Source of the DNA: Liolophura sinensis
Lineage: Eukaryota; Mollusca; Polyplacophora; Chitonida; Chitonidae
DNA length: 64,000 nucleotides
NCBI RefSeq assembly: GCF_032854445.1
Contig: NC_088295.1
Coordinates: forward strand, 2,501 to 66,500
Reading direction: 5' to 3'
Shown here: positions 1 through 64,000 of the stretch, piece by piece
How positions within the stretch are numbered: the stretch's first letter is position 1
How the letters are laid out: every line of letters begins with the position of its first letter
Program-made: the position numbers and the translations under genes
The notes under the pieces: generated by a model
Told to the model about the DNA's origin: nothing
Databases searched by the model: none
The model's input: only the letters and a program-made list of their open reading frames with translations

Positions 1-2
1 AG

Positions 3-418
3 CGGCATATTGATAATCTACTGCCGTTAAATAATCCCCATATAGCTGAATCGGTGAAGGAAATCTATCAGCCTTTACTGGATTTAAAGGAGACAACAGA
101 TAGTCCTGATGGCACATCTTATTTGGATCTATATCTGTACAAAGAGGGACAAGGTCTCCTTTCACGCCGCCTTTACGACAAAAGGGACAATTTCAATTTT
201 GATATTGTAAATTATCCTTATTTAGAGAGGCAATATACCAAAGGGTCCTGCATATGGCGTATACATATCTCGCCTTGTAGCATTTATCAGATCTTGTATT
301 AATTGTAATGATTTTAATCTGCGTAACAAGTTGCTAGTTCAAAAACTAGTTTGTCAAGGATACTCCATCAAACTCCTTCATTCTAAGTTTCTCAATTTTA
401 CAATGAATATAACATGAT
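3..418 (+). pseudogene. Reverse-transcriptase-derived fragment, frameshifted
   Basis: The reading frame is open from base 3 to about 240 and then continues in another frame to about 418. It reads RHIDNLLPLNN, then TSYLDL, then LYDKRDNFNFDIVNYPY, and after the shift GPAYGVYISRLVAFIRSC. This order (xYIDDL, SYLDL, LYDKRDDFNF, PAYGVYIS) is a reverse-transcriptase-like family that I know from repeats in many invertebrate genomes, often annotated only as RT-domain protein. Here the catalytic YIDD position reads HIDN, and a one-base shift near 237-243 breaks the frame, so the copy is dead. The N-terminal part lies off the left edge. The exact retroelement class (Penelope-like or another) cannot be settled from this piece. 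Confidence 0.6.
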
Positions 419-760
419 GCCTTATGAACAGTTGCAATCAAAGCGCGACTGAGATACTTGGTTAGCTGTTATTTGACAGGAACTCATTCACGGACTACGA
501 ATTTTACCTTTGATATGGAATTCATGCCTGGAATATTCATTGTCTGCCTGGCATCATTGAAAACTGATGACCGCTTCTCTCTTGTGTGTTACCGGCTTTA
601 TTTCTTATTTGTATAATTTCTTACATACCTTTGTCTTCGGGAGTTAGTGTTAAACGTTGTTCTGGAAATGGATCTTCCGGTTATCGACTTGGAACGCCCC
701 TTTACGGACTAACGAATGGTATAGGAATGTCGGAACTTGACGCTTATATTTCAACATAAC
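418..760 (+). repeat. Interspersed repeat family X, 5' part, copy 1
   Basis: This segment recurs, diverged, at about 8,810-9,058 on the other strand, and in part at 23,828-23,960 and 61,150-61,420. Shared landmarks are gcaatcaaagcgcgactgag, attcatgcctggaatat, catcattgaaaactgatga and agtgttaaacgttgttctgg. No terminal repeats, A-tail or clear reading frame were found, so the class is unknown. Confidence 0.6.
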
Positions 761-810
761 AGAGATTGGTGTTTTAGAACACGGATGTGGGTTTTACAAA
801 TTTTGCTCTT

Positions 811-1046
811 GCTTAAGTGCATTTAGAAGTCGGTGAGGGGATACACTGGACAAGGCATTCTTATGGATGTACAACTTCTTGGTTTATTTAACACAACGTT
901 TCGATGCAGATACTAGCATCGTTATCAAGTGAAATGATAAAAAATGATGATCATTTCACTTGATAACGATGCTAGTATCTGCATCGAAACGTTGTGTTAA
1001 ATAAACCAAGAAGTTGTACATCCATAAGAATGCCTTGTCCAGTGTA
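811..1046. mobile_element. Hairpin insertion with 97-bp perfect inverted arms
   Basis: Bases 842-938 and 950-1046 are exact reverse complements over 97 bp around an 11-nt spacer (aaaaaatgatg). A 31-bp unpaired piece, 811-841, precedes the hairpin. The whole insert is flanked by the 11-bp direct repeat attttgctctt (800-810 and 1047-1057). Removing it rejoins the surrounding repeat as it reads in sister copies. Absence of any arm mismatch means the insertion is recent or the arms are kept alike by gene conversion. It carries no reading frame. It may be a foldback or MITE-like element. Confidence 0.7.
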
Positions 1047-1057
1047 ATTTTGCTCTT

Positions 1058-1570
1058 TTTAATGATTTGGTCTTTCTAACCAGTTTGTCATTTAACAACA
1101 TCACATTTTACAAGGAGGGAAGTGGCAGTTTGTATCATTTTACTGCGTTTGTCATTTTGCAACATGGCATTTTGCAACATTAAAGTGGTTATTTACAACT
1201 TAGATTTCTTAACATGGAATTTGGCTACATGGAAGTAACAGTTTACAACTTTAAATTCTATAACGGACGTTTGTCATTTTACAACATGGTATTTCGCAAC
1301 ATTAAAATGGTAGTTTTAAACTTAAATCTTTTTTGCTGCCTTTGTCATTTTACAATGCGGCTTTTTTCAACTTGACGGTTTTAGTATTCCCCAATGCGGA
1401 GGATCGGTAGATTGCCACATAATAGTGGGCTGGCGGTTTTGTCTTTTCAACATAGCGGTAATTTGGTATTCTACGACACGGAAGTGGGTTTAACGATCAA
1501 GGTCTTTTACTGCTTTAGCCTTTCTACTAGATTTATCATTTATCAGCATTTTACAACATGGAAGAGGCAG
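1058..1570 (+). repeat. Long companion repeat (R2) block
   Basis: This is a set of diverged repeats built on phrases such as cattttacaacatgg, agtggcagtttacaac, ttttactgctttggtc and gatcggtagattgcc. The same order returns at about 4,490-5,480, 8,475-8,800 and 9,690-10,800, each time next to a 21-bp array. No gene is seen. Open frames here come from repetition. Confidence 0.6.
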
Positions 1571-1907
1571 TTTACAACCTATATATGGTATTTTACAACT
1601 TATGTGTGGTATTTTACAGCTTATATGTGGTTTAACGTATATGTGGTGGGATATGCCAAATTAAAGCCGAACAGTAAAAAAAGGCAAATACTTTGAACCG
1701 TTGCAACTTCTATGTCGTATTATACAAACTAATAACTTAGTATTTTTACAACTTATATGTGGTATTTTAAAACCAATATGTGGTGTTTGACAATTTATAA
1801 GTGATATTTTACGACCAACATGTGGTATTTTACAACTTCTATGTGGTATTGTATTTTAAAATTATCTATCCGCAATATACATGTGGAATTATACAACCAC
1901 ATAATTG
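1571..1907 (+). repeat. 21-bp AT-rich tandem repeat array, segment 1
   Basis: The monomer is 21 bp, built from acaacttatatg followed by tggtatttt. It alternates with a variant containing ccaacatgtgg, so the higher unit is 42 bp. A unique stretch at about 1,640-1,700 (aaaggcaaatactttgaac) interrupts it and recurs at 8,028 and 10,890. Tc1 copy 1 cuts the right end. Confidence 0.75.
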
Positions 1908-2020
1908 TATACTATCCAAAAAAAGAAACGCATAAGCCCGTTTTTGGCGGAGGTGATGCAGTCTTTTCAATTATGCATAACTAAATAAGAATTGCTATTC
2001 TGCAAATATTTTTTTACACA

Positions 2021-2420
2021 GATTAAGGAAGGGTCCATATCTAGACAACAAGGTCATCAACTTGAGGTAAGACACTCACAATGAGTCTCCCACTTGAGTG
2101 GAATGTCAGTATCTGTTGTGACCACCACGGGCACGAATAACAGTTCTGACACGCCTTGTCATGGACTGGATGAGACGCTGGATAGAGGCCTGGGGAATGT
2201 TCTGCCACTCCTCCTGCACAGATTAAGGAAGGGTCCATATCTAGACAACAAGGCCATCAACTTGAGGTAAGACACTCACAATGAGTCTCCCACTTGAGTG
2301 GAATGTCAGTATCTGTTGTGACCACCACGGGCACGAATAACAGTTCTGACACGCCTTGTCATGGACTGGGTGAGACGCTGGATAGAGGCCTGGGGAATGT
2401 TCTGCCACTCCTCCTGCAAA
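2021..2420 (-). repeat. 200-bp tandem duplication inside Tc1 copy 1
   Basis: Bases 2,021-2,220 and 2,221-2,420 are near-identical direct copies (both begin gattaaggaagggtccat) covering the transposase 3' end and the adjoining non-coding end. Copy 2 of the element has the segment once. The duplication lies after the stop codon of the complete frame, so it adds a second, useless C-terminal piece. Confidence 0.9.
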
Positions 2421-3302
2421 CATGCAACTTGCTCTTGAAGCGTTTGGGGTTGAGGTTGACGTTGGCGTAGACGTCGATCAAGTTCATCCCACAGATGCTC
2501 AATTGGGTTAAGATCCGGGGAACGGGACGGCCAGGGTAGCACATTTACATTGTTTTCGGCGAGGAAGTCCCTTGTGACACGTGCCGTGTGCGGTCTGGCG
2601 TTGTCCTGCTGGAACAACTCCCGCTGAACGTCAATGACAGGTAAGAGGTGTGGCTGCAGGATGGTGTCTTGGTAGCGTACGGCCGTAAGATTTCTCTGAA
2701 CGTGGACAAGATTTGTACGACCAGTATACGATATTGCTGTCCACATCATCACACTCCCTCCACCAAATCTGTCCACTTGGCGTACGCAGTTAGGGGCATA
2801 ACGTTCGTGAGCACGTCTGTAAACCCGGTTTCTACCATCACGTCTCCGCAATAGGAATCTGGACTCATCACTGAACCAGTTGCGTAGATTCCATGCAGTC
2901 ACGTTGTTACACCATCGGAGGCGATTGGCGCGATGGTAAGGACGCAGCACGATCCCAACATAGGGCCTCCTGGCTCTCAGTCCATGTTCCACTCAGCCTG
3001 TTCCGCACTGTCTGACCTGATATCCTCCTCAGTCCCGGTATGCTGGCTGCTGTGCTTTCAGCTGTAGCACAACAGTCACGCAAATGGAGGACCCTTATGT
3101 AGCGATCTTGGGCTGCTGTAGTGACACGTGATCGACCTGAACGCCGACGGTCATTTGTTGTCCCAGTATTGTTGTAGCGGGCAGCAAGCCGTGAAATCGT
3201 GCTCTGGCTGACGTGTAGACGCCTAGAAATGGACGATTGGGACTCTCCAGCTTGAAGTCTTCCAATGGCAATATTTCTTGTGACAGTGTCAAGACGTGGC
3301 AT
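2306..3302 (-). pseudogene. Tc1-family transposase, frameshifted (copy 1)
   Basis: The N-terminal part (3,302 leftward) starts MPRLDTVTRNIAIGRLQAGE and carries the paired helix-turn-helix that binds the element ends. The remainder, in another frame to 2,306, carries the DDE catalytic domain: the GGGSVMMW strand, FQQDNARPHTA with the second Asp, and SPDLNPIEHLWDELDRR with the terminal Glu. The product ends RGGHNRY, as family members do. An extra base at about 2,991 (ttccActcag against ttccctcag in copy 2) shifts the frame after RNRL. In addition, 12 bases just before FSDESRF are missing relative to copy 2. The enzyme would act in the nucleus to cut and rejoin the transposon at TA sites. This copy cannot encode a full one. 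Confidence 0.88.
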
Positions 3303-3608
3303 GTTGAATCAGCTTGAAAATACCACTTGAAAGACGCCGATTTCCGGCCCGAAGTTGCGGTTTTATAGTCACACACTGCATGCTTTTCCACGTGATGCAG
3401 TGTGGTGCTGTATTTTTTACTTCTTCCAAAAACGGCCTCCAAACTCAACATTTTCAACCAAGAAATGTTTTGAGGAATAAAATGTGTGCTAACTGTGACT
3501 ATTAACAATATTAAAACACATTTTGCTCATGAAATGAAGACAAAATGTATTTATTTCATTTTAAAATAAAACAAAACACCTATGCGTTTTCTTTTTTTGG
3601 ATAGTATA

Positions 3609-4490
3609 TTTTAGAACTTATATGTGGTATGGTACAACCAACATGTGGTTTGTTTACAAGTTTTCCGCGTGCAACTTACATGTTCAATTACACAACTCAT
3701 CTTGGTATTGTTCAACTTATATTTGGTATTGTACAACCAGCACGTGGTACTTTACATCTTATTTATTTGCAACTTACATGTGGAATTATATATATATATA
3801 CCATATATGGTATTGTAAAACTGATATGTTGAATTATGGACCCCACATATGATATTTTACATATTTTATGTGGTATTTTACAACTTATATTTGGAATTGT
3901 ACATCTCACATGTGGTATTTTACAACTTATATGTGGTACTGTACAAGCAACATAATGTATTTTTCTACATATCTACCTGTAACTTACATGTGAAATTATA
4001 CAAACCACGTATGGTATTTTACAAGTTATATGCGGTATCGTACAACGAACAGCTGGTATTTTACAACTTATCCGCGTGCGACTAACATGTGTAATTACAC
4101 AACCCACATATGGTATTTTACAACCTATAAGAGGTATCCTACAACCAAAATGTGTTATATTACAACTTATATGTGGTATTGTACAAAGAACATATGCTAC
4201 TTTTAAACTTATTTACTTGCAACTTACATATGGAATTTTACAGCCGACATATCGTAATTTAGAACTTATGTGTGGTATTATAAAAGCAACATGTGGAAAT
4301 TTTCCAACTTCTCCGCCCGCAACTGACATGTTGAACGCCTCAACTTATATGTGGTATTATACAACCAACATGTGGTATTTTACAACTAATTCGCAGCAAT
4401 TTACATGTTGTAATTATGTAACCACATTGGGTATTTCACAACATATATGTGGCACTGTACAACCAACATGTAATATTTTACAACTGAACA
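3609..4490 (+). repeat. 21-bp AT-rich tandem repeat array, segment 2
   Basis: About 40 diverged 21-bp monomers are present (tgtggtattttacaac core). Because 21 is a multiple of three, stops are scarce in several frames and frames up to 210 codons appear, with heptapeptide repeats such as QPTCGIL and TTNMWYF. These are artefacts of the period. A short TA run lies at 3,788-3,803. Confidence 0.8.
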
Positions 4491-5480
4491 CAGGATTGTT
4501 ATATTCCCATATATTAGTGGGCTGGTGGTTTGATTTTTCCAACATGGCGGCGATCTGGTATTCTACAACAGCGACGTGGGTTCTACGATCTTGGTCTTTT
4601 ACAGCTTCAGTCTTTCCCACTCGGTTTGTCATTTTACAACATGGGAGTGGCAGTTTACAGCTTGGATCCTTTCACTGCGTTTTGTCATTTTACAAAATGG
4701 CATTTTGAACGAAACACATTTGGTATGTTAAAACATGGAAGTGGGTTTGACAATTCTGGTCTTTTACTGCTTTGGTCTTTCTACTAGTTTTGTCATTTAA
4801 CAGCATGGAAGTGGCTGTTTTCAAATTTGATCCTTTTACTGCCTTTGTCATTTTACAACATGTCATTTTCAATTAAACACATGAATTATTCTATAACATG
4901 GAGGTGGGTTTCACGATCTTGGTCTTTTACTGCTTTGGTCTTTTTACACGGTTTGTCGCTTTTTACAAAATGGCATTTTACAACATGTAAGTGGCAATTT
5001 ACAAAATAGAACCTTTTAGAGCCTTTTTCATTTTACATCATGGCATTTTTAAGGTTAACAAAGGATCGGTAGGCTAAAGCAAACCAGTAGACTGGCGGCT
5101 TTATTTCTTTTTTAATATAACGGCCGTTGGTAGTTTACAACACCAACGTGTGTTCTACGATTTTGTTTATTTATTACTTTGGAATTTATACTCCGTTTGT
5201 CATTTAACAACATTACAGTTCACAACATGGAAGTGACGGTTTACAACTTAGATCCTTTTACTGTGTTTCTCATTTTACAATACGGCATTTTTCAATTTAA
5301 TAGAGAAAGGGGAGATTGCAACATGGAAATGGGCTAGCAGTTTTACCTTTACCTCATAACGGCGATTTATAGTGTTCTACGACACGGAGGTGGCCTTTAC
5401 GATCTTTGTCTTTTACTGCTTTGGTCTTTCTATTGGCTTTATCATTATTCAGCATTTTACAACATGGAACTGGCGGTTTA
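4491..5480 (+). repeat. Long companion repeat (R2) block, two to three units
   Basis: Diverged units contain ggtcttttactgcttt, gtttgtcattttacaac and aacatggaagtggcag. Two start points are recognisable by agtgggctgg or agactggcgg (about 4,517 and 5,088) and a third by atgggctagcagttt (about 5,329). No gene is seen. Confidence 0.6.
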
Positions 5481-5731
5481 CAACTTACATGTGGTATTTT
5501 ATAACTTATATGTGGTATTGCACGGCCAACATGGGGTTCTTTACAACTTATACACGAGCAACTTACATGAGGGGTTACACAACCCACATGTGGTATTTTA
5601 CAGCTGATATGTGGTATTGTATAACCAACATGTGGTTTTTTACAACTTACCTGTGGTATTGCACAACATATTTTTTTGTGGAATGTGGAATTTTGAAACC
5701 CACATATCGTAATTTGCAATTTATATACAAG
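5481..5731 (+). repeat. 21-bp AT-rich tandem repeat array, segment 3
   Basis: About ten monomers of the acatgtggtattttac type run up to the left end of Tc1 copy 2. No gene is seen. Confidence 0.7.
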
Positions 5732-7267
5732 TATACTATCCAAAAAAAGAAACGCATAACCCAGTTTTTTGCGGAGGTGATGCAGTCTTTTCAATTATGC
5801 ATAACTAAATAAGAATTGCTATTCGGCAAATATTTTTTACACAGATTAAGGAAGGGTCCATATCTAGACAACAAGGCCATCAACTTGAGGTAAGACACTC
5901 ACAATGAGTCTCCCACTTGAGTGGAATGTCAGTATCTGTTGTGACCACCACGGGCACGAATAACAGTTCTGACACGCCTTGTCATGGACTGGATGAGACG
6001 CTGGATAGAGGCCTGGGGAATGTTCTGCCACTCCTCCTGCAAACATGCAAATTGCTCTTGAAGCGTTTGGGGTTGAGGTTGACGTTGGCGTAGACGTCGA
6101 TCAAGTTCATCCCACAGATGCTCAATTGGGTTAAGATCCGGGGAACGGGACGGCCAGGGTAGTACATTTACATTGTTTTCGGCGAGGAAGTCCCTTGTGA
6201 CACGTGCCGTGTGCGGTCTGGCGTTGTCCTGCTGGAACAACTCCCGCTGAACGTCAATGACAGGTAAGAGGTGTGGCTGCAGGATGGGGTCTCGGTAGCG
6301 TACAGCCGTAAGATTTCTCTGAACGTGGACAAGATTTGTACGACCAGTATACGATATTGCTGCCCACATCATCACACTCCCTCCACCAAATCTGTCCACT
6401 TGGCGTACGCAGTTAGGGGCATAACGTTCGTGAGCACGTCTGTAAACCCGGTTTCTACCATCACGTCTCCGCAATAGGAATCTAGACTCATCACTGAACC
6501 AAATGCGTCACAAGTTGCGTAGATTCCATGCAGTCACGTTGTTACACCATCGGAGGCGATTGGCGCGATGGTAAGGACGCAGCACGATCCCAACATAGGG
6601 CCTCCTGGCTCTCAGTCCATGTTCCCTCAGCCTGTTCCGCACTGTCTGACCTGATATCCTCCTCAGTCCCGGTATGCTGGCTGCTGTGCTTTCAGCTGTA
6701 GCACAACAGTCACGCAAATGGAGGACCCTTATGTAGCGATCTTGGGCTGCTGTAGTGACACGTGATCGACCTGAACGCCGACGGTCATTTGTTGTCCTAG
6801 TATTGTTGTAGCGGGCAGCAAGCCGTGAAATCGTGCTCTGGCTGACGTGTAGACGCCTAGAAATGGACGATTGGGACTCTCCAGCTTGAAGTCTTCCAAT
6901 GGCAATATTTCTTGTGACAGTGTCAAGACGTGGCATGTTGAATCAGCTTGAAAACACCACTTGAAAGACGCCGATTTCCGGCCCGAAGTTGCGGTTTTAT
7001 AGTCACACACTGCATGCTTTCCATGCGTAAGTTCGGCGTGTAAGACTGCACGTGATGCAGTGTGGTGCTGTATTTTTTACTTCTTCCAAAAACGGCCTCC
7101 AAACTCAACATTTTCAACCAAGAAATGTTTTGAGGAATAAAATGTGTGCTAACTGTAACTATTAACAATATTAAAACACATTTTGCTCATGAAATGAAGA
7201 CAAAATGTATTTATTTCATTTTGAAATAAAACAAAACACCTATGCGTTTCTTTTTTTGGATAGTATA
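5732..7267 (-). mobile_element. Tc1-like DNA transposon, copy 2
   Basis: The element is 1,536 bp and has the same 27-bp inverted ends as copy 1 (tatactatccaaaaaaag / ctttttttggatagtata). Like copy 1 it is inserted at TA in a 21-bp array. It carries about 26 bp near 7,021-7,050 that copy 1 lacks, and it has no internal duplication. The coding region is complete in length but is stopped by one nonsense codon. Confidence 0.9.
5929..6936 (-). pseudogene. Tc1-family transposase with one premature stop (copy 2)
   Basis: The frame starts MPRLDTVTRNIAIGRLQAGE at 6,936, runs through the helix-turn-helix region (SSISRRLHVSQSTISRL) and is broken by TGA at 6,508-6,510, just before RIWFSDESRF. The rest of the DDE domain follows in the same frame to 5,929, with HTARVTRDFL and SPDLNPIEHLWDEL intact. 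The total length, about 336 codons, is normal for Tc1. The stop reads as a CGA to TGA change, the kind produced by deamination at CpG. This is the least damaged of the transposases here. Confidence 0.9.
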
Positions 7268-8030
7268 TATTGTATTTTACAACTTATGTGTGGTATTATA
7301 GAACTATCAGGTGGAATTATAAAACACTCATGTGCTATTGTACAAGCAACAAGTAGTATTTTACAACTTATCTACCCGCAACTTACATGCGGGAATATAC
7401 CACCCACACATGGTATTTCAGAATTTATAAGTGGTGTTGTGCAATCAACATGTGGTATTTTACAACTTACATCTATTCGCATGCAACTTACATGTGGAAT
7501 TGCAGAACCCGCATATGGCATTTAACAACGTCTTTGCGATATTCTACATCCAACATGTGGTATTTTATAACTTATATATGGTGTTGTACAAGCAACGTTC
7601 TGGTATTTTGGAACTTTTCTACCCGCAACATACGTGTGGGCTTATACAAGGCACATATGGTATTTTGCAACTGATATGGTTGTATTCTACAACCAACATG
7701 TGTATTTTACGACTTATATGTATAATTACACAGCCAACTTGTAGTAGTTTAAAATTTACATGTGATTTGTACAATCATCGTGTGGTAATTTACCACTGAA
7801 CTACCCGCAACTTACATGTGGTATTTTACAAGCAAACATATGTATTTTACGACTTATATGTATTATTACACAGCGTACTTGTAGTAGTTTAAAATTACAT
7901 GTCATTTTGTACAACCATCGTGTGGTATTTTACCACTGAACTGCCCACAACTTACATGTGGAATTATACAACCCACATATGGTATTTTACAACTTGGATC
8001 TGGTGTATTTAACTGGCAAATGACAAAAAG
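7268..8030 (+). repeat. 21-bp AT-rich tandem repeat array, segment 4
   Basis: About 35 diverged 21-bp monomers (ttacatgtggaattat and tatatgtggtatttta variants) are present. A roughly 130-bp piece around 7,690-7,800 is repeated at 7,835-7,935 (acagccaacttgtagtagt / acagcgtacttgtagtagt). No gene is seen. Confidence 0.75.
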
Positions 8031-8041
8031 GCAAATGCTTT

Positions 8042-8312
8042 TATTTATTTATTTATTTATTTGATTGGTAACAGTATTATCGTTAATAGGGATTACACTT
8101 TTTGAATATAGCACAGATTCTAGTGCTGAAATTTGGCTGAGACCACTGCGGGTAACCTACGACCATCTGCAGGTTGCTGCAGACCTTCCCAATTACGGGC
8201 AAACAACAAACCAGCATGAGCTGCACTTGAACTCACAGCAACCGCGTTGGTGAGGGGCTCCTGGGTCATTACGCTGCACTAGCGCTCTAACCAACTGAGG
8301 CACGGAGGTCGC
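8042..8312 (-). mobile_element. tRNA-derived SINE with target-site duplication
   Basis: Read on the minus strand from 8,312, it starts with a tRNA-like head: A-box-like tgcctcagttggttagagcg, then gtgagttcaagtgcag near the B-box position. A core with gggaaggtctgcagcaacc follows, then an A-rich tail of aaataaat units. The 11-bp direct repeat gcaaatgcttt flanks it (8,031-8,041 and 8,313-8,323). The repaired site matches the repeat sequence at 1,680 and 10,892. It would have been transcribed by RNA polymerase III and mobilised by a LINE. Its 3' half is diverged from the other SINE copies here. Confidence 0.85.
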
Positions 8313-8323
8313 GCAAATGCTTT

Positions 8324-8800
8324 GAACGGTGCAACTTATACGTGGTACTTACAACTAACATGTGGTATTTTACAACTTATCTGCAAGCAACTTACGTGTG
8401 GAATTATAGAACCCGCATACATTATTTTACAACTTATATGTGGTATTGCACAACCAGCATGTGGTATTCTACAGCTTAAGAGAGGATCGATAGATTGCCA
8501 TATAATAGTGGGCAGGTGCTTTCATTTTTTTTCAACATGGCGGAGATGTAGTATCCTACAACATGGAGGTGGTTTTTACGATCTTGGTATTTTACTGCTT
8601 TGGTTTTTCTACCCGGTTTGTCATTTGACAACGTGGAAGTGGCAGTTTACAAATTAGATCCTTTTACTGCGTTTTGTCATTTTACGACATAGCAGTTTTC
8701 AGCTTAATAGATCTGGTATTCTACAATTTGGAGGTGGGTTTTACAAACTTTTCTTTTACTGCTTTGATCTTTCTACTAGGTTTGTCATTTGACAGATAAT
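8324..8800 (+). repeat. 21-bp array followed by long companion repeat (R2)
   Basis: Short 21-bp monomers run to about 8,470. An R2 unit follows (gaggatcgatagattgcc, cataatagtgggcagg, ttttactgctttggtt). No gene is seen. Confidence 0.6.
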
Positions 8801-8809
8801 TGCAAGATC

Positions 8810-9058
8810 TATTTCCAAAACAACGTTTAACACTAGCTCCCAAATACAAAGGTATGTAAGAAATTACACACAAGAGAGAAACGGTCATCAGTTTTCAATG
8901 ATGCCCGGCAAGCAGTGGATATTCCAGGCATGATTTCCATATCAATGTTCAAATTCGTAGTCCATGAATGAGTTCCACGTGAGATACCAATTAAACAAGG
9001 TATCTCAGTCGCGCTTTGATTGCAGCTGTTCATAAAGACATCATGCACATGTAATGAG
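8810..9058 (-). repeat. Interspersed repeat family X, 5' part, copy 2 (inverted)
   Basis: The minus strand matches 418-680 closely, including gcaatcaaagcgcgactgag, aactcattcatggactacg and catgcctggaatat. With copy 1 it brackets the 0.76-8.8 kb repeat mosaic in opposite orientations. Confidence 0.6.
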
Positions 9059-9220
9059 CATGGCTGCCTTTACGGCCCCTTGCCCCAGGTTAAGCGGTAA
9101 AAGATACAGTTCGAAAATGATGAGCGTTACAGACCTAACCCAAATAGATTGTGATTCAAAAGTAACGGACTTTCTTTGTGCGCTTTTTCTACCTACCTTG
9201 AGAGAGTCAAGTATCATAAC

Positions 9221-9412
9221 TTTAACTGACGCGTTCAAACGTGTGGCTACTAGGTAGCGAAAGTAGGTCGAACGCGTCCATCAGGTGGCTACATGTACAA
9301 TATGAGTAGCAAAATGAGATGGACGCGTCTATCAAGTGGATACTGGAGCTATTATGATTGACGCGTCCATACTTGTGTATACGGGTAGTCAGGATGATGG
9401 ACGCGTCCAATT
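9221..9412 (+). repeat. Five ACGCGT palindromes at 38-51 bp spacing
   Basis: ACGCGT occurs at 9,229, 9,272, 9,323, 9,361 and 9,401. Most copies sit within a longer atggacgcgtcca context, and cag/caagtggctac-like links appear between the first boxes. It is either a small degenerate tandem repeat or a cluster of binding sites. No gene is adjacent to assign it to. Bases 9,413-9,690 hold nothing I recognise. Confidence 0.5.
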
Positions 9413-9689
9413 CCATTTGCTAAAAGGCTTTTATTTTGCTAACAAGTAACACCCACAAATGCTGCGCTCTTTAAAAACCAAGAGTAGAGTCTCTAACAAT
9501 GTCTGGTAAAGTCGGCGCACTTTGATGTTTGCGTGAGGTGGGGATTTCACCAGTTGACACAAAGGCATTTTCAATAGTTGGATTTCCATGGCTTGACTTG
9601 TGTGCGGACGAGCGAAGAAAGCGTTGAGGGAAGGTAGCGCTAACGGCGGTTTTTTTTCGAGCCGCCGATTTTTGGTTAGTTCGTTGCCA

Positions 9690-10800
9690 GGGTTTTGTTA
9701 CTTTACAACATAGGGGTGGGTTTGCATTTATGTAACTGGCACAAGAAGTTTTTTGACGACCGTTTGCTATTCTTCATCATGGATACGGCTTTTTCGGTAC
9801 TGACCTTTTACCACTTTAAACTTTTTTCCCGGCTTTTCGTTTTACAACATGGTGTTTTTCAACTTGATTGCAGGTTAGAATTTTACAACTTAAAACGGGG
9901 TTTTCCATAGTCTCGATTTGCAACTTCGGTCTTAATTCAATTTGGAATTTTCAATGCATGGTGATCAGTTGGTGTTTTTACACTTTAGAAGTAGGTTTTT
10001 CGGTATGGGTCTTAGCGGCTGTAGTCTTGTTAAATTTTGGCCTTCTTATTTGGTTTACTATTTAATATAAGCGTCATGTATAATAACATTTCACAACTTT
10101 GTAATGAGATGGCGGATAACAACATGGCGGTGGCATTTTACAACTTTGGCTTTTATAACTGTTTGTTATTTTCTTTTTACATGGTATTTTTCAACTTAAC
10201 AATGGGTTGGTAGACATAATAGTGGGCTGGCATTTCTTTCACATTTTGGAGGTGAGCATTGTTTGCGATATTTATAATAATCTTTATCCTTAATCCTTAT
10301 CCTTATCCTTATTACATGAGGGCGACATTTTACAACTTCAATTTTTTTTACCCTTTGTCACTTTTCAACTGGTACCAACTGATAAGCTGGTATTTTCCAA
10401 GTAATTTGAGGTTTAGAAGATTACCACATGCGGTTTTTTCTTTTTTTAACATAGCAGCAATTTGGTATTCTACAACATGGTGGTGGGTTTTACGATCCTG
10501 GTCTTTTACTGCTTTGGTCTTTCTTCTCGGTTTGTCATTTACCAACATTGCGTTTTACAACATGGAAGTGGCAGTTTACAACTTAGAATCTTTCAGAACG
10601 TTTGTCATTTTACAACACGGCTTAACTTAACAGAGGATCGGTAGATTGCGACATAATAGTGGATTGGCGGTTTTATCCTTTCTCAGCACAGCGGTAATTT
10701 AGTATTCTACGACACGGAGGTGGGTTTCACGATCTTTTACTGCTTTGGTTTTTCTACTCCGTTTGTCATTTATCAGCATTTTAGAACATAGAAGTATAAT
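9690..10800 (+). repeat. Long companion repeat (R2) block, diverged to fresh units
   Basis: The left part is diverged. From about 10,200 two clear R2 units follow (gggttggtagacataatag; gaggatcggtagattgcg). A short ccttat repeat lies at 10,283-10,312. Open frames such as 10,259-10,630 consist of repeat sequence and are not counted as genes. Confidence 0.55.
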
Positions 10801-11260
10801 TCACATGTAAGTTTGCAACCTACATATGGTATTTTACAATTTCTGTGTGGTGTAGCGTGTATGCGGTGTGCATGTTGGTTGTATAATACAGTACATAAAG
10901 GCAAATACTTTGAACGGTGCAATTTCTATGTGGTATTATACAACCGACATATGGTGTTTGACAACATATCTACCCGCAACTTGCATGTGAAATGATATAG
11001 CCCACATATGGAATTTTACAACTTATATGTGGTATTCTACAACCGGCATGTGGTATTTCACAACCTGTATGTGCTATTTTACCACCAACGTGTGTTATTT
11101 CACAACTTATATGTGGTATTATACAACCAACATATGGTAATTAACAACTTACATGTGGTATTGTACAACAAACATATATTATTTACAACTTATCTACCCG
11201 CAACTTCCATGTGGAATTTCACAACCCACTTATGGTATTTTAGATCTTATATCCGATGTA
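10801..11260 (+). repeat. 21-bp AT-rich tandem repeat array, segment 5
   Basis: This is the most regular stretch of the 21-bp family. It shows the 42-bp alternation of ttatatgtggtatt and ccaacatatggtaa types and the recurring phrase tatctacccgcaac. No gene is seen. Confidence 0.75.
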
Positions 11261-11309
11261 TTTAATTAAGCTGGGACATGCCAAAGAAAAATCGAACAGT
11301 ACAAAGAGT

Positions 11310-11815
11310 ACAAAAGTACTTATATGAGATATTATTCAACCACATGTAGTATTTTACAGCTTATATACGGTGTATTTAATGGAGTTGTAAAATATCGTGG
11401 GTATAGGTTTAAGAGTACTAATGAAACACTCCTAATACTCCAACTTATATGTGGTATTATCAAACCGATATGTGGTATTTTACAACTTATATGCGGTGTA
11501 CTTAATAACATTGTAAAATACCACATGTATAGGCTGAACAATACAAAGGCAAACACGTCAACACTAACACGTGGCATTATACAACCCAGATGTGGTATTT
11601 TACAACTTATATGCGGTGTTGTCAATTCAGGTGTGAAATGCTACATATAATTTGAATAGTACAAGCGGTAAACACGTCTAACACCCCATCTTATGTGTGG
11701 CTTTATACAACTGGCATGTGGTATTTTACAACTTGTATGCAGTGTATTTAATAAAATTTTGAAATACCACATGTAAGTAGAACTGTACTGGTGGTAGACA
11801 CATTTAACATCATAG
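11310..11815 (+). repeat. About 124-bp higher-order repeat, four units, each with a hairpin
   Basis: Units begin near 11,316, 11,440, 11,567 and 11,690. Each holds direct 21-bp monomers and then an inverted one. In the best unit, 11,470-11,485 (atgtggtattttacaa) and 11,511-11,526 (ttgtaaaataccacat) are perfect 16-bp inverted arms with a 25-nt loop. The inverted motif plus its flank returns alone at about 12,480-12,530. Confidence 0.65.
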
Positions 11816-12033
11816 CAAATATGTGGTACTTTACAACCAATGTATAGCAGGCCATATTCTCAGGGAATCGTATTAGCATAAGTAGTAAAATACCGTATGT
11901 TGGTTGAAAAATACCACCCATGTTGTAAAATTCCATATCTAAGCTGTAAGCATACCATTTTTTTTGTCCTTACGACATAGTTAAGGTATTTCCAACATGT
12001 GTCTTGAATTTTAGAACATATATTGGCTAGGCT

Positions 12034-12078
12034 ATAACCCTAACCTTAGCCGTAACCCCATAACCCTAACCCTAACTG
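12034..12078 (-). repeat. Short interstitial telomere-like repeat
   Basis: The plus strand carries ccctaa and close variants (aaccctaaccttagcc, ccataaccctaaccctaac), that is, TTAGGG on the minus strand, the usual animal telomere unit. It is only about 45 bp long and degenerate. Confidence 0.6.
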
Positions 12079-12528
12079 TAATTTTCATCATGAGTGGAGT
12101 TCCACTCTATCATCCGGCAGCAGATATGATAGGATGTATAAAAATATTTTGATAGGAGTTATACATGACTGTTGTTAGAAATCTTAAATGCAGCCTCGCT
12201 CTGGCAAGTATAACAGCCATTAAGTAGATTCACAATTAGCCCAACGATCAGATGGAAAATTTTCATGGTGCAATCTAAGCCTTGTTGAAGACCAGTTTCA
12301 TCTTTTTTCATCGACACCATTTACCCGTGAAACATTGGGCAAATAGAATTTCGCATAGCTTTGTTCTACTCATGACAAGTCAATGGACTGGCTAAGTTCT
12401 GTTGTCTATATCTAGAGCTTCGCACTAAAATCCAAGAGTCGCTTGCTGTCAGCAATGTGTAAACTATTACTTAATAAAGTCCACTTAATAAAGTTGTAAA
12501 ATACCACATGTATAGGATTAAACAGTAC
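12079..12528. other. No gene recognised
   Basis: This is unique-looking AT-rich sequence with stops in all frames. Near its right end it carries the repeat phrase ttgtaaaataccacatgta. Confidence 0.6.
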
Positions 12529-13744
12529 TAGGGCGGCACCAAATTGTACTGGTTTTAATGTTCATATTCCTCGTGAAATATTTGCTAATTGGGTTGAATG
12601 CGCTTTCTTTTCACGAGTTTCTTGGTCGGAGAATGCTTCTTAAGGAACATAAATCGCAGAACTGTTGCATTCGCATTTTGATGCAACAGTGACCATACCA
12701 CGTCTGAGTGCTGATGAACGTCAAAGAGTAATCTACAACATTGAGGCAGGTTGGAACGTTTCACGTGTCGCCAGGCATTATGGTACTCTCTAGTCCACCA
12801 TAAACATACTGCTTGACCGCTACCAACGTTAATGACCGTGCTCAGAATGGACGACCTCGTGTGACGTTAAACCATCAAGACCGCTTCATTGTCAATTCAT
12901 TGTCAAGGAACCGGAATTAGTTCCTGCAAGCAGCCACTACAGCTCGAAACACAACTGAAACAAGGAACCGACCTATCATCACCAATACTGTACGTCGCCA
13001 ACTCAACGACGCGAGTTTGCTTTGCCGTCGACCTTATGTTGTTTCACGTTTGACTTCATGTCACAGACGCCCTCGACTTAACTGAACCGCAGGTCATCGG
13101 AACTGGTGAAATAGCAATGGCAGAATATCGTCTTTTCGGATGAAAGTCGATTTTGTGAGGGTATGGCGACGTAGAGGTGAAAGGTTCAGTGATCCATGTG
13201 TATTTGGAGAACGACTGTTGGGGGGGGGGGGGGGCTTCCGTCATGATTTGGTGGGGGGGGGGGGGAACAATCAGCTGGGGACGTCACATTCCGCCAGAGA
13301 TCGTCCAAAACAGGGACAGGGACGTTCCATTTTTTGCTCAAAGACGTAATGTTGTTCTACAGCAGGATAATGCACGCGCACATACCGCACGATTGACACA
13401 GACATTTCTACTGATTTTAAGTCCGGATTTAAATCCTATCGAGCACCTGTGTGACGAAATTGAACGCCGCATTCGCGATAAACTCCTGAAGCCACTTACC
13501 TTGCAACAACTGCAACAAAGCGTCGTTGACACTTACAATAACATTCCTCGGAGGTTCATCCGAAGTCTCCTCAACAGCATGGGTAGAAGTTGTGCTGTTG
13601 TTGATGACGCTAAAGGGGTCACATCTGTTGTTGACGGTAATTTTTATTCCATCAGACAAAAAATTTCCAAAAGACGTGGATATTGAGCCAAATTAAATGA
13701 GTCCATTTCCAATTCTTTAGAAGAATCTGCACGATATCATCTTT
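12529..13744 (+). pseudogene. Decayed Tc1-like element with transposase remnant (copy 5)
   Basis: The N-terminal helix-turn-helix region is readable from about 12,706 (PRLSADERQRVIYNIEAGWN, then SRVARHYGTL) with stops and frameshifts. The GRPRVT linker, the RRPYVVSRL region and SDESRF-like coding follow. The C-terminal half is open from 13,177 to 13,683: SVMIW, then QQDNARAHTARLTQTFL, and LSPDLNPIEHLCDEIERRIRD with the terminal Glu. The conserved pair of glycine runs is encoded by G tracts of 15 bases (13,220-13,234) and 13 bases (13,253-13,265). This suggests slippage expansion. The outer limits come from comparison with the deleted relative at 22,880-23,292. No clean inverted ends were found. 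Confidence 0.8.
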
Positions 13745-15091
13745 TAATTTACAACTTAGTAAATGTCTTTCCGTTTTTAATTGTAATGTTTTTAAAAGTC
13801 GGGCAAGAAGCTTTATACCACATTTTCTCTTAACATTGTAACGTTTAATTGTTGGAGAGCTGTACGGTATTTTGCAACTTATAGTCTATCAGTCATACTC
13901 GCTACCAAAATTGCTTCAGTCAGTCATACCTAACAACACAAGCTTTAGACATGGATAAGATATTAGTTCATATCCTTGCTAGGAAAATGAAGTTAGAACA
14001 CTTTTTCTAATTCATAATGTAAAAGTACATAAGCTTGGTTTCGACCGCAAAAACCACTTCCCTCCTGTGAAATCATAATTATTCAAAAAAAAACCCCAAA
14101 AAAACAGTGGTTTGCTGGGTATTGGGCGGAGTAAAATTTATTTTGAAGGACACCACTTACCTTAACTGATGTCGGCTGTACTGTAAACCCTCTTCTGACA
14201 ATGTCATATTTGAAATCGTTTGTACAGTTTAATATAATATAACCTTAATAAATGAATTTTATTATATCTACTGTAGTATATGATCTCACGGCAGTATAGT
14301 TGTAGAGGTAAATATTAGGAAATTCAAACAGACTAGATATTCTCAGGGAAAGCTGTGTAGGCTGTGTTAAAGTATGAAATTTGTTCTCACAGCTGGTAAG
14401 TGCTTTATATGTCATTGTAAAATAAATTACTATCCACGTCAATTGTCCATCATGCAACTTGTTTTTGAGTAATTATGGCGTCACCTGAGGCAATGAGTTC
14501 TTGGTGTCGAAACTAAGCTGATGGAGATTAACATTGTGAATAAGAAAAGTATTGTAACTGCAATTTCTTTGTAATAACATGTAGTATAGTATAGTATAGC
14601 ATAATTGTCGGTTTGTAGAGTGTTGAGCTGTGTCGCACCAAAATAGACCAGTGGGTGCGTTGAATTTTTCCCGCTCAGATTTCCTTCACTTCCGTGTGGC
14701 GTCCTCCAACAAGTGACGAAGTGGGGCGTTGGCTTGTAAAGTTGGGTTGAGCAGCTACATCGCGCCAAGACTGACCAGTGGGTGAGGTGTTGGCACGCGA
14801 ATTTCGTTGATAAAAACAAATACAGGTGTGAGGAGCAGTGAAGTGGCAAGCTACTACCGCTATAATACCTGCCTACGCAACACCTGACCGTGCTCTCCAA
14901 GACGTTGCCATTATGAAATAGCGTGCTGGTTAAATTCTAAAACTTACCTTGTTTCTTGTTTCAGTCAATCAGATACGGATACTGATATTGATACAGAAAA
15001 GCATACCGATTCGTATTAGATTGTGGTCCAAAATAAAAAGTTTGTTGTAATACATATCACTGGGCACAAAATAAAGCCTAATGGTATCTAA
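13745..15091. other. No gene recognised; AT-rich, minor repeats
   Basis: Bases 13,745-13,880 resemble the AT-rich repeats at 21,240-21,600 (ttacaacttagtaaatgtc). Bases 14,465-14,515 share gcaatgagttct-like sequence with 33,190-33,265. A roughly 130-bp spaced pair of gaccagtgggtg segments lies at 14,640-14,800. The open frame of 139 codons on the minus strand (14,481-14,900) has no recognisable motif. Confidence 0.5.
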
Positions 15092-16608
15092 ACTAGTGCT
15101 CAAAAGAAAGTATACAGCTGTTTGATCAGACATCAAATAAAAACGGAAAGAAATATATTTGAAATTATTTTTAATTCCATAAGAATATTCCATTTCACCT
15201 GAAACGTCCATACATACAGTTCATTAAATGGTGAAGGTTTGGTTTGATGGTCAGTCAAAGAGATGTGGTGTCAACAGAACATTTACACATTTGCAAAGTT
15301 CAAATGAAGCATTTTTCCCTCTGGAAATGTCATTCAATTCATGCTCAGTAGCGAGTGTGGCCTTCATTGGCATTGATGCAGGCCACAACACGTCGCCGCA
15401 TTGATGACGTCAGGCGTCATTCTTGTTGGAGACACTCTTCCAGCTGTTGAACGGTCACAGGTGGCACTGGCAGTCTTCTGACTTGTCTGCCCAGGTGGTC
15501 CCACAAGTGCTCAATTGGATTGAGGTCGGGTGAACATGCCGGCCATGGTAAGAGATCGATCTTGGCGTTCTGTAGAAAGTTGTTCGTCAATCTTGCAGTA
15601 TGAGGTCTTGCATTATCATGCTGGTACAACATTCCTCTTTGCTGTACAGTTAGTGGATGAATGGCATTACAACCGGTCGTAAAACTTCATCCGTGTATCT
15701 GCGAGCATTGAGGTTCCCATAAATCACCACCAGCCTCGTCTTCAGATCGCCGCAGATGCCTCCCCACACCATCACACTACCACCTCCAAACGCTCGAACT
15801 TGCTGAATGCAATTTGGCACCAAACGTTCTCTTACACGCCTGTATACCCTAGCCCGACCTTCATTTTTGTACACGCAAAACCTGCTCTCGTCGGAGAACA
15901 TTACCCGTGCCCATTCACGCCTCTGCCAGCGTAGAACGCGCCTGGCCCATATCAGCCGACGACGTTGACTTTGAGGCGTCAGATAAACTCCACAATACGG
16001 TCGACGTGCCCTAATACCGTGTTGACGTAGTCGACGGTAGACTGTGTGCCGACTAATCGGGTACCCTAATGCCGTCGCCGCCGTTGACGTTGCCGTTACG
16101 TTCCGATTGCGGAGGTGAATGGTCCGGATGTGTCGATCTTCAGCGGGGGTGGTGACGCGTGGTCCACCGCTCCTAGACCTGTCGGATGTAACGCCTGTCT
16201 GCCGGAGTCGCTGCATAAGTCTGACGATAGTTGCTCTTGTGCAACCAAAGGTTCTGGCAATGGCGGCGTTGGTCGCTCCTTGCTGGGCCATGCCGACAGC
16301 TCTCTCTCGCTCAACTTGGCTCAAACGTGGCATACCTCTGGTGTTTTTCTGACGACTGTGTTCCTAACGTTTCCCGTCGACTCATTTATACCGCCAAAAT
16401 GCACGTTTATGTTGTGTTACACGTGGAAGGGCCATTTTTCGATTTTATGCTAAGTTTAGGCAAATCCTGCTTTGTTGGGCCAGTTTGTTCCCTGGATGGA
16501 TCGGCGTTTACACGGGTAATAGGGCTCATCATGGATAATTTCTCAATTTTTTACTTTGCGCGATTTTTATGTATTTGTTTTGGTGCATACTTTCTTTTGA
16601 GCACTAGT
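15092..16608 (-). mobile_element. Tc1-like DNA transposon, copy 3 (distinct subfamily)
   Basis: Perfect 22-bp inverted ends actagtgctcaaaagaaag.. lie at 15,092-15,113 and 16,587-16,608, with TA just outside. The element is 1,517 bp. Its ends and transposase differ clearly from copies 1, 2 and 4, so it is a separate invasion. Confidence 0.9.
15345..16333 (-). pseudogene. Tc1-family transposase, one frameshift and one stop (copy 3)
   Basis: The protein starts MPRLSQVERERAVGMAQQGA at 16,333. It has the two helix-turn-helix units (AAIARTFGCTRATIVRLMQR; ISRHTVYRRLRQHG), then WARVMFSDESRF with the first Asp, GGGSVMVWGGI, HDNARPHTARLTNNFL with the second Asp, and SPDLNPIEHLWDHL with the terminal acidic residue of the DDE set. 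A one-base shift lies near 15,645-15,655, between VMPFIH and the next segment. A TGA at 15,417-15,419 stands where related proteins have Trp (QQE-W-R). After it the frame stays open to GHTRY and the stop at 15,345-15,347. Full length would be about 330 residues. Confidence 0.88.
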
Positions 16609-16863
16609 ATATATCAGCATTGGCGTTCATCCTCGTTATTGAGTCTACAAAGCTCACTTATGATAATATGAACTACGAGAAGTTTATTTCGGTCCTTCAG
16701 CTTTAGAACCTAATAACACAATCCATTTCACCAAAATGCATGATGATTTGAAATGAAGTAAATAAATCCATCAACAATACTGTAGCCACGTGGTAAAGAC
16801 TTTTGTCTTGACATTGCTGCTACAACACATGTTATACACCAGCTCTTAATAGGTATACTGAAA

Positions 16864-18359
16864 TACACTCTTCCAAAAAAGAAACACAAAACCCAAACGT
16901 CAATGTAAATTTGATGTTATTCAAGGGCGTGTATATCGGCGGAAAACAAAGATACATGAATGAAATTTTGTGGAGCAATACATTGCTATGTTGGCCATAT
17001 TTCATGAGAATAACAGTCATCACAGTCATTACTGCTGTCCACCAGGTGGTGTTGAAGTCAGTACCTCTTATGACCACCTCCAGCTGCTACCATTGCCCGA
17101 CACCTCCTGGGTACAGATCAAATCAGTCGTTGGATGTTTTGTTGTGGAATCCTTCTCCATTCATCCTGCAGCATGTGGAACAACTGTTGAAGATTCTGTG
17201 GTGGAATACGACGTTGACGCACCCGTCTGTCGATCTGATCCCAAAGGTGTTCGATTGGGTTTACATCCGGGGATTTGGAGGGCCAGGGAAGGGTATTGAT
17301 GTTGTTATTGGCCAGGTAGTCCACGGTGGCACGTGCTGTGTGGGGCCTGCCGTTGTCCTGTTGGAAGAGCTGCCGTTGAAGGTCAACAAGGCAAAGGACG
17401 TGCGGGCGGAGAATCTGGTGGATGTATCGATTGGCCGTCAGATTGCCTTGGACAAGCACAAGCTCCGATCTGCGGGTGTATGGGATCGCTCCCCACACCA
17501 TAACACTCCCTCCACCGAATCTGTCCACCTGTCTGATGCAGTGAGGAGCAAAACGTTCATGACGTCGTCTGTAGAAACGGTCTCTACCATCACGTCGCCT
17601 GAGGAGATATGCGCCTCCAGTTTGCCAGGTTCCATGGCAGCACCATCTCACTCGTCGACGTCGATGTAGTCGTTTCAAGGATGGGGCAACTTTTGGACGT
17701 TTGGCACGTATTCCTACTTCTCGGAGACGGTTCCTGATTGTCTGATCGGACACTGTTCGGGCTCCAAACTGTTCTTGTGCTGTGTCCCGGGCGGCACGAT
17801 GGCGGTCACCTAGTTGGGTTACCCGGATATACCGATCTACCGGCAGGTGTGGTCATTCTAGGTCGTCCTGATCTTGGACGGTCATTTGTCAAATTTGTTT
17901 GACGAAATCGATCCCACAACCGAGTTATTGTGCTGGGATGAACGTTGAAGATCCTTGCCATCTCACTCTTTGATTCGCCAGCTTGCAATCGTCCAATTGC
18001 CTGATTTCGGTCGGCAGCGTTGAGACGTCCCAATTTCGTGTACAACACTTGCAAAGATATTGGATAAAATTGTGAGATTCGTTTGGGTCTTTTATAGTCA
18101 CATGCTGTACTCATGTTTTGCACGTGACAAACAATCATTGTGCCTGAACTTCGTTCTGCACGACATCAACGCACACCATTACAATTCTAATTGATAAAAC
18201 CGTTCAAAATCATTTTGGTTGCGTTTGGTCAAGGATGATCTTCTAAAACATTCCAGTAACAATGTGGAACCCTACAAAACTGTTTGAGTTAAAATATGTG
18301 TACAAAATTGTAAGTATCATTTCTGAATTTCATTTTGCGTTTCTTTTTTGAAGAGTGTA
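16864..18359 (-). mobile_element. Tc1-like DNA transposon, copy 4
   Basis: Inverted ends start tacactcttccaaaaaag (16,864) and end cttttttgaagagtgta (18,359). They share the ccaaaaaa-gaaac core with copies 1 and 2, so it is an older relative of the same subfamily. The element is about 1.5 kb. Bases 16,609-16,863 between copies 3 and 4 hold nothing I recognise. Confidence 0.88.
17058..18033 (-). pseudogene. Tc1-family transposase, multiply broken (copy 4)
   Basis: The expected start codon reads TTG (18,031-18,033) before GRLNAADRNQAIGRLQAGES. The helix-turn-helix region SEMARIFNVHPSTITRL is intact. A frameshift near 17,800 follows GRPRMTTPA. The second frame carries SDQTIRNRLREVGIRAKRPK, then a region where the conserved FSDESRF is lost. 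It continues with GGGSVMVWGAI, FQQDNGRPHTARATVDYL and SPDVNPIEHLWDQIDRR with the terminal acidic residue. A TGA after IQRLI (ORF end 17,118) again looks like CGA to TGA. The frame then continues to HKRY and a stop at 17,058-17,060. Confidence 0.85.
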
Positions 18360-19224
18360 GTAGCCCGCCGCTCGCCTCAAACATTCTGGTTTAGATGGAA
18401 ATTCAGTCTTGTGTTTGCCTTCATCTATATTCATACAACCGATGTGGTGTGGCTTAGAAGCGTTATAGATATGGATTGTGCTGTGAATTGCCTCAACGTC
18501 AATATTTCTGAACAAAGGTTTGCCATAACCGTGAGTATTAAACGTGAGTATTAAACGACGAAAAGCATACAGCGCTGTTCAGCATCGATTTGGGATAGTG
18601 TTTGTGATGCATCATGTCTTGGTCCATACTCACGCAAACTGAAGGGAATTTATATTTCTGTAAATTGTTTAATTCTCATCTCAGAAACGCAAGTGTAACA
18701 TAAATGAAGTGCTTTCGCTGTAACCATTCACTTTATCTAAAGGAATATGGAAAAAGCAGCGACACTGAAACAAATCCATGTGTTTGGGGAGAAAAACCTA
18801 TCCTAAAATAACCATTACAAAAACATTCTGTGACAAACATCCGGTATTAACCTTTGAAGTGCATATCTCCATAAAACAACCGCAAAACACGTTCTATCCA
18901 TAACTGAGCATACGTGAATATGCCGTCCCCAGTTAATTGTAAAACTAGGGTTCGAAGTTGTATTCTGCTTGAGTTCCTTCGGCAGAATCTTTTAGGCAGT
19001 TGTAAACAGCTTTGAACTAACATTTTGGTCACGTGATCAACAGTTATGCGTCATGTGGGTCACTTACGCTGGGAATAACTTGGGACAACTGACTGGTGAC
19101 ATGTAGAATGCCTTATTCAAAATCTTCGGTCTCAGAACAGGGTTCCCTGACAGGGGCAGAAAGCAAAGTCTATGTGAACAACTGAGTGCCTGCTAAAAAC
19201 AATTATTGAATAGAAAAAGTATGT
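18360..19224. other. No gene recognised
   Basis: This is AT-rich sequence with only short, unconvincing open frames and no repeat structure that I can define. Confidence 0.5.
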
Positions 19225-19390
19225 TAGTGACCCAGGAGCCTCTGATCAATGCAGTCGCTGTGAGTTCTGGTAAAACTCATGCTGGCTTCCTTTCGGGCCA
19301 CACGTTGGAAGGTCTGCCAGCAATGTGTGGATGACCGTGGGTTGCGTGGTAATCTATACGACCGAATACGATACCTGAGGGGACAGACAA
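19225..19390 (+). mobile_element. SINE fragment, 3' end missing
   Basis: Sense-strand SINE sequence: gacccaggagcctctgatca, gtgagttctgg, ctcatgctggcttcc, ggaaggtctgccagcaa and gatgaccgtgggtt align in order with the family core. The tRNA-like head is lost upstream and the tail is absent. The 141-codon frame starting at 19,279 is partly SINE and is not counted as a gene. Confidence 0.7.
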
Positions 19391-20580
19391 CAAAGCTTAT
19401 GCAGCTATATGAACAGCTATGTGTCTACACTAAACATCCCCCAGCATTAAGCTTAAACGAGGAAAACATGGTGAAAAATCAGATGAAAGAGCGTCAAAAC
19501 GTTTTTGCAAATATGATCTTTAACATTTTTTTTCAGGAGAAAATGGTATTTGAAAACCTGTTTCTGGGGGGGGGATTTGGGACCAAGTTTTGGTATTTAT
19601 CGTTGTTGCATAATAATGTTCTAAATAAGGATGTGATGCTTGTCTTATCAATCTATTTAAATGTAAATTTGTTGTTTACATTGAAACATATGCATTTACC
19701 CTAAATAATTTATAATATTTATGAACATATTAAAAATATAAATATGATCCAAATTGAGGTCAAATACATGGGTTAGCTAAAAAGAACAAATTCCCAAATA
19801 CCCACCATACTAAAATTATTTTTAAGGGTCTTTTTCTCTTTAAGGTAAAATCGGATTAAATATTGAAGACCACATTTAGGAATAACTGTTCGCACTGTTT
19901 CAGTCGAACTTTGTCATCTTTTTTTGTTTTCTCCACCTTTGAACATTCAGCTAAGCACTGAAACATAACCAATATATTAGCATCCAGATACACAAGTCAA
20001 GTGTGTCCAAAAATTATGAATATAAAAAAACCCTTCATGTAACATGGCACAAAACTGTTGCCTCCAGGACCTAAACATTTCATGTACTACGGCGCAAAAC
20101 TAGATCTTTTAATCAACATTAGTCAAACGTATCAACACTGGTAAGAGATGAATGTTCAAAATGGAAAGGTGACATAAGATAGTATAAAAAACCAACAGGG
20201 ATAAAAAACCAACAGCGTTTTGCAAGTCAAGAATGAGCCTAGCACAATGTAAATGCGTAAAAAGCCACTTTCCTTGTATCTAAGTGAAATAAATAAATCT
20301 GTTAAATGAATAAGATAAGTTTTGACATAAATATGCATAGTAACAATTTCCTTTTTTCGTGCGGTTTACAATACAAAAGATGTCTGTAAAATATGATTCC
20401 TTCCAACAGAAGGAAACATAAAGATGTGTGAAACATGTATTTTCTTTTCCCGAATTTAAGTCGGCACAGTCATTGATTAGGCATACTGGAGTAAACATGG
20501 GCTGTCTAACAAGAAGCCTGTCCATTGATGATACTGACATACCAGAGTATAAAAATGAGAAGCATGAGCAATTGAATTCT
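19391..20580. other. No gene recognised
   Basis: AT-rich sequence. A short imperfect direct repeat (ataaaaaaccaacag) lies near 20,184-20,215. No convincing coding sequence is seen. Confidence 0.5.
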
Positions 20581-20582
20581 TA

Positions 20583-20768
20583 CTTATTTATTTGATTGGT
20601 GTTTTATACGCCGTACTCAAAAATATTTCGCTTATACAACGGTGGCCAACATTATGGTCGTGGATTTCTCCCGGGCTCTGCCCGGTTTCCTCTCACCATA
20701 AATCTGGCAGCCGTTGTATAAGTAAAATGTTTTTGAAAACGGCGTTAAACCATCCAAATACATAAATG
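20583..20768. mobile_element. Two SINE 3' ends joined head to head
   Basis: The left part (20,583-20,655) is the SINE tail on the minus strand: ttgattggtgttttatacg, then tcgcttatacaacggtggcc. The right part (20,660-20,768) is the same tail on the plus strand: gtttcctctcaccataaat, then cagccgttgtataagtaaaa. Together they make an imperfect palindrome with arms of about 70 bp. Confidence 0.8.
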
Positions 20769-21054
20769 GAAAAAAAGGCACAGACATGAATCTATGAAAT
20801 TATCATGATACTTTGAGTGGAATAACGGAAACATCCATGGTTAGGAGTAAAGAAGCTCCAAAGATATTGTCAGGTTTGATAGCCTTTATGTGAGTCGTCA
20901 CCAAACAGTACAAGTACAAGAAAATACGTGTTTACACCTCCCAAAAAAAAAAAATAGTAAAATTCAAAGGGTCATTACTTGTGGGTGCAGAAATGGGTGC
21001 GGAAATAGGGAAGGCATTCAAAGGCTATCCACACAATCGCTGTAGCAGCGGAAT

Positions 21055-21240
21055 AGCACTGAGGAACGGGAGCGTGCCATTCCCTTGCTTGAAGATGGCC
21101 TGACAACAAGGGCCAAAGCAGCAAGGTTTGATTGTCAGCACAATACGATTACAGGACTGAACCATCGATTTCAGTAGATGTGATGTACCACAGACTGACA
21201 ACGACCAGGGAAATCATGTGTGACAAGTGGATGAAGGACA
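21055..21240 (+). pseudogene. Remnant of a Tc1-like transposase DNA-binding region
   Basis: The sequence translates as ERERAIPLLEDGLTTRAKAA, then RFDCQHNTITGLNHRFQ, the pattern of the first helix-turn-helix of Tc1 transposases. The open stretch then dies. No catalytic part and no inverted ends were found. Confidence 0.55.
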
Positions 21241-21244
21241 AATC

Positions 21245-21592
21245 GCAACCTATTAAATTGTAATAGATTTATTTTAATGTCCTTGAACCTGATAATATTT
21301 TATAATTTTATATACGTCCTATTACCATCAAATTGTATTGCTTTATAGACGGACAATGGTACCGGTATTTAGTACAACTTAATAAGCGTTTTTTCAAATC
21401 AAACTGTATAGATACGACCTTTTCCTATTTAGTTATTTTACCACTCAGATACGGTTTTTCCTATCAAACTGTAATGGGTTAGAATCGAACAACTTAAATA
21501 GAGCCTTTTCCTATCAAACTGTGATGTTTTAGAGTGGGACAGCGGTGCTGGTATTTTAAAACTTAGTAATGGTCTTTCCCTTTTAAATTGTA
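21245..21592 (+). repeat. AT-rich degenerate tandem repeat, about 60-70 bp units
   Basis: Phrases such as cctatcaaactgtaatg, ccttttcctat and ggtattttaaaacttag recur about five times. Related sequence lies at 13,745-13,880. Confidence 0.5.
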
Positions 21593-22830
21593 ATGTTTTC
21601 GCAATTCATGGAAACAATATCTACCACTAATTGCGATCATATCTTACGTAAACCATCCGCTCAAGAAACACTTGATGCAACTTTTTATGAAATATATGAA
21701 AAATCCTTCCCTTTTCTTACACGAATCAAAAGAACGTCACATAATAAAACCATAGTGTTTTCGTCGATACAGATAGCAATTTATTCAGTTTATTACGATA
21801 ATTTCTATATTTATTTGTAATATTATGATCATTTGATTGGAGTTTTAGGTTATACAGCTAATTGTTTTGATAAGTCGATTTTAAATGTCCATACGTTATG
21901 CATGAACGCAAATTCAATGACACAAATCAAGATATCAAAGCCACCTGGAAAGTTTTTAATGGACTGATGGATCGAAACAAAAGTAAACTCATGCAAATAA
22001 ACAAATTTAATATAGGTAACACAAATTCAACTGATGCTAATTGTATTGCTTTAGCATTTTATTCATATTTCTCTTCAGCAGCCGATAGCCTTCGCGAAAA
22101 AATCCGATTCTTCATCTGCTCCTTTGGACTATCTTTCTGATCCTAGTCCTGTGGCATTTGAATTTGATGCCGTAGATGATAATGCAATTCTGGGTACCAT
22201 ATATACTTTGAAGTCTTCCTCGCCTGGCGTTGATGGCATTAAAATATTAGTCTTTAAACGTGTTGCCAATTATATTAGTAAATCGCTTGCCCATGTTATA
22301 AACTTATCTTGCCGGTCAGGAACTGTTACAAATGTCAATGTTAAAAAGCTCGAATTACTCCCATACACAAATTTGGCGAAAGTAACCCTAACATGAAAAC
22401 TATAGACCAATCTCAGCACTAGCTTCGATCAGCAAAACACTGGAAAAAATAGCAGTCAATATGATAACTGAACATCTTAATACTAATAATATAATTTCAG
22501 ATTGTCAATATGGATTTAGAGGCAATCATTCTACTTTATTTGCAGCAAGTGTTCTTTACAACAAACTGATTACGGTTAAGGAAAGTAAACAATTTAGTGT
22601 TATATGTATAAAAAGCACAGTTGCCCACGATATCCTTTTACAAAAGTTTCGAAATGGATCGCTGTCCTGGTTTCAAAGTTACCTTTCCAATCGCAGTCAA
22701 TGCGTTCTTTATAATAGCTGCTTTTCTACTCTGACATGTGAATTTACAAAAGTTCAATCTTGGTTATATGCAAATGAGCTCTCACTAAATATTGGAAAAA
22801 CAAAAGCAATGATTGCTGCACCTTCTCATT
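21593..22830 (+). pseudogene. Non-LTR retrotransposon ORF2 remnant (reverse transcriptase)
   Basis: The pieces, in three frames, follow the order of a Jockey/CR1-type ORF2. First comes the endonuclease-RT linker (YEKSFPF, RIKRTSHNK). Next is the finger region, DIKATWKVFNGLMDRNKSK at about 21,930, then SSSPGVDGI near 22,220. At about 22,408 comes NYRPISALASISKTLEKI, then CQYGFRGNHST, then VAHDILLQKF, WFQSYLSNRSQ and finally VQSWLYANELSLNIGKTKAM. The segment that should hold the GxPQGS and YADD catalytic motifs is absent between about 22,720 and 22,740. In addition to this deletion there are at least two frameshifts. A live element would copy its RNA at a nicked genomic target and could also have moved the SINEs seen here. 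Confidence 0.8.
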
Positions 22831-22879
22831 TTGTTCACATAACAATAAAAACACATTTTTCTCACACAAGACAATAACT

Positions 22880-23292
22880 CAATTAAAAGCTCATATCGTG
22901 CTGATTCTGAATGAATGGAAATGGGAGAACTCATTTAATTTGGCTCAACAGCCAAATTGTGTTTCTGATGGAATAAAAATTAATGTCAATAACGAGTGCC
23001 ACCCCCCATTAGCGTCAGCAACAGCAGCACATCTTCTACCCATGCTGTTGAACAGACTTCGGATGAACCTCCAAGGAATGTTATTGTAAGTGTCAACTTT
23101 GACGTTCATCAGTACTCAGACGTGGCGTGGTCACTTGCATCAAAATGCGAATGTACCAGTTCTGCGACTGATGTTCCTTAAGAAGCATTCTCCGACCAAG
23201 AATCTCGTTTAAAGAAAGCGCATTCAACCCAACTAGCAAACATTTCACGAGGAATACGAAAATTACAATCAGTACTATTTGGTGCCGCCTTA
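22880..23292 (-). mobile_element. Internally deleted derivative of the 12.5-kb Tc1-like element
   Basis: Read on the minus strand, 23,292-23,097 matches 12,529-12,726 and 23,096-22,880 matches 13,526-13,744. About 800 bp of the middle is removed, including the whole catalytic domain. The junction lies between 23,096 and 23,097. This is the standard origin of non-autonomous DNA elements. The larger copy at 12,529 shows what was lost. Confidence 0.85.
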
Positions 23293-24864
23293 CACCACGG
23301 CTGCTATGTTTGCGGAAGATACTCATCTTTAACACTGAAAAACGCTCTCTGGAACATCCATTACATATCTACACACTTTTGATTACTCAGAATGAGCTTC
23401 CGCTATGACATTGTAAAAATTCTCGTTTCTTTCGGAATTCAGAATATGGTGAATGAAATGAAATGAAATAGCTTTGTTGTGTCTTTTGAGCAAGCTGTAA
23501 CATTTTAGTGGTTCCTTACCGACAGATATAGTAATAATAAAGGATCATGTTCCTTTCTTTTATTTACTTATTTCCTAACCAAACAAATAACAGTTCACAG
23601 TGAGTGTTTAATTTATATTAATTACAATGCATGCTTTATCCGTGCTTCCTAAAAGACGCAAAGTATGTTTGAAAATTAACTACCACCATCACCAGCGAAA
23701 ACCATACCAAATCAGATCAACCGTTCAACTAACAACGTTTCAATGTACTATAGCCAGTTTTAGTAAATCTTCTTTCGCAGAAACTCAGCAGGTTTAGGTC
23801 ACTTAGCCATATTCAATAAGTGCATTCAAAATGGATCTTGCGATTATCGACTTGGAACTCCTTTTACGGACTACAAATGGTATAAGAATGTCAAACATGA
23901 CACTTATATTTATCGACTTCACTTTAAACCCTGTTTCTGAAACTGCCATATTTGAAATTTTTTACAGGTTTTAGTATTATTTAACCTTAATTATATTTTA
24001 CAACGTGTAGTGGTGGGAAAGCTCTATTTTTCTGCATGTTCACACATCGAGTGGCCTACATCCCGTATAGGTTGTTCCTAGTTCGCGGCACGAGAAGGGT
24101 ACCATTCAATGAGGCGCGGTATGAAGCTAGTGATCATTCACGTTCGACAATGACCGCCCTCGTCCCTTCCATGTGCACCGTGCCTCGACCCGCGAGGAGC
24201 AGGTCTTGACTTTGGCTCCAATGACTTCAGTCCACACATAAATAATGTATTATTAAGTTCTAAGATACATTTATGTTCTAAATCTAAATATATGACCTAA
24301 ATATAAAACTCATACTTATCTGTAAGAAAACATTGCCATTTACTACAAACATTATCTTTGTGAATGCGCTGGCTGTAACTATCAAGCTCCAACAATCCAG
24401 TTAAGTACACTAATGTACTTATGAAATTGGTTCCCTGTGTTTATCACTCTATTTCATCCAAGCATTACCTGAAAATAAAAATGTTAAAATCACCTTTTTT
24501 AAAAGATACCTATATCATATATATCAGGTTAACTTTTGTTAATACACAAATAAAGCTTCCAAAGCTTACATTATCCATTTTTTGTCACTGCGATCTTTGA
24601 GAGTTGGCTAAACTCTAACACAGAAACGCTATTTAATGTTCATGGTTATACATCACAAACATAAAGATATTTTTTAAGCAAAATGTAAATGAATCTCTAT
24701 GGACACATCCCTCGGTGAGATGTATAATCCTAATCAAGATTATTATGTACACAGTTTTACTATATTTATGAAAACTGCTTTCCAATAACGACTGACATAG
24801 TCTGGCGCAACAACACAAAACCTTGGATTACAGGGGCTATTGTCACAAGAAACAGTATATACTA
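23293..24864. other. No gene recognised; one family X piece
   Basis: Bases 23,828-23,960 match the family X segment (atggatcttgcgattatcg, tttacggactacaaatgg). Bases 24,030-24,235 are notably GC-richer than the surroundings, without a motif that I know. The rest is AT-rich with stops in all frames. Confidence 0.5.
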
Positions 24865-25410
24865 GTACCATGTTCCTTATATACCTCAATGATATATCAA
24901 AAACATGCCAACCACTGGAAACTCGTGTTTGCACATAACACCAGCGGTTTGGCCTTTAGCGATGACTTTCAAGATTGCTTACCCTTATGCCCAGTGAATT
25001 ACATCACCTTTACATATGGTTGTGTTGTAAACTTTCGCTCAGTATCAAGACTAAATACCATCCACCACAGCATCACCTTGAATATCCAATATCTAATTTT
25101 AACAGGAGAACCAACAGAATACATTGATCCATTTACATTTCCCGGGAAGACTTTTCAATAATAGAATAAATTGGGAAACCCACATAACTGATGTCTGTAA
25201 GAACGTATCGAGAAATATTGGTATAGTATTTTATACTATATATTCCCTCATTTATCCGCATCTATCATACTGTAACATTCGCTGGGGAATACCAACAAAA
25301 CTCATTTGTTACATTTATTTGCTCTACAGAAAAGAGTTCTACCTATTATTATATTCACTCTTACAACTTCAGAATCCAACCCACTTTTTGTTCAACAAAA
25401 TATACTACTA
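24865..25410 (+). pseudogene. Second non-LTR reverse-transcriptase remnant (C-terminal part)
   Basis: MFLIYLNDISKTCQPLETRV from about 24,870 is the region just before the YADD motif. After a frame change, FAHNTSGLAFSDDFQDCLPL stands where FADDT is expected. Further on, the frame starting at 25,124 gives NRINWETHITDVCKNVSRNI and LIYPHLSYCNIRWG, the usual thumb and connection sequence of CR1/Jockey-type elements. It is broken by shifts and lacks everything upstream. It may be from the same family as 21,593-22,830, but the two do not overlap enough to compare. Confidence 0.7.
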
Positions 25411-26529
25411 TTGAGTGCTCTCAATAAAATTTTAATGTTAAAGTTATGAACACATAATAGCCCCTGAAAATAAGGTTTTCATCTCATAAAAACAACACGT
25501 ATCAATTAACTCTGGAGTCAGACCATATCACAATGAATTGTTAACCGAACTGTTAACAAACAGTTGCCATTTGGCAAACCGTGCACAAAAAGTCATCAAA
25601 AGTTTTTGACGTATAATGTAAAGCAACATCACACTGAATGGTTAACCTAACTGAACTATCAACTGGCATTTACGCCTTAACCAAAACACGTACAGATCTC
25701 ATACTCAATACACAAACACTAAGTGGTAAGCCCTGCAAGACGGAGTCTAAAACCATCTGTCAGGACATTGATTTGGTAACGAAAATGTTCAATTTACACC
25801 CGAATCAAAAATGTTGATTTCATACTTGGTACACAAACACTGCAACAAAACATATAAGGGTTCTAAAAATGAACAATTTTTTAATGATGGAGTAAATAAT
25901 CCAACTGCTCTTGTAGTACAGCAGGATTCTGCTGGACTTCAAACCTCCCCACGGTTAGTTTTTGGTACTTGGAGTTCAAATTTGGGAACTTTTGTCTTAG
26001 AAGTGGTAAAAATTTTGTTTTCTAGATCTGAAAAATCGTATTTCAAATTCTGACTGAAGTCACAATTGGCTGTGTGAGATCTTTCCCTGGTCCCTGCATA
26101 ACGATAAGGATCGTGTTGGCGAACTTTGAGTTCCTGAGCCCCTGGCTTCATGTGACTATTAGATGTGATGACAACACGATATTTCGAGTTATTTCAGGCC
26201 AGCGATACTAGTGGGTTATATAGAGGATATTCGGAATAAAACTGAGGTAAATGAGGTAAGAACTTGTATTTCTTCAGTTAAATTACCAGTTATCACTATC
26301 ACTACACTGTCGTCTAGCTTACAGATGAATAAACGGCGTATTTGTTCAAGATTTCATATGCTTCACATTTAGCATGCGTGTAGAATTCAGATTAGCAATT
26401 AGCTCCATTCAAAAGGAACTCATGTAGAGCTTATAATGCAAGCTTTGGCAGGTTTGGAAAATTATGCTGCAGTACCTCTGGAGATGCAATAGTGGTTAGA
26501 ATTGATGCTAGTTTTGCTCAGGCCTTTAT
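25411..26529. other. No gene recognised; possible family X trace
   Basis: Around 25,920-26,190 short phrases (caggattctgctgga, tgtgatgacaacacgat) resemble family X as seen at 61,430-61,520. Nothing else is recognised. Confidence 0.4.
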
Positions 26530-26742
26530 ATGAGTTTGTATTATTGCAGAGAGCAGGACTTAATCGCAAAAGGCATTTCATTAAGGACGCAGTTTGGCGG
26601 ATGGTTGACAAAAGAGAGCATTGACAGAGAAGTAATCAAGGCGTGCTATTTAAGCGAGGATAGGCTCAACAAAAGCCACATCGATGTTTTGACACTGCTA
26701 ATAAAACGAAACCGAGCCGACAATGAAATATATGCCGAGTGA
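26530..26742 (+). CDS. Unrecognised 70-codon open frame
   Basis: The composition is protein-like and charged in the second half (YLSEDRLNKSHIDVLTLLIK) and the frame ends cleanly at TGA. I do not recognise it. It lies 400 bp before the guanylate cyclase start, on the same strand. It could be an exon of an upstream gene, a transposon scrap or chance. Bases 26,743-27,145 carry no recognised element beyond the presumed 5' flank of the cyclase gene. Confidence 0.15.
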   Translation: MSLYYCREQDLIAKGISLRTQFGGWLTKESIDREVIKACYLSEDRLNKSHIDVLTLLIKRNRADNEIYAE

Positions 26743-27145
26743 GATGTATGAAGTGAGCCACATAAACCACTCTACGACGAACTTGTACTGAGACATGCGC
26801 CATGCAAGTAAGGGACGGCAATACCACGTGAGGGGAGAGTTCTGTTATAGTCAGAAGGGTGACGTAGACACCTAGGGTCAGGTCTGTGACTTGTTACAGG
26901 TTTCATGGAGCGATTGGAGTTAGTGGCAATATGCTGGACAGATCGACCCGTGGCGCTAAGCTCTGTTGATGTATAAGAGTGTTAGCTGGGGTTTCACCTG
27001 TTCATTCTCAGGATCAATCAGGAGCAGTACTTAGGCGTGTCGGGCACGATTGACGGTGTCCTAATTAGATGACGCATGTATGAAGCACGTTAATAGTCAT
27101 TACGTAATGAATACAAAGTTTGTGTGATATGCCTTAGAGAAAATA

Positions 27146-27508
27146 ATGTTCACTTTGATTAACCTACTCGGGTTCATCGTGATTGTCAGACTGGACCTTG
27201 TTAAATGTAAAGAGAGCTTAACAGTTGCTTATATCGGCACCCATACGGGTCCTGCGGGCGAGAAAGACGGAGAGAGGGTCTCTGGGGCAATGCCGCTGGC
27301 ACTGGATACCATCAACAATGACAGTAGCATCCTAGAGAACTACACACTTAACTACCTGTTCGCCGACAATGAAGACAATGCGTTGATATCAGTAGAGGCC
27401 GTCACCGAGCTTTGGGCACAAGGCGCAATAGCGTTCTTCGGACCCGAGGATTTCTGTAAGACGGAGGCGCGAGTGGCCGCAGCTTGGAACTTACCCATGC
27501 TCTCCCAC
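27146..27508 (+). CDS. Guanylate cyclase exon 1
   Basis: Residues 1-121, ending at a codon boundary before gtaagt. It carries the hydrophobic signal peptide [14 protein letters not shown], then SLTVAYIG, a possible glycosylation site NYT (65-67), and [20 protein letters not shown] with Cys104 of the first ectodomain disulfide. Confidence 0.92.
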
Positions 27509-30500
27509 GTAAGTATGCTACGTTGCTCAAAAACAAATTGTCTAGTTTAAATAGAGGGCAATTATTAGAGAAAATATTCTTATTACGACTACATTTTAAA
27601 GGATATATTTAACTCTCCCCTCCCGCAACTGTTTTTATGTGTATTGAATGTGCTCATGCATAAAGGTTGTACACACTTCGTATATTAAAAAGACAACCTT
27701 TGTGATAAAAGTTATTCCCTGTAGAAATATAAATGGTCGTAATGCACCAAAGGAAATTCGGTAGATATTGTACGCAAATAAATGGTAAAATAATTCGTGT
27801 CTTGTTTGATCTCCGGCAAAACAATCGCACACATTTACATAACACTTGTAACAGGATATTAATAAAATTTCATGGACTGTACAAACTCACGATGTTCCTC
27901 TTTATACATTAAAAAGGCTATACAATTTTGAAGAGCAGGATATGAAGAAATGGAGATGCAGAACTTTCGATGGCTTACCTAAAATACAGAAAATGGTGGG
28001 GAAGATGATGTTAACGGACCCATCTCGTGCATCCACAAAGTTTTCACGAAGATTACGTGAATGACGATGTGGCGAGGCTTAAATTTAAACAAGTCAGCTG
28101 TATTGCTCAATCTGTATCTACCGTCACATCTCACCGACAGACTTGGGACAATTTCGAGCAGAATACGGGCAGAGGTGTAGGGGTGAACTAGTCTTTCCTG
28201 ATGTAAAAATTAAAATTACATGAGAAAATGCTAGAATATAAACGCTCATTGAATTTGCTGAAATCCCGTTGTAGACGTTTTACATTTGACTTTATGTGAG
28301 AATGCATAATTATTAGGGCGTTCTTTGATGCGACTGTGACATTTACTAGTGACGTAAATGGACATGACTTATATTTATTTTCATCAGCATTGTATCGGTG
28401 AAAACCATCCTACCGCCATCAGGCTCATGTGCAGTTTGGACAGGTGTTCTCAAAAGAATTCACTGGGGTGAAATGCTGCAACGAATTCCAACAGCCATGT
28501 TGTAGCTTTATCTATCAAGAATTTGAAAATTCTTGAGAATAGTGAATAAGTATGTTACATGTTCCTATACTGAGTGGTGCTGGATTCGCTGCATACACTC
28601 ACCTTGATACTTAATATTGCCTTGTATTCAGGCTGGCGAGCCTGATAAGTCCTGTACCGCGCAGCCCGGTGCCATATATATATATAGCACACCAATAGAT
28701 GTATGTGAGTATAGAACGAACAGGGTGCATGGAAAGATGTGTGTATGATGAGGATAGTTAAGATGGTGTGTGCCATCTTGATAAACAGATAAACCCCAGG
28801 CATACTTACATAAACAGAACCGAATTGTAAAGCATTTACATGTTGGGTTATAATGTAACCTGAGGTAAACTCACAAAAGTCCGTATTTCAATGACTAAGT
28901 GAGCTTTGGCTAAGACGTCATATATCATGAACAGTTTGTTTTGAAAATAGTCAATCAATCAATCAAATTCTCTTCTAATAATCTATAAATGGATCATATG
29001 AAAGGTTAATGGTAAACTAAAAATATATTGTTATCATTACTACCAAACTGCATAATATCAGGAAATTGTACCAACGGAACAAACTAATGGACATACGAAA
29101 GCTATCAACAATTGTTTGAGGTTTGTGTCAACCATTTTTTAAAGGATTAGTGTCCAGATTTATTATTTATTCATAATAAGCTGAACTTCTAGATATTGTT
29201 AAATTGAGGGTAAAATATTGAAAAGAGGCACATTAATCGGAGTAATATCAGCAGATAAGGAGGTTTCATGCGTTTTTGCGCCAACACTCGGTACTCTCCA
29301 CAGGATTATGTCATACAAGTTTAACCTTTACGAACTGTCAGAGCCTTGCCTTTTAGTTCAGTGTTAAAAAAGCCACATGAGTGACAAGCATATAGCAGTT
29401 CTCCCCCAAATGGTTTGCTATTCTGCCTACGATTGTAAAACCAAGTGGTTGAAGAAATCTAGGGTACGTTATTTTTCCAGTGTCCAGAAAGTTTGACTCA
29501 TGGGAAGGCATGAATTTACTGCTCAAGACTGAAGGATTTTGTGCCAACCAAAGACAGTTGTAGGCCTATGCGCTCGTCACTTTACAGCTGAAAGCTACGA
29601 GAGGAATAAAGCTAAATTTTCATAACAGCACCTGCAAACAGTAGATATAAAGTCCTATTAACTGATTTTAGCTGAAAACTGATAGATACTAAATCTCTGT
29701 ACACTAATGTCAATGTTCACATTGTACATGTATTTATGTTGTATACGACTATAGCCGTTATAGACGTAGGCTATTCGGAAAATCGAAAATAACAAAAAAT
29801 AACAAATAACAATAGAAAGGTTTTCTTTGTGAAGTGGACAATGAAAGAAGAGTACATAGATATTAAATTTTAAGACATACACATGAAATGTACATTGTAA
29901 CACAGAATAAGTATTGCCTGTGCGGCTGGAAATGTATGGACAAAAATTCAACGCCTGAAAACTTGGAATCTGATGTCTGGATAGAGATGTCACTGTCATA
30001 AATCGGAACATCCATGTCGTACATTATGGATTCAAATAATTTACTTCTGTGTAAAAGAACCAACAGGTAAATCTGGACACTAATCTGAAATACTAAGTAT
30101 AAATAGCAGTAACACACAAAAATTTGAAGGGTATTGTTTGAATATTCAGTTTCTGTTTATTAACAACTAAAGTCGTTAAGTGAAATGCAAAAGCCACTCG
30201 ATTAGTTCCCTGATTAATGGAAATCTGTAAATCTTTTCCGTAATGCCAGCGTTGCCTGCTTAATGTTCTGGGTTAATGGTAGATGTGTAACGACCTTACC
30301 TCTCCTCGTGGAGGAAGTTTTTTGTTCTCTGTGGCTCAGGTAACGTTTGTGTGATGTCAATTAGCTCTGGCGATATGGACCAATCAATCGGCTGGTCGCT
30401 ATGCTCAGCCATTAATCATGGCTTCCGGTGTAAACCGGAAGTGGCCCTGATAGGTACAGCCGTCACACAAAAGAACAGTCCTTTTCCATCGTGACAAATT

Positions 30501-33500
30501 CTACAAAAATACACTTTTATATTGATATGAGTCTTGCATTTATTGAAAAACACCCGAATGCCCCCATAAAGAAACTCTTCGTGGTCATCAGTAAAAATAG
30601 TTACAAGCGTACACCCTAACTAAGAATGCAGTACTGTGATGGTGTACCTTATGGAGAGCTAAAACACTTGGCAAAAGGTTTGAAAACGAAGATAGGGATT
30701 GTCCCCACTGTAATAAATGTTTATTGTCTGTGTTTACCATGCGTACGCATACAAATACTGCATCAGATTGACTAAATGTAGTCCAAACCGTGCAGTGTAA
30801 TAGGTGCGAAATTTAATTTTCTCTTTAACATAAATATGTCATTTAACACTTTATAACGTACATTCAAATGTTCAGAGAGTGAGTTAGTGAGCGCTTGAGG
30901 TTTAACGTCTGCTCTGATCTTACTGTCTATACTGTAGGTCTTTAATTATACTGTGCTCCTGCATAAACAAACATTCTGCTGGTGGACTAAGTATCCCCGA
31001 GCCCTGGTCCCTTTGTATTCTTTTAATGTGATCGTATGGTTAACTGTGATGACATTTTGAATAATTGTAGACCAGTGACGTCTAATAAATTGTAGTCAAC
31101 ATCACTGTTTTTTTTTACCTAATTTTGCTTAAGCCATGGTACTAGGGGCGTGTATTTATTTGATTGGTGTTTTACGCATTAGTCAAGAATATTTCACTTA
31201 TACTGCGCCGGTCAGCATTATGGTGGGAAGAAACCGGGCAAATCCCGGGGAAAACGACCATCCGTAGGTTGCTGACTGACCTTCCCACGTACGGCCAGGG
31301 GGCGTGTAAATTGCTACTATTTATGCATTTACATATACCCTGACTGAAGTAAATTGACAAGAGGTCGCATTTTACTGGTTATGTGTGACCATTTGCCAGC
31401 TGTCACACTGTCATCGCTGCTCTGCTCTTACTCTCTATGCCGTACGTCTTTAATTATATTAACGAAGGAGTCCTTAGAGTGCATGTAATGTGCCTTCTTA
31501 ATACAGGGCGTATTTACACCGCTGTTTTATCTAGTGCCGCTTCATAGAACTTTTTATGGAAAGAAAGAACCCCGCCCGGCCGGGGCCATTATACTTACAC
31601 GGGTGCAACCAGTCGATGCACTACGCCAAGCATAAGTCACAAATTCCTCTTTTAAGGTCTTAGGATTGACCCCTGATCTACCGCTTCTGAAGCGGTGAAA
31701 TGTACAGAGAAAAATTATATAAACAAAACACAAAGTAATTGATGTCTTCTAAATAAAAATTATGTTTCTTTTCGCAGAAGTGTGACGACCCAAGCGTGTC
31801 GGACAAGGCTATGTATCCAACGTTTGCCCGTACCCACTCTCCCGGCTCCCTGACGGCGCGCTCCTTGGTGGCCCTAATGGAATACTATCAATGGAGGAAA
31901 TTCACCATCATCACCGAACAGGTGGATGTGTACCGCCGGACGGCAGACTTCCTTGCCCAACTGGCTAGTAACATGACTATCCTCAACCAGGAGGGCTTTC
32001 CCGGCCCCTATCTCTCCTTCTTCCACAAGGCCGATCTTATCCGTGCCATTGACAGCACCTACGTTCGAACTAGAAGTAAGATTGATTAAACATTTACGTT
32101 GATACTTAAATGTATTTATTTATTTTAAGCCTCCCCCAAACACTTAATTTCCTCTGGAGGCAGTGAGGCTTTTCTGTGGAGCAAAACAGTGACGAAACCT
32201 TGGCATCTGACTAAATTCACAATGTAAGACAGCAGTCGTAACAACAGGAACTCTACCCGAAGTGGAGACGTCAGTGATTGTGGACCAGTGGGAGAAATCA
32301 TTCAGACAATCCAAGCTGTTCCGACGGCGACTACCCAACACGCCACCTTATCTGTGGCCAGTATCATACCACTGGTGACACCAGATGTATTCATACATAA
32401 AACATTACATATATCATGTATCAATTTCTTCAGAAACAGTGTTACAAAATTTTAAAATGATTTTGTAGCATTTTGAAATTTGATATCTGAGACAAAATAC
32501 TGGTTTGCACAGATATAACAAATCCAGACTCCAGCCCAGGATCTTTCCTATCCAAAAATGCGACCTCGCCATCCACTCCAACATAATCTTTTCCTTTAAA
32601 TCAGTCGCCTATATTCAACTGTCTGTAAAATCGGTCATACTCGTTGTCAACATTGCCTATCGTTAGCAACACATAACACCACAAACATTACTCTGATATT
32701 TTGTACGTCTGAATTATTGCGATGCAAATGCACTTAGAATATTTTTTAGTCATTCATTAAGTTAAACTGCATAGTCCAGGTTTCAAGATCAAGGAGTCTT
32801 TGCCTAGAGTGACGTCCTAACTACTCCAAAACAAGCGACATGCTGGACAATGGGCGTGTAGAGTAATTTGTTTTACGGCAGATGCACTAACATGCGGTTA
32901 GAACAAACTTCCCTCAGTAAGACCGCTGCACTACTGTCTCAGAAAGTAGACATTGTTTTTTTCATAACAGGATTTCCTAACATCCAACACTGCCATGAGA
33001 CCATGTACTACAAGAGATAAATGCACTTATGAAGGGTCTATGATGCTAAATCGTGCGAATAATTTAAAATATGGCCGTGTTAGAGACAGGTTTAAGATTA
33101 AAATCGAAAGTAGTTTAAATAACTTGAGTCGCCCCCTCCCCAAGGCATCTCCGCCCAATGTCCAGCATGCCACTGGATATTTAATAGTCATGACGTCACC
33201 CGACGTAATGAGTTCTTTTGGTCGAAACCGAGTTTATGCAGCTTAACATTGTGATTTAGCTTCATTATCTGAGCAGTAATATGGAATATCCATGTGCAGA
33301 GCTTGGTATGTTACGTATCACTAACTAAAGGCAATTTTGGGAGCGAGTATGACTGATTTTATAGATACCTGAATATAGGCGACTGACTAAAAGGAATAGA
33401 CTGTACACAGAGTGGGCGTTATGAAATGGCATTTGAATTTTAATATAAAGGTAAAAGAGATTTAAAACAGATTTTGTTTTACACAGCAGAAAACTCGTGT

Positions 33501-36500
33501 CCCAAAAAGATCTAGTGCACAAGCATCCCAAAATTATGAACCAATTCTTGTGTATTTCCATTCTATATTTATAAAGAGGCAAAGCATTCTTTATCGTTTC
33601 ATCAAGACATGAACGTGTCCAAACGTTGTCAAATGAACCAACGTGTATTCTGGGGCAACTTCATTTCGTTACAATGTCTATAGGGGTACTAATATGGACT
33701 GTGTGTGGCTAACACATTCACTAATATTTGATACCTTTTAAAACTGTAGAAACAAAGAAAAACTTATTGAATGATTCATTAACCAAATCACCTCTGTTGC
33801 AGCAATAATTTAAGGAGTTCAAAGTTCAGTTGTGAATGTTGATTGACATGAATTCCTTTGGACATACAGGAGTACAAATTTACCACTTGAACTTTGCGCA
33901 AGCGTGAAGTCCAATTATTCTACACTACGCGTAATCATAACTAGCTGTTTAAATCGATAGTCTCAAGACACATTTCCAATATAATTAAAACGTACAGCGT
34001 AGAGAGAAAAAATACCAGTCGACACCGTGATAGCGGACAAATGGTCACAGGTAACCGGTAAAATACGGTCTCTTGTCAATTTACCTCAGTCAGGGTTTTA
34101 CTCTAGCTGTTCATGCAAATGCATAAATAGTAGCAAATTACAGGCTCCCTATCGCCATGGCTTAAGCAGAATTATGTAAAAAATGCAGTGATGTTAACTG
34201 CAATTTATTAGACGTCACTGGTCTAGAGTGACTCAAAATGCTGTGCTGTCATCACATTTAACATACATCAATACATAACATTAAAACAATGCAAAGGGAC
34301 CAGGCCTTAGGGATGATTAGGTTTATGAAGACATGCAATAAAATTAAGACGTACGTAAACAAATAAAAATTAAGCAACGTAAATTAAACAACCTATAAAT
34401 TAAAACCTAATCAAACAACCTAAAACATAAGTTATCAAAAAATAATGACACAAACAGTAAATAAAGCCAGTAGCTAGTAATACAGATGGGTCAACATTTT
34501 TAAGTTATGTATGGAACACAGTCGAGATTCGGGAACTGATTGGATTTAGTCGCTTAGAACGTTACTTGCGTCTTGTGGTTATCTTTGAAAATTGCTTTTT
34601 TCTGTATGAATTCGTCCGGATTTCTGACTTTATATACCTTCCAGGTTGGTGGTTTGTGTTGAACGTTCGGGACCAAGTAGAGCCATTTTAACTGGCCATT
34701 GGTATACGAATGCCAATGAAGCTTAACTTAAGCAATTATTTCACATGCACAGTTAGAATAAAACCCTAACTGAGGTAAATTAACAAGAGTCCGGTTTTAA
34801 TGGTAATACGTGCGATCATGTGCCCACTCTACCACTCTCATCACCGCTCTGGATTTACTCTCTAAGTTTTAGCCTTTTACATTGAGGTTTAGATCATGTG
34901 TAAAGATCTCACTAAGTCGCCACTAGATCAATGGGGCACATGAAATCTATAGTTGCCCTGATTTTGCACAGATAAACAATTCTTCGATTTGATCAGGATT
35001 GTTCGGTTGATGGAGAATCCGTGTGTATCAATGGTCAGTGACATTGATCTCGCTATTGTGGGGTTCTAGGCGCAGAAACTGACGCCACATTGGTTTAGAG
35101 ATGAAAAGGTGTTGATCATATAAGCACCAGTCTACATCTGGTCAAAATTGATTTAAATCACCCGTGACCATTGACACCGGATGTGCTGTACAGGATAGCA
35201 TTTCTGATTTGTTTGATTCACCCAGTGTCAGTATAATGTGACTGGATGGGGTTTCAAGTCTGGTGTCTTCGGCATGATACTTCAGTGGCGGCAGCACTTT
35301 GGTGACATGGACTCGTACTGCCTCATGAAGATTTATGTACTCATAGTATATGTACACACTCCTAATGACTTCTCTTCGTCGTATGCTAAGAACCACGGTA
35401 AACCCCAAGCATCCACTTTACATAACACCCTCTGCACCCCACGTCCTATTCTTGTCCTGAACAGCGCTAACTTGATGACTCGTGACATGAACTACCCACC
35501 TGAAGTTAGTTTAGCATTTTTCCTTCCGCACAGGTTCGTCTTTCTGATCATATTCTAGCTTAAGTGCTAGCGATTCAGAAAAACTTAAATCAATTTAAAA
35601 TCACTGATAGCTGACAATCATTGTTGACAGAATCTTTTCTATTTACGCCCTTAATACTAATATCTTGTAAATAGCCGTGTCAGTCTACCAATACAATACG
35701 TAAACATGTGAATAAAGATTTAAGACTAACTATTTTTTTCTACAACATAAGCCTGGAACTCTTTATGAATAAACGCATTCAATTTCAGCATTGTGAGGCG
35801 TCACGGAAGGCTGTACATTATGCCTCTTGATAATGCCTGTTGTATTAAAGGAGAAATAATGAGATAGTTAAAATAAAAAGTAAGACTCAGTCTTACAAAA
35901 ACTTACTATGAAATTACAATTGCATTTAGAAGTTTGTCGTATAACAGGCAAACAGTCATGAGGCCGACTTTCAACCTACGTGAGACCAATAGCAGACTAT
36001 CACAATGTCGTAACTGTTCAGCTTTTATTCTCCAAGCTGTACTCTTTTATATTATATACCTGCATTCTGTTGCTAAACTAAGACTCTCCATTGCCTGGTT
36101 CCTTTGCATTGTTACCTTGTTACTGTTAAGTAATATTTATTATACCTAATTCTGTCTAAGCCATCGAGTTGGGGGTTGGGGGACTGCTACCATTAAGCAT
36201 TTGTATGGACAGTTTAAATAAAACCCCGAGGTAAAACGCCAAGATTGCACCGTTTACGAGAGACTAACTGTTTATTTTTAATCTGTATCGCACATTCATC
36301 CCTGCTTTGTTTTACTCTGCATGCTGTAGACTTTAATATTCCCAAGATAGAATCGACTGGGAACAGTCAGACATGAATATTTCGAATAGAAATCTTTGTT
36401 TTCATGTGTGTGGTGAACGGTGTTAGGCATGTCATATTTGCTTTGTTTATCCAGCTCTCCAGAGAGTATTTTAATGGAAAGAAACGATTTTTATTGGTTT

Positions 36501-39500
36501 TAGAGTTATATATGTTTGTCGGTGCAATGATTGGAAAAGTACATGGCGTATATTTATACTTTCATTTAAGCACATTAAATCCAGGTTAATAGTCATGTTA
36601 TACGAAGCAGATATTTATATTTCAAACTGTAGATTTCAACATCGTATAAACTCGGAAATTATAATATTATGTCTAAGTGTCTAAGGATAAATCTACTTTA
36701 CAATGCATGGAAGTTGACGAACAATTTTTTATACTGAACATTTTCTTTGCAGTATTTGAAATTATTGTAAGAACAGATTTCGGGAACAAGGCCGAGGTCT
36801 TTTTCCCTAGAATAATGTTATGATGATTTCTTTATGTACAAATTCGTTTCAGTATACGTTGTGTTGGCGTCCAAGCGAGCATTTATCGACTTTGCGCGAG
36901 TGTTCCATAACATGACAAATATCGACAAAAAATCATACGTGTTAATCAGTGTTCAAGAGTCCCTAATCTACAACCCTGAAGAGAACTTGAAGCCACTTTT
37001 TACAGGTAAACTATCTTGTTAAATCTTTCCTCTCGGTTGCATTAATGCAATCTATGTGTGTGACATGTTTTCATCTCCGGTTTGCCCTACCAGATTTAGT
37101 AATATCTTCTTACCTTCAATTTTACCATCTTTGTTCCGTACCTAAGTAAATTTTACTGATGTGCTACCCCAAGTTAAGGAATGGATTGCGCTTCTGCCTC
37201 AAGGTAATTATCTTTCGTTGATTTTTTTAGCATGTTTGGGCATTGCAATGCTACTCTTGTGAAGAAAAATTCTTGTCTTTCATGAATGTGGGTTTTGGGG
37301 AACTGTGATCCCAGCTGACGGCCTAGACTATGGACTAAACTATAGACTATATGACTGGATATTTCGCTCACTTTATTAGCAATTCTATCACCTCAACGTG
37401 AACTACTAGATTTAGTAATGAATTCTGCGGGGCAATTGTGCCATCTACATTTTATCTGCCAGACCACATACGATATTAAATTCTCTCTGGTCATTCTATC
37501 CACTCAATTTACCAAACTGGGTTTAGTTACGAGTTCCTATCTATACCAAACCAGGTGGAATAATGGGTTTTATATGGCAAGTGTTCCACCCGGGTTTGTA
37601 ATATCAAACTTAAATATGGGTTCTGTGTGACAACTTTCCTATTTGTCATAACAAATGCAGTAATTAGTTATATGTGGAAATGTTGCCACTGATGTGTCAT
37701 ACCAAATTGAGTACTGGTTCCATGTGGCAATTTCACAGCTTCTGCTTTTTTAATCAGTTTTACTTTATTGTGACTTACTAGATTCCATCATGATCCGTGT
37801 GTCTGTTTTACCACTGATATGCAACACCGAGTTCAGTAATGAGCTTTATGTGACAATTTTACCGTCTTAGGGTTAGGGATAAGCTCTAATTGGCAGTTGT
37901 ATATACTCCACAGAAAGGGTTCTAGTTAGGGTTAGCCTCCCTGTTGTACCTCCTCAGTGTACTATATCAGATGTAATACTGATTTCTGTTTGACAAGTTT
38001 ACCACTTAAATTCAGTGATAAGCTCTATGTGGCAGTTGCATATACTTTGACATAATGGGCTATAGTAGCTGTTTCTGGACATATGGTAATTTTACAATCT
38101 CATTGAACTAAATCAGATTAGGCATAGGTTTCTTTTTGATAAGTTTACCTCCTCTGTGTAAAATGTCAGTAATGATTTCCATGTGACAGCTATATACAAT
38201 CGGTGTAACAAATTTGATCGGTTTAATATGACAATTTTAGCACCTCAGTGTGCAGATCCTTATTGGGTCCTTATTGGACACTTTTACGTCCTCACTGTAT
38301 CAAACCCCATTCATTGTTATTGTTTACATAATAGTTCATAGGAATCACTCTAGATGCATCGTCGTTTCTTCTCATGTTGTGCATAAAGTTTTTCTTGTTG
38401 GCTATCATTTAGATCTGGAGACGGGCAATCTTGGACAGAAAAACGAGTCTGTGATGGCGTACAGTCGTGTTTTACAGTTAGTACTGAGTCCACCCACTAA
38501 CCCAAACTATGAGGCTTGGAAGGACAATGTGCGAACTTACTTGTACATGCCCCCATTTAACATGCGTCCTCTAGATGACTTTCAGATACGCATTGGCTAC
38601 AAACAGCAGGTAAGTGTAGCTACATTAGAGACTTTTAACTGTTACATCGTGTGTGTATGAAACACATCTGAACACATACGTGTGCTGGGTGAATGATGGT
38701 GTGTGTGTCTGAGATATGCATTGCCCTATATAATACATGACATCAAATTAACTATCTATTTCAGATCTCCATATTTGCCGCATATCTTTACGATGCTGTG
38801 TTTGTGTATGCTCGGGCTTTGAACGAGGTAATCCTAAGAGGAGATTCTCCGCGAAACGGGACAGCCATTTTTGAGGGGATTGCCGGAAGGTCTTATCACA
38901 GTAAGTCAGAATAATCCAAGCACTAGCTAGGATGTGAAAATATAGAACAGGTTAGCTTACTTGTCGTCACTTCGTGTTAAGGAATTGAAAAAACAATCGC
39001 TATATTGCCAAGACTATGGCGACTGAAGACATTTGATAACTTTGTATGTTTCATAATTATTTAACCTTTGTTTTACTTTTGAACAGATGTACACGCAATT
39101 ATCAGGTTCCATTATATAATTCTTTCTGTCAGTGTCCTACTTTTCTTGCAGGCATAATTGGTAATGATGTCTATATAGACGAACATGGTGACGCTCAGAG
39201 CAACCTCTCTGTTGTGGCGCTCAGGCCATATAATAATACATTTGGGTACGGTTTACAAACAGTGGGCCAATTCTTCCTAAGAGATGGTATCTCGGGATCA
39301 GTGGTAAGCGAACAAATAATCGACAAGGCTAGATAAGGTGTCAGGCCATCATTTTAAGTGTATGGAATAGCAACCTAAAACATGAAGTTCATAACGCCGA
39401 TGTTTGTCATAGAGATATGTTTCATACGTATATCTTTATAGTAGCTAAGATATACTTATGTCTTATACGCATTAATGATATGTTCTCTGGGTGTTTTCTC

Positions 39501-42500
39501 CGCCGATGTGTAAATAAAACATTTTTAAGTGCGGCGTAAAACACCAATCAAATAAATGGGTGAAATAATTTTGCTGTGGCACGTAGATACCGTGAATATT
39601 AAAATGGTTTGTACCAAGCCACCGATGACAGCTCGATTGTTGCAGGATTAAACATAACAGACATATCCTAAACGTGCATGTGTCTTTCTCACACAGGAGT
39701 TCCACGAAAGGATCCGCATTTATGAGGAAGTTCCCGTAGATGAACCCATTTGTGGATTTTACAATGAACGTTGTCAGCCGACTCCAGGTACGTCTTGAGT
39801 CATTCCCACACTCAACACGCATAGTTTATCCTGTAGCAAGCATACAGATGGCCTGACAGTGTTAATTTAACGCCAGCGGTGACAACGCCCTACTATTTTT
39901 TAAAGTGAACTGTTGAACCTTCACAAGAGATAAAACAGGCGGATCGGAATAAATGACAACCACTTGGAAAAAGTGCCGCGTGGTTCATACCTTCATGTAA
40001 GATATTGTTTTCAGTCATTGCGTGTCTTCATGTCAGCGGCGCCTTGTTTTAATGTGTGATGTTACTCATTCGCACTTGTTTTAATGTCAGGCAATTTCAA
40101 TGCACATGTACTTCTTTAAGCAAGTATATATCGACTGCTTGTGTAGGTCAGAAAAGTTTTTAACATGAAGCTTACTGACCTATGTTCCTTCACGATTTAA
40201 GCTTTAAGATAAGACATATCATTATGATTATTACACTCATCGTTATGAAGGTGACTAAATTGACCAATACAAAAGGTGACTAAACTGACCAATACATTGT
40301 AGATTATACGACCGAAATCGTAGTGGGTGTTCTAGGAGGACTTGTGCTGATAATTCTGCTGGTGACCGCTGTCCTCTATAGGTGAGTCAAACTGAACTCT
40401 GGATAGTAAATATAGCCTTTCGAGAATACCTTAGTCCACAACTATCACCTATTGATGGAGATGATCTACTTATTTTCATGTTATTCTTTATTGAAAGTCA
40501 ACGCACAGTGTTTTGAGTAATTGTAGCCCAGTGTAACATCATTGCATTTTCACCATCTTTTGCTTAAGTAATAACTGCTCTGATTTAACACTCTATGCTG
40601 TCAGTGTATGACATTCTGTAAACACTTGCTCTATCCATTATGCTGGTGACGACCTACCCCCAGGTCAGTAGATATGTTCTTCTGCGCAGACGTTTTGTTC
40701 ACTAGTCTGCTTCTAATGACCATCCTCTACAGCTAGGTAAAACTGTATTCTGTAAGCCTCTAAAGTGCACCTTTCTGGTGGTGGCGACTCTCCACTGTAG
40801 TGGAGTAAAACCGTCTTCTGTAAGCATTTTTGTTTACCAATGTGCTGCATTCCCCAATTCCGATGTTTAACATTATGCTATTGATGTCCATTCCTCTACA
40901 TCGTTCTTAAACTGCCTTCTGTAAGAATCTTTCATCACAATACCGCTGATGACGCTTCTGCTCTGTAGCGGAGTAAAACTGTTCGTTAAGACAGCAATAA
41001 TGTCTTCTGTATCCTTTCAAACCCTCTGTTCACCTTTCTGCTGGAAACCACCCTTCCTGTATAGCGGAGTAAAACTAACGTTTGTAAGCATCTTTTATGT
41101 CAAGACACCTGACAAGATTATGATGTTGATGACCTTCCTCTGTAAGCATCTTTGTGTACCATTATACTGCTAATGACCATTCATCCGTAGTGGAATAAAC
41201 TTGTTTTTTGTAAGCATGTTTGTGTACCATTCTTATGTTTACGATCACCCTCTGTAATTACTAAAACTGCCGTCTGTAAAGATCTTGATCATTTCTTTAT
41301 TTTTTTGCGTAATATTATGTTATTTTCTTGATGGGGAACCCCTATAGCGTAGCATTATGCCTTATGTAACCATTCCACCCCTTGTTCACTATTTTGCTGT
41401 AGACGAACTTTGGTTTACCATTTTGGAGGCGACGACTCTGGCTTAAAGCAGAGTATAACTGATTTCTGTCATCGTCTTTTTGTGTCTTTGTGACAGTGAC
41501 TTCCTTTCGTCTGTAAGGGAGTAAATCTGTCCTATCTGTAAGGGAGTAAATCTGTCTGTAAGCATCTTTGCGTTCTATTATTCCGGTGACTACCATTCCT
41601 CTATAGCGGAGAGAAGCTGTCTTCTATAAGCATCTTTATGTATCATTATTCGGGTGACTACCATCCCAATGTAGCGGAGTAAAGCTGTTTTTTGTAAGCG
41701 TCCTTGTGCACCATTATTCCGGTGACGACCATCTCCATGTAGATGAGTAAAGTTGTCTTCTATAGGCATCCTTGTGTACCATTATTCCGGTGACCATTCC
41801 TCTATAGTGAAGTAAAACTGTTTTCTGTAAGCATCCTTGTGTACTATTCTGATGCTGACGACCATTTCTTGAAAGTAAAAATTGCTCTGTGAGCATATTT
41901 GCGTACCATTATCTCGGCAACGACGATAGCGGAGTAAAGCTGTCTTCTGTTAACACCTTTGTCTACCATTATACCTGTGACGACCATTTCTCTGAAGCGG
42001 AATAGAACTGTCTTCTGTAAACATCTTTGTCTACAACTATACCGGTGACTACCATCCTTCTGTTCTGAGGATTTCTTCGTCGTTATATGATTAAAAACTT
42101 GTTAAGTTCGACGTTAGACCCCAAACCCTCACTCACTCACAATCCCTCTGAAGCGTAGCAAATCTGTCTTCTGACAGCATTTTTGTTTACCATTATACCC
42201 GTGACTACCATTTCTGTAGAGCGGAGTAGACTTGTCTTCTGTAAACATCTTTGTCTACCATTAAGCCGGCGACTAATATCCCTCCGTAGCGGAGTAAAGC
42301 TGTGTTTTGTAAAATAATCTTTGTCCACCATTATACAAGTGATGAAGTCATTTCTCTATAGCGCGGTAAAACTGTCTTTTGTAAACAGTTTTGTCTATTA
42401 TTATACCGGTGACGACCATTTCTCTGTAGCAGAGTGAGGATATCTTCTGTAAACATCTTTATCTGCCATTGTACCGGTGAGGACCATTCCTCTGTAGCGG

Positions 42501-45500
42501 AGCAGGACTGTCTTCTGTAAACACCTTTGTATACCATTATACCGGTGACGACCACTTGTCTATATCGGAGCAGAACTGTCTTCTAGAAACATCTTTGTTT
42601 ACTGTTATAGCGGTAACGACCATCCCTCAATAGCGGAGTAGAGCTGTCTTCTGTAAACATCTTTGTCTACCACTACACCTGTGACGACCATTTCTCTATA
42701 ACGGAGTAGAAATGTCTTCTGTAAACACCTTTGTATACCAATATACCAGTGAGAACCATTTCTCCAGAGTAGAACTTATCTTTGTCTTCCATTATAACGG
42801 TGACAACCATCCATCTTTTCTGAGGATTCCTTCGTCGTCATATGACTGAAAAATTGTTAAGTACGGCGTGAAACCCCAAACACTCACTCACTCACAATCA
42901 CTCTGTAGTGGAGTAAAGCTGTCGTCATATGACTGAAAAATTGTTAAGTACGACGTTAAACCTCAAACACTAGGTCACTCTGAAGATTTCTCTGAAGCGG
43001 TAAGCATTTCTGTTTACCATTATACCTGTGACTACCATTTCTCTAGAGCGGATTAGAACTGTCTTCTGTAAACATCTAATCCGGTGACTACTATCCCTCT
43101 GTAGGGGAGTAAACTGTCTTTTGTGAAATAATCTTTGTATACCATTATACAAAAGATGATCATTTCTCTGTAACCGAGTAGAACTGTCTTCTGTAAACAT
43201 CTAATCCGGTGACTACTATCCCTCTGTAGAGGAGTAAAGCTGTCTTTTGTGAAATAAGCTTTGTATACCATTATACAAAAGATGATCATTTCTCTGTAGC
43301 CGAGTAGAGCTGTCTTTTGTAAAAAGCTTTGTCTGTTATTATACAGGTGACGACCATTTCTTTGTAGCGGACTAGAACTGACTTCTGTAAACACCTTTGT
43401 ATACTGTTATACCGGTGACGACAATTTCTCTGTAGAAGAGTGAATCTGTCTTCTGTAAACATCCTTATCTGCCATTATACCGGTGACGACCATTTCTCTA
43501 TAGCAGAGTAGAGTTGTCTTCTGTAACCATCTTTGTCTACCATTATACCGGTAACGACCACCCCTCAGCGGCGGAGTAAAGCTGTCTTCTGTAAACATCT
43601 TTGTCTACCATTATACCTGTGATGGCCATTTCTCCAGAGCGGAGTATAACTGTTATATGTAAAGACCTTTGTATACCATTACACCGGTGACTACCATTTC
43701 TCTATAGCAGAGTAGAACACTCTTTTGTAGATATCTTGGTATACCATTATACCTGTGAAATCTTTCGTCTACGGCGGAGTAGAACTGTCTTCTGTAAACA
43801 TCTTTTTTTACCATTATACCGATGATGTCCATTATTCTACAGGGGAGTAGAACTGTCTTCTGTAAATACCTTTGTATACCATTATACCTGTGACGACTAT
43901 TTCTCTATAGCGGAGTAGAACTGTCTTCTGTAAACACTTTTGTATACCATTATACCGATGTTTAAAATTCTGTAGAGCGTAGTAGAACTGTCTTCTGTAA
44001 ACAGCTTTTTCCATTATTATACCGCCAACGACAATTTCTCTGTAGCAGAGTGAAGCTGTCTTTGGTAAAATGTTTTTCTGCCATTGTACCTTTAACGACC
44101 ATTTTTCTATAGCGGAGTGGAACTATCTTTTCTAAACGCCATTGTATACCATTATACCGGTGACAACCATTTCACTATAGCAGAGTAGAACTTTCTTTTG
44201 TAAACAGCATTGTATACCACTACACCTGTGACGACCTTTCGTCTATAGCGGAGTAGAACTGTCTTCTGTAAACATTTTTGTGTACCAATATACCGGTGAG
44301 TACCATTTCTCCAGAACGGAATAGAACTGCCTTCTGTAAACATCTTTGTCTACCATTATACCGGTGGCTACCATTCTTCTGTAGCGGAGTGAAGCTGTCT
44401 TCTGTAATTATGTTTGTCTACCATTATACTGGTGATGACCATTTCTCTATAGTGGAGTAGAACTGTCTTCTGTGAACATCTTTGTATACCATTATACCGG
44501 TGACGACCATGTTTTCACAGCGGAGTAGAACTGCCTTTGTAAACACCTTTGTATACCATTATTCCTGTGACGACTATTTCTCTATAGCGGAGTAGAATTA
44601 TCTTCTGTAGACATCTTTTTATACCAACATACCGGTGAGCACCATTTCTCTATTGCGGAGTAGAACTGTCTTGTGTAAGCAAATTTGTATACCATTATAC
44701 CGATGGCTACCATTCCTCCGTAGCGGAGTAAAGTTGTCGTTTGTACAATAATCTTTTTTTTACCATTATACCGTTGATGATCATTTCTCTATAGAGGAAT
44801 ATAACTGTCTTCTGTAAAGAGCTTTTTCTATTATTATACCGGTGACGACCAATTCTCTGAAGCAGAGTGAAGTTGTCTTCTATAAAAATCTTTATCTGCC
44901 ATTGTACCGGCGACAACCATTTTTCTATAGCTGAGTAGAACTGTCTTCTGTAAACACATTTGTATACCATTATACCGGTGACGACCATTTCTCTATAGTA
45001 AAGTAAAGCTGTGTTCTGGAAACATCTTAGTCTACCATTATACTTGTCTTGATCATTTCTCTAAAGTGGAGTAGAATTGTTTTCGGTAAATACCTTTGAG
45101 TACCATTATACCGGTTACGACCTTTCGTCTATAGCGGAGTAGAACTCTTTTCTGTAAACATCTTTGGTGTAGTAGAGCTGTCTTCTGTAACTATCTTTGT
45201 CCACCAATATACCTGTGACGACCATTTCTCTATGGCGGGGTAGAGCTGTCTTCTGTAAAAATCATTATCTACCATTATACTGGTGACGACAATGTCTCTA
45301 TAGCGGAGTGGAACTGTCTTCTGAAAACATCTTTATCTACCATTTTACCGGTGACTGCCATCCCTCTGAAGTGCAGTAAAGGTGTCTTTTGTAACTATTT
45401 TCGTCTACCATTACACTGAAGAAGACGCTTTCTCTATAGCGGAGTAGAACTGTTTTCTGTAAATACCTTTGTGTACCATTATACTGGTAACGGCCTTTTG

Positions 45501-48500
45501 TCTATTGCGGAGTAGAACTGTCTTCTGTTAACACCTTTGTATACCATTATACCGGTGACGACCATTTCTCTATAACTGAGTAGAACTGTCATCTGTAAAC
45601 ATCTTTGTCTACCATCCTACCGGTGGCTACCATTCCTCTGTAGCGGAGTAAAGCTGTCTTCTGTAACTATCTTTGTCTACCATTATACTGGTGATGGCCA
45701 TTTCTATATAGTGGAGCAGAACTGTTTTCTGTAAATACTTATGTGTTATACCTGTGATGATATTTGGCCTATAGCGGAGTAGAACTCTCTTCTGTAAACA
45801 TTTTTGTCTACCGTTAAACCGGTGACGACTGCTTTCCTGTAGCGGAGTAGAACTCTCTTCTGTAAACATCTTTGTCTACTATGATACGGGTGACGACCAA
45901 TTATCTGTTGCAGAGTGAATCTGTCTCCTGTAAACATTTTTATCTGCCATTAAACCGGTGTCGACCATTTCTCAATAGCGGAGTAGAACACTCTTTTGTA
46001 GATACCTTTGTATACCATTTTACCTGTGACGACCTTTTGTCTACAGCGGAGTAGAACTGTCTTCTGTCAACATCTGTTTTTACTATTATACCGTTGATGA
46101 CCATTTCTCTATAGCGGAGTAGAACTTTCTACTGTAAACATCTTTGTATACCATTATACCAGTGACGATCACTTCTCTATAGCGGAGTAGAACTCTCTTT
46201 TGCAGACACCTTTGTATACCATTATACCTGTGACGACAATTTCTCTATAGCGAAGTAGAACTGTCTTTAAACATCTTTGTCTACCATCCCTCTGAAGCGC
46301 AGTAAAGGTGTCTTCTGGAACTATGTATGAACTATGTTCTAGTATATACTAGTGATGACCATTTTTATATAGTGGAGTAGAACTGTTTTTTGCAAATACC
46401 TTTGTGTACTATTATACTGGTGACGACTTTTCGTCTATACCGGAGTAGAGCTGTCTTCTGTAAACATCTTTTTTTTACCATTATACCGTTTATGACCATT
46501 TCTGTATTGCGGAGTAGAATTGTTATAAACTGTAGATGCTGGTGTCGATCCACCTCTAAAACTGTAAAATTGTGTTCTGTGGTGAATGTCCGAACCATTA
46601 AGCATTCTACTGGTGACGATCGGCCTCTAAAGCTGTAAAATTGTGTAAAATGTGTTGACTGTGGGAACAAATTATCCATTCCGGCAGTGACGATGAACCT
46701 CCAAAACTGTATTTGTGTTTTTTGTGAATTGTGCGAACTAATAACAATTCTGCGGCTGACGACATATTCTCATCGCTGGGCTGGTAATGATCATTTTAAA
46801 ACTGAGTAATAAAACTATGAGTTTAACATATGAGTTTATTTTAAAACCTTTTATTTTGTGACTATATCTTTATTGCTGTGTGGTTAACATTTCAGAAATT
46901 GGCGCTTTGAACAACAATTGGCTAATCTTTTATGGAAAATCAATATACAAGATATTGACTTTCGTCACGTCATGACATCTGCAATGTCTGTAGGGAGTAA
47001 CGTAAGTCCGCATCAGAAAATGTTCCACTCTAAAACTGAGGAATAATCTTACTGTTGCTCTGTATATATACTGTAAAACTGAAAAAAACCTGACCACTAC
47101 TCTGCACATATACTGTAAAACGGAGGAATAATCTTACTGTTACTCTGCACATATACTGTAAAACTAAGGAATAATCTTACTCTTACTCTGTATATATACT
47201 GTAAAACTGAAGAATAACCTTACTTTTACTCTGCATCTAAACAATGTCAACAATGTAGATTTTCAAGCATATAAGCATATTTTTCAGATAATTACACAAC
47301 ATGATAAAATCTACTTGTTTTTAGTCCCATAAATTGTCTAGTTTTAGTGACTTTAAATAGTATACTGAGCAGTTTTCCTGTAAACAGTATGAGACTTGCA
47401 GCTACCACGGTAGTCAAGAGACCATATGCTCGATGAGGTCCAGGCGGGCACAAGTCTTCACAAAGACGGGACTGTATAAAGGAAACATAGTGGCCCTCAA
47501 GTGGATACGGAAAAAGAACATAGACATAAACCGCAACGTACGCCTAGAGTTAAAACAGGTGAGGCATGTGTTTACTGTTTGTTTATTGAACAACTTTCTA
47601 GGTTAACAAAGACGTTTGTGACCTCTTGGTCCCCGAGATAATGACATCGATCCACCTGATAGGGTCTCATGGGATTCCGGTGCGGCACAAAGGAGCTCGA
47701 TTACGGTCTGGCGAGAGGCCGGACACACAAGACGTGAACATTTGCACCTGCAGGCAAAGATAAGCAATAGTATTTATTTGAAATGGTTGTTTTCTTTGTA
47801 CGGCCTTCGATGTCATTTCGTCCGTATAGTCCAATAAAATAACGCAGTGAAACGTCCCCGAATCATGCCATCATAGGACCGTTATCGCGCCGTTAATCGG
47901 TTGCTGCTGGAAGATGAAATCAATGACACGTTAAAATTACCACTAAACCATTCCAGGCAACATCAAACATTGCCGCAAATCACTGAAAATTCTTGAAATA
48001 TTGCCAACAGCATTCGTGTATGATGTCAAATCATATCCATTATACATCAAAGCCAATATTACCAGTTTTAAAGTCAATAATAAAATGATCTAACGTTTTG
48101 TTTTTTTTCAGATGAGAGATCTTCGACATGACCATATTGTAGGATTCATAGGGGCATGCGTGACGCCACCTTACGTAGCTATAGTTTCGGAGTACTGTCA
48201 TCGTGGCAGTCTGGAGGTAGGTAAACAATGAACTGCCCTTATCGCAAATCTGGAACCGATCAAGGTTTTGACCCAGGATTAGGTGTCAGAGACATCTGTT
48301 AACTTGTTCCCAAATTCCCTGCGAAGGGCGCTTAATGGTGGCAAGCAAATCAAACCTTCTGTAAACCTTCTGTTGATTGAGTCACAAAGTACTATATAGC
48401 ATAAAGCTGTGTACAGCCCAGCTTAAAGGAAACCAAACTAAATTTCAATTTTATATCAACGCTTATTACCAACTTTTATTTACTTATTTATTATTTGACT

Positions 48501-51500
48501 GGTGTTTAAGCCATACGCAAAAATATTTCACTCATAAAACGGCCGGCATCGTTATGATGGGAGGAATCCTACAAAATAATTGTCATCGTGCATATGAGCC
48601 TATGATATTACTGAGCATAGACCACAGAGTAATGTGACCGAGTATGTGCGTCTAGAACATCAGGGATCGTACACAGTTCATGATACGACCGAGTACATGT
48701 GTCTAGACTGTCAGGGATCGTACACTGCTGAGTGATATGATCGAGTATATGTGTCTAGAATGTCACGCAGCGTACCCTGCTTAGTGATATGGCCGAGCAT
48801 GTAAGTCTAGAATGTCAGGGAGCGTAGACGACAGGGTAGTGTGATAGAGTATGTGTGTCTACAATGTCAGGGATCGTACACTGCTGAATGATATGGCCGA
48901 GTATGTGTGTCTAGAATGTCAGGGATTGTACACTGCTGAGTGATATGGCCGAGTAAGTATATCTAGAATGTCAGGGATCGTACACTGCTCAGTGATATGG
49001 CCGAGTATGTATGTCTAGAATGTCAGAAGGCGTAGACGACAGGGTAGTGTGATAGAGTATATGTGTCTAGAATGTCAGGGAGCGTAGACGACAGGGTAGT
49101 GTAATAGAGTATATGTGTCTAGAATGTCAGGGATCATACACTGCTGAGTGATATGGCCGCAGATGTGTGTCTAGAATGTCAGGGATCTTACACTGCTGAG
49201 TGATATGATCGAGTATGTGTGTCTAGAATGTCAGGGAGCGTACCCTGCTTAGTGATATGGCCGAGTATGTATGTCTAGAATGTCAGGGAGCGTAGACGAC
49301 AGGGTGGTGTGATAGAGTATGTGTGTCTACAATGTCAGGGATCTTACACTGCTGAGTGATATGGCCAAGTATGTGTGTCTAGAATGTCATTGATCGTACA
49401 CTGCTGAGTGATATGGCCGAGTAAGTATATCTAGAATATCAGGGATCGTACAGTGCTGAGTGATATGGCCGAGTATGTATGTCTAGAATGTCAAAAGGTG
49501 TAGACGACAGGGTAGTGTGATAGAGTATATGTGTCTAGAATGTCAGGGAGCGTAGACGACAGGGTAGTGTGATAGAGTATATGTGTCTAGAATGTTAGGG
49601 ATCGTACAGTGCTAAGAGATATGGCCCAGTATGTGTGTCTAGAATGTCAGGGATCGTAGACGACAGGGTAGTGTGATAGAGTATGTGTGTCTAGAATGTC
49701 AGGGAGCGTACACTGCTTAGTGATATGGCCGAGTATGTATGTCTAGAATGTCAGGGGGCGTAGACGACAGGGTGGTGTGATAGAATATGTGCGTCTACAA
49801 TGTCAGGGATCTTACACTGCTGGGTGATATGGCCGAGTAAGTATATCTAGAATGTCATGGATCGTACACTGCTGATTGATATGTACGAGTATGTATGTCT
49901 AGAATGTCAGGGATCGTGCACTGCTAAGTGATATGGCCGAGTATATATGTCTGGAATGTCAGAAGGCGTAGACGGCAGGGTAGTGTAATAGAGTATATGT
50001 GTTTAGAATGTCAGGGATCGAACCCTGCTCAGTGATATGGCCGCGTATGTGTGTCTAGAATGTCAGGGATCGTACACTGCTTAGTGATATAGTCAAGTAT
50101 GTGTGTCTAGAATGTCAGGGAGGGTAACCTCCTTATTGATATGGCCGCGTATGTGTGTCTAGAATGTCAGGGATCGTACACTGCTGAGTGATATGGCCGC
50201 GTATGTGTGTCTAGAATGTCAGGGATCGTACACTGCTGAGTGATATGGCCGCGTATGTGTGTCTAGAATGTCAGGGAGCGTACCCTGCTTAGTGATATGG
50301 CCGCGTATGTATGTCTAGAATGTCAGGGAGCGTAGACAACAGGGTGGTGTGATAGAGTATTTGTGTCTAAAACATAAGGGATAGAACACTGTTCTTGACA
50401 CGACCGAGTACATGTGTCAAGAATGTCAGGGAGCGTACCCTACTTAGTGATATGGCCAAGCATGTGTGTCTAGAATGTTAGGAATCGTACACTGCTGAGT
50501 GATATGGTTGCGTATGTGAGTCTAGAATGTCCGGGAGCGTACCCTGCTTAATGATATGTCCGTATATGTGTGTCTTTAATGTCAGGGATCGTACACTGCT
50601 GAGTGATATGGCCGCGTATGTGTGTCTAGAATGTCAGGGAGCGTACACTGCTTAGTGATATGGCCGCGTATGTATGTCTAGAATGTCAGGGAGCGTAGAC
50701 AACAGGGTGGTGTGATAGAGTATTTGTGTCTAAAACATCAGGGATAGAACACTGTTCTTGACACGACCGAGTACATGTGTCTAGAATGTCAGGGATCGTG
50801 CCCTGCTGACTGATATGATCGAGTATATGTGTCTAGAATGTCAGGGATCGTACACTGCTTAGTGATATGGCCGAGTATGTGTGTCTAGAATGTCAGGGAT
50901 CGTACACTGCTGAGTGATATGGTCGAGTAAGTATGTCTAGAATGTCAGGGATCGTACACTGCTGAGTAATATGGCCGAGTATGTATGTCTAGAATGTCAG
51001 AAGGCGTAGACGACAGGGTAGTGTGATAGAGTATATGTGTCTAGAATGTCAGGGATCGTACACTGCTGATTGATATGGCCGAGTATGTGTGTCTAGAATG
51101 TCAGGGATCGTACACTGCTGAGTAATATGGCCGAGTATGTATGTCTAGAATTTCAGAAGGCGTAGACGACAGGGTAGTGTGATAGAGTATATGTGTCTAG
51201 AATGTCAGGGAGAGTAGACGACAGGGTAGTTTGATAGAGTATATGTGTCTAGAATGGCAGGGAACGTACACTGCCGAGTGATATGGCCGAGTTTGTGTGT
51301 CTAGAATGTCAGAGATCGTAGGCGACAGGGTAGTGTGATAGAGTATGTGTGTCTAGAATGTTAGGGATCGTACCCTGCTTAGTGATATGGCCGAGTATGT
51401 ATGTCTAGAATGTCAGGGATGGTACCCTGCTTAGTGATATGTCCGCGTATGTGTGTCTACAATGTCAGGGATCGTACACTGCTGAGTGATATGGCCGCGT

Positions 51501-54500
51501 ATGTGTGTCTAGAATGTCAGGGAGCGTGCACTGCTGAGTGATATGGCCGCGTATGTGTGTCTAGAATCTCAGGGATCGTACCCTGCTGAGTGATATGGCC
51601 GCGTATTTGTGTCTAAAATGTCAGGGAGCGTACCCTACTTAGTGATATGGCCGAGCATGTGTGTCTAGAATGTCAGAGATCGTACACTGCTGAGTGATAT
51701 GGCCGCGTATGTGTGTCTAGAATGTCAGGGAGCGTACACTGCTGAGTGATATGGCCGCGTATGTGTGTCTAGAATGTCAGGGAGTGTACCCTGCTTAATG
51801 ATATGTCCGCGTATGTGTGTCTAGAATGTCAGGGATCTTACACTGCTGAGTGATATGGCCGCGTATGTGTGTCTAGAATGTCAGGTAGCGTACACTGCTG
51901 AGTGATATGGCCGCGTATGTGTGTCTAGAATGTCAGGTAGCGTACACTGGTGAGTGATATGGCCGCGTATTTGTGTCAAGAATGTCAGGGAGCGTACCCT
52001 ACTTAGTGATATGGCCAAGCATGTGTGTCTAGAATGTCAGGGATCGTAACCTACTTAGTGATATGATCGAGTATATGTGTCTAGAATGTCAGGTAGCGTA
52101 CCCTCCTTAGTGATATGGCGGAGTATGTATGTCTAGAATGTCAGGGAGCGTAGACGACAGGGTGGTCTTATTGAGTATGTGTGTCTACAATGTCAGGGAT
52201 CTTACACTGCTGTGTGATATGGCCGAGTATGTAAGTCTAGAATGTCATTGATCGTACACTGCTGAGTGATATGGCCGAGTAAGTATATCTAGAATGTCAG
52301 AGATCGTACACTGCTGAGTGATATGGCCGAGTATGTATGTCTAGAATTTCAGAAGGCGTAGACGACAGCGTAGTGTGATAGAGTATATGTGTCTAGAATG
52401 TCAGGGAGCGTAGACGACAGGGTAGTGTGATAGAGTATATGTGTCTAGAATGTCAGGGATCGTACACTGCTAAGATGTAAGACAGTATGTGTGTCTAGAA
52501 TTTAAGGGATCGTAGACGACAGGGTAGTGTGATAGAGTATGTGTGTCTAGAATGTCGGGGAGGGTACCCTGCTTAGTGATATGGCCGAGTATGTATGTCT
52601 AGAATATCAGGGAGCGTAGGCGACAGGGTGTTGTGATAGAATATGTGTGTCTACAATGTCAGGGATCTTACACTGCTGGGTGATATGGCCGAGTATGTGT
52701 GTGTCTAGAATGTCAGGGATCGTACACTGCTGATTGATATGTACGAGTATGTGTGTCTAGAATGTCAGGGATCGTACCCTGCTTAGTGATATGGCCGCGT
52801 ATGTGTGTCTAGAATGTCAGGGATCGTACCCTGTTTAGTGATATGGCCGCGTATTTGTGTCTAAAATGTCAGGGAGTGTACCCTACTTAGTGATATGGCC
52901 GAGAATGTGTGTCTAGAATGTCAGGGATCGTACACTGCTGAGTGATATGGCCGCGTATGTATGTCTAGTATGTCAGGGATCGTAGACGACAGGGTGGTGT
53001 GATAGTGTATGTGTGTCTAGAATGTCAGGGATCGTACCCTGCTTAGTGATATGGCCGAGTGTGTTTGTCTAGAATGTCAGGGAGCGCAGACGACAGGGTG
53101 GTTTGACCGAGTACGTGTGTCTAGAATGTCAGAGAGCGTAGACGACAGGGTAGTGTGACCGAGTATGTGTGTCTAGGATGTCAGGGAGCGTAGACAACAG
53201 AGTGGTGTGACAGAGTATATGTTCCAGAATGTCAGGGAGCGTAGACTAATAAGAGATGTGACTGATTATGACCCAGTACATGCACCTAGCATTTAACAAT
53301 GTACACTGTAAGAATTGAATGCAAATTCACAACCTATAACACTGTATAGTGTTACAATAAATAATTTACACTATTTTCCAGGGCAATTCTGCACCTATGT
53401 GGGGTAATTTTATTTTAGTCGACGTATATTTACAGCATTGTCTGTAAAACTGTAGCGGTTTGACCGTTTACAGTGCACTTGGGTGTAAATGAACACCGAT
53501 TTTCCTGGCAGATATGTAGATTTTGTTAATTTGCAATGGAGTTAACTGATTATTTAAAATGGTATATGTGGTGACATACTACTATTTTGGGTGTAAATGT
53601 TAAACAGCACATCTTGTAAATCTACAGTGAAAAGAACTGGTCACAAAATTGCCTGCACTTTTCACTGCAAACTTACAGCAATCTGCGGATGGTCGTGGGT
53701 TTCCCCCGGGATCTGCCCGGTTTCCACCCACCATAATGCTGGCTGCGTCGTATAAGTGAAATATTCTTGAGTATAGCGTAAAAAACCAATGAAATAATAA
53801 ATAAATAAATAAATAAATAAACGTTACACAGTGATGTGACCGTGTATGTGCACCTAGGTTATCAGTGAGGATACACTCCTGAGCGATGTGACGTATATGT
53901 GCGTATAACTTATCAATGTCTTAACACTAATATGTTTCTGTATTATTGTTAAATGTTTGTATTGTTTTGCTTACAATAATATGTTTCGTGAATGAATGTC
54001 GAGCTGTACATCGACAGTTCTTACAGAGCTCGCTCGGAGAACTCGTCTCTCTTCCTGAATAAGGATACTGAGGCAATGTCCTGAATAAAGCCTGGTGGGT
54101 ATTAAACGAAACTTACAGCCTGCAGAAGGCTATCGGAGCTTATCTCGCCAGCTTTTGTCCTGATTACGAGGGCCGGACCGAGTGCTCACGCCGGTGCGTG
54201 CGCATTACCTCTCTGTGTATATCTTCAACAAACTCTCGCAAACTTATCCAGTGTGTTCTGGTTCGCCCCTGCTCGAAACAAGGCTCTCCCTGGGGATTAG
54301 GCTTTATGTACGATTTTTATAATATTGTGTTACCTGGCTCCGTAACAATACTCAGTGTTGTGACCTTGTATTTGCGGCTAGAATATCAGTGAGCGTACAC
54401 TGCTGAGTGACGTGACCGTGTATTTGCACCCAGGTTATCAGTGAACGTACACCTCCGGAGTGATGTAACATATATATGTGCATAGGTTATCAATGAGTGC

Positions 54501-57500
54501 ACAGTATTAAGTGATGTATTTGCACCCAGAATATCAGTGAGCGTACACTCCTCAGTGATGTGATCGACTATTCGCATCTAGGGTATCAGTGAACGTACAC
54601 TGATGAAAGATGTGACCGAGTATGTGCGAATATGTTATCAGCGAGCTCATAATCCTAAGTGATGTGACATGCATTTGCACCTAGGGCATCAGTAAGATTA
54701 CCCTACTGAGTGATGTGACCGTGTATGTGCGCCTAGGTTATTAGTGAGCACACAACAATGAGTGATGTGACCGTGTATATATACGCGAGGACTATCAGTG
54801 GGTGTACAATGCTGAATGATGTGACCGTGTATATGCGCCTAGATTATTAGTGAGCGCACAACACTGAGTGATATGACTGGTTATACATATGCGAGGACTA
54901 TCATTGAGTGTACAATGCTGAATGATGTGACAGTGTATGTGTGCCTAGGTTATCAGTGAGCTCACAATACCGGGTGATATGACTGGGTGATATGACCGTG
55001 TATATGCGAACGTACAGTGCGGAGTGATGTGTAAAAGTGTATGTGCGCCTAGGTTTATCAGCGAGCGTACATATGTGAAGGATGTGATCGTTTATGTGCG
55101 TCTAAGTTATCAATGAGCTCACAGTCCTGCGTGATTTGAGCGAGTATTTTGGCCTAGGTTATCAATGAGCGTGAACCACTGACTGACGTGACCGTGTATG
55201 TGCGCTTAGGCTATGAATAAGCGTGCACTACTGAGTGATGAGTGATGTGTACGTGTGTGCGTAGACTGCTTGGTGATGTAACAGTGTGTGTGCGTCTAGG
55301 TATTAGTAAGACCTCTGAGTGATGTGACGGCCTGCACGCGCCTATGTCATCAGTGAAAGTACACTACTGAGAGATGTGACCGTGTATATGCGCCTAGGTT
55401 ATCAGACAACGTACATTACTGCGTGATGTGACAGTATATTTGCGCCTGGAATATCAGTGAGGGTACACTACTGTGTGATTTGACTGTATACGTGCACCTA
55501 GGTTATCAGTGAGCGCACAGTACCGAATGATGTGACCAAAAATTTGCGCACAGGCTATACGTGGGCGTACATTACTAAGTGGTGTGACTGTGTATGTGCG
55601 CATAGGTTATCATCGATTCTACCCCACTGTTAGTTGCGGGTCGTGTGCAAACATACATATTAAATAAATGCGACTTTTCAGACAACATTGAGTGTGTCAC
55701 GCAACACACCGGTCGGTAACCCTAACCCCTAGTAATGTGAGTTCGTACTGTTTATATCTACAAATGAAATAATTTGAGTTTGTTAGATTTGCTTCGTAAT
55801 TTATACAAAGGTGAACAATCGGAATTGCCTTTAGTGTGTGCCCAGAATAACATTGAGCGTACACTTCTGAGTGATGTGACCATGCCTGTGTGCTCAGAAT
55901 AACATTGAGCGTACACTTCTGAGTGATTTTTTTTTTGATTGGTGTTTTACTCAAGAATATTTCACTTATACGACGGCGGCCAGCATTATGGTGGGTGGAA
56001 ACTGGACTTGAATTCACAGCGACCGCATTGGTGAGAGACTCCTGGGTCATTACGCTGCGCTAGCGCTTTAACCGACTGAGCCACGGAGGCCCCACACTTC
56101 TGAGTGATGTGACCATGTATGTGCGCTCAGAATAACATTGAGCGTACATTTGTGAGTGATGTGACCGTGCTTTAGCGCCTATGTTATCAGCGAGGAAACA
56201 AAACTGAGTAACGTGATCTGGTATGCTAAGGTTATTGCAAATTGATGAATTCGTTCAAGACTATTAAAAGCATATGAACTAAAACTTAACCAACAGCAGT
56301 CAGACAAGACTTTTGATATCTCTTTGGTGTTAAATTGAAAAGAGACCGGTAATTCACCGGTTACGTGTGACCACTTGCCAGCTATCACACTGTCGTCGCT
56401 GCTCTGGTCTTACTCTCAATGCTGTACGTCTATAATTGTAATCATTAAACCAAAAACTATTAGTGCTTAAATGTTGTTTTCAGATATGGACATTTTAAAG
56501 GAATACATGTCTGTGTAGAGCTTGTTATGATTATCGTGGTTAATAGTCAAACATTGATAGTGAATCCCCGATCAGTATCATGACAGCAAACTGAACTTAA
56601 TCAATAAAAGTAGATGCCTAGTTGAATACTTCCTGCAAGGATGAGTGGCCGGTGTTTGACTTGTGACTCGGTTTAGGGCTGTGTTTCGTGTTCTGATCTC
56701 TTTGTTCTACAAATCAGTAGGATCTGTCCACACAAGGCTACCACCTTACATAGTAATGTAGCTTATCCTCGTCTAAAATTACATTTGACATGTTTGCTTT
56801 CGTCATCAAGTGTGACATACACTGATTGTACAAAGTATAACCAGAACACGTTATTTGTGTTTAACCTATTACAATTTTAATGTTTCACTCTTCAAGGACG
56901 TGCTGGGTAATGAGGATATCAAGATTGACAAGATGCTCAAGGCTTCCCTGGATTCCGATATGATGAAGGTAAAGTATTTTTCAAGCCTGCAAGAAGTGCA
57001 CATTTAGTTTGAATATTCTCCCCATAAATAAGACATTCTTGATGCCGGTCAAATGTATTGAAAATGATTTATTATAACAATATGTAAGTTTCTCTTACCT
57101 TTGTTCAATTCTGCTCGACAAATGCCGTAAAACATGCCTGTTTGGCCGCGACTCAATTGAGTTAAGATTCTTTGTACTCCGTTACGCGCGTAATCTGCTT
57201 CATTCAGCATTTTTTTGTTCATGTTTGCTGAGCAGCAAAAATACTTGGTACAGACGTGACCGACCCAAAAATTCCTTGTCGCTTTCTCAATCAAGATTTC
57301 TTTTTTTGTGGCTGAATCGACCAAGTTTAATTTTTGGTCAGTTCGACCAAAATATGACCACAAATAACCTGACCGGACTGACCATAAATAACAAGGTCCG
57401 TCTAACTACAAATAACCTCGTTCCTCTAACCGCAAATAACAAAGAACTATTTTTTAAAGTCGGCTAGCTGCCACCCACAAATATGCACAAATCATGGTGC

Positions 57501-60500
57501 ATATAATGCATTTAATATAAAGCCAAAGAGCTGTGTCTGATTTTGCGGGAGAGGTGTGCTTGCTTACCTGAAAAAGCACAGCATGCTATTTACATTGGAA
57601 CATTACCACTAGATTTTCCAAAAGAAAAAATGTTTACAACAACACTTCGTTTCCAGCTACATTCCAGGCCTTTTATGTAAGGAGTGTGATCTAGGTTAAA
57701 ATATAAGACATCAAATGATAACATCTGTTATTCTCTATTAACGTGAAACTAGAATATTTTGAACTGAAATAACATTTGTTACAATAAATATTATTCCACA
57801 TATCGACAAGACATGAAAACAAAAGATCAAATTGGCACATAATATTCCACTCCCCATGCAGGTCTAATTCAGTTCATCTTTGCATCTAATTCAGTTTAAA
57901 TCCATCTGTGAATCAAAACTAACTTGTATCACACACAGTCACACACCGTCTGCATTTCTGCACACTTCAGCGTTTTCAAGCAAGCTGTTACTTGCGGTAA
58001 ATACTAAGGCTCTTGATAAAGTCTGTCATCCTTTCTGCATTGTAGTCCCAGGAATGGGATCTGGGTGAAGTCCATAGTTTGAAATTGTGCAACATGTACA
58101 CTATACACTACACACATAGAAACAGAGTGTAGTGCTGATACAATGAACACTGTTTGCACACATTTGGGCAGCCACACCATTGCTGTTTTGTCTGCACTAA
58201 GAAGAATCTTTTCTGACGTCCATCTCACGAAAAATGATCAGAAAAGATTGAGTTCGGTCTATCACAGAATCTTTTCTGACATTTATTTCACACAAATTTG
58301 CAGTGTTTCTGTAGGATGAACAGCTTTCTTCCAAGGCATTCAGGTCTGAAAAAGAAACAAAAACAGCATCAACAAAAAGTTAAAAAGAAATGAAGGCATG
58401 TGTATGATTTAGTCATTGCCATAGCTCAATCAGGAGACGCTTCGTCTAAACTAACTTGAAAGGGTGGACACATATGCCTACAGGACACTGTCTTGGAAGA
58501 AGTGTTCTGATGCAGCATATTCCTACCCCGGCCAGAAACCAACCACTTAATTGTATAAAGATAACATTTGTTGTTGTTGGCGTTGTTGTACAATATACCT
58601 GGATTTTCAGGATTTTCTATTGGATCTATCCACAAATAAAACTCATAACTGGGTACAGATTGTACCTGATAACGGGGCTGTGATTTACTCCAGAATATAA
58701 CCAGTAAATGAATATCTTGTTTAAAACTTGTTTGCCATATTAAATATTCAGAGATAGTTTTGGATCACTTCCCAACTCCTTCATAATGCATTCCATAATG
58801 TCGCTTAAATCTTCAATCGTGGTACATTGTTGAGACTAGTAGGCGGTGTAAATTTCAAAACGAGACTACAAGTATAAAAATGGAGCTTATGTGCGAGAAG
58901 ACTCTTTGTGATGACTCGCGATACAAGGCTGAAATTCCCTGCCAATCTGCTAATACATCCGGAAACACGATAATACACATTCGTGCATTCGTTTTGTGGG
59001 GATACCCTTGTGTTTTCTTAATTACTATCCACTGTCGAATAAGTGAAATATTCTTGATTACGGCTAATATCATCAATAAAAAAGTAAATGTATTCCAGGC
59101 TGGATGTGAAATGACGTTCATGAAAGAGGTTTCATTATCTGCATTTATACACATGTAAACTATTTTACTTATACCATTATGAAAGATGTTTAACTTTTGT
59201 CTCGTCTCTAGTTTGAATATTACACGTTAATATAGCCTACACTGAGTGGCTTCAAAATACGATTTCAAACAGATGTCAACAGAAATCCGTTCATTATACC
59301 AGATTATTTATGTACATGTACATAATTTTAATTTTGCAATCCATGTACCTGTATATTACAATATATGTACATATTTTTGGTAGGTAAATAATAAATATGT
59401 CTTTGATACATGTTCTGACGTTTATATGATCACTAAACTACATGAACAAACTGATTTTGTAATGCCCCATGGTTAGCCTTATTCATGGTCAGAGGTTGCA
59501 ATGTTCTCACGATAAACGTTTTTGTTAATGCAGATATATGGCAGATATTGTCCTGCAAATGTATGGGGTACCTGATCTCTCAATTTGTATCAGTGTTGAT
59601 TTTTCAAAATATGATATTTTTGTGTGTTACTTCATATATTACATATAGAAACCATTAGTGCAATCATTAGTGCAAACAAGTTATTTTAGTACACAAATCA
59701 AATTAGTCTTGTGAATGATTGTGATAAAGATATACGCTACATTTCTAAAGTGGTTAGTTGTCACGTGGGTGTTTTACGAATTCTAATGGAGCATTTCACT
59801 TGTATGTCTTATCAATCAATTGTATGGTTTAAACAAACATGGTTGAGCCTGGAGAAAACCAATATACCTCCCCCATCACATGACAGTTTATATGTTGAAT
59901 TACGATTACATACAGCATCAGACAGTCTTTTATATGCTTTGCAGCATTTTCTGTAATCGTATTTGTTATATGCTTTGCGGTATGTTCTGTAATTTTATTT
60001 GTTATATGCTTTACAGCATGTTCTGTAATTTTATTTGTTTTATACTTTGCAGCGTGCTCTGAAATTTTATGTTATATGTTTTGCAGCATGTTCTGTAATT
60101 TTATTTGTTGTATGCTCTGCAGTATGTTTTCAACTTTTTAGTGATTTAATTTGATATACACGTATTTTCTCTATCCTGATATAAATATTAAAGTGTGAAA
60201 AATATTATTTTCCTGGTGGCTATGTATAGACCTGCAAATTCGGTCACTGTTGAGAGTACTGAGGGTATCAGTTTAAGACATAAGGCTACATACATGTAGC
60301 GCTACATGAGGTAGTATATCATTTCACATGGGAGTTTATAGCTTGAGCCTGAAACAAGATAGTATTTCAGAGTATGAATTTCTACAGCTATTTTACTAAT
60401 ATCAAAGAGGAAATCGGGCAGAGCCCAGGGGAAACTCACGATCATCCGCAGGCTCTGACAGACCTTCCGAATTACGGCCCTCTCGAGTGTAAGGTATGAT

Positions 60501-62272
60501 GTACAGACGGACATACTCAGATAGAAAGTTCAGTTTTTTTGTAGCTCTCGTATATTGTGCTCTCACACATGGATTGAAAGTTCAGCTTTTAAAAAAATCT
60601 TGTATATTGGGCTCTCATATATGGATTGAAAGTTCAGATTTTCTAATCTCCCTGATCTTAGGTATGGTGTATAAATGTAGATAATTGTTATTTTCTTAAT
60701 TACCCCCCATTTAAGACATTTCATATCATCTAAAGACCTATATGCTATCTAATGATAATGACAATCTAATTTTTATTTTAATTTTTTATTTTATTAGTTT
60801 CCCCTCTTCAGGTACACAGCGTAAGAATGCCTTTCATGAATACAGCTAAATGGGCAAGCTGAAGACACTATCGTGATGTTGTACTCAACGTTCTGTATTT
60901 CACACGAATAATATCTGTGAATCTGTGAATAACTCGGATTGTTATCTGACGTGTATAACGATGTCATTCTGCTTTATTTTGGGGAACCCTATTGCTGGAT
61001 CGGGGTAAAGTTTATGGTTTGGGTCGGAGCGTCCCTTTAAATTTGGCTCGAAATCAGAATAGGTTTTTGGGTACGTCATGTCTATACCTTAGTTTTTTGG
61101 GTCTATACTGACTAGGTTTTTTTTGGGGTCAAACTGACCAAACCTTCTTAGAGTGTATAGGTATTATATGAAATTCATGCCTGGAATATCCACTGTCTGC
61201 CCGGGCATCATTGAAAACTGATGACCTTTTCTCTCTTGTGTGTTACCAGCTTTATTTCCTATTTGTATAATTTCTTACATACCTGTGTCTTTGGGAGCTA
61301 GTGTTAAACGTTGTTTTGGAAATGGATCTTGCGATTATCAAATTGAAACACCCTTTACGGACTACGAATGGTATACGAATATCGGACATGGCGCTTATAT
61401 TTATGTATTGTATTCTTGCATGAACCAGGATTCCGCTGGAAGGCTCGGCATCCCCGAGGCCTTGTCCCTTTCTATTGTTTTCTTGTTATTGTTTATCAAA
61501 TGTGATGACAACACACCATTTTGAGTCTTTCTAGATCAGGTTAGGCCTTAGTGCTACCGGATGTGTAGTTTGCTACTATTTGTGCATTTGTATGAAGATG
61601 TATAATATCATCTTAACTATGGAAAATTCAGGCCGTATTTCAACCGTCACGTGTGACCGTGTAACCCACTATCACACTGTTGTCGCCGTAATGGTTTTAG
61701 TATGAGCAACATTTCTTCATTTTGTGTCCGGCGGTCATCATAACATAACAAAGAGAATTAAGTTTATTTCAAATCTTTACCCGCAATCGCTGTAGTGTCC
61801 ATTAAAGATAGATGTAGTGAGAAAGGATTGTAAGGTTTTCTAAGGATATATAGGTGTAACGTGATGTCTTGCCTTACGTTTGGCGGCTTGACCTTCCTGG
61901 AACTATTCATCAATTACCAGGGCTAAGCGTATGGCAATTGCGCCAAGCATCTGTTTCTCACAACAAATTTTTGTATTTGCATTTATCTCTTTAGGGCATG
62001 GCATATCTGCACAGCTCTGATATCGAGAGTCATGGTAATCTTAAGTCGTCTAACTGCCTCATAGACAGTCGATGGGTACTGAAGATAGCCGATTTCGGGC
62101 TGACTGAGCTCAAGTCTGGTCAAGAACATGTGGACGAGGGAGAATATGCAAAATACAAAAGTAGGTGGAATTTACAGAAAACTGCAAGATTCATCCAACA
62201 TTGGCTAACAAAGACGTCACGCCACATTTTTAAGAATAAAAACATTTGTTCTGTTCAGACGAGTATTTAAAC

Positions 62273-62351
<79 letters not shown>

Positions 62352-63921
62352 GAGGCTCTCGTGATCATTTTGTAAATGTGTTTCCTTTTTACAGAAAAAT
62401 TATGGACTGCTCCCGAATTGCTCCGCTCCAAGTCTCGTTCGCTTAAGGGAACCCAGAAAGGAGACGTCTACTCGTTTGCCATCATTCTGTATGAGATTGA
62501 GGGACGGTCGGGACCCTTCGGAGACACAGAACTTACCCCCAAAGGTAATCGCTTAACAGCTTTTGCACGAGGTCATGAAAAGGTTACGCCTTAGCAAAGA
62601 GGTTGCTAATGACAGACGGCCAAACCCTACCAAATGCATCTCAAATACCTTTATGAACCCTGTTTTACAAGCCAGATGTCAAGATCGTGATTTCTAAACA
62701 GTTGCTGTCTGATAAATTATTACATCATTGGATTTTTTCTCTTAAACATGATTCTAGGCAGCGTCCAAGTTGCTAGCATATAAATAATTACATGCACTGT
62801 TGGAATAAGCCCTAAGTAAGGTCGGATTTCCTCGGTGACGTATGACCAGTTACAATCTGTCCCTGATCTGATTTTGACTTGTATCGTCTGATCTTTATTA
62901 TCTATTTACATTTATATACAATTTTACATCTCAACAATCTGTCAGTTTGATGGGATTTTTAAATCTTTGATCTTTTTTAAGAAATAGTGAATAAAATCCT
63001 ATCCAAACCTGGCGAGTTTCGTCCAGACACTAGTAACCTAAAGTGTCCCAATTTTATCGTAACCACGATGAAAATGTGCTGGGCCGAAGACCCTAACGAG
63101 AGACCGGATTTCAAGACCTGCAGGAGGCTGCTCAAGCCCATGCAAAAAGGATTGTAAGTATAAACTAATCCATGCAAATTGATTAATACTTTCGAAAATA
63201 CGTCGTTTTAAATATTACTTGTAAGCAGATCGTGGCAACGCTTATTGAAGCGCTTGTCCTTTGATTGTTAGACCCACACGTTGTTGGTTGATCCCAGTTC
63301 AGGGCTGATTTTTTAAGGCATTGGTGCTCTTGTGGGCTGTCCGATAGCACTCTTACTCACAGTTACATAGGGAAAACATATACTCTGCGCTCACTCTGTG
63401 TCTTAAATCTGTGAATACTAAGGACAACAGTTCGTTTACGTCCCAAAGGGCGGTACTATACGGTTAGCTCCAGTCATACACAAGAATGATAAATCAATGG
63501 TTGAAATAATTCAATCTTGAGTCCGTTTATATTAGTCGTATATCTATATAACGGGCGGGGTGGATTCGAATACACGATTCCAAATATTGCCATTTTTCTG
63601 TCTCATTAAAGATTTCGGTCACTGACAACGCTGGTCATGGTCAACAACAATAAGTTCTAGAACGTCCAGCCTGGCAGCTACCGAGTCATTTTGATCGTCA
63701 AAGAGCCATTTTAAAGACGTACGGTTACCTAGTGATGTATTACATTTTGCCCAGTAACACAACTGTGTGATGTATTTCAGGAAATCGAACATATTTGACA
63801 ACATGATGTCGATCATGGAGCGGTATGCCTCAAATTTGGAAGGGATAGTGGCAGAAAGAACAGCGGAGCTCGTGGAGGAGAAGAAGAGAACGGATTCTCT
63901 GCTCAACAGGATGCTTCCACC
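27146..63921 (+). CDS. Receptor-type guanylate cyclase (Gyc76C-like), 16 exons, 3' end beyond window
   Basis: Sixteen exons join in phase (2,552 nt, about 850 residues), all with GT donors and AG acceptors. Order of parts: signal peptide (1-20); ligand-binding ectodomain (about 25-460) with conserved Cys104 and Cys123; one membrane helix (about 468-488); kinase-homology domain (about 540-800); start of the coiled-coil linker (804-850). The kinase-homology domain keeps the beta-3 Lys (VALK, Lys563) and DFG (674-676), but HRD reads HGN (654-656), so it should bind nucleotide without phosphorylating. The ectodomain signatures YPTFART and TRIYVVLA resemble the Gyc76C group more than vertebrate natriuretic peptide receptors (from family knowledge, not a search). 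Such proteins sit in the plasma membrane and make cyclic GMP. The cyclase domain is not in the window. ATG 27,146 is preceded in frame by TGA at 27,125. Confidence 0.93.
29410..29625 (+). pseudogene. THAP-domain-like remnant
   Basis: The frame reads [13 protein letters not shown], then [10 protein letters not shown], two TGA stops, and ends [14 protein letters not shown]. The Cys-rich start, an aromatic segment and the terminal CxRHFTxxSYERN pattern match the C2CH zinc-binding THAP domain, found in P-element-like transposases and in host proteins derived from them. The first Cys pair is spaced one residue wider than usual. The two stops make it non-functional. Confidence 0.5.
30890..31480 (+). 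repeat. Interspersed repeat family X, 3' part (copy with nested SINE)
   Basis: Apart from the SINE at 31,155-31,298, the order ccccgagccctggtcccttt, agaccagtgacgtctaataa, tgctactatttatgcattta, aagtaaattgacaagag and gtgaccatttgccagc is shared with 34,010-34,330 (inverted), 34,740-34,890, 56,345-56,445 and 61,430-61,710. Confidence 0.65.
31155..31298 (-). mobile_element. 5'-truncated SINE nested in family X
   Basis: Minus-strand SINE core and tail. It has lost the tRNA-like head. The 10-bp direct repeat ggggcgtgta flanks it (31,145-31,154 and 31,299-31,308), which marks retroposition into the older repeat. Confidence 0.85.
31778..32075 (+). CDS. Guanylate cyclase exon 2
   Basis: Residues 122-220. 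The acceptor is ttttcgcag and the donor is gtaaga, phase 1. KCDD supplies the partner Cys123. [12 protein letters not shown] and [14 protein letters not shown] are the classic ectodomain motifs. NMT is a possible glycosylation site. Confidence 0.92.
32076..36852 (+). other. Intron 2 (4.8 kb) with family X copies
   Basis: Family X lies at about 34,010-34,330 (minus), 34,740-34,890 (plus) and 36,070-36,330 (plus, diverged). An inverted pair of about 70 bp links 32,590-32,660 with 33,330-33,405 (cgcctatattcaa; tcatactcg). No coding sequence is recognised. Confidence 0.7.
36853..37005 (+). CDS. Guanylate cyclase exon 3
   Basis: Residues 221-271. The joined codon gives Ile, reading [20 protein letters not shown] and then [10 protein letters not shown]. 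It is the middle of the ectodomain. The donor is gtaaac, phase 1. Confidence 0.9.
37006..38412 (+). repeat. Intron 3 with degenerate tandem repeat
   Basis: From about 37,080 to 38,290 loosely repeated units carry phrases like ataccaaattgagtactggt, ttccatgtggcaattt and ttaccacttaaattcagtga. The period is irregular, about 70-80 bp. TTAGGG-like words occur near 37,868 and 37,931. No gene other than the host intron is seen. Confidence 0.55.
38413..38609 (+). CDS. Guanylate cyclase exon 4
   Basis: Residues 272-337: [20 protein letters not shown], then [18 protein letters not shown]. The donor is gtaagt, phase 0. Confidence 0.9.
38765..38900 (+). CDS. Guanylate cyclase exon 5
   Basis: Residues 338-382: [20 protein letters not shown], the conserved AAYLYDAV helix of the ectodomain. 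The donor is gtaagt, phase 1. The intron before it is only 155 bp. Confidence 0.92.
39152..39303 (+). CDS. Guanylate cyclase exon 6
   Basis: Residues 383-433: [20 protein letters not shown], the membrane-proximal half of the ectodomain, with glycosylation sites NLS and NNT. The donor is gtaagc, phase 0. Confidence 0.92.
39304..40302 (+). other. Introns 6 and 7 flanking exon 7
   Basis: Intron 6 contains a SINE 3' tail on the plus strand at about 39,490-39,560 (gtgcggcgtaaaacaccaat). Intron 7 (39,788-40,302) has no feature beyond a small direct repeat (aaggtgactaaa.tgaccaa) before the acceptor. Confidence 0.6.
39697..39787 (+). CDS. Guanylate cyclase exon 7
   Basis: Residues 434-463: juxtamembrane segment with the paired cysteines [11 protein letters not shown]. 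The donor is gtacgt, phase 1. Confidence 0.9.
40303..40381 (+). CDS. Guanylate cyclase exon 8 (membrane segment)
   Basis: Residues 464-489. It encodes the single transmembrane helix [20 protein letters not shown] followed by Tyr-Arg. The donor is gtgagt, phase 2. Confidence 0.92.
40382..46895 (+). repeat. Intron 8: 68-bp minisatellite, about 6 kb
   Basis: A 68-bp unit (key pieces ctgtcttctgtaaacatc, taccattataccggtgac and ctctatagcggagtagaa) is repeated roughly 85 times from about 40,740 to 46,520 and fades to 46,760. A SINE-type tail (tgactgaaaaattgttaagt then cactcactcac) sits in the array near 42,066-42,140, 42,813-42,895 and 42,921-42,970. A family X trace lies at about 40,500-40,640. 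Open frames inside, on either strand, reflect repetition and are not genes. Confidence 0.9.
46896..47001 (+). CDS. Guanylate cyclase exon 9
   Basis: Residues 490-525: [20 protein letters not shown], the first cytoplasmic stretch (the ELxxxLWKI pattern of receptor cyclases). The donor is gtaagt, phase 0. Confidence 0.92.
47030..47250 (+). repeat. Intron 9: 43-bp tandem repeat, about five units
   Basis: Units contain actgtaaaactgaggaataa and tcttactgttactctg. The array takes up most of the first half of the 386-bp intron. Confidence 0.85.
47388..47558 (+). CDS. Guanylate cyclase exon 10 (start of kinase-homology domain)
   Basis: Residues 526-582: [20 protein letters not shown] with Lys563, then [10 protein letters not shown]. 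No glycine-rich loop is evident. The donor is gtgagg, phase 0. Confidence 0.93.
47559..48111 (+). other. Intron 10, no feature recognised
   Basis: 553 bp. A GC-richer stretch at 47,620-47,750 carries no motif that I know. Confidence 0.6.
48112..48216 (+). CDS. Guanylate cyclase exon 11
   Basis: Residues 583-617: [20 protein letters not shown] and [12 protein letters not shown], the N-lobe end and hinge of the kinase-homology domain. The donor is gtaggt, phase 0. Confidence 0.93.
48478..48575 (-). mobile_element. SINE 3' fragment in intron 11
   Basis: The minus-strand tail (ttatttgactggtgtttaag, tatttcactcataaaacg) is followed by the start of the core. It lies directly before the 52-bp array. 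Confidence 0.65.
48640..53260 (+). repeat. Intron 11: 52-bp satellite array, about 89 units
   Basis: The unit is 52 bp and comes in two equal-length forms. Form A holds gtgatatggccgagtatg, then gtctagaatgtcagg and gatcgtacactgctga. Form B replaces part with gcgtagacgacagggtag and tgtgatagagtatatg. Both keep tctagaatgtca. Multi-unit blocks (A-B-B with the agaaggcg variant) recur near 48,960, 49,440, 51,000 and 52,320, which indicates higher-order duplication. Confidence 0.92.
53261..54355 (+). other. Intron 11 interval with SINE and possible solo LTR
   Basis: A plus-strand SINE core and tail with aaataaat units lies at about 53,685-53,822. From about 53,932 (tgtttctg) to 54,348 (gtaaca) is a GC-richer segment with two gaataaag-like signals, which looks like a solitary LTR. 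I could not define a clean target duplication, so this is tentative. Confidence 0.45.
54356..56220 (+). repeat. Intron 11: old, diverged part of the 52-bp satellite
   Basis: Units such as gtgatgtgaccgtgtatg, then cgcctaggttatcagtgag and cgtacactactga are also 52 bp and align position by position with form A, but are far more diverged from one another. Unit boundaries fade after about 55,620 and resume at 55,850-56,220 around a SINE. Confidence 0.8.
55928..56094 (-). mobile_element. Complete short SINE with tRNA-like head and 15-bp target duplication
   Basis: From 56,094 on the minus strand: cctccgtggctcagtcggtt (A box tggctcagtcgg), gtgaattcaagtcc at the B-box position, then the tail ccataatgctggcc and an A run. 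The direct repeat acacttctgagtgat flanks it at 55,913-55,927 and 56,095-56,109. It is 167 bp. The middle core present in other copies is missing. Confidence 0.92.
56345..56450 (+). repeat. Family X 3' end fragment
   Basis: It holds accggttacgtgtgaccact, atcacactgtcgtcgctgct and atgctgtacgtct, matching 31,370-31,460. The rest of intron 11 to 56,896 has no recognised feature. Confidence 0.65.
56897..56968 (+). CDS. Guanylate cyclase exon 12
   Basis: Residues 618-641: [18 protein letters not shown], then DSDMMK, a short exon reading straight into GMAYLH of exon 13. The donor is gtaaag, phase 0. It is isolated between introns of 8.7 and 5.0 kb. Confidence 0.88.
56969..61994 (+). other. Intron 12 (5.0 kb): several small tandem repeats and repeat fragments
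   Basis: A 24-bp tandem repeat lies at 57,357-57,450 (caaataac-type units, about four). SINE 3' pieces lie at about 59,030-59,095 (plus) and 60,410-60,490 (minus). A 36-bp tandem repeat lies at about 59,930-60,130 (tatgctttgcagcatgttc, five to six units). A 58-bp repeat lies at about 60,525-60,650 (ggattgaaagttcag). Family X lies at 61,150-61,710, 5' and 3' parts together. Between these I see nothing coding. Confidence 0.7.
61150..61710 (+). repeat. Family X, longest composite copy
   Basis: It joins the 5' part known from 418-760 (attcatgcctggaatatcc, agtgttaaacgttgttttgg) to the 3' part known from 30,960-31,480 (ccccgaggccttgtcccttt, tgctactatttgtgcattt, atcacactgttgtcgcc). This shows that both belong to one repeat. 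The 94-codon frame at 61,240 is repeat sequence. Confidence 0.6.
61995..62160 (+). CDS. Guanylate cyclase exon 13 (pseudo-catalytic loop)
   Basis: Residues 642-696: [20 protein letters not shown], with HGN in place of HRD, then [12 protein letters not shown] with DFG kept. The donor is gtaggt, phase 1. Confidence 0.93.
62276..62346 (+). repeat. TA dinucleotide microsatellite in intron 13
   Basis: About 71 bp of uninterrupted (TA)n lies 48 bp before the exon 14 acceptor and takes up 30 percent of this 234-bp intron. Confidence 0.95.
62395..62544 (+). CDS. Guanylate cyclase exon 14
   Basis: Residues 697-746: [20 protein letters not shown] (APE motif), then [20 protein letters not shown]. The donor is gtaatc, phase 1. 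Confidence 0.93.
62545..63780 (+). other. Introns 14 and 15 flanking exon 15
   Basis: Intron 14 (62,545-62,981) carries a weak family X trace near 62,800-62,910 (gccctaagtaaggtcgg). Intron 15 (63,154-63,780) has no recognised feature. Confidence 0.5.
62982..63153 (+). CDS. Guanylate cyclase exon 15
   Basis: Residues 747-803: [20 protein letters not shown] and [20 protein letters not shown], the conserved end of the kinase-homology domain. The donor is gtaagt, phase 2. Confidence 0.93.
63781..63921 (+). CDS. Guanylate cyclase exon 16 (coiled-coil linker)
   Basis: Residues 804-850: [20 protein letters not shown], then [20 protein letters not shown] and LPP. This is the dimerising linker just before the cyclase domain. 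The donor is gtgagt, phase 2. The next exon lies outside the window. Confidence 0.93.
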
Positions 63922-64000
63922 GTGAGTTTTCTGCTATGTAACGTTCTGTGTCCTGATCTGGGAGCATGAGTGCGAGTCTTCCGCTCTATCACTATCTTCA

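What the first reader, a model, noticed from the sequence alone, without database searches (positions are those of the whole stretch)
811..1046. Recent insertion that is mostly a perfect 97-bp-arm hairpin
Both arms match at every one of 97 positions with an 11-nt loop, while the surrounding repeats are heavily diverged. The insert is flanked by an 11-bp direct repeat (attttgctctt), and its removal restores the sister repeat sequence. That supports a true insertion rather than a local palindrome. A transcript would form long double-stranded RNA. The 31-bp unpaired lead (811-841) is unexplained.
Basis: partly seen in the sequence, partly recalled or inferred. Interest (0 to 1): 0.7.

Follow-up and report, generated by a model that had tools for sequence, protein, structure and literature searches.

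The report
Penelope retrotransposon stub forming a hairpin
The perfect hairpin is a tiny, apparently recent insertion made by a Penelope-type retrotransposon, in which two short DNA copies of the same element end were joined head to head; it is one of many such insertions in this animal genome, and together they give clues to how these elements insert.

Summary
In detail: 97-bp arms, 100% complementary, 11-nt loop, 12-bp direct repeat. It is not a singleton. The arm is the end of a Penelope-like element (PLE); longer copies carry the arm, a reverse transcriptase and a GIY-YIG-like stretch. The "unexplained 31-bp lead" is the published PLE "tail", explained there by two adjacent reverse-transcription start sites (PMC3846280, PMC11167929).

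The tail pattern occurs at 131 sites, control 0. I read 94 distinct tailed copies. In 49 an inverted partner arm lies within 641 nt, and 48 of these 49 partners stop near the inner start site without a tail. Of 47 tested, 32 have a target duplication (shuffled pairs 1.4%; median 12 bp). In 25 of 48 the right copy runs at least 10 nt further than the left, which simple snap-back synthesis cannot give. Two separately started cDNAs joined head to head fit better. Many truncation points lie near a predicted transcription start (exploratory).

Verdict: an ordinary member of a known kind, within a mechanistically useful population.

The parts
799..810 (.). left copy of target-site duplication AATTTTGCTCTT (808-810 overlaps the first bases of the tail)
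   Evidence: the repeat finder; duplication test
808..841 (+). PLE tail (extension from the outer reverse-transcription start site), reads CTTGCTTAAGTGCATTTAG...; one base shorter than the family (GTGC for GTGGC)
   Evidence: same tail at 131 genome sites; alignments; published 31-bp tail PMC3846280
842..938 (-). left arm: inverted, 5'-truncated copy of the PLE terminal repeat (pLTR end)
   Evidence: matches the element end in L009
939..949 (.). 11-nt turn AAAAAATGATG; head-to-head junction of the two copies, with a short repeated AAATGAT
950..1046 (+). right arm: sense-oriented, 5'-truncated copy of the same PLE end, stopping at the inner start site (no tail)
968..989 (+). hammerhead-like stem II hairpin GATGC..GCATC followed by GAAA inside the right arm; degenerate core, no Rfam match
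   Evidence: read; stem in the predicted RNA folds; no Rfam hammerhead hit
1046..1057 (.). right copy of target-site duplication AATTTTGCTCTT

Best explanation
The insert is a minimal insertion of a Penelope-like retrotransposon: tail + inverted pLTR end + sense pLTR end, with no coding body. Proposed mechanism: (1) the element's endonuclease cut both target strands about 9-12 bp apart, giving the duplication (the duplication is shown; the cutting is inferred). (2) Each cut end primed reverse transcription on PLE RNA, one cDNA from the outer start site (leaves the tail) and the other from the inner start site about 32 nt further in (the paired ends are shown; the priming is inferred, with in vitro support from a lizard PLE in PMC11167929). 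(3) Both cDNAs stopped after about 100-130 nt, near the predicted RNA 5' end set by the element's own promoter (inferred, exploratory statistics). (4) The two cDNA ends were joined head to head, giving a perfect hairpin because both copied the same template (inferred). Confidence: PLE identity about 0.95, two separate cDNA starts about 0.75, run-off at the RNA 5' end about 0.5.
For: The arm is the terminal sequence of a longer element encoding a reverse transcriptase (Pfam RVT_1, above its curated cut-off). A C-terminal stretch matches the start of an NCBIfam group I intron endonuclease model weakly (E 0.025, below cut-off). Tail pattern: 131 sites, control 0. In 48 of 49 compact copies the partner arm ends at model position 21-41 (median over the 49 is 33); the flank beyond it matches the tail in 1 of 49 (L044, score 31), the other 48 score at most 10, while left-end tails score at least 24. 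Among 18 loci chosen by the arm end instead of the tail, 7 show both arms and all 7 have a tail at one end only; L121 and L123 belong to one tandem array, so about 6 are independent. Duplications in 32 of 47, shuffled pairs 1.4%. Unequal arms: right longer by 10 nt or more in 25 of 48, left longer in 8, within 9 nt in 15. Ends in the 9 nt around the predicted start site: right 16 of 45 (expected 3.7), left 10 of 45. In PMC11167929 a purified PLE protein cuts and extends both strands and starts reverse transcription at two adjacent internal sites that match the tail.
Against: The start-site clustering was noticed before the promoter was read, so its p-values are exploratory; the left-end scan p is only 0.04. 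Left and right ends are correlated (Spearman 0.46), which a shared RNA end predicts but snap-back also would. In the window copy both arms share a tip (ATCATTTCACTTG) not seen in any other genome copy: of 6 sites found with up to 2 mismatches, the 2 exact ones are the window's own arms and the other 4 have 2 mismatches. That could mean one arm was copied from the other, or that the source copy is not in the assembly. PMC11167929 saw no difference in start site between top and bottom strands in vitro, while here one end nearly always has the tail and the other not. One compact copy has tails at both ends (L044). 15 of 47 compact copies lack a convincing duplication. Pfam finds no GIY-YIG domain.
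Confidence: 0.85

Rival explanations
1. Snap-back: one first-strand cDNA (tail + inverted arm) folded on itself at its 3' end and primed the second arm; self-priming of this kind is suggested in PMC3846280 for palindromic PLE junctions.
For: Window arms are perfectly complementary and share private changes at the tip that no other genome copy shows; 15 of 48 compact copies have arm ends within 9 nt.
Against: In 25 of 48 copies the right arm holds 10 nt or more of element sequence absent from the left arm; the partner arm lacks the tail in 48 of 49, whereas copying the left strand to its end would repeat the tail.
Confidence: 0.2
2. Non-autonomous hairpin family (MITE or foldback-like DNA element) that moves as a unit by a transposase.
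For: Many dispersed compact copies with inverted arms and duplications.
Against: Loops differ between copies; arm lengths and truncation points vary; the arms continue into a reverse-transcriptase gene in long copies; the two outer ends are different sequences (tail against none).
Confidence: 0.02
3. Assembly or library fold-back artefact.
For: Perfect inverted arms are a typical artefact form; no reads were available.
Against: A 12-bp duplication, the tail at one end only, and the same design at dozens of loci with diverged arms.
Confidence: 0.02

Closest known systems
Penelope-like elements (PLEs) with inverted pLTR and tail, e.g. Pen2a_Av of Adineta vaga (PMC3846280; abstract, sections 6 and 11 and passages seen)
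   Same: Inverted plus direct pLTR head to head, a 31-bp tail at the end of one pLTR, short duplication (9 bp there), TATA box with a TCACT initiator-like motif in the pLTR, reverse transcriptase gene in long copies
   Different: Here the body is absent: only two truncated pLTR ends of about 100 nt remain. Compact inverted forms of this general kind are 49 of the 94 tailed copies read
Poseidon of Anolis carolinensis (PAc), in vitro system (PMC11167929; parts 1-2 of 4 read)
   Same: Two adjacent internal reverse-transcription start sites account for the tail; both target strands are cut and extended
   Different: In vitro no start-site difference between strands was reported; in this genome the two ends of one compact insertion use different start sites in 48 of 49
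Drosophila foldback elements and MITEs (recalled, no call)
   Same: Dispersed inverted-repeat hairpins with target duplications
   Different: No transposase link; asymmetric outer ends; variable loops; retroelement origin

Membership tests
Penelope-like elements | Reverse transcriptase gene in longer copies sharing the same ends | tested here: met
   L009, L131, L135 ORFs; Pfam RVT_1 E 4.4e-8 and 3.4e-8, above cut-off; weak, not significant sequence match to telomerase reverse transcriptase in PDB, E 0.085
Penelope-like elements | C-terminal GIY-YIG endonuclease in the same ORF | tested here: inconclusive
   One uninterrupted frame in L131 and L135 holds RT, then a stretch beginning GVVYQLKCSCNNSYIGETGR; NCBIfam group I intron endonuclease model positions 1-48 match there, E 0.025, below cut-off; no Pfam GIY-YIG match
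Penelope-like elements | Short tail of 30-40 bp at one pLTR end | tested here: met
   131 pattern sites, control 0; of 49 compact copies 48 have the tail at one end only and 1 at both
Penelope-like elements | Inverted or direct pLTRs with frequent 5' truncation | tested here: met
   Of 94 tailed copies: 49 with an inverted partner ending near the inner start site, 5 with the partner cut off further in, 40 with none within 641 nt
Penelope-like elements | Target-site duplications of roughly 8-15 bp | tested here: met
   32 of 47 with score 8 or more against 1.4% in shuffled pairs, median 12 bp; 15 of 47 below that
Penelope-like elements | Hammerhead ribozyme motif in the pLTR | tested here: inconclusive
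   Stem II and GAAA present by eye, core degenerate; no Rfam hammerhead match
Penelope-like elements | Placement in the PLE clade of reverse transcriptases | not tested
   No reference PLE sequences were at hand; no tree built
MITE / foldback DNA transposon | Symmetric terminal inverted repeats recognised by a transposase | tested here: not met
   Outer ends differ (tail against none) in 48 of 49; long copies encode a reverse transcriptase

The most novel reading that the evidence does not exclude
PLE insertions are built by two coupled cDNA syntheses, one on each target strand, that must use the two different start sites (outer on one strand, inner on the other), and the pLTR-only hairpins are the run-off products formed when both syntheses start at the upstream sites of an RNA and run to its 5' end. 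This would explain the tail, the inverted pLTR and the upstream limit of the pLTR at once, without self-priming.
Probability: 0.45. Interest if true: 0.62.

Novelty: new member of a known kind. Interest (0 to 1): 0.4.

Why it matters
How Penelope elements integrate is still open: PMC11167929 says that later steps are yet to be validated, and PMC3846280 suggests self-priming for the inverted repeats. This genome offers dozens of very short insertions in which both cDNA starts, both stops, the join and the target duplication can often be read within a few hundred bases. They behave like a natural assay of the mechanism and give two sharp predictions: one tail per insertion, and truncations at RNA 5' ends. 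The single window feature is ordinary.

Tried and rejected
MicroRNA or other structured RNA: Rfam gives only sub-threshold hairpin matches for the window stretch and for the other compact copies, as expected for any long hairpin. Hammerhead ribozyme: no Rfam hit; only a degenerate motif by eye. MITE or foldback: rejected, see rivals. Right-copy starts at the place where a hammerhead would cut: 3 of 48 start there (L074, L086, L088 at -35); too few, dropped. Right starts at the base of the stem II hairpin (-28 to -24): 8 of 48, and no left end within -30 to -21; suggestive of a polymerase stall, not pursued. The right-end histogram is constrained by its own search range, so I used the model coordinates and the direct tail test instead; admit only partners whose outer end is at model position 41 or less (5 more of 94 lie further in). 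The tail test by text pattern missed the diverged tail of L117; one search replaces it. GIY-YIG in Pfam: no match up to E 10. Literature: (open-access library only; listings seen) showed no description of pLTR-only hairpin insertions as a class; passages of PMC12910113 and PMC8969392 did not either. Craig et al. 2021 (PMC8557442) is not held; older Penelope papers and Repbase were not seen.

Rows dropped before counts: of 131 pattern sites 100 were listed; 3 listed sites were not fetched. Second sites inside L010, L044 and L105, the overlapping duplicate L077, and two segmental duplicates (L022, L100) were removed; L014 and the window copy were added, giving 94. L044 falls out of the 48 used for arm ends (its right copy scored below the limit), and one of the 48 lacked enough right flank for the duplication test, giving 47.

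Full report
OBSERVATION. The insert is as described: arms 842-938 and 950-1046, 97 nt, 100% complementary, 11 nt apart, with AATTTTGCTCTT at 799-810 and 1046-1057. In 30 mononucleotide shuffles of the surrounding 1 kb the longest perfect arm was 10 nt. The strand folds at -173.8 kcal/mol, z -28. Joining the flanks without the insert gives a sequence that aligns across the junction with sister repeats of the window, best 75% over 181 nt at 10444-10621, and with a similar array near the end of contig C6. No near-identical empty site was seen among the 40 of 1425 candidates that were scored, so the empty state shown is paralogous, not allelic.

THE FAMILY. The window is C1:2501-66500 of a 609-Mb assembly. 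Its COX1 copies have 7 or 8 in-frame TGA in each of the 8 matches, so an animal mitochondrial code, and an animal, is likely. The insert gives 86 matches among the 40 of 237 candidates scored. Some are compact hairpins; others are the same arm at both ends of elements of about 0.5 to 3.4 kb. L009 shows the plan: tail (688-719), inverted copy (720 to about 1770), then the sense copy to 4111, with ORFs for a reverse transcriptase and a C-terminal stretch beginning GVVYQLKCSCNNSYIGETGR. Pfam RVT_1 is above its cut-off. In L131 and L135 both parts lie in one open frame. The GIY-YIG assignment rests on that motif, read by eye, and on a weak NCBIfam match (E 0.025); Pfam gives none. At the thresholds used, the window holds no other part of L009's element.

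THE LEAD. The 31-bp lead is the Penelope tail. PMC3846280 (abstract, sections 6 and 11 and passages seen) describes a "characteristic 31-bp extension" at one inverted pLTR. PMC11167929 (parts 1-2 of 4 read) reports that the tail is the stretch between two adjacent internal reverse-transcription start sites, and that the protein cuts and extends both strands. In G000 the tail pattern occurs 65 + 66 times with 0 + 0 for the reversed control.

THE POPULATION. I read 94 distinct tailed copies (dropped rows are listed under Tried and rejected). In 49 of 94 an inverted partner arm with its outer end at model position 41 or less lies within 641 nt; in 5 the partner's outer end is cut further in; in 40 there is none in reach. 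Among the 49, the partner's outer end lies at model position 21-41 in 48 and at position 2 in one, L044; the median of the 49 is 33, the inner start site. A direct test of the 45 nt beyond the partner arm agrees: L044 scores 31 against the tail, the other 48 score at most 10, and the left-end tails score 24 or more. Of 18 further loci chosen by the arm end instead of the tail, 7 show both arms (L110, L112, L114, L117, L118, L121, L123), each with a tail at one end only; two of them belong to one tandem array. Duplications: 32 of 47 score 8 or more, against 1.4% of shuffled pairs, median 12 bp; 15 of 47 are below that score and unproven. Loops and truncation points differ between copies, so these look like separate insertions, apart from the segmental duplicates removed.

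HOW IT FORMS. If the right arm were copied from the left arm by snap-back, it could not hold element sequence that the left arm lacks, and it should repeat the tail. In 25 of 48 resolved copies the right copy runs 10 nt or more further towards the element's 5' side, in 8 the left does, and in 15 they agree within 9 nt. Some young, little diverged copies show it cleanly: L014 (left to about 160, right from 389), L033 (left to about 73, right from 404), L074 (left to 51, right from 85). This favours two cDNAs started separately from the two start sites. Reiterated arm pieces in L018, L054, L072, L079, L081, L091 and L092 fit template jumping.

WHY ABOUT 100 NT. In the sense strand of L009 a TATATAAG box lies 29 nt upstream of the A of a TCATTC motif, with TCACTT just after it (read), a layout like the pLTR promoter in PMC3846280 (TATA box, 20 bp, TCACT). 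Ends in the 9-nt window around these motifs: right 16 of 45 (expected 3.7; scan p below 0.001), left 10 of 45 (the best 9-nt windows, which overlap this one, hold 11; scan p 0.04). I saw the cluster before reading the promoter, and the uniform null is simple, so this is exploratory. It would make the hairpin a run-off product at the RNA 5' end. Left and right ends correlate (Spearman 0.46), as a shared RNA end predicts.

AGAINST. The window's own two arms share a tip that no other genome copy shows: two exact sites, both in the window, none with one mismatch, four with two. For this single copy, snap-back or a source copy missing from the assembly both remain possible. L044 breaks the one-tail rule.

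VERDICT. A recent-looking, body-less Penelope insertion: a known kind, explained. The population is the interesting part, because it makes the integration mechanism testable from sequence.

Noticed in passing
window 2306-2992, 5929-6474, 15650-16333, 17118-17753 (-) and 13177-13686 (+): Tc1/mariner-like transposase ORFs (recognised by eye from translations); the first overlaps a 200-bp tandem duplication at 2017-2418.
   Followed up: no
window about 1,100-11,800 and G000 C6 about 82.44-82.45 Mb: The diverged repeats flanking the insert also form an array near the end of contig C6 (82.49 Mb long), and the window is at the start of C1: possibly a shared subtelomeric array.
   Followed up: partly
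window 691-751: About 61 bp matching 32 listed dispersed sites at 91-95% identity, probably part of another repeat; most of it also at 23860-23911 and 61351-61402.
   Followed up: no
L023 (C13:6563600-6567400) and C13 6.56-6.61 Mb: A truncated, tail-less arm copy sits inside an array with tRNA genes (Rfam) and seems multiplied with it; 8 arm-end sites there.
   Followed up: partly
C13:16.697-16.723 Mb (L121, L123): 12 arm-end sites, many about 1.3 kb apart: a tailed compact copy captured in a tandem repeat.
   Followed up: no
L027, L050, L070: Three left copies stop 10-12 nt (L027, L050) or up to 26 nt (L070) past the CAAG motif and continue into what looks by eye like one other dispersed repeat (40 scored matches of 212 candidates for the L070 piece): chimeric cDNA or later insertion.
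   Followed up: partly
L072 and L081: About 14 reiterations of a 35-nt arm piece in L072 and about 4 in L081, pointing to polymerase stutter or later expansion.
   Followed up: no
L044 (C8:11512558-11513258): The only one of 49 compact copies with tails at both ends; a longer copy of the element lies beside it.
   Followed up: partly
window 42164-46523, 48627-53247, 54354-55612: Large satellite arrays with 68-bp and 52-bp units, with strong GC skew at 48-54 kb.
   Followed up: no
G000 C99 and C632: Mitochondrial COX1 repeated about every 15.5 kb on C99: concatenated mitochondrial contigs in the assembly.
   Followed up: no
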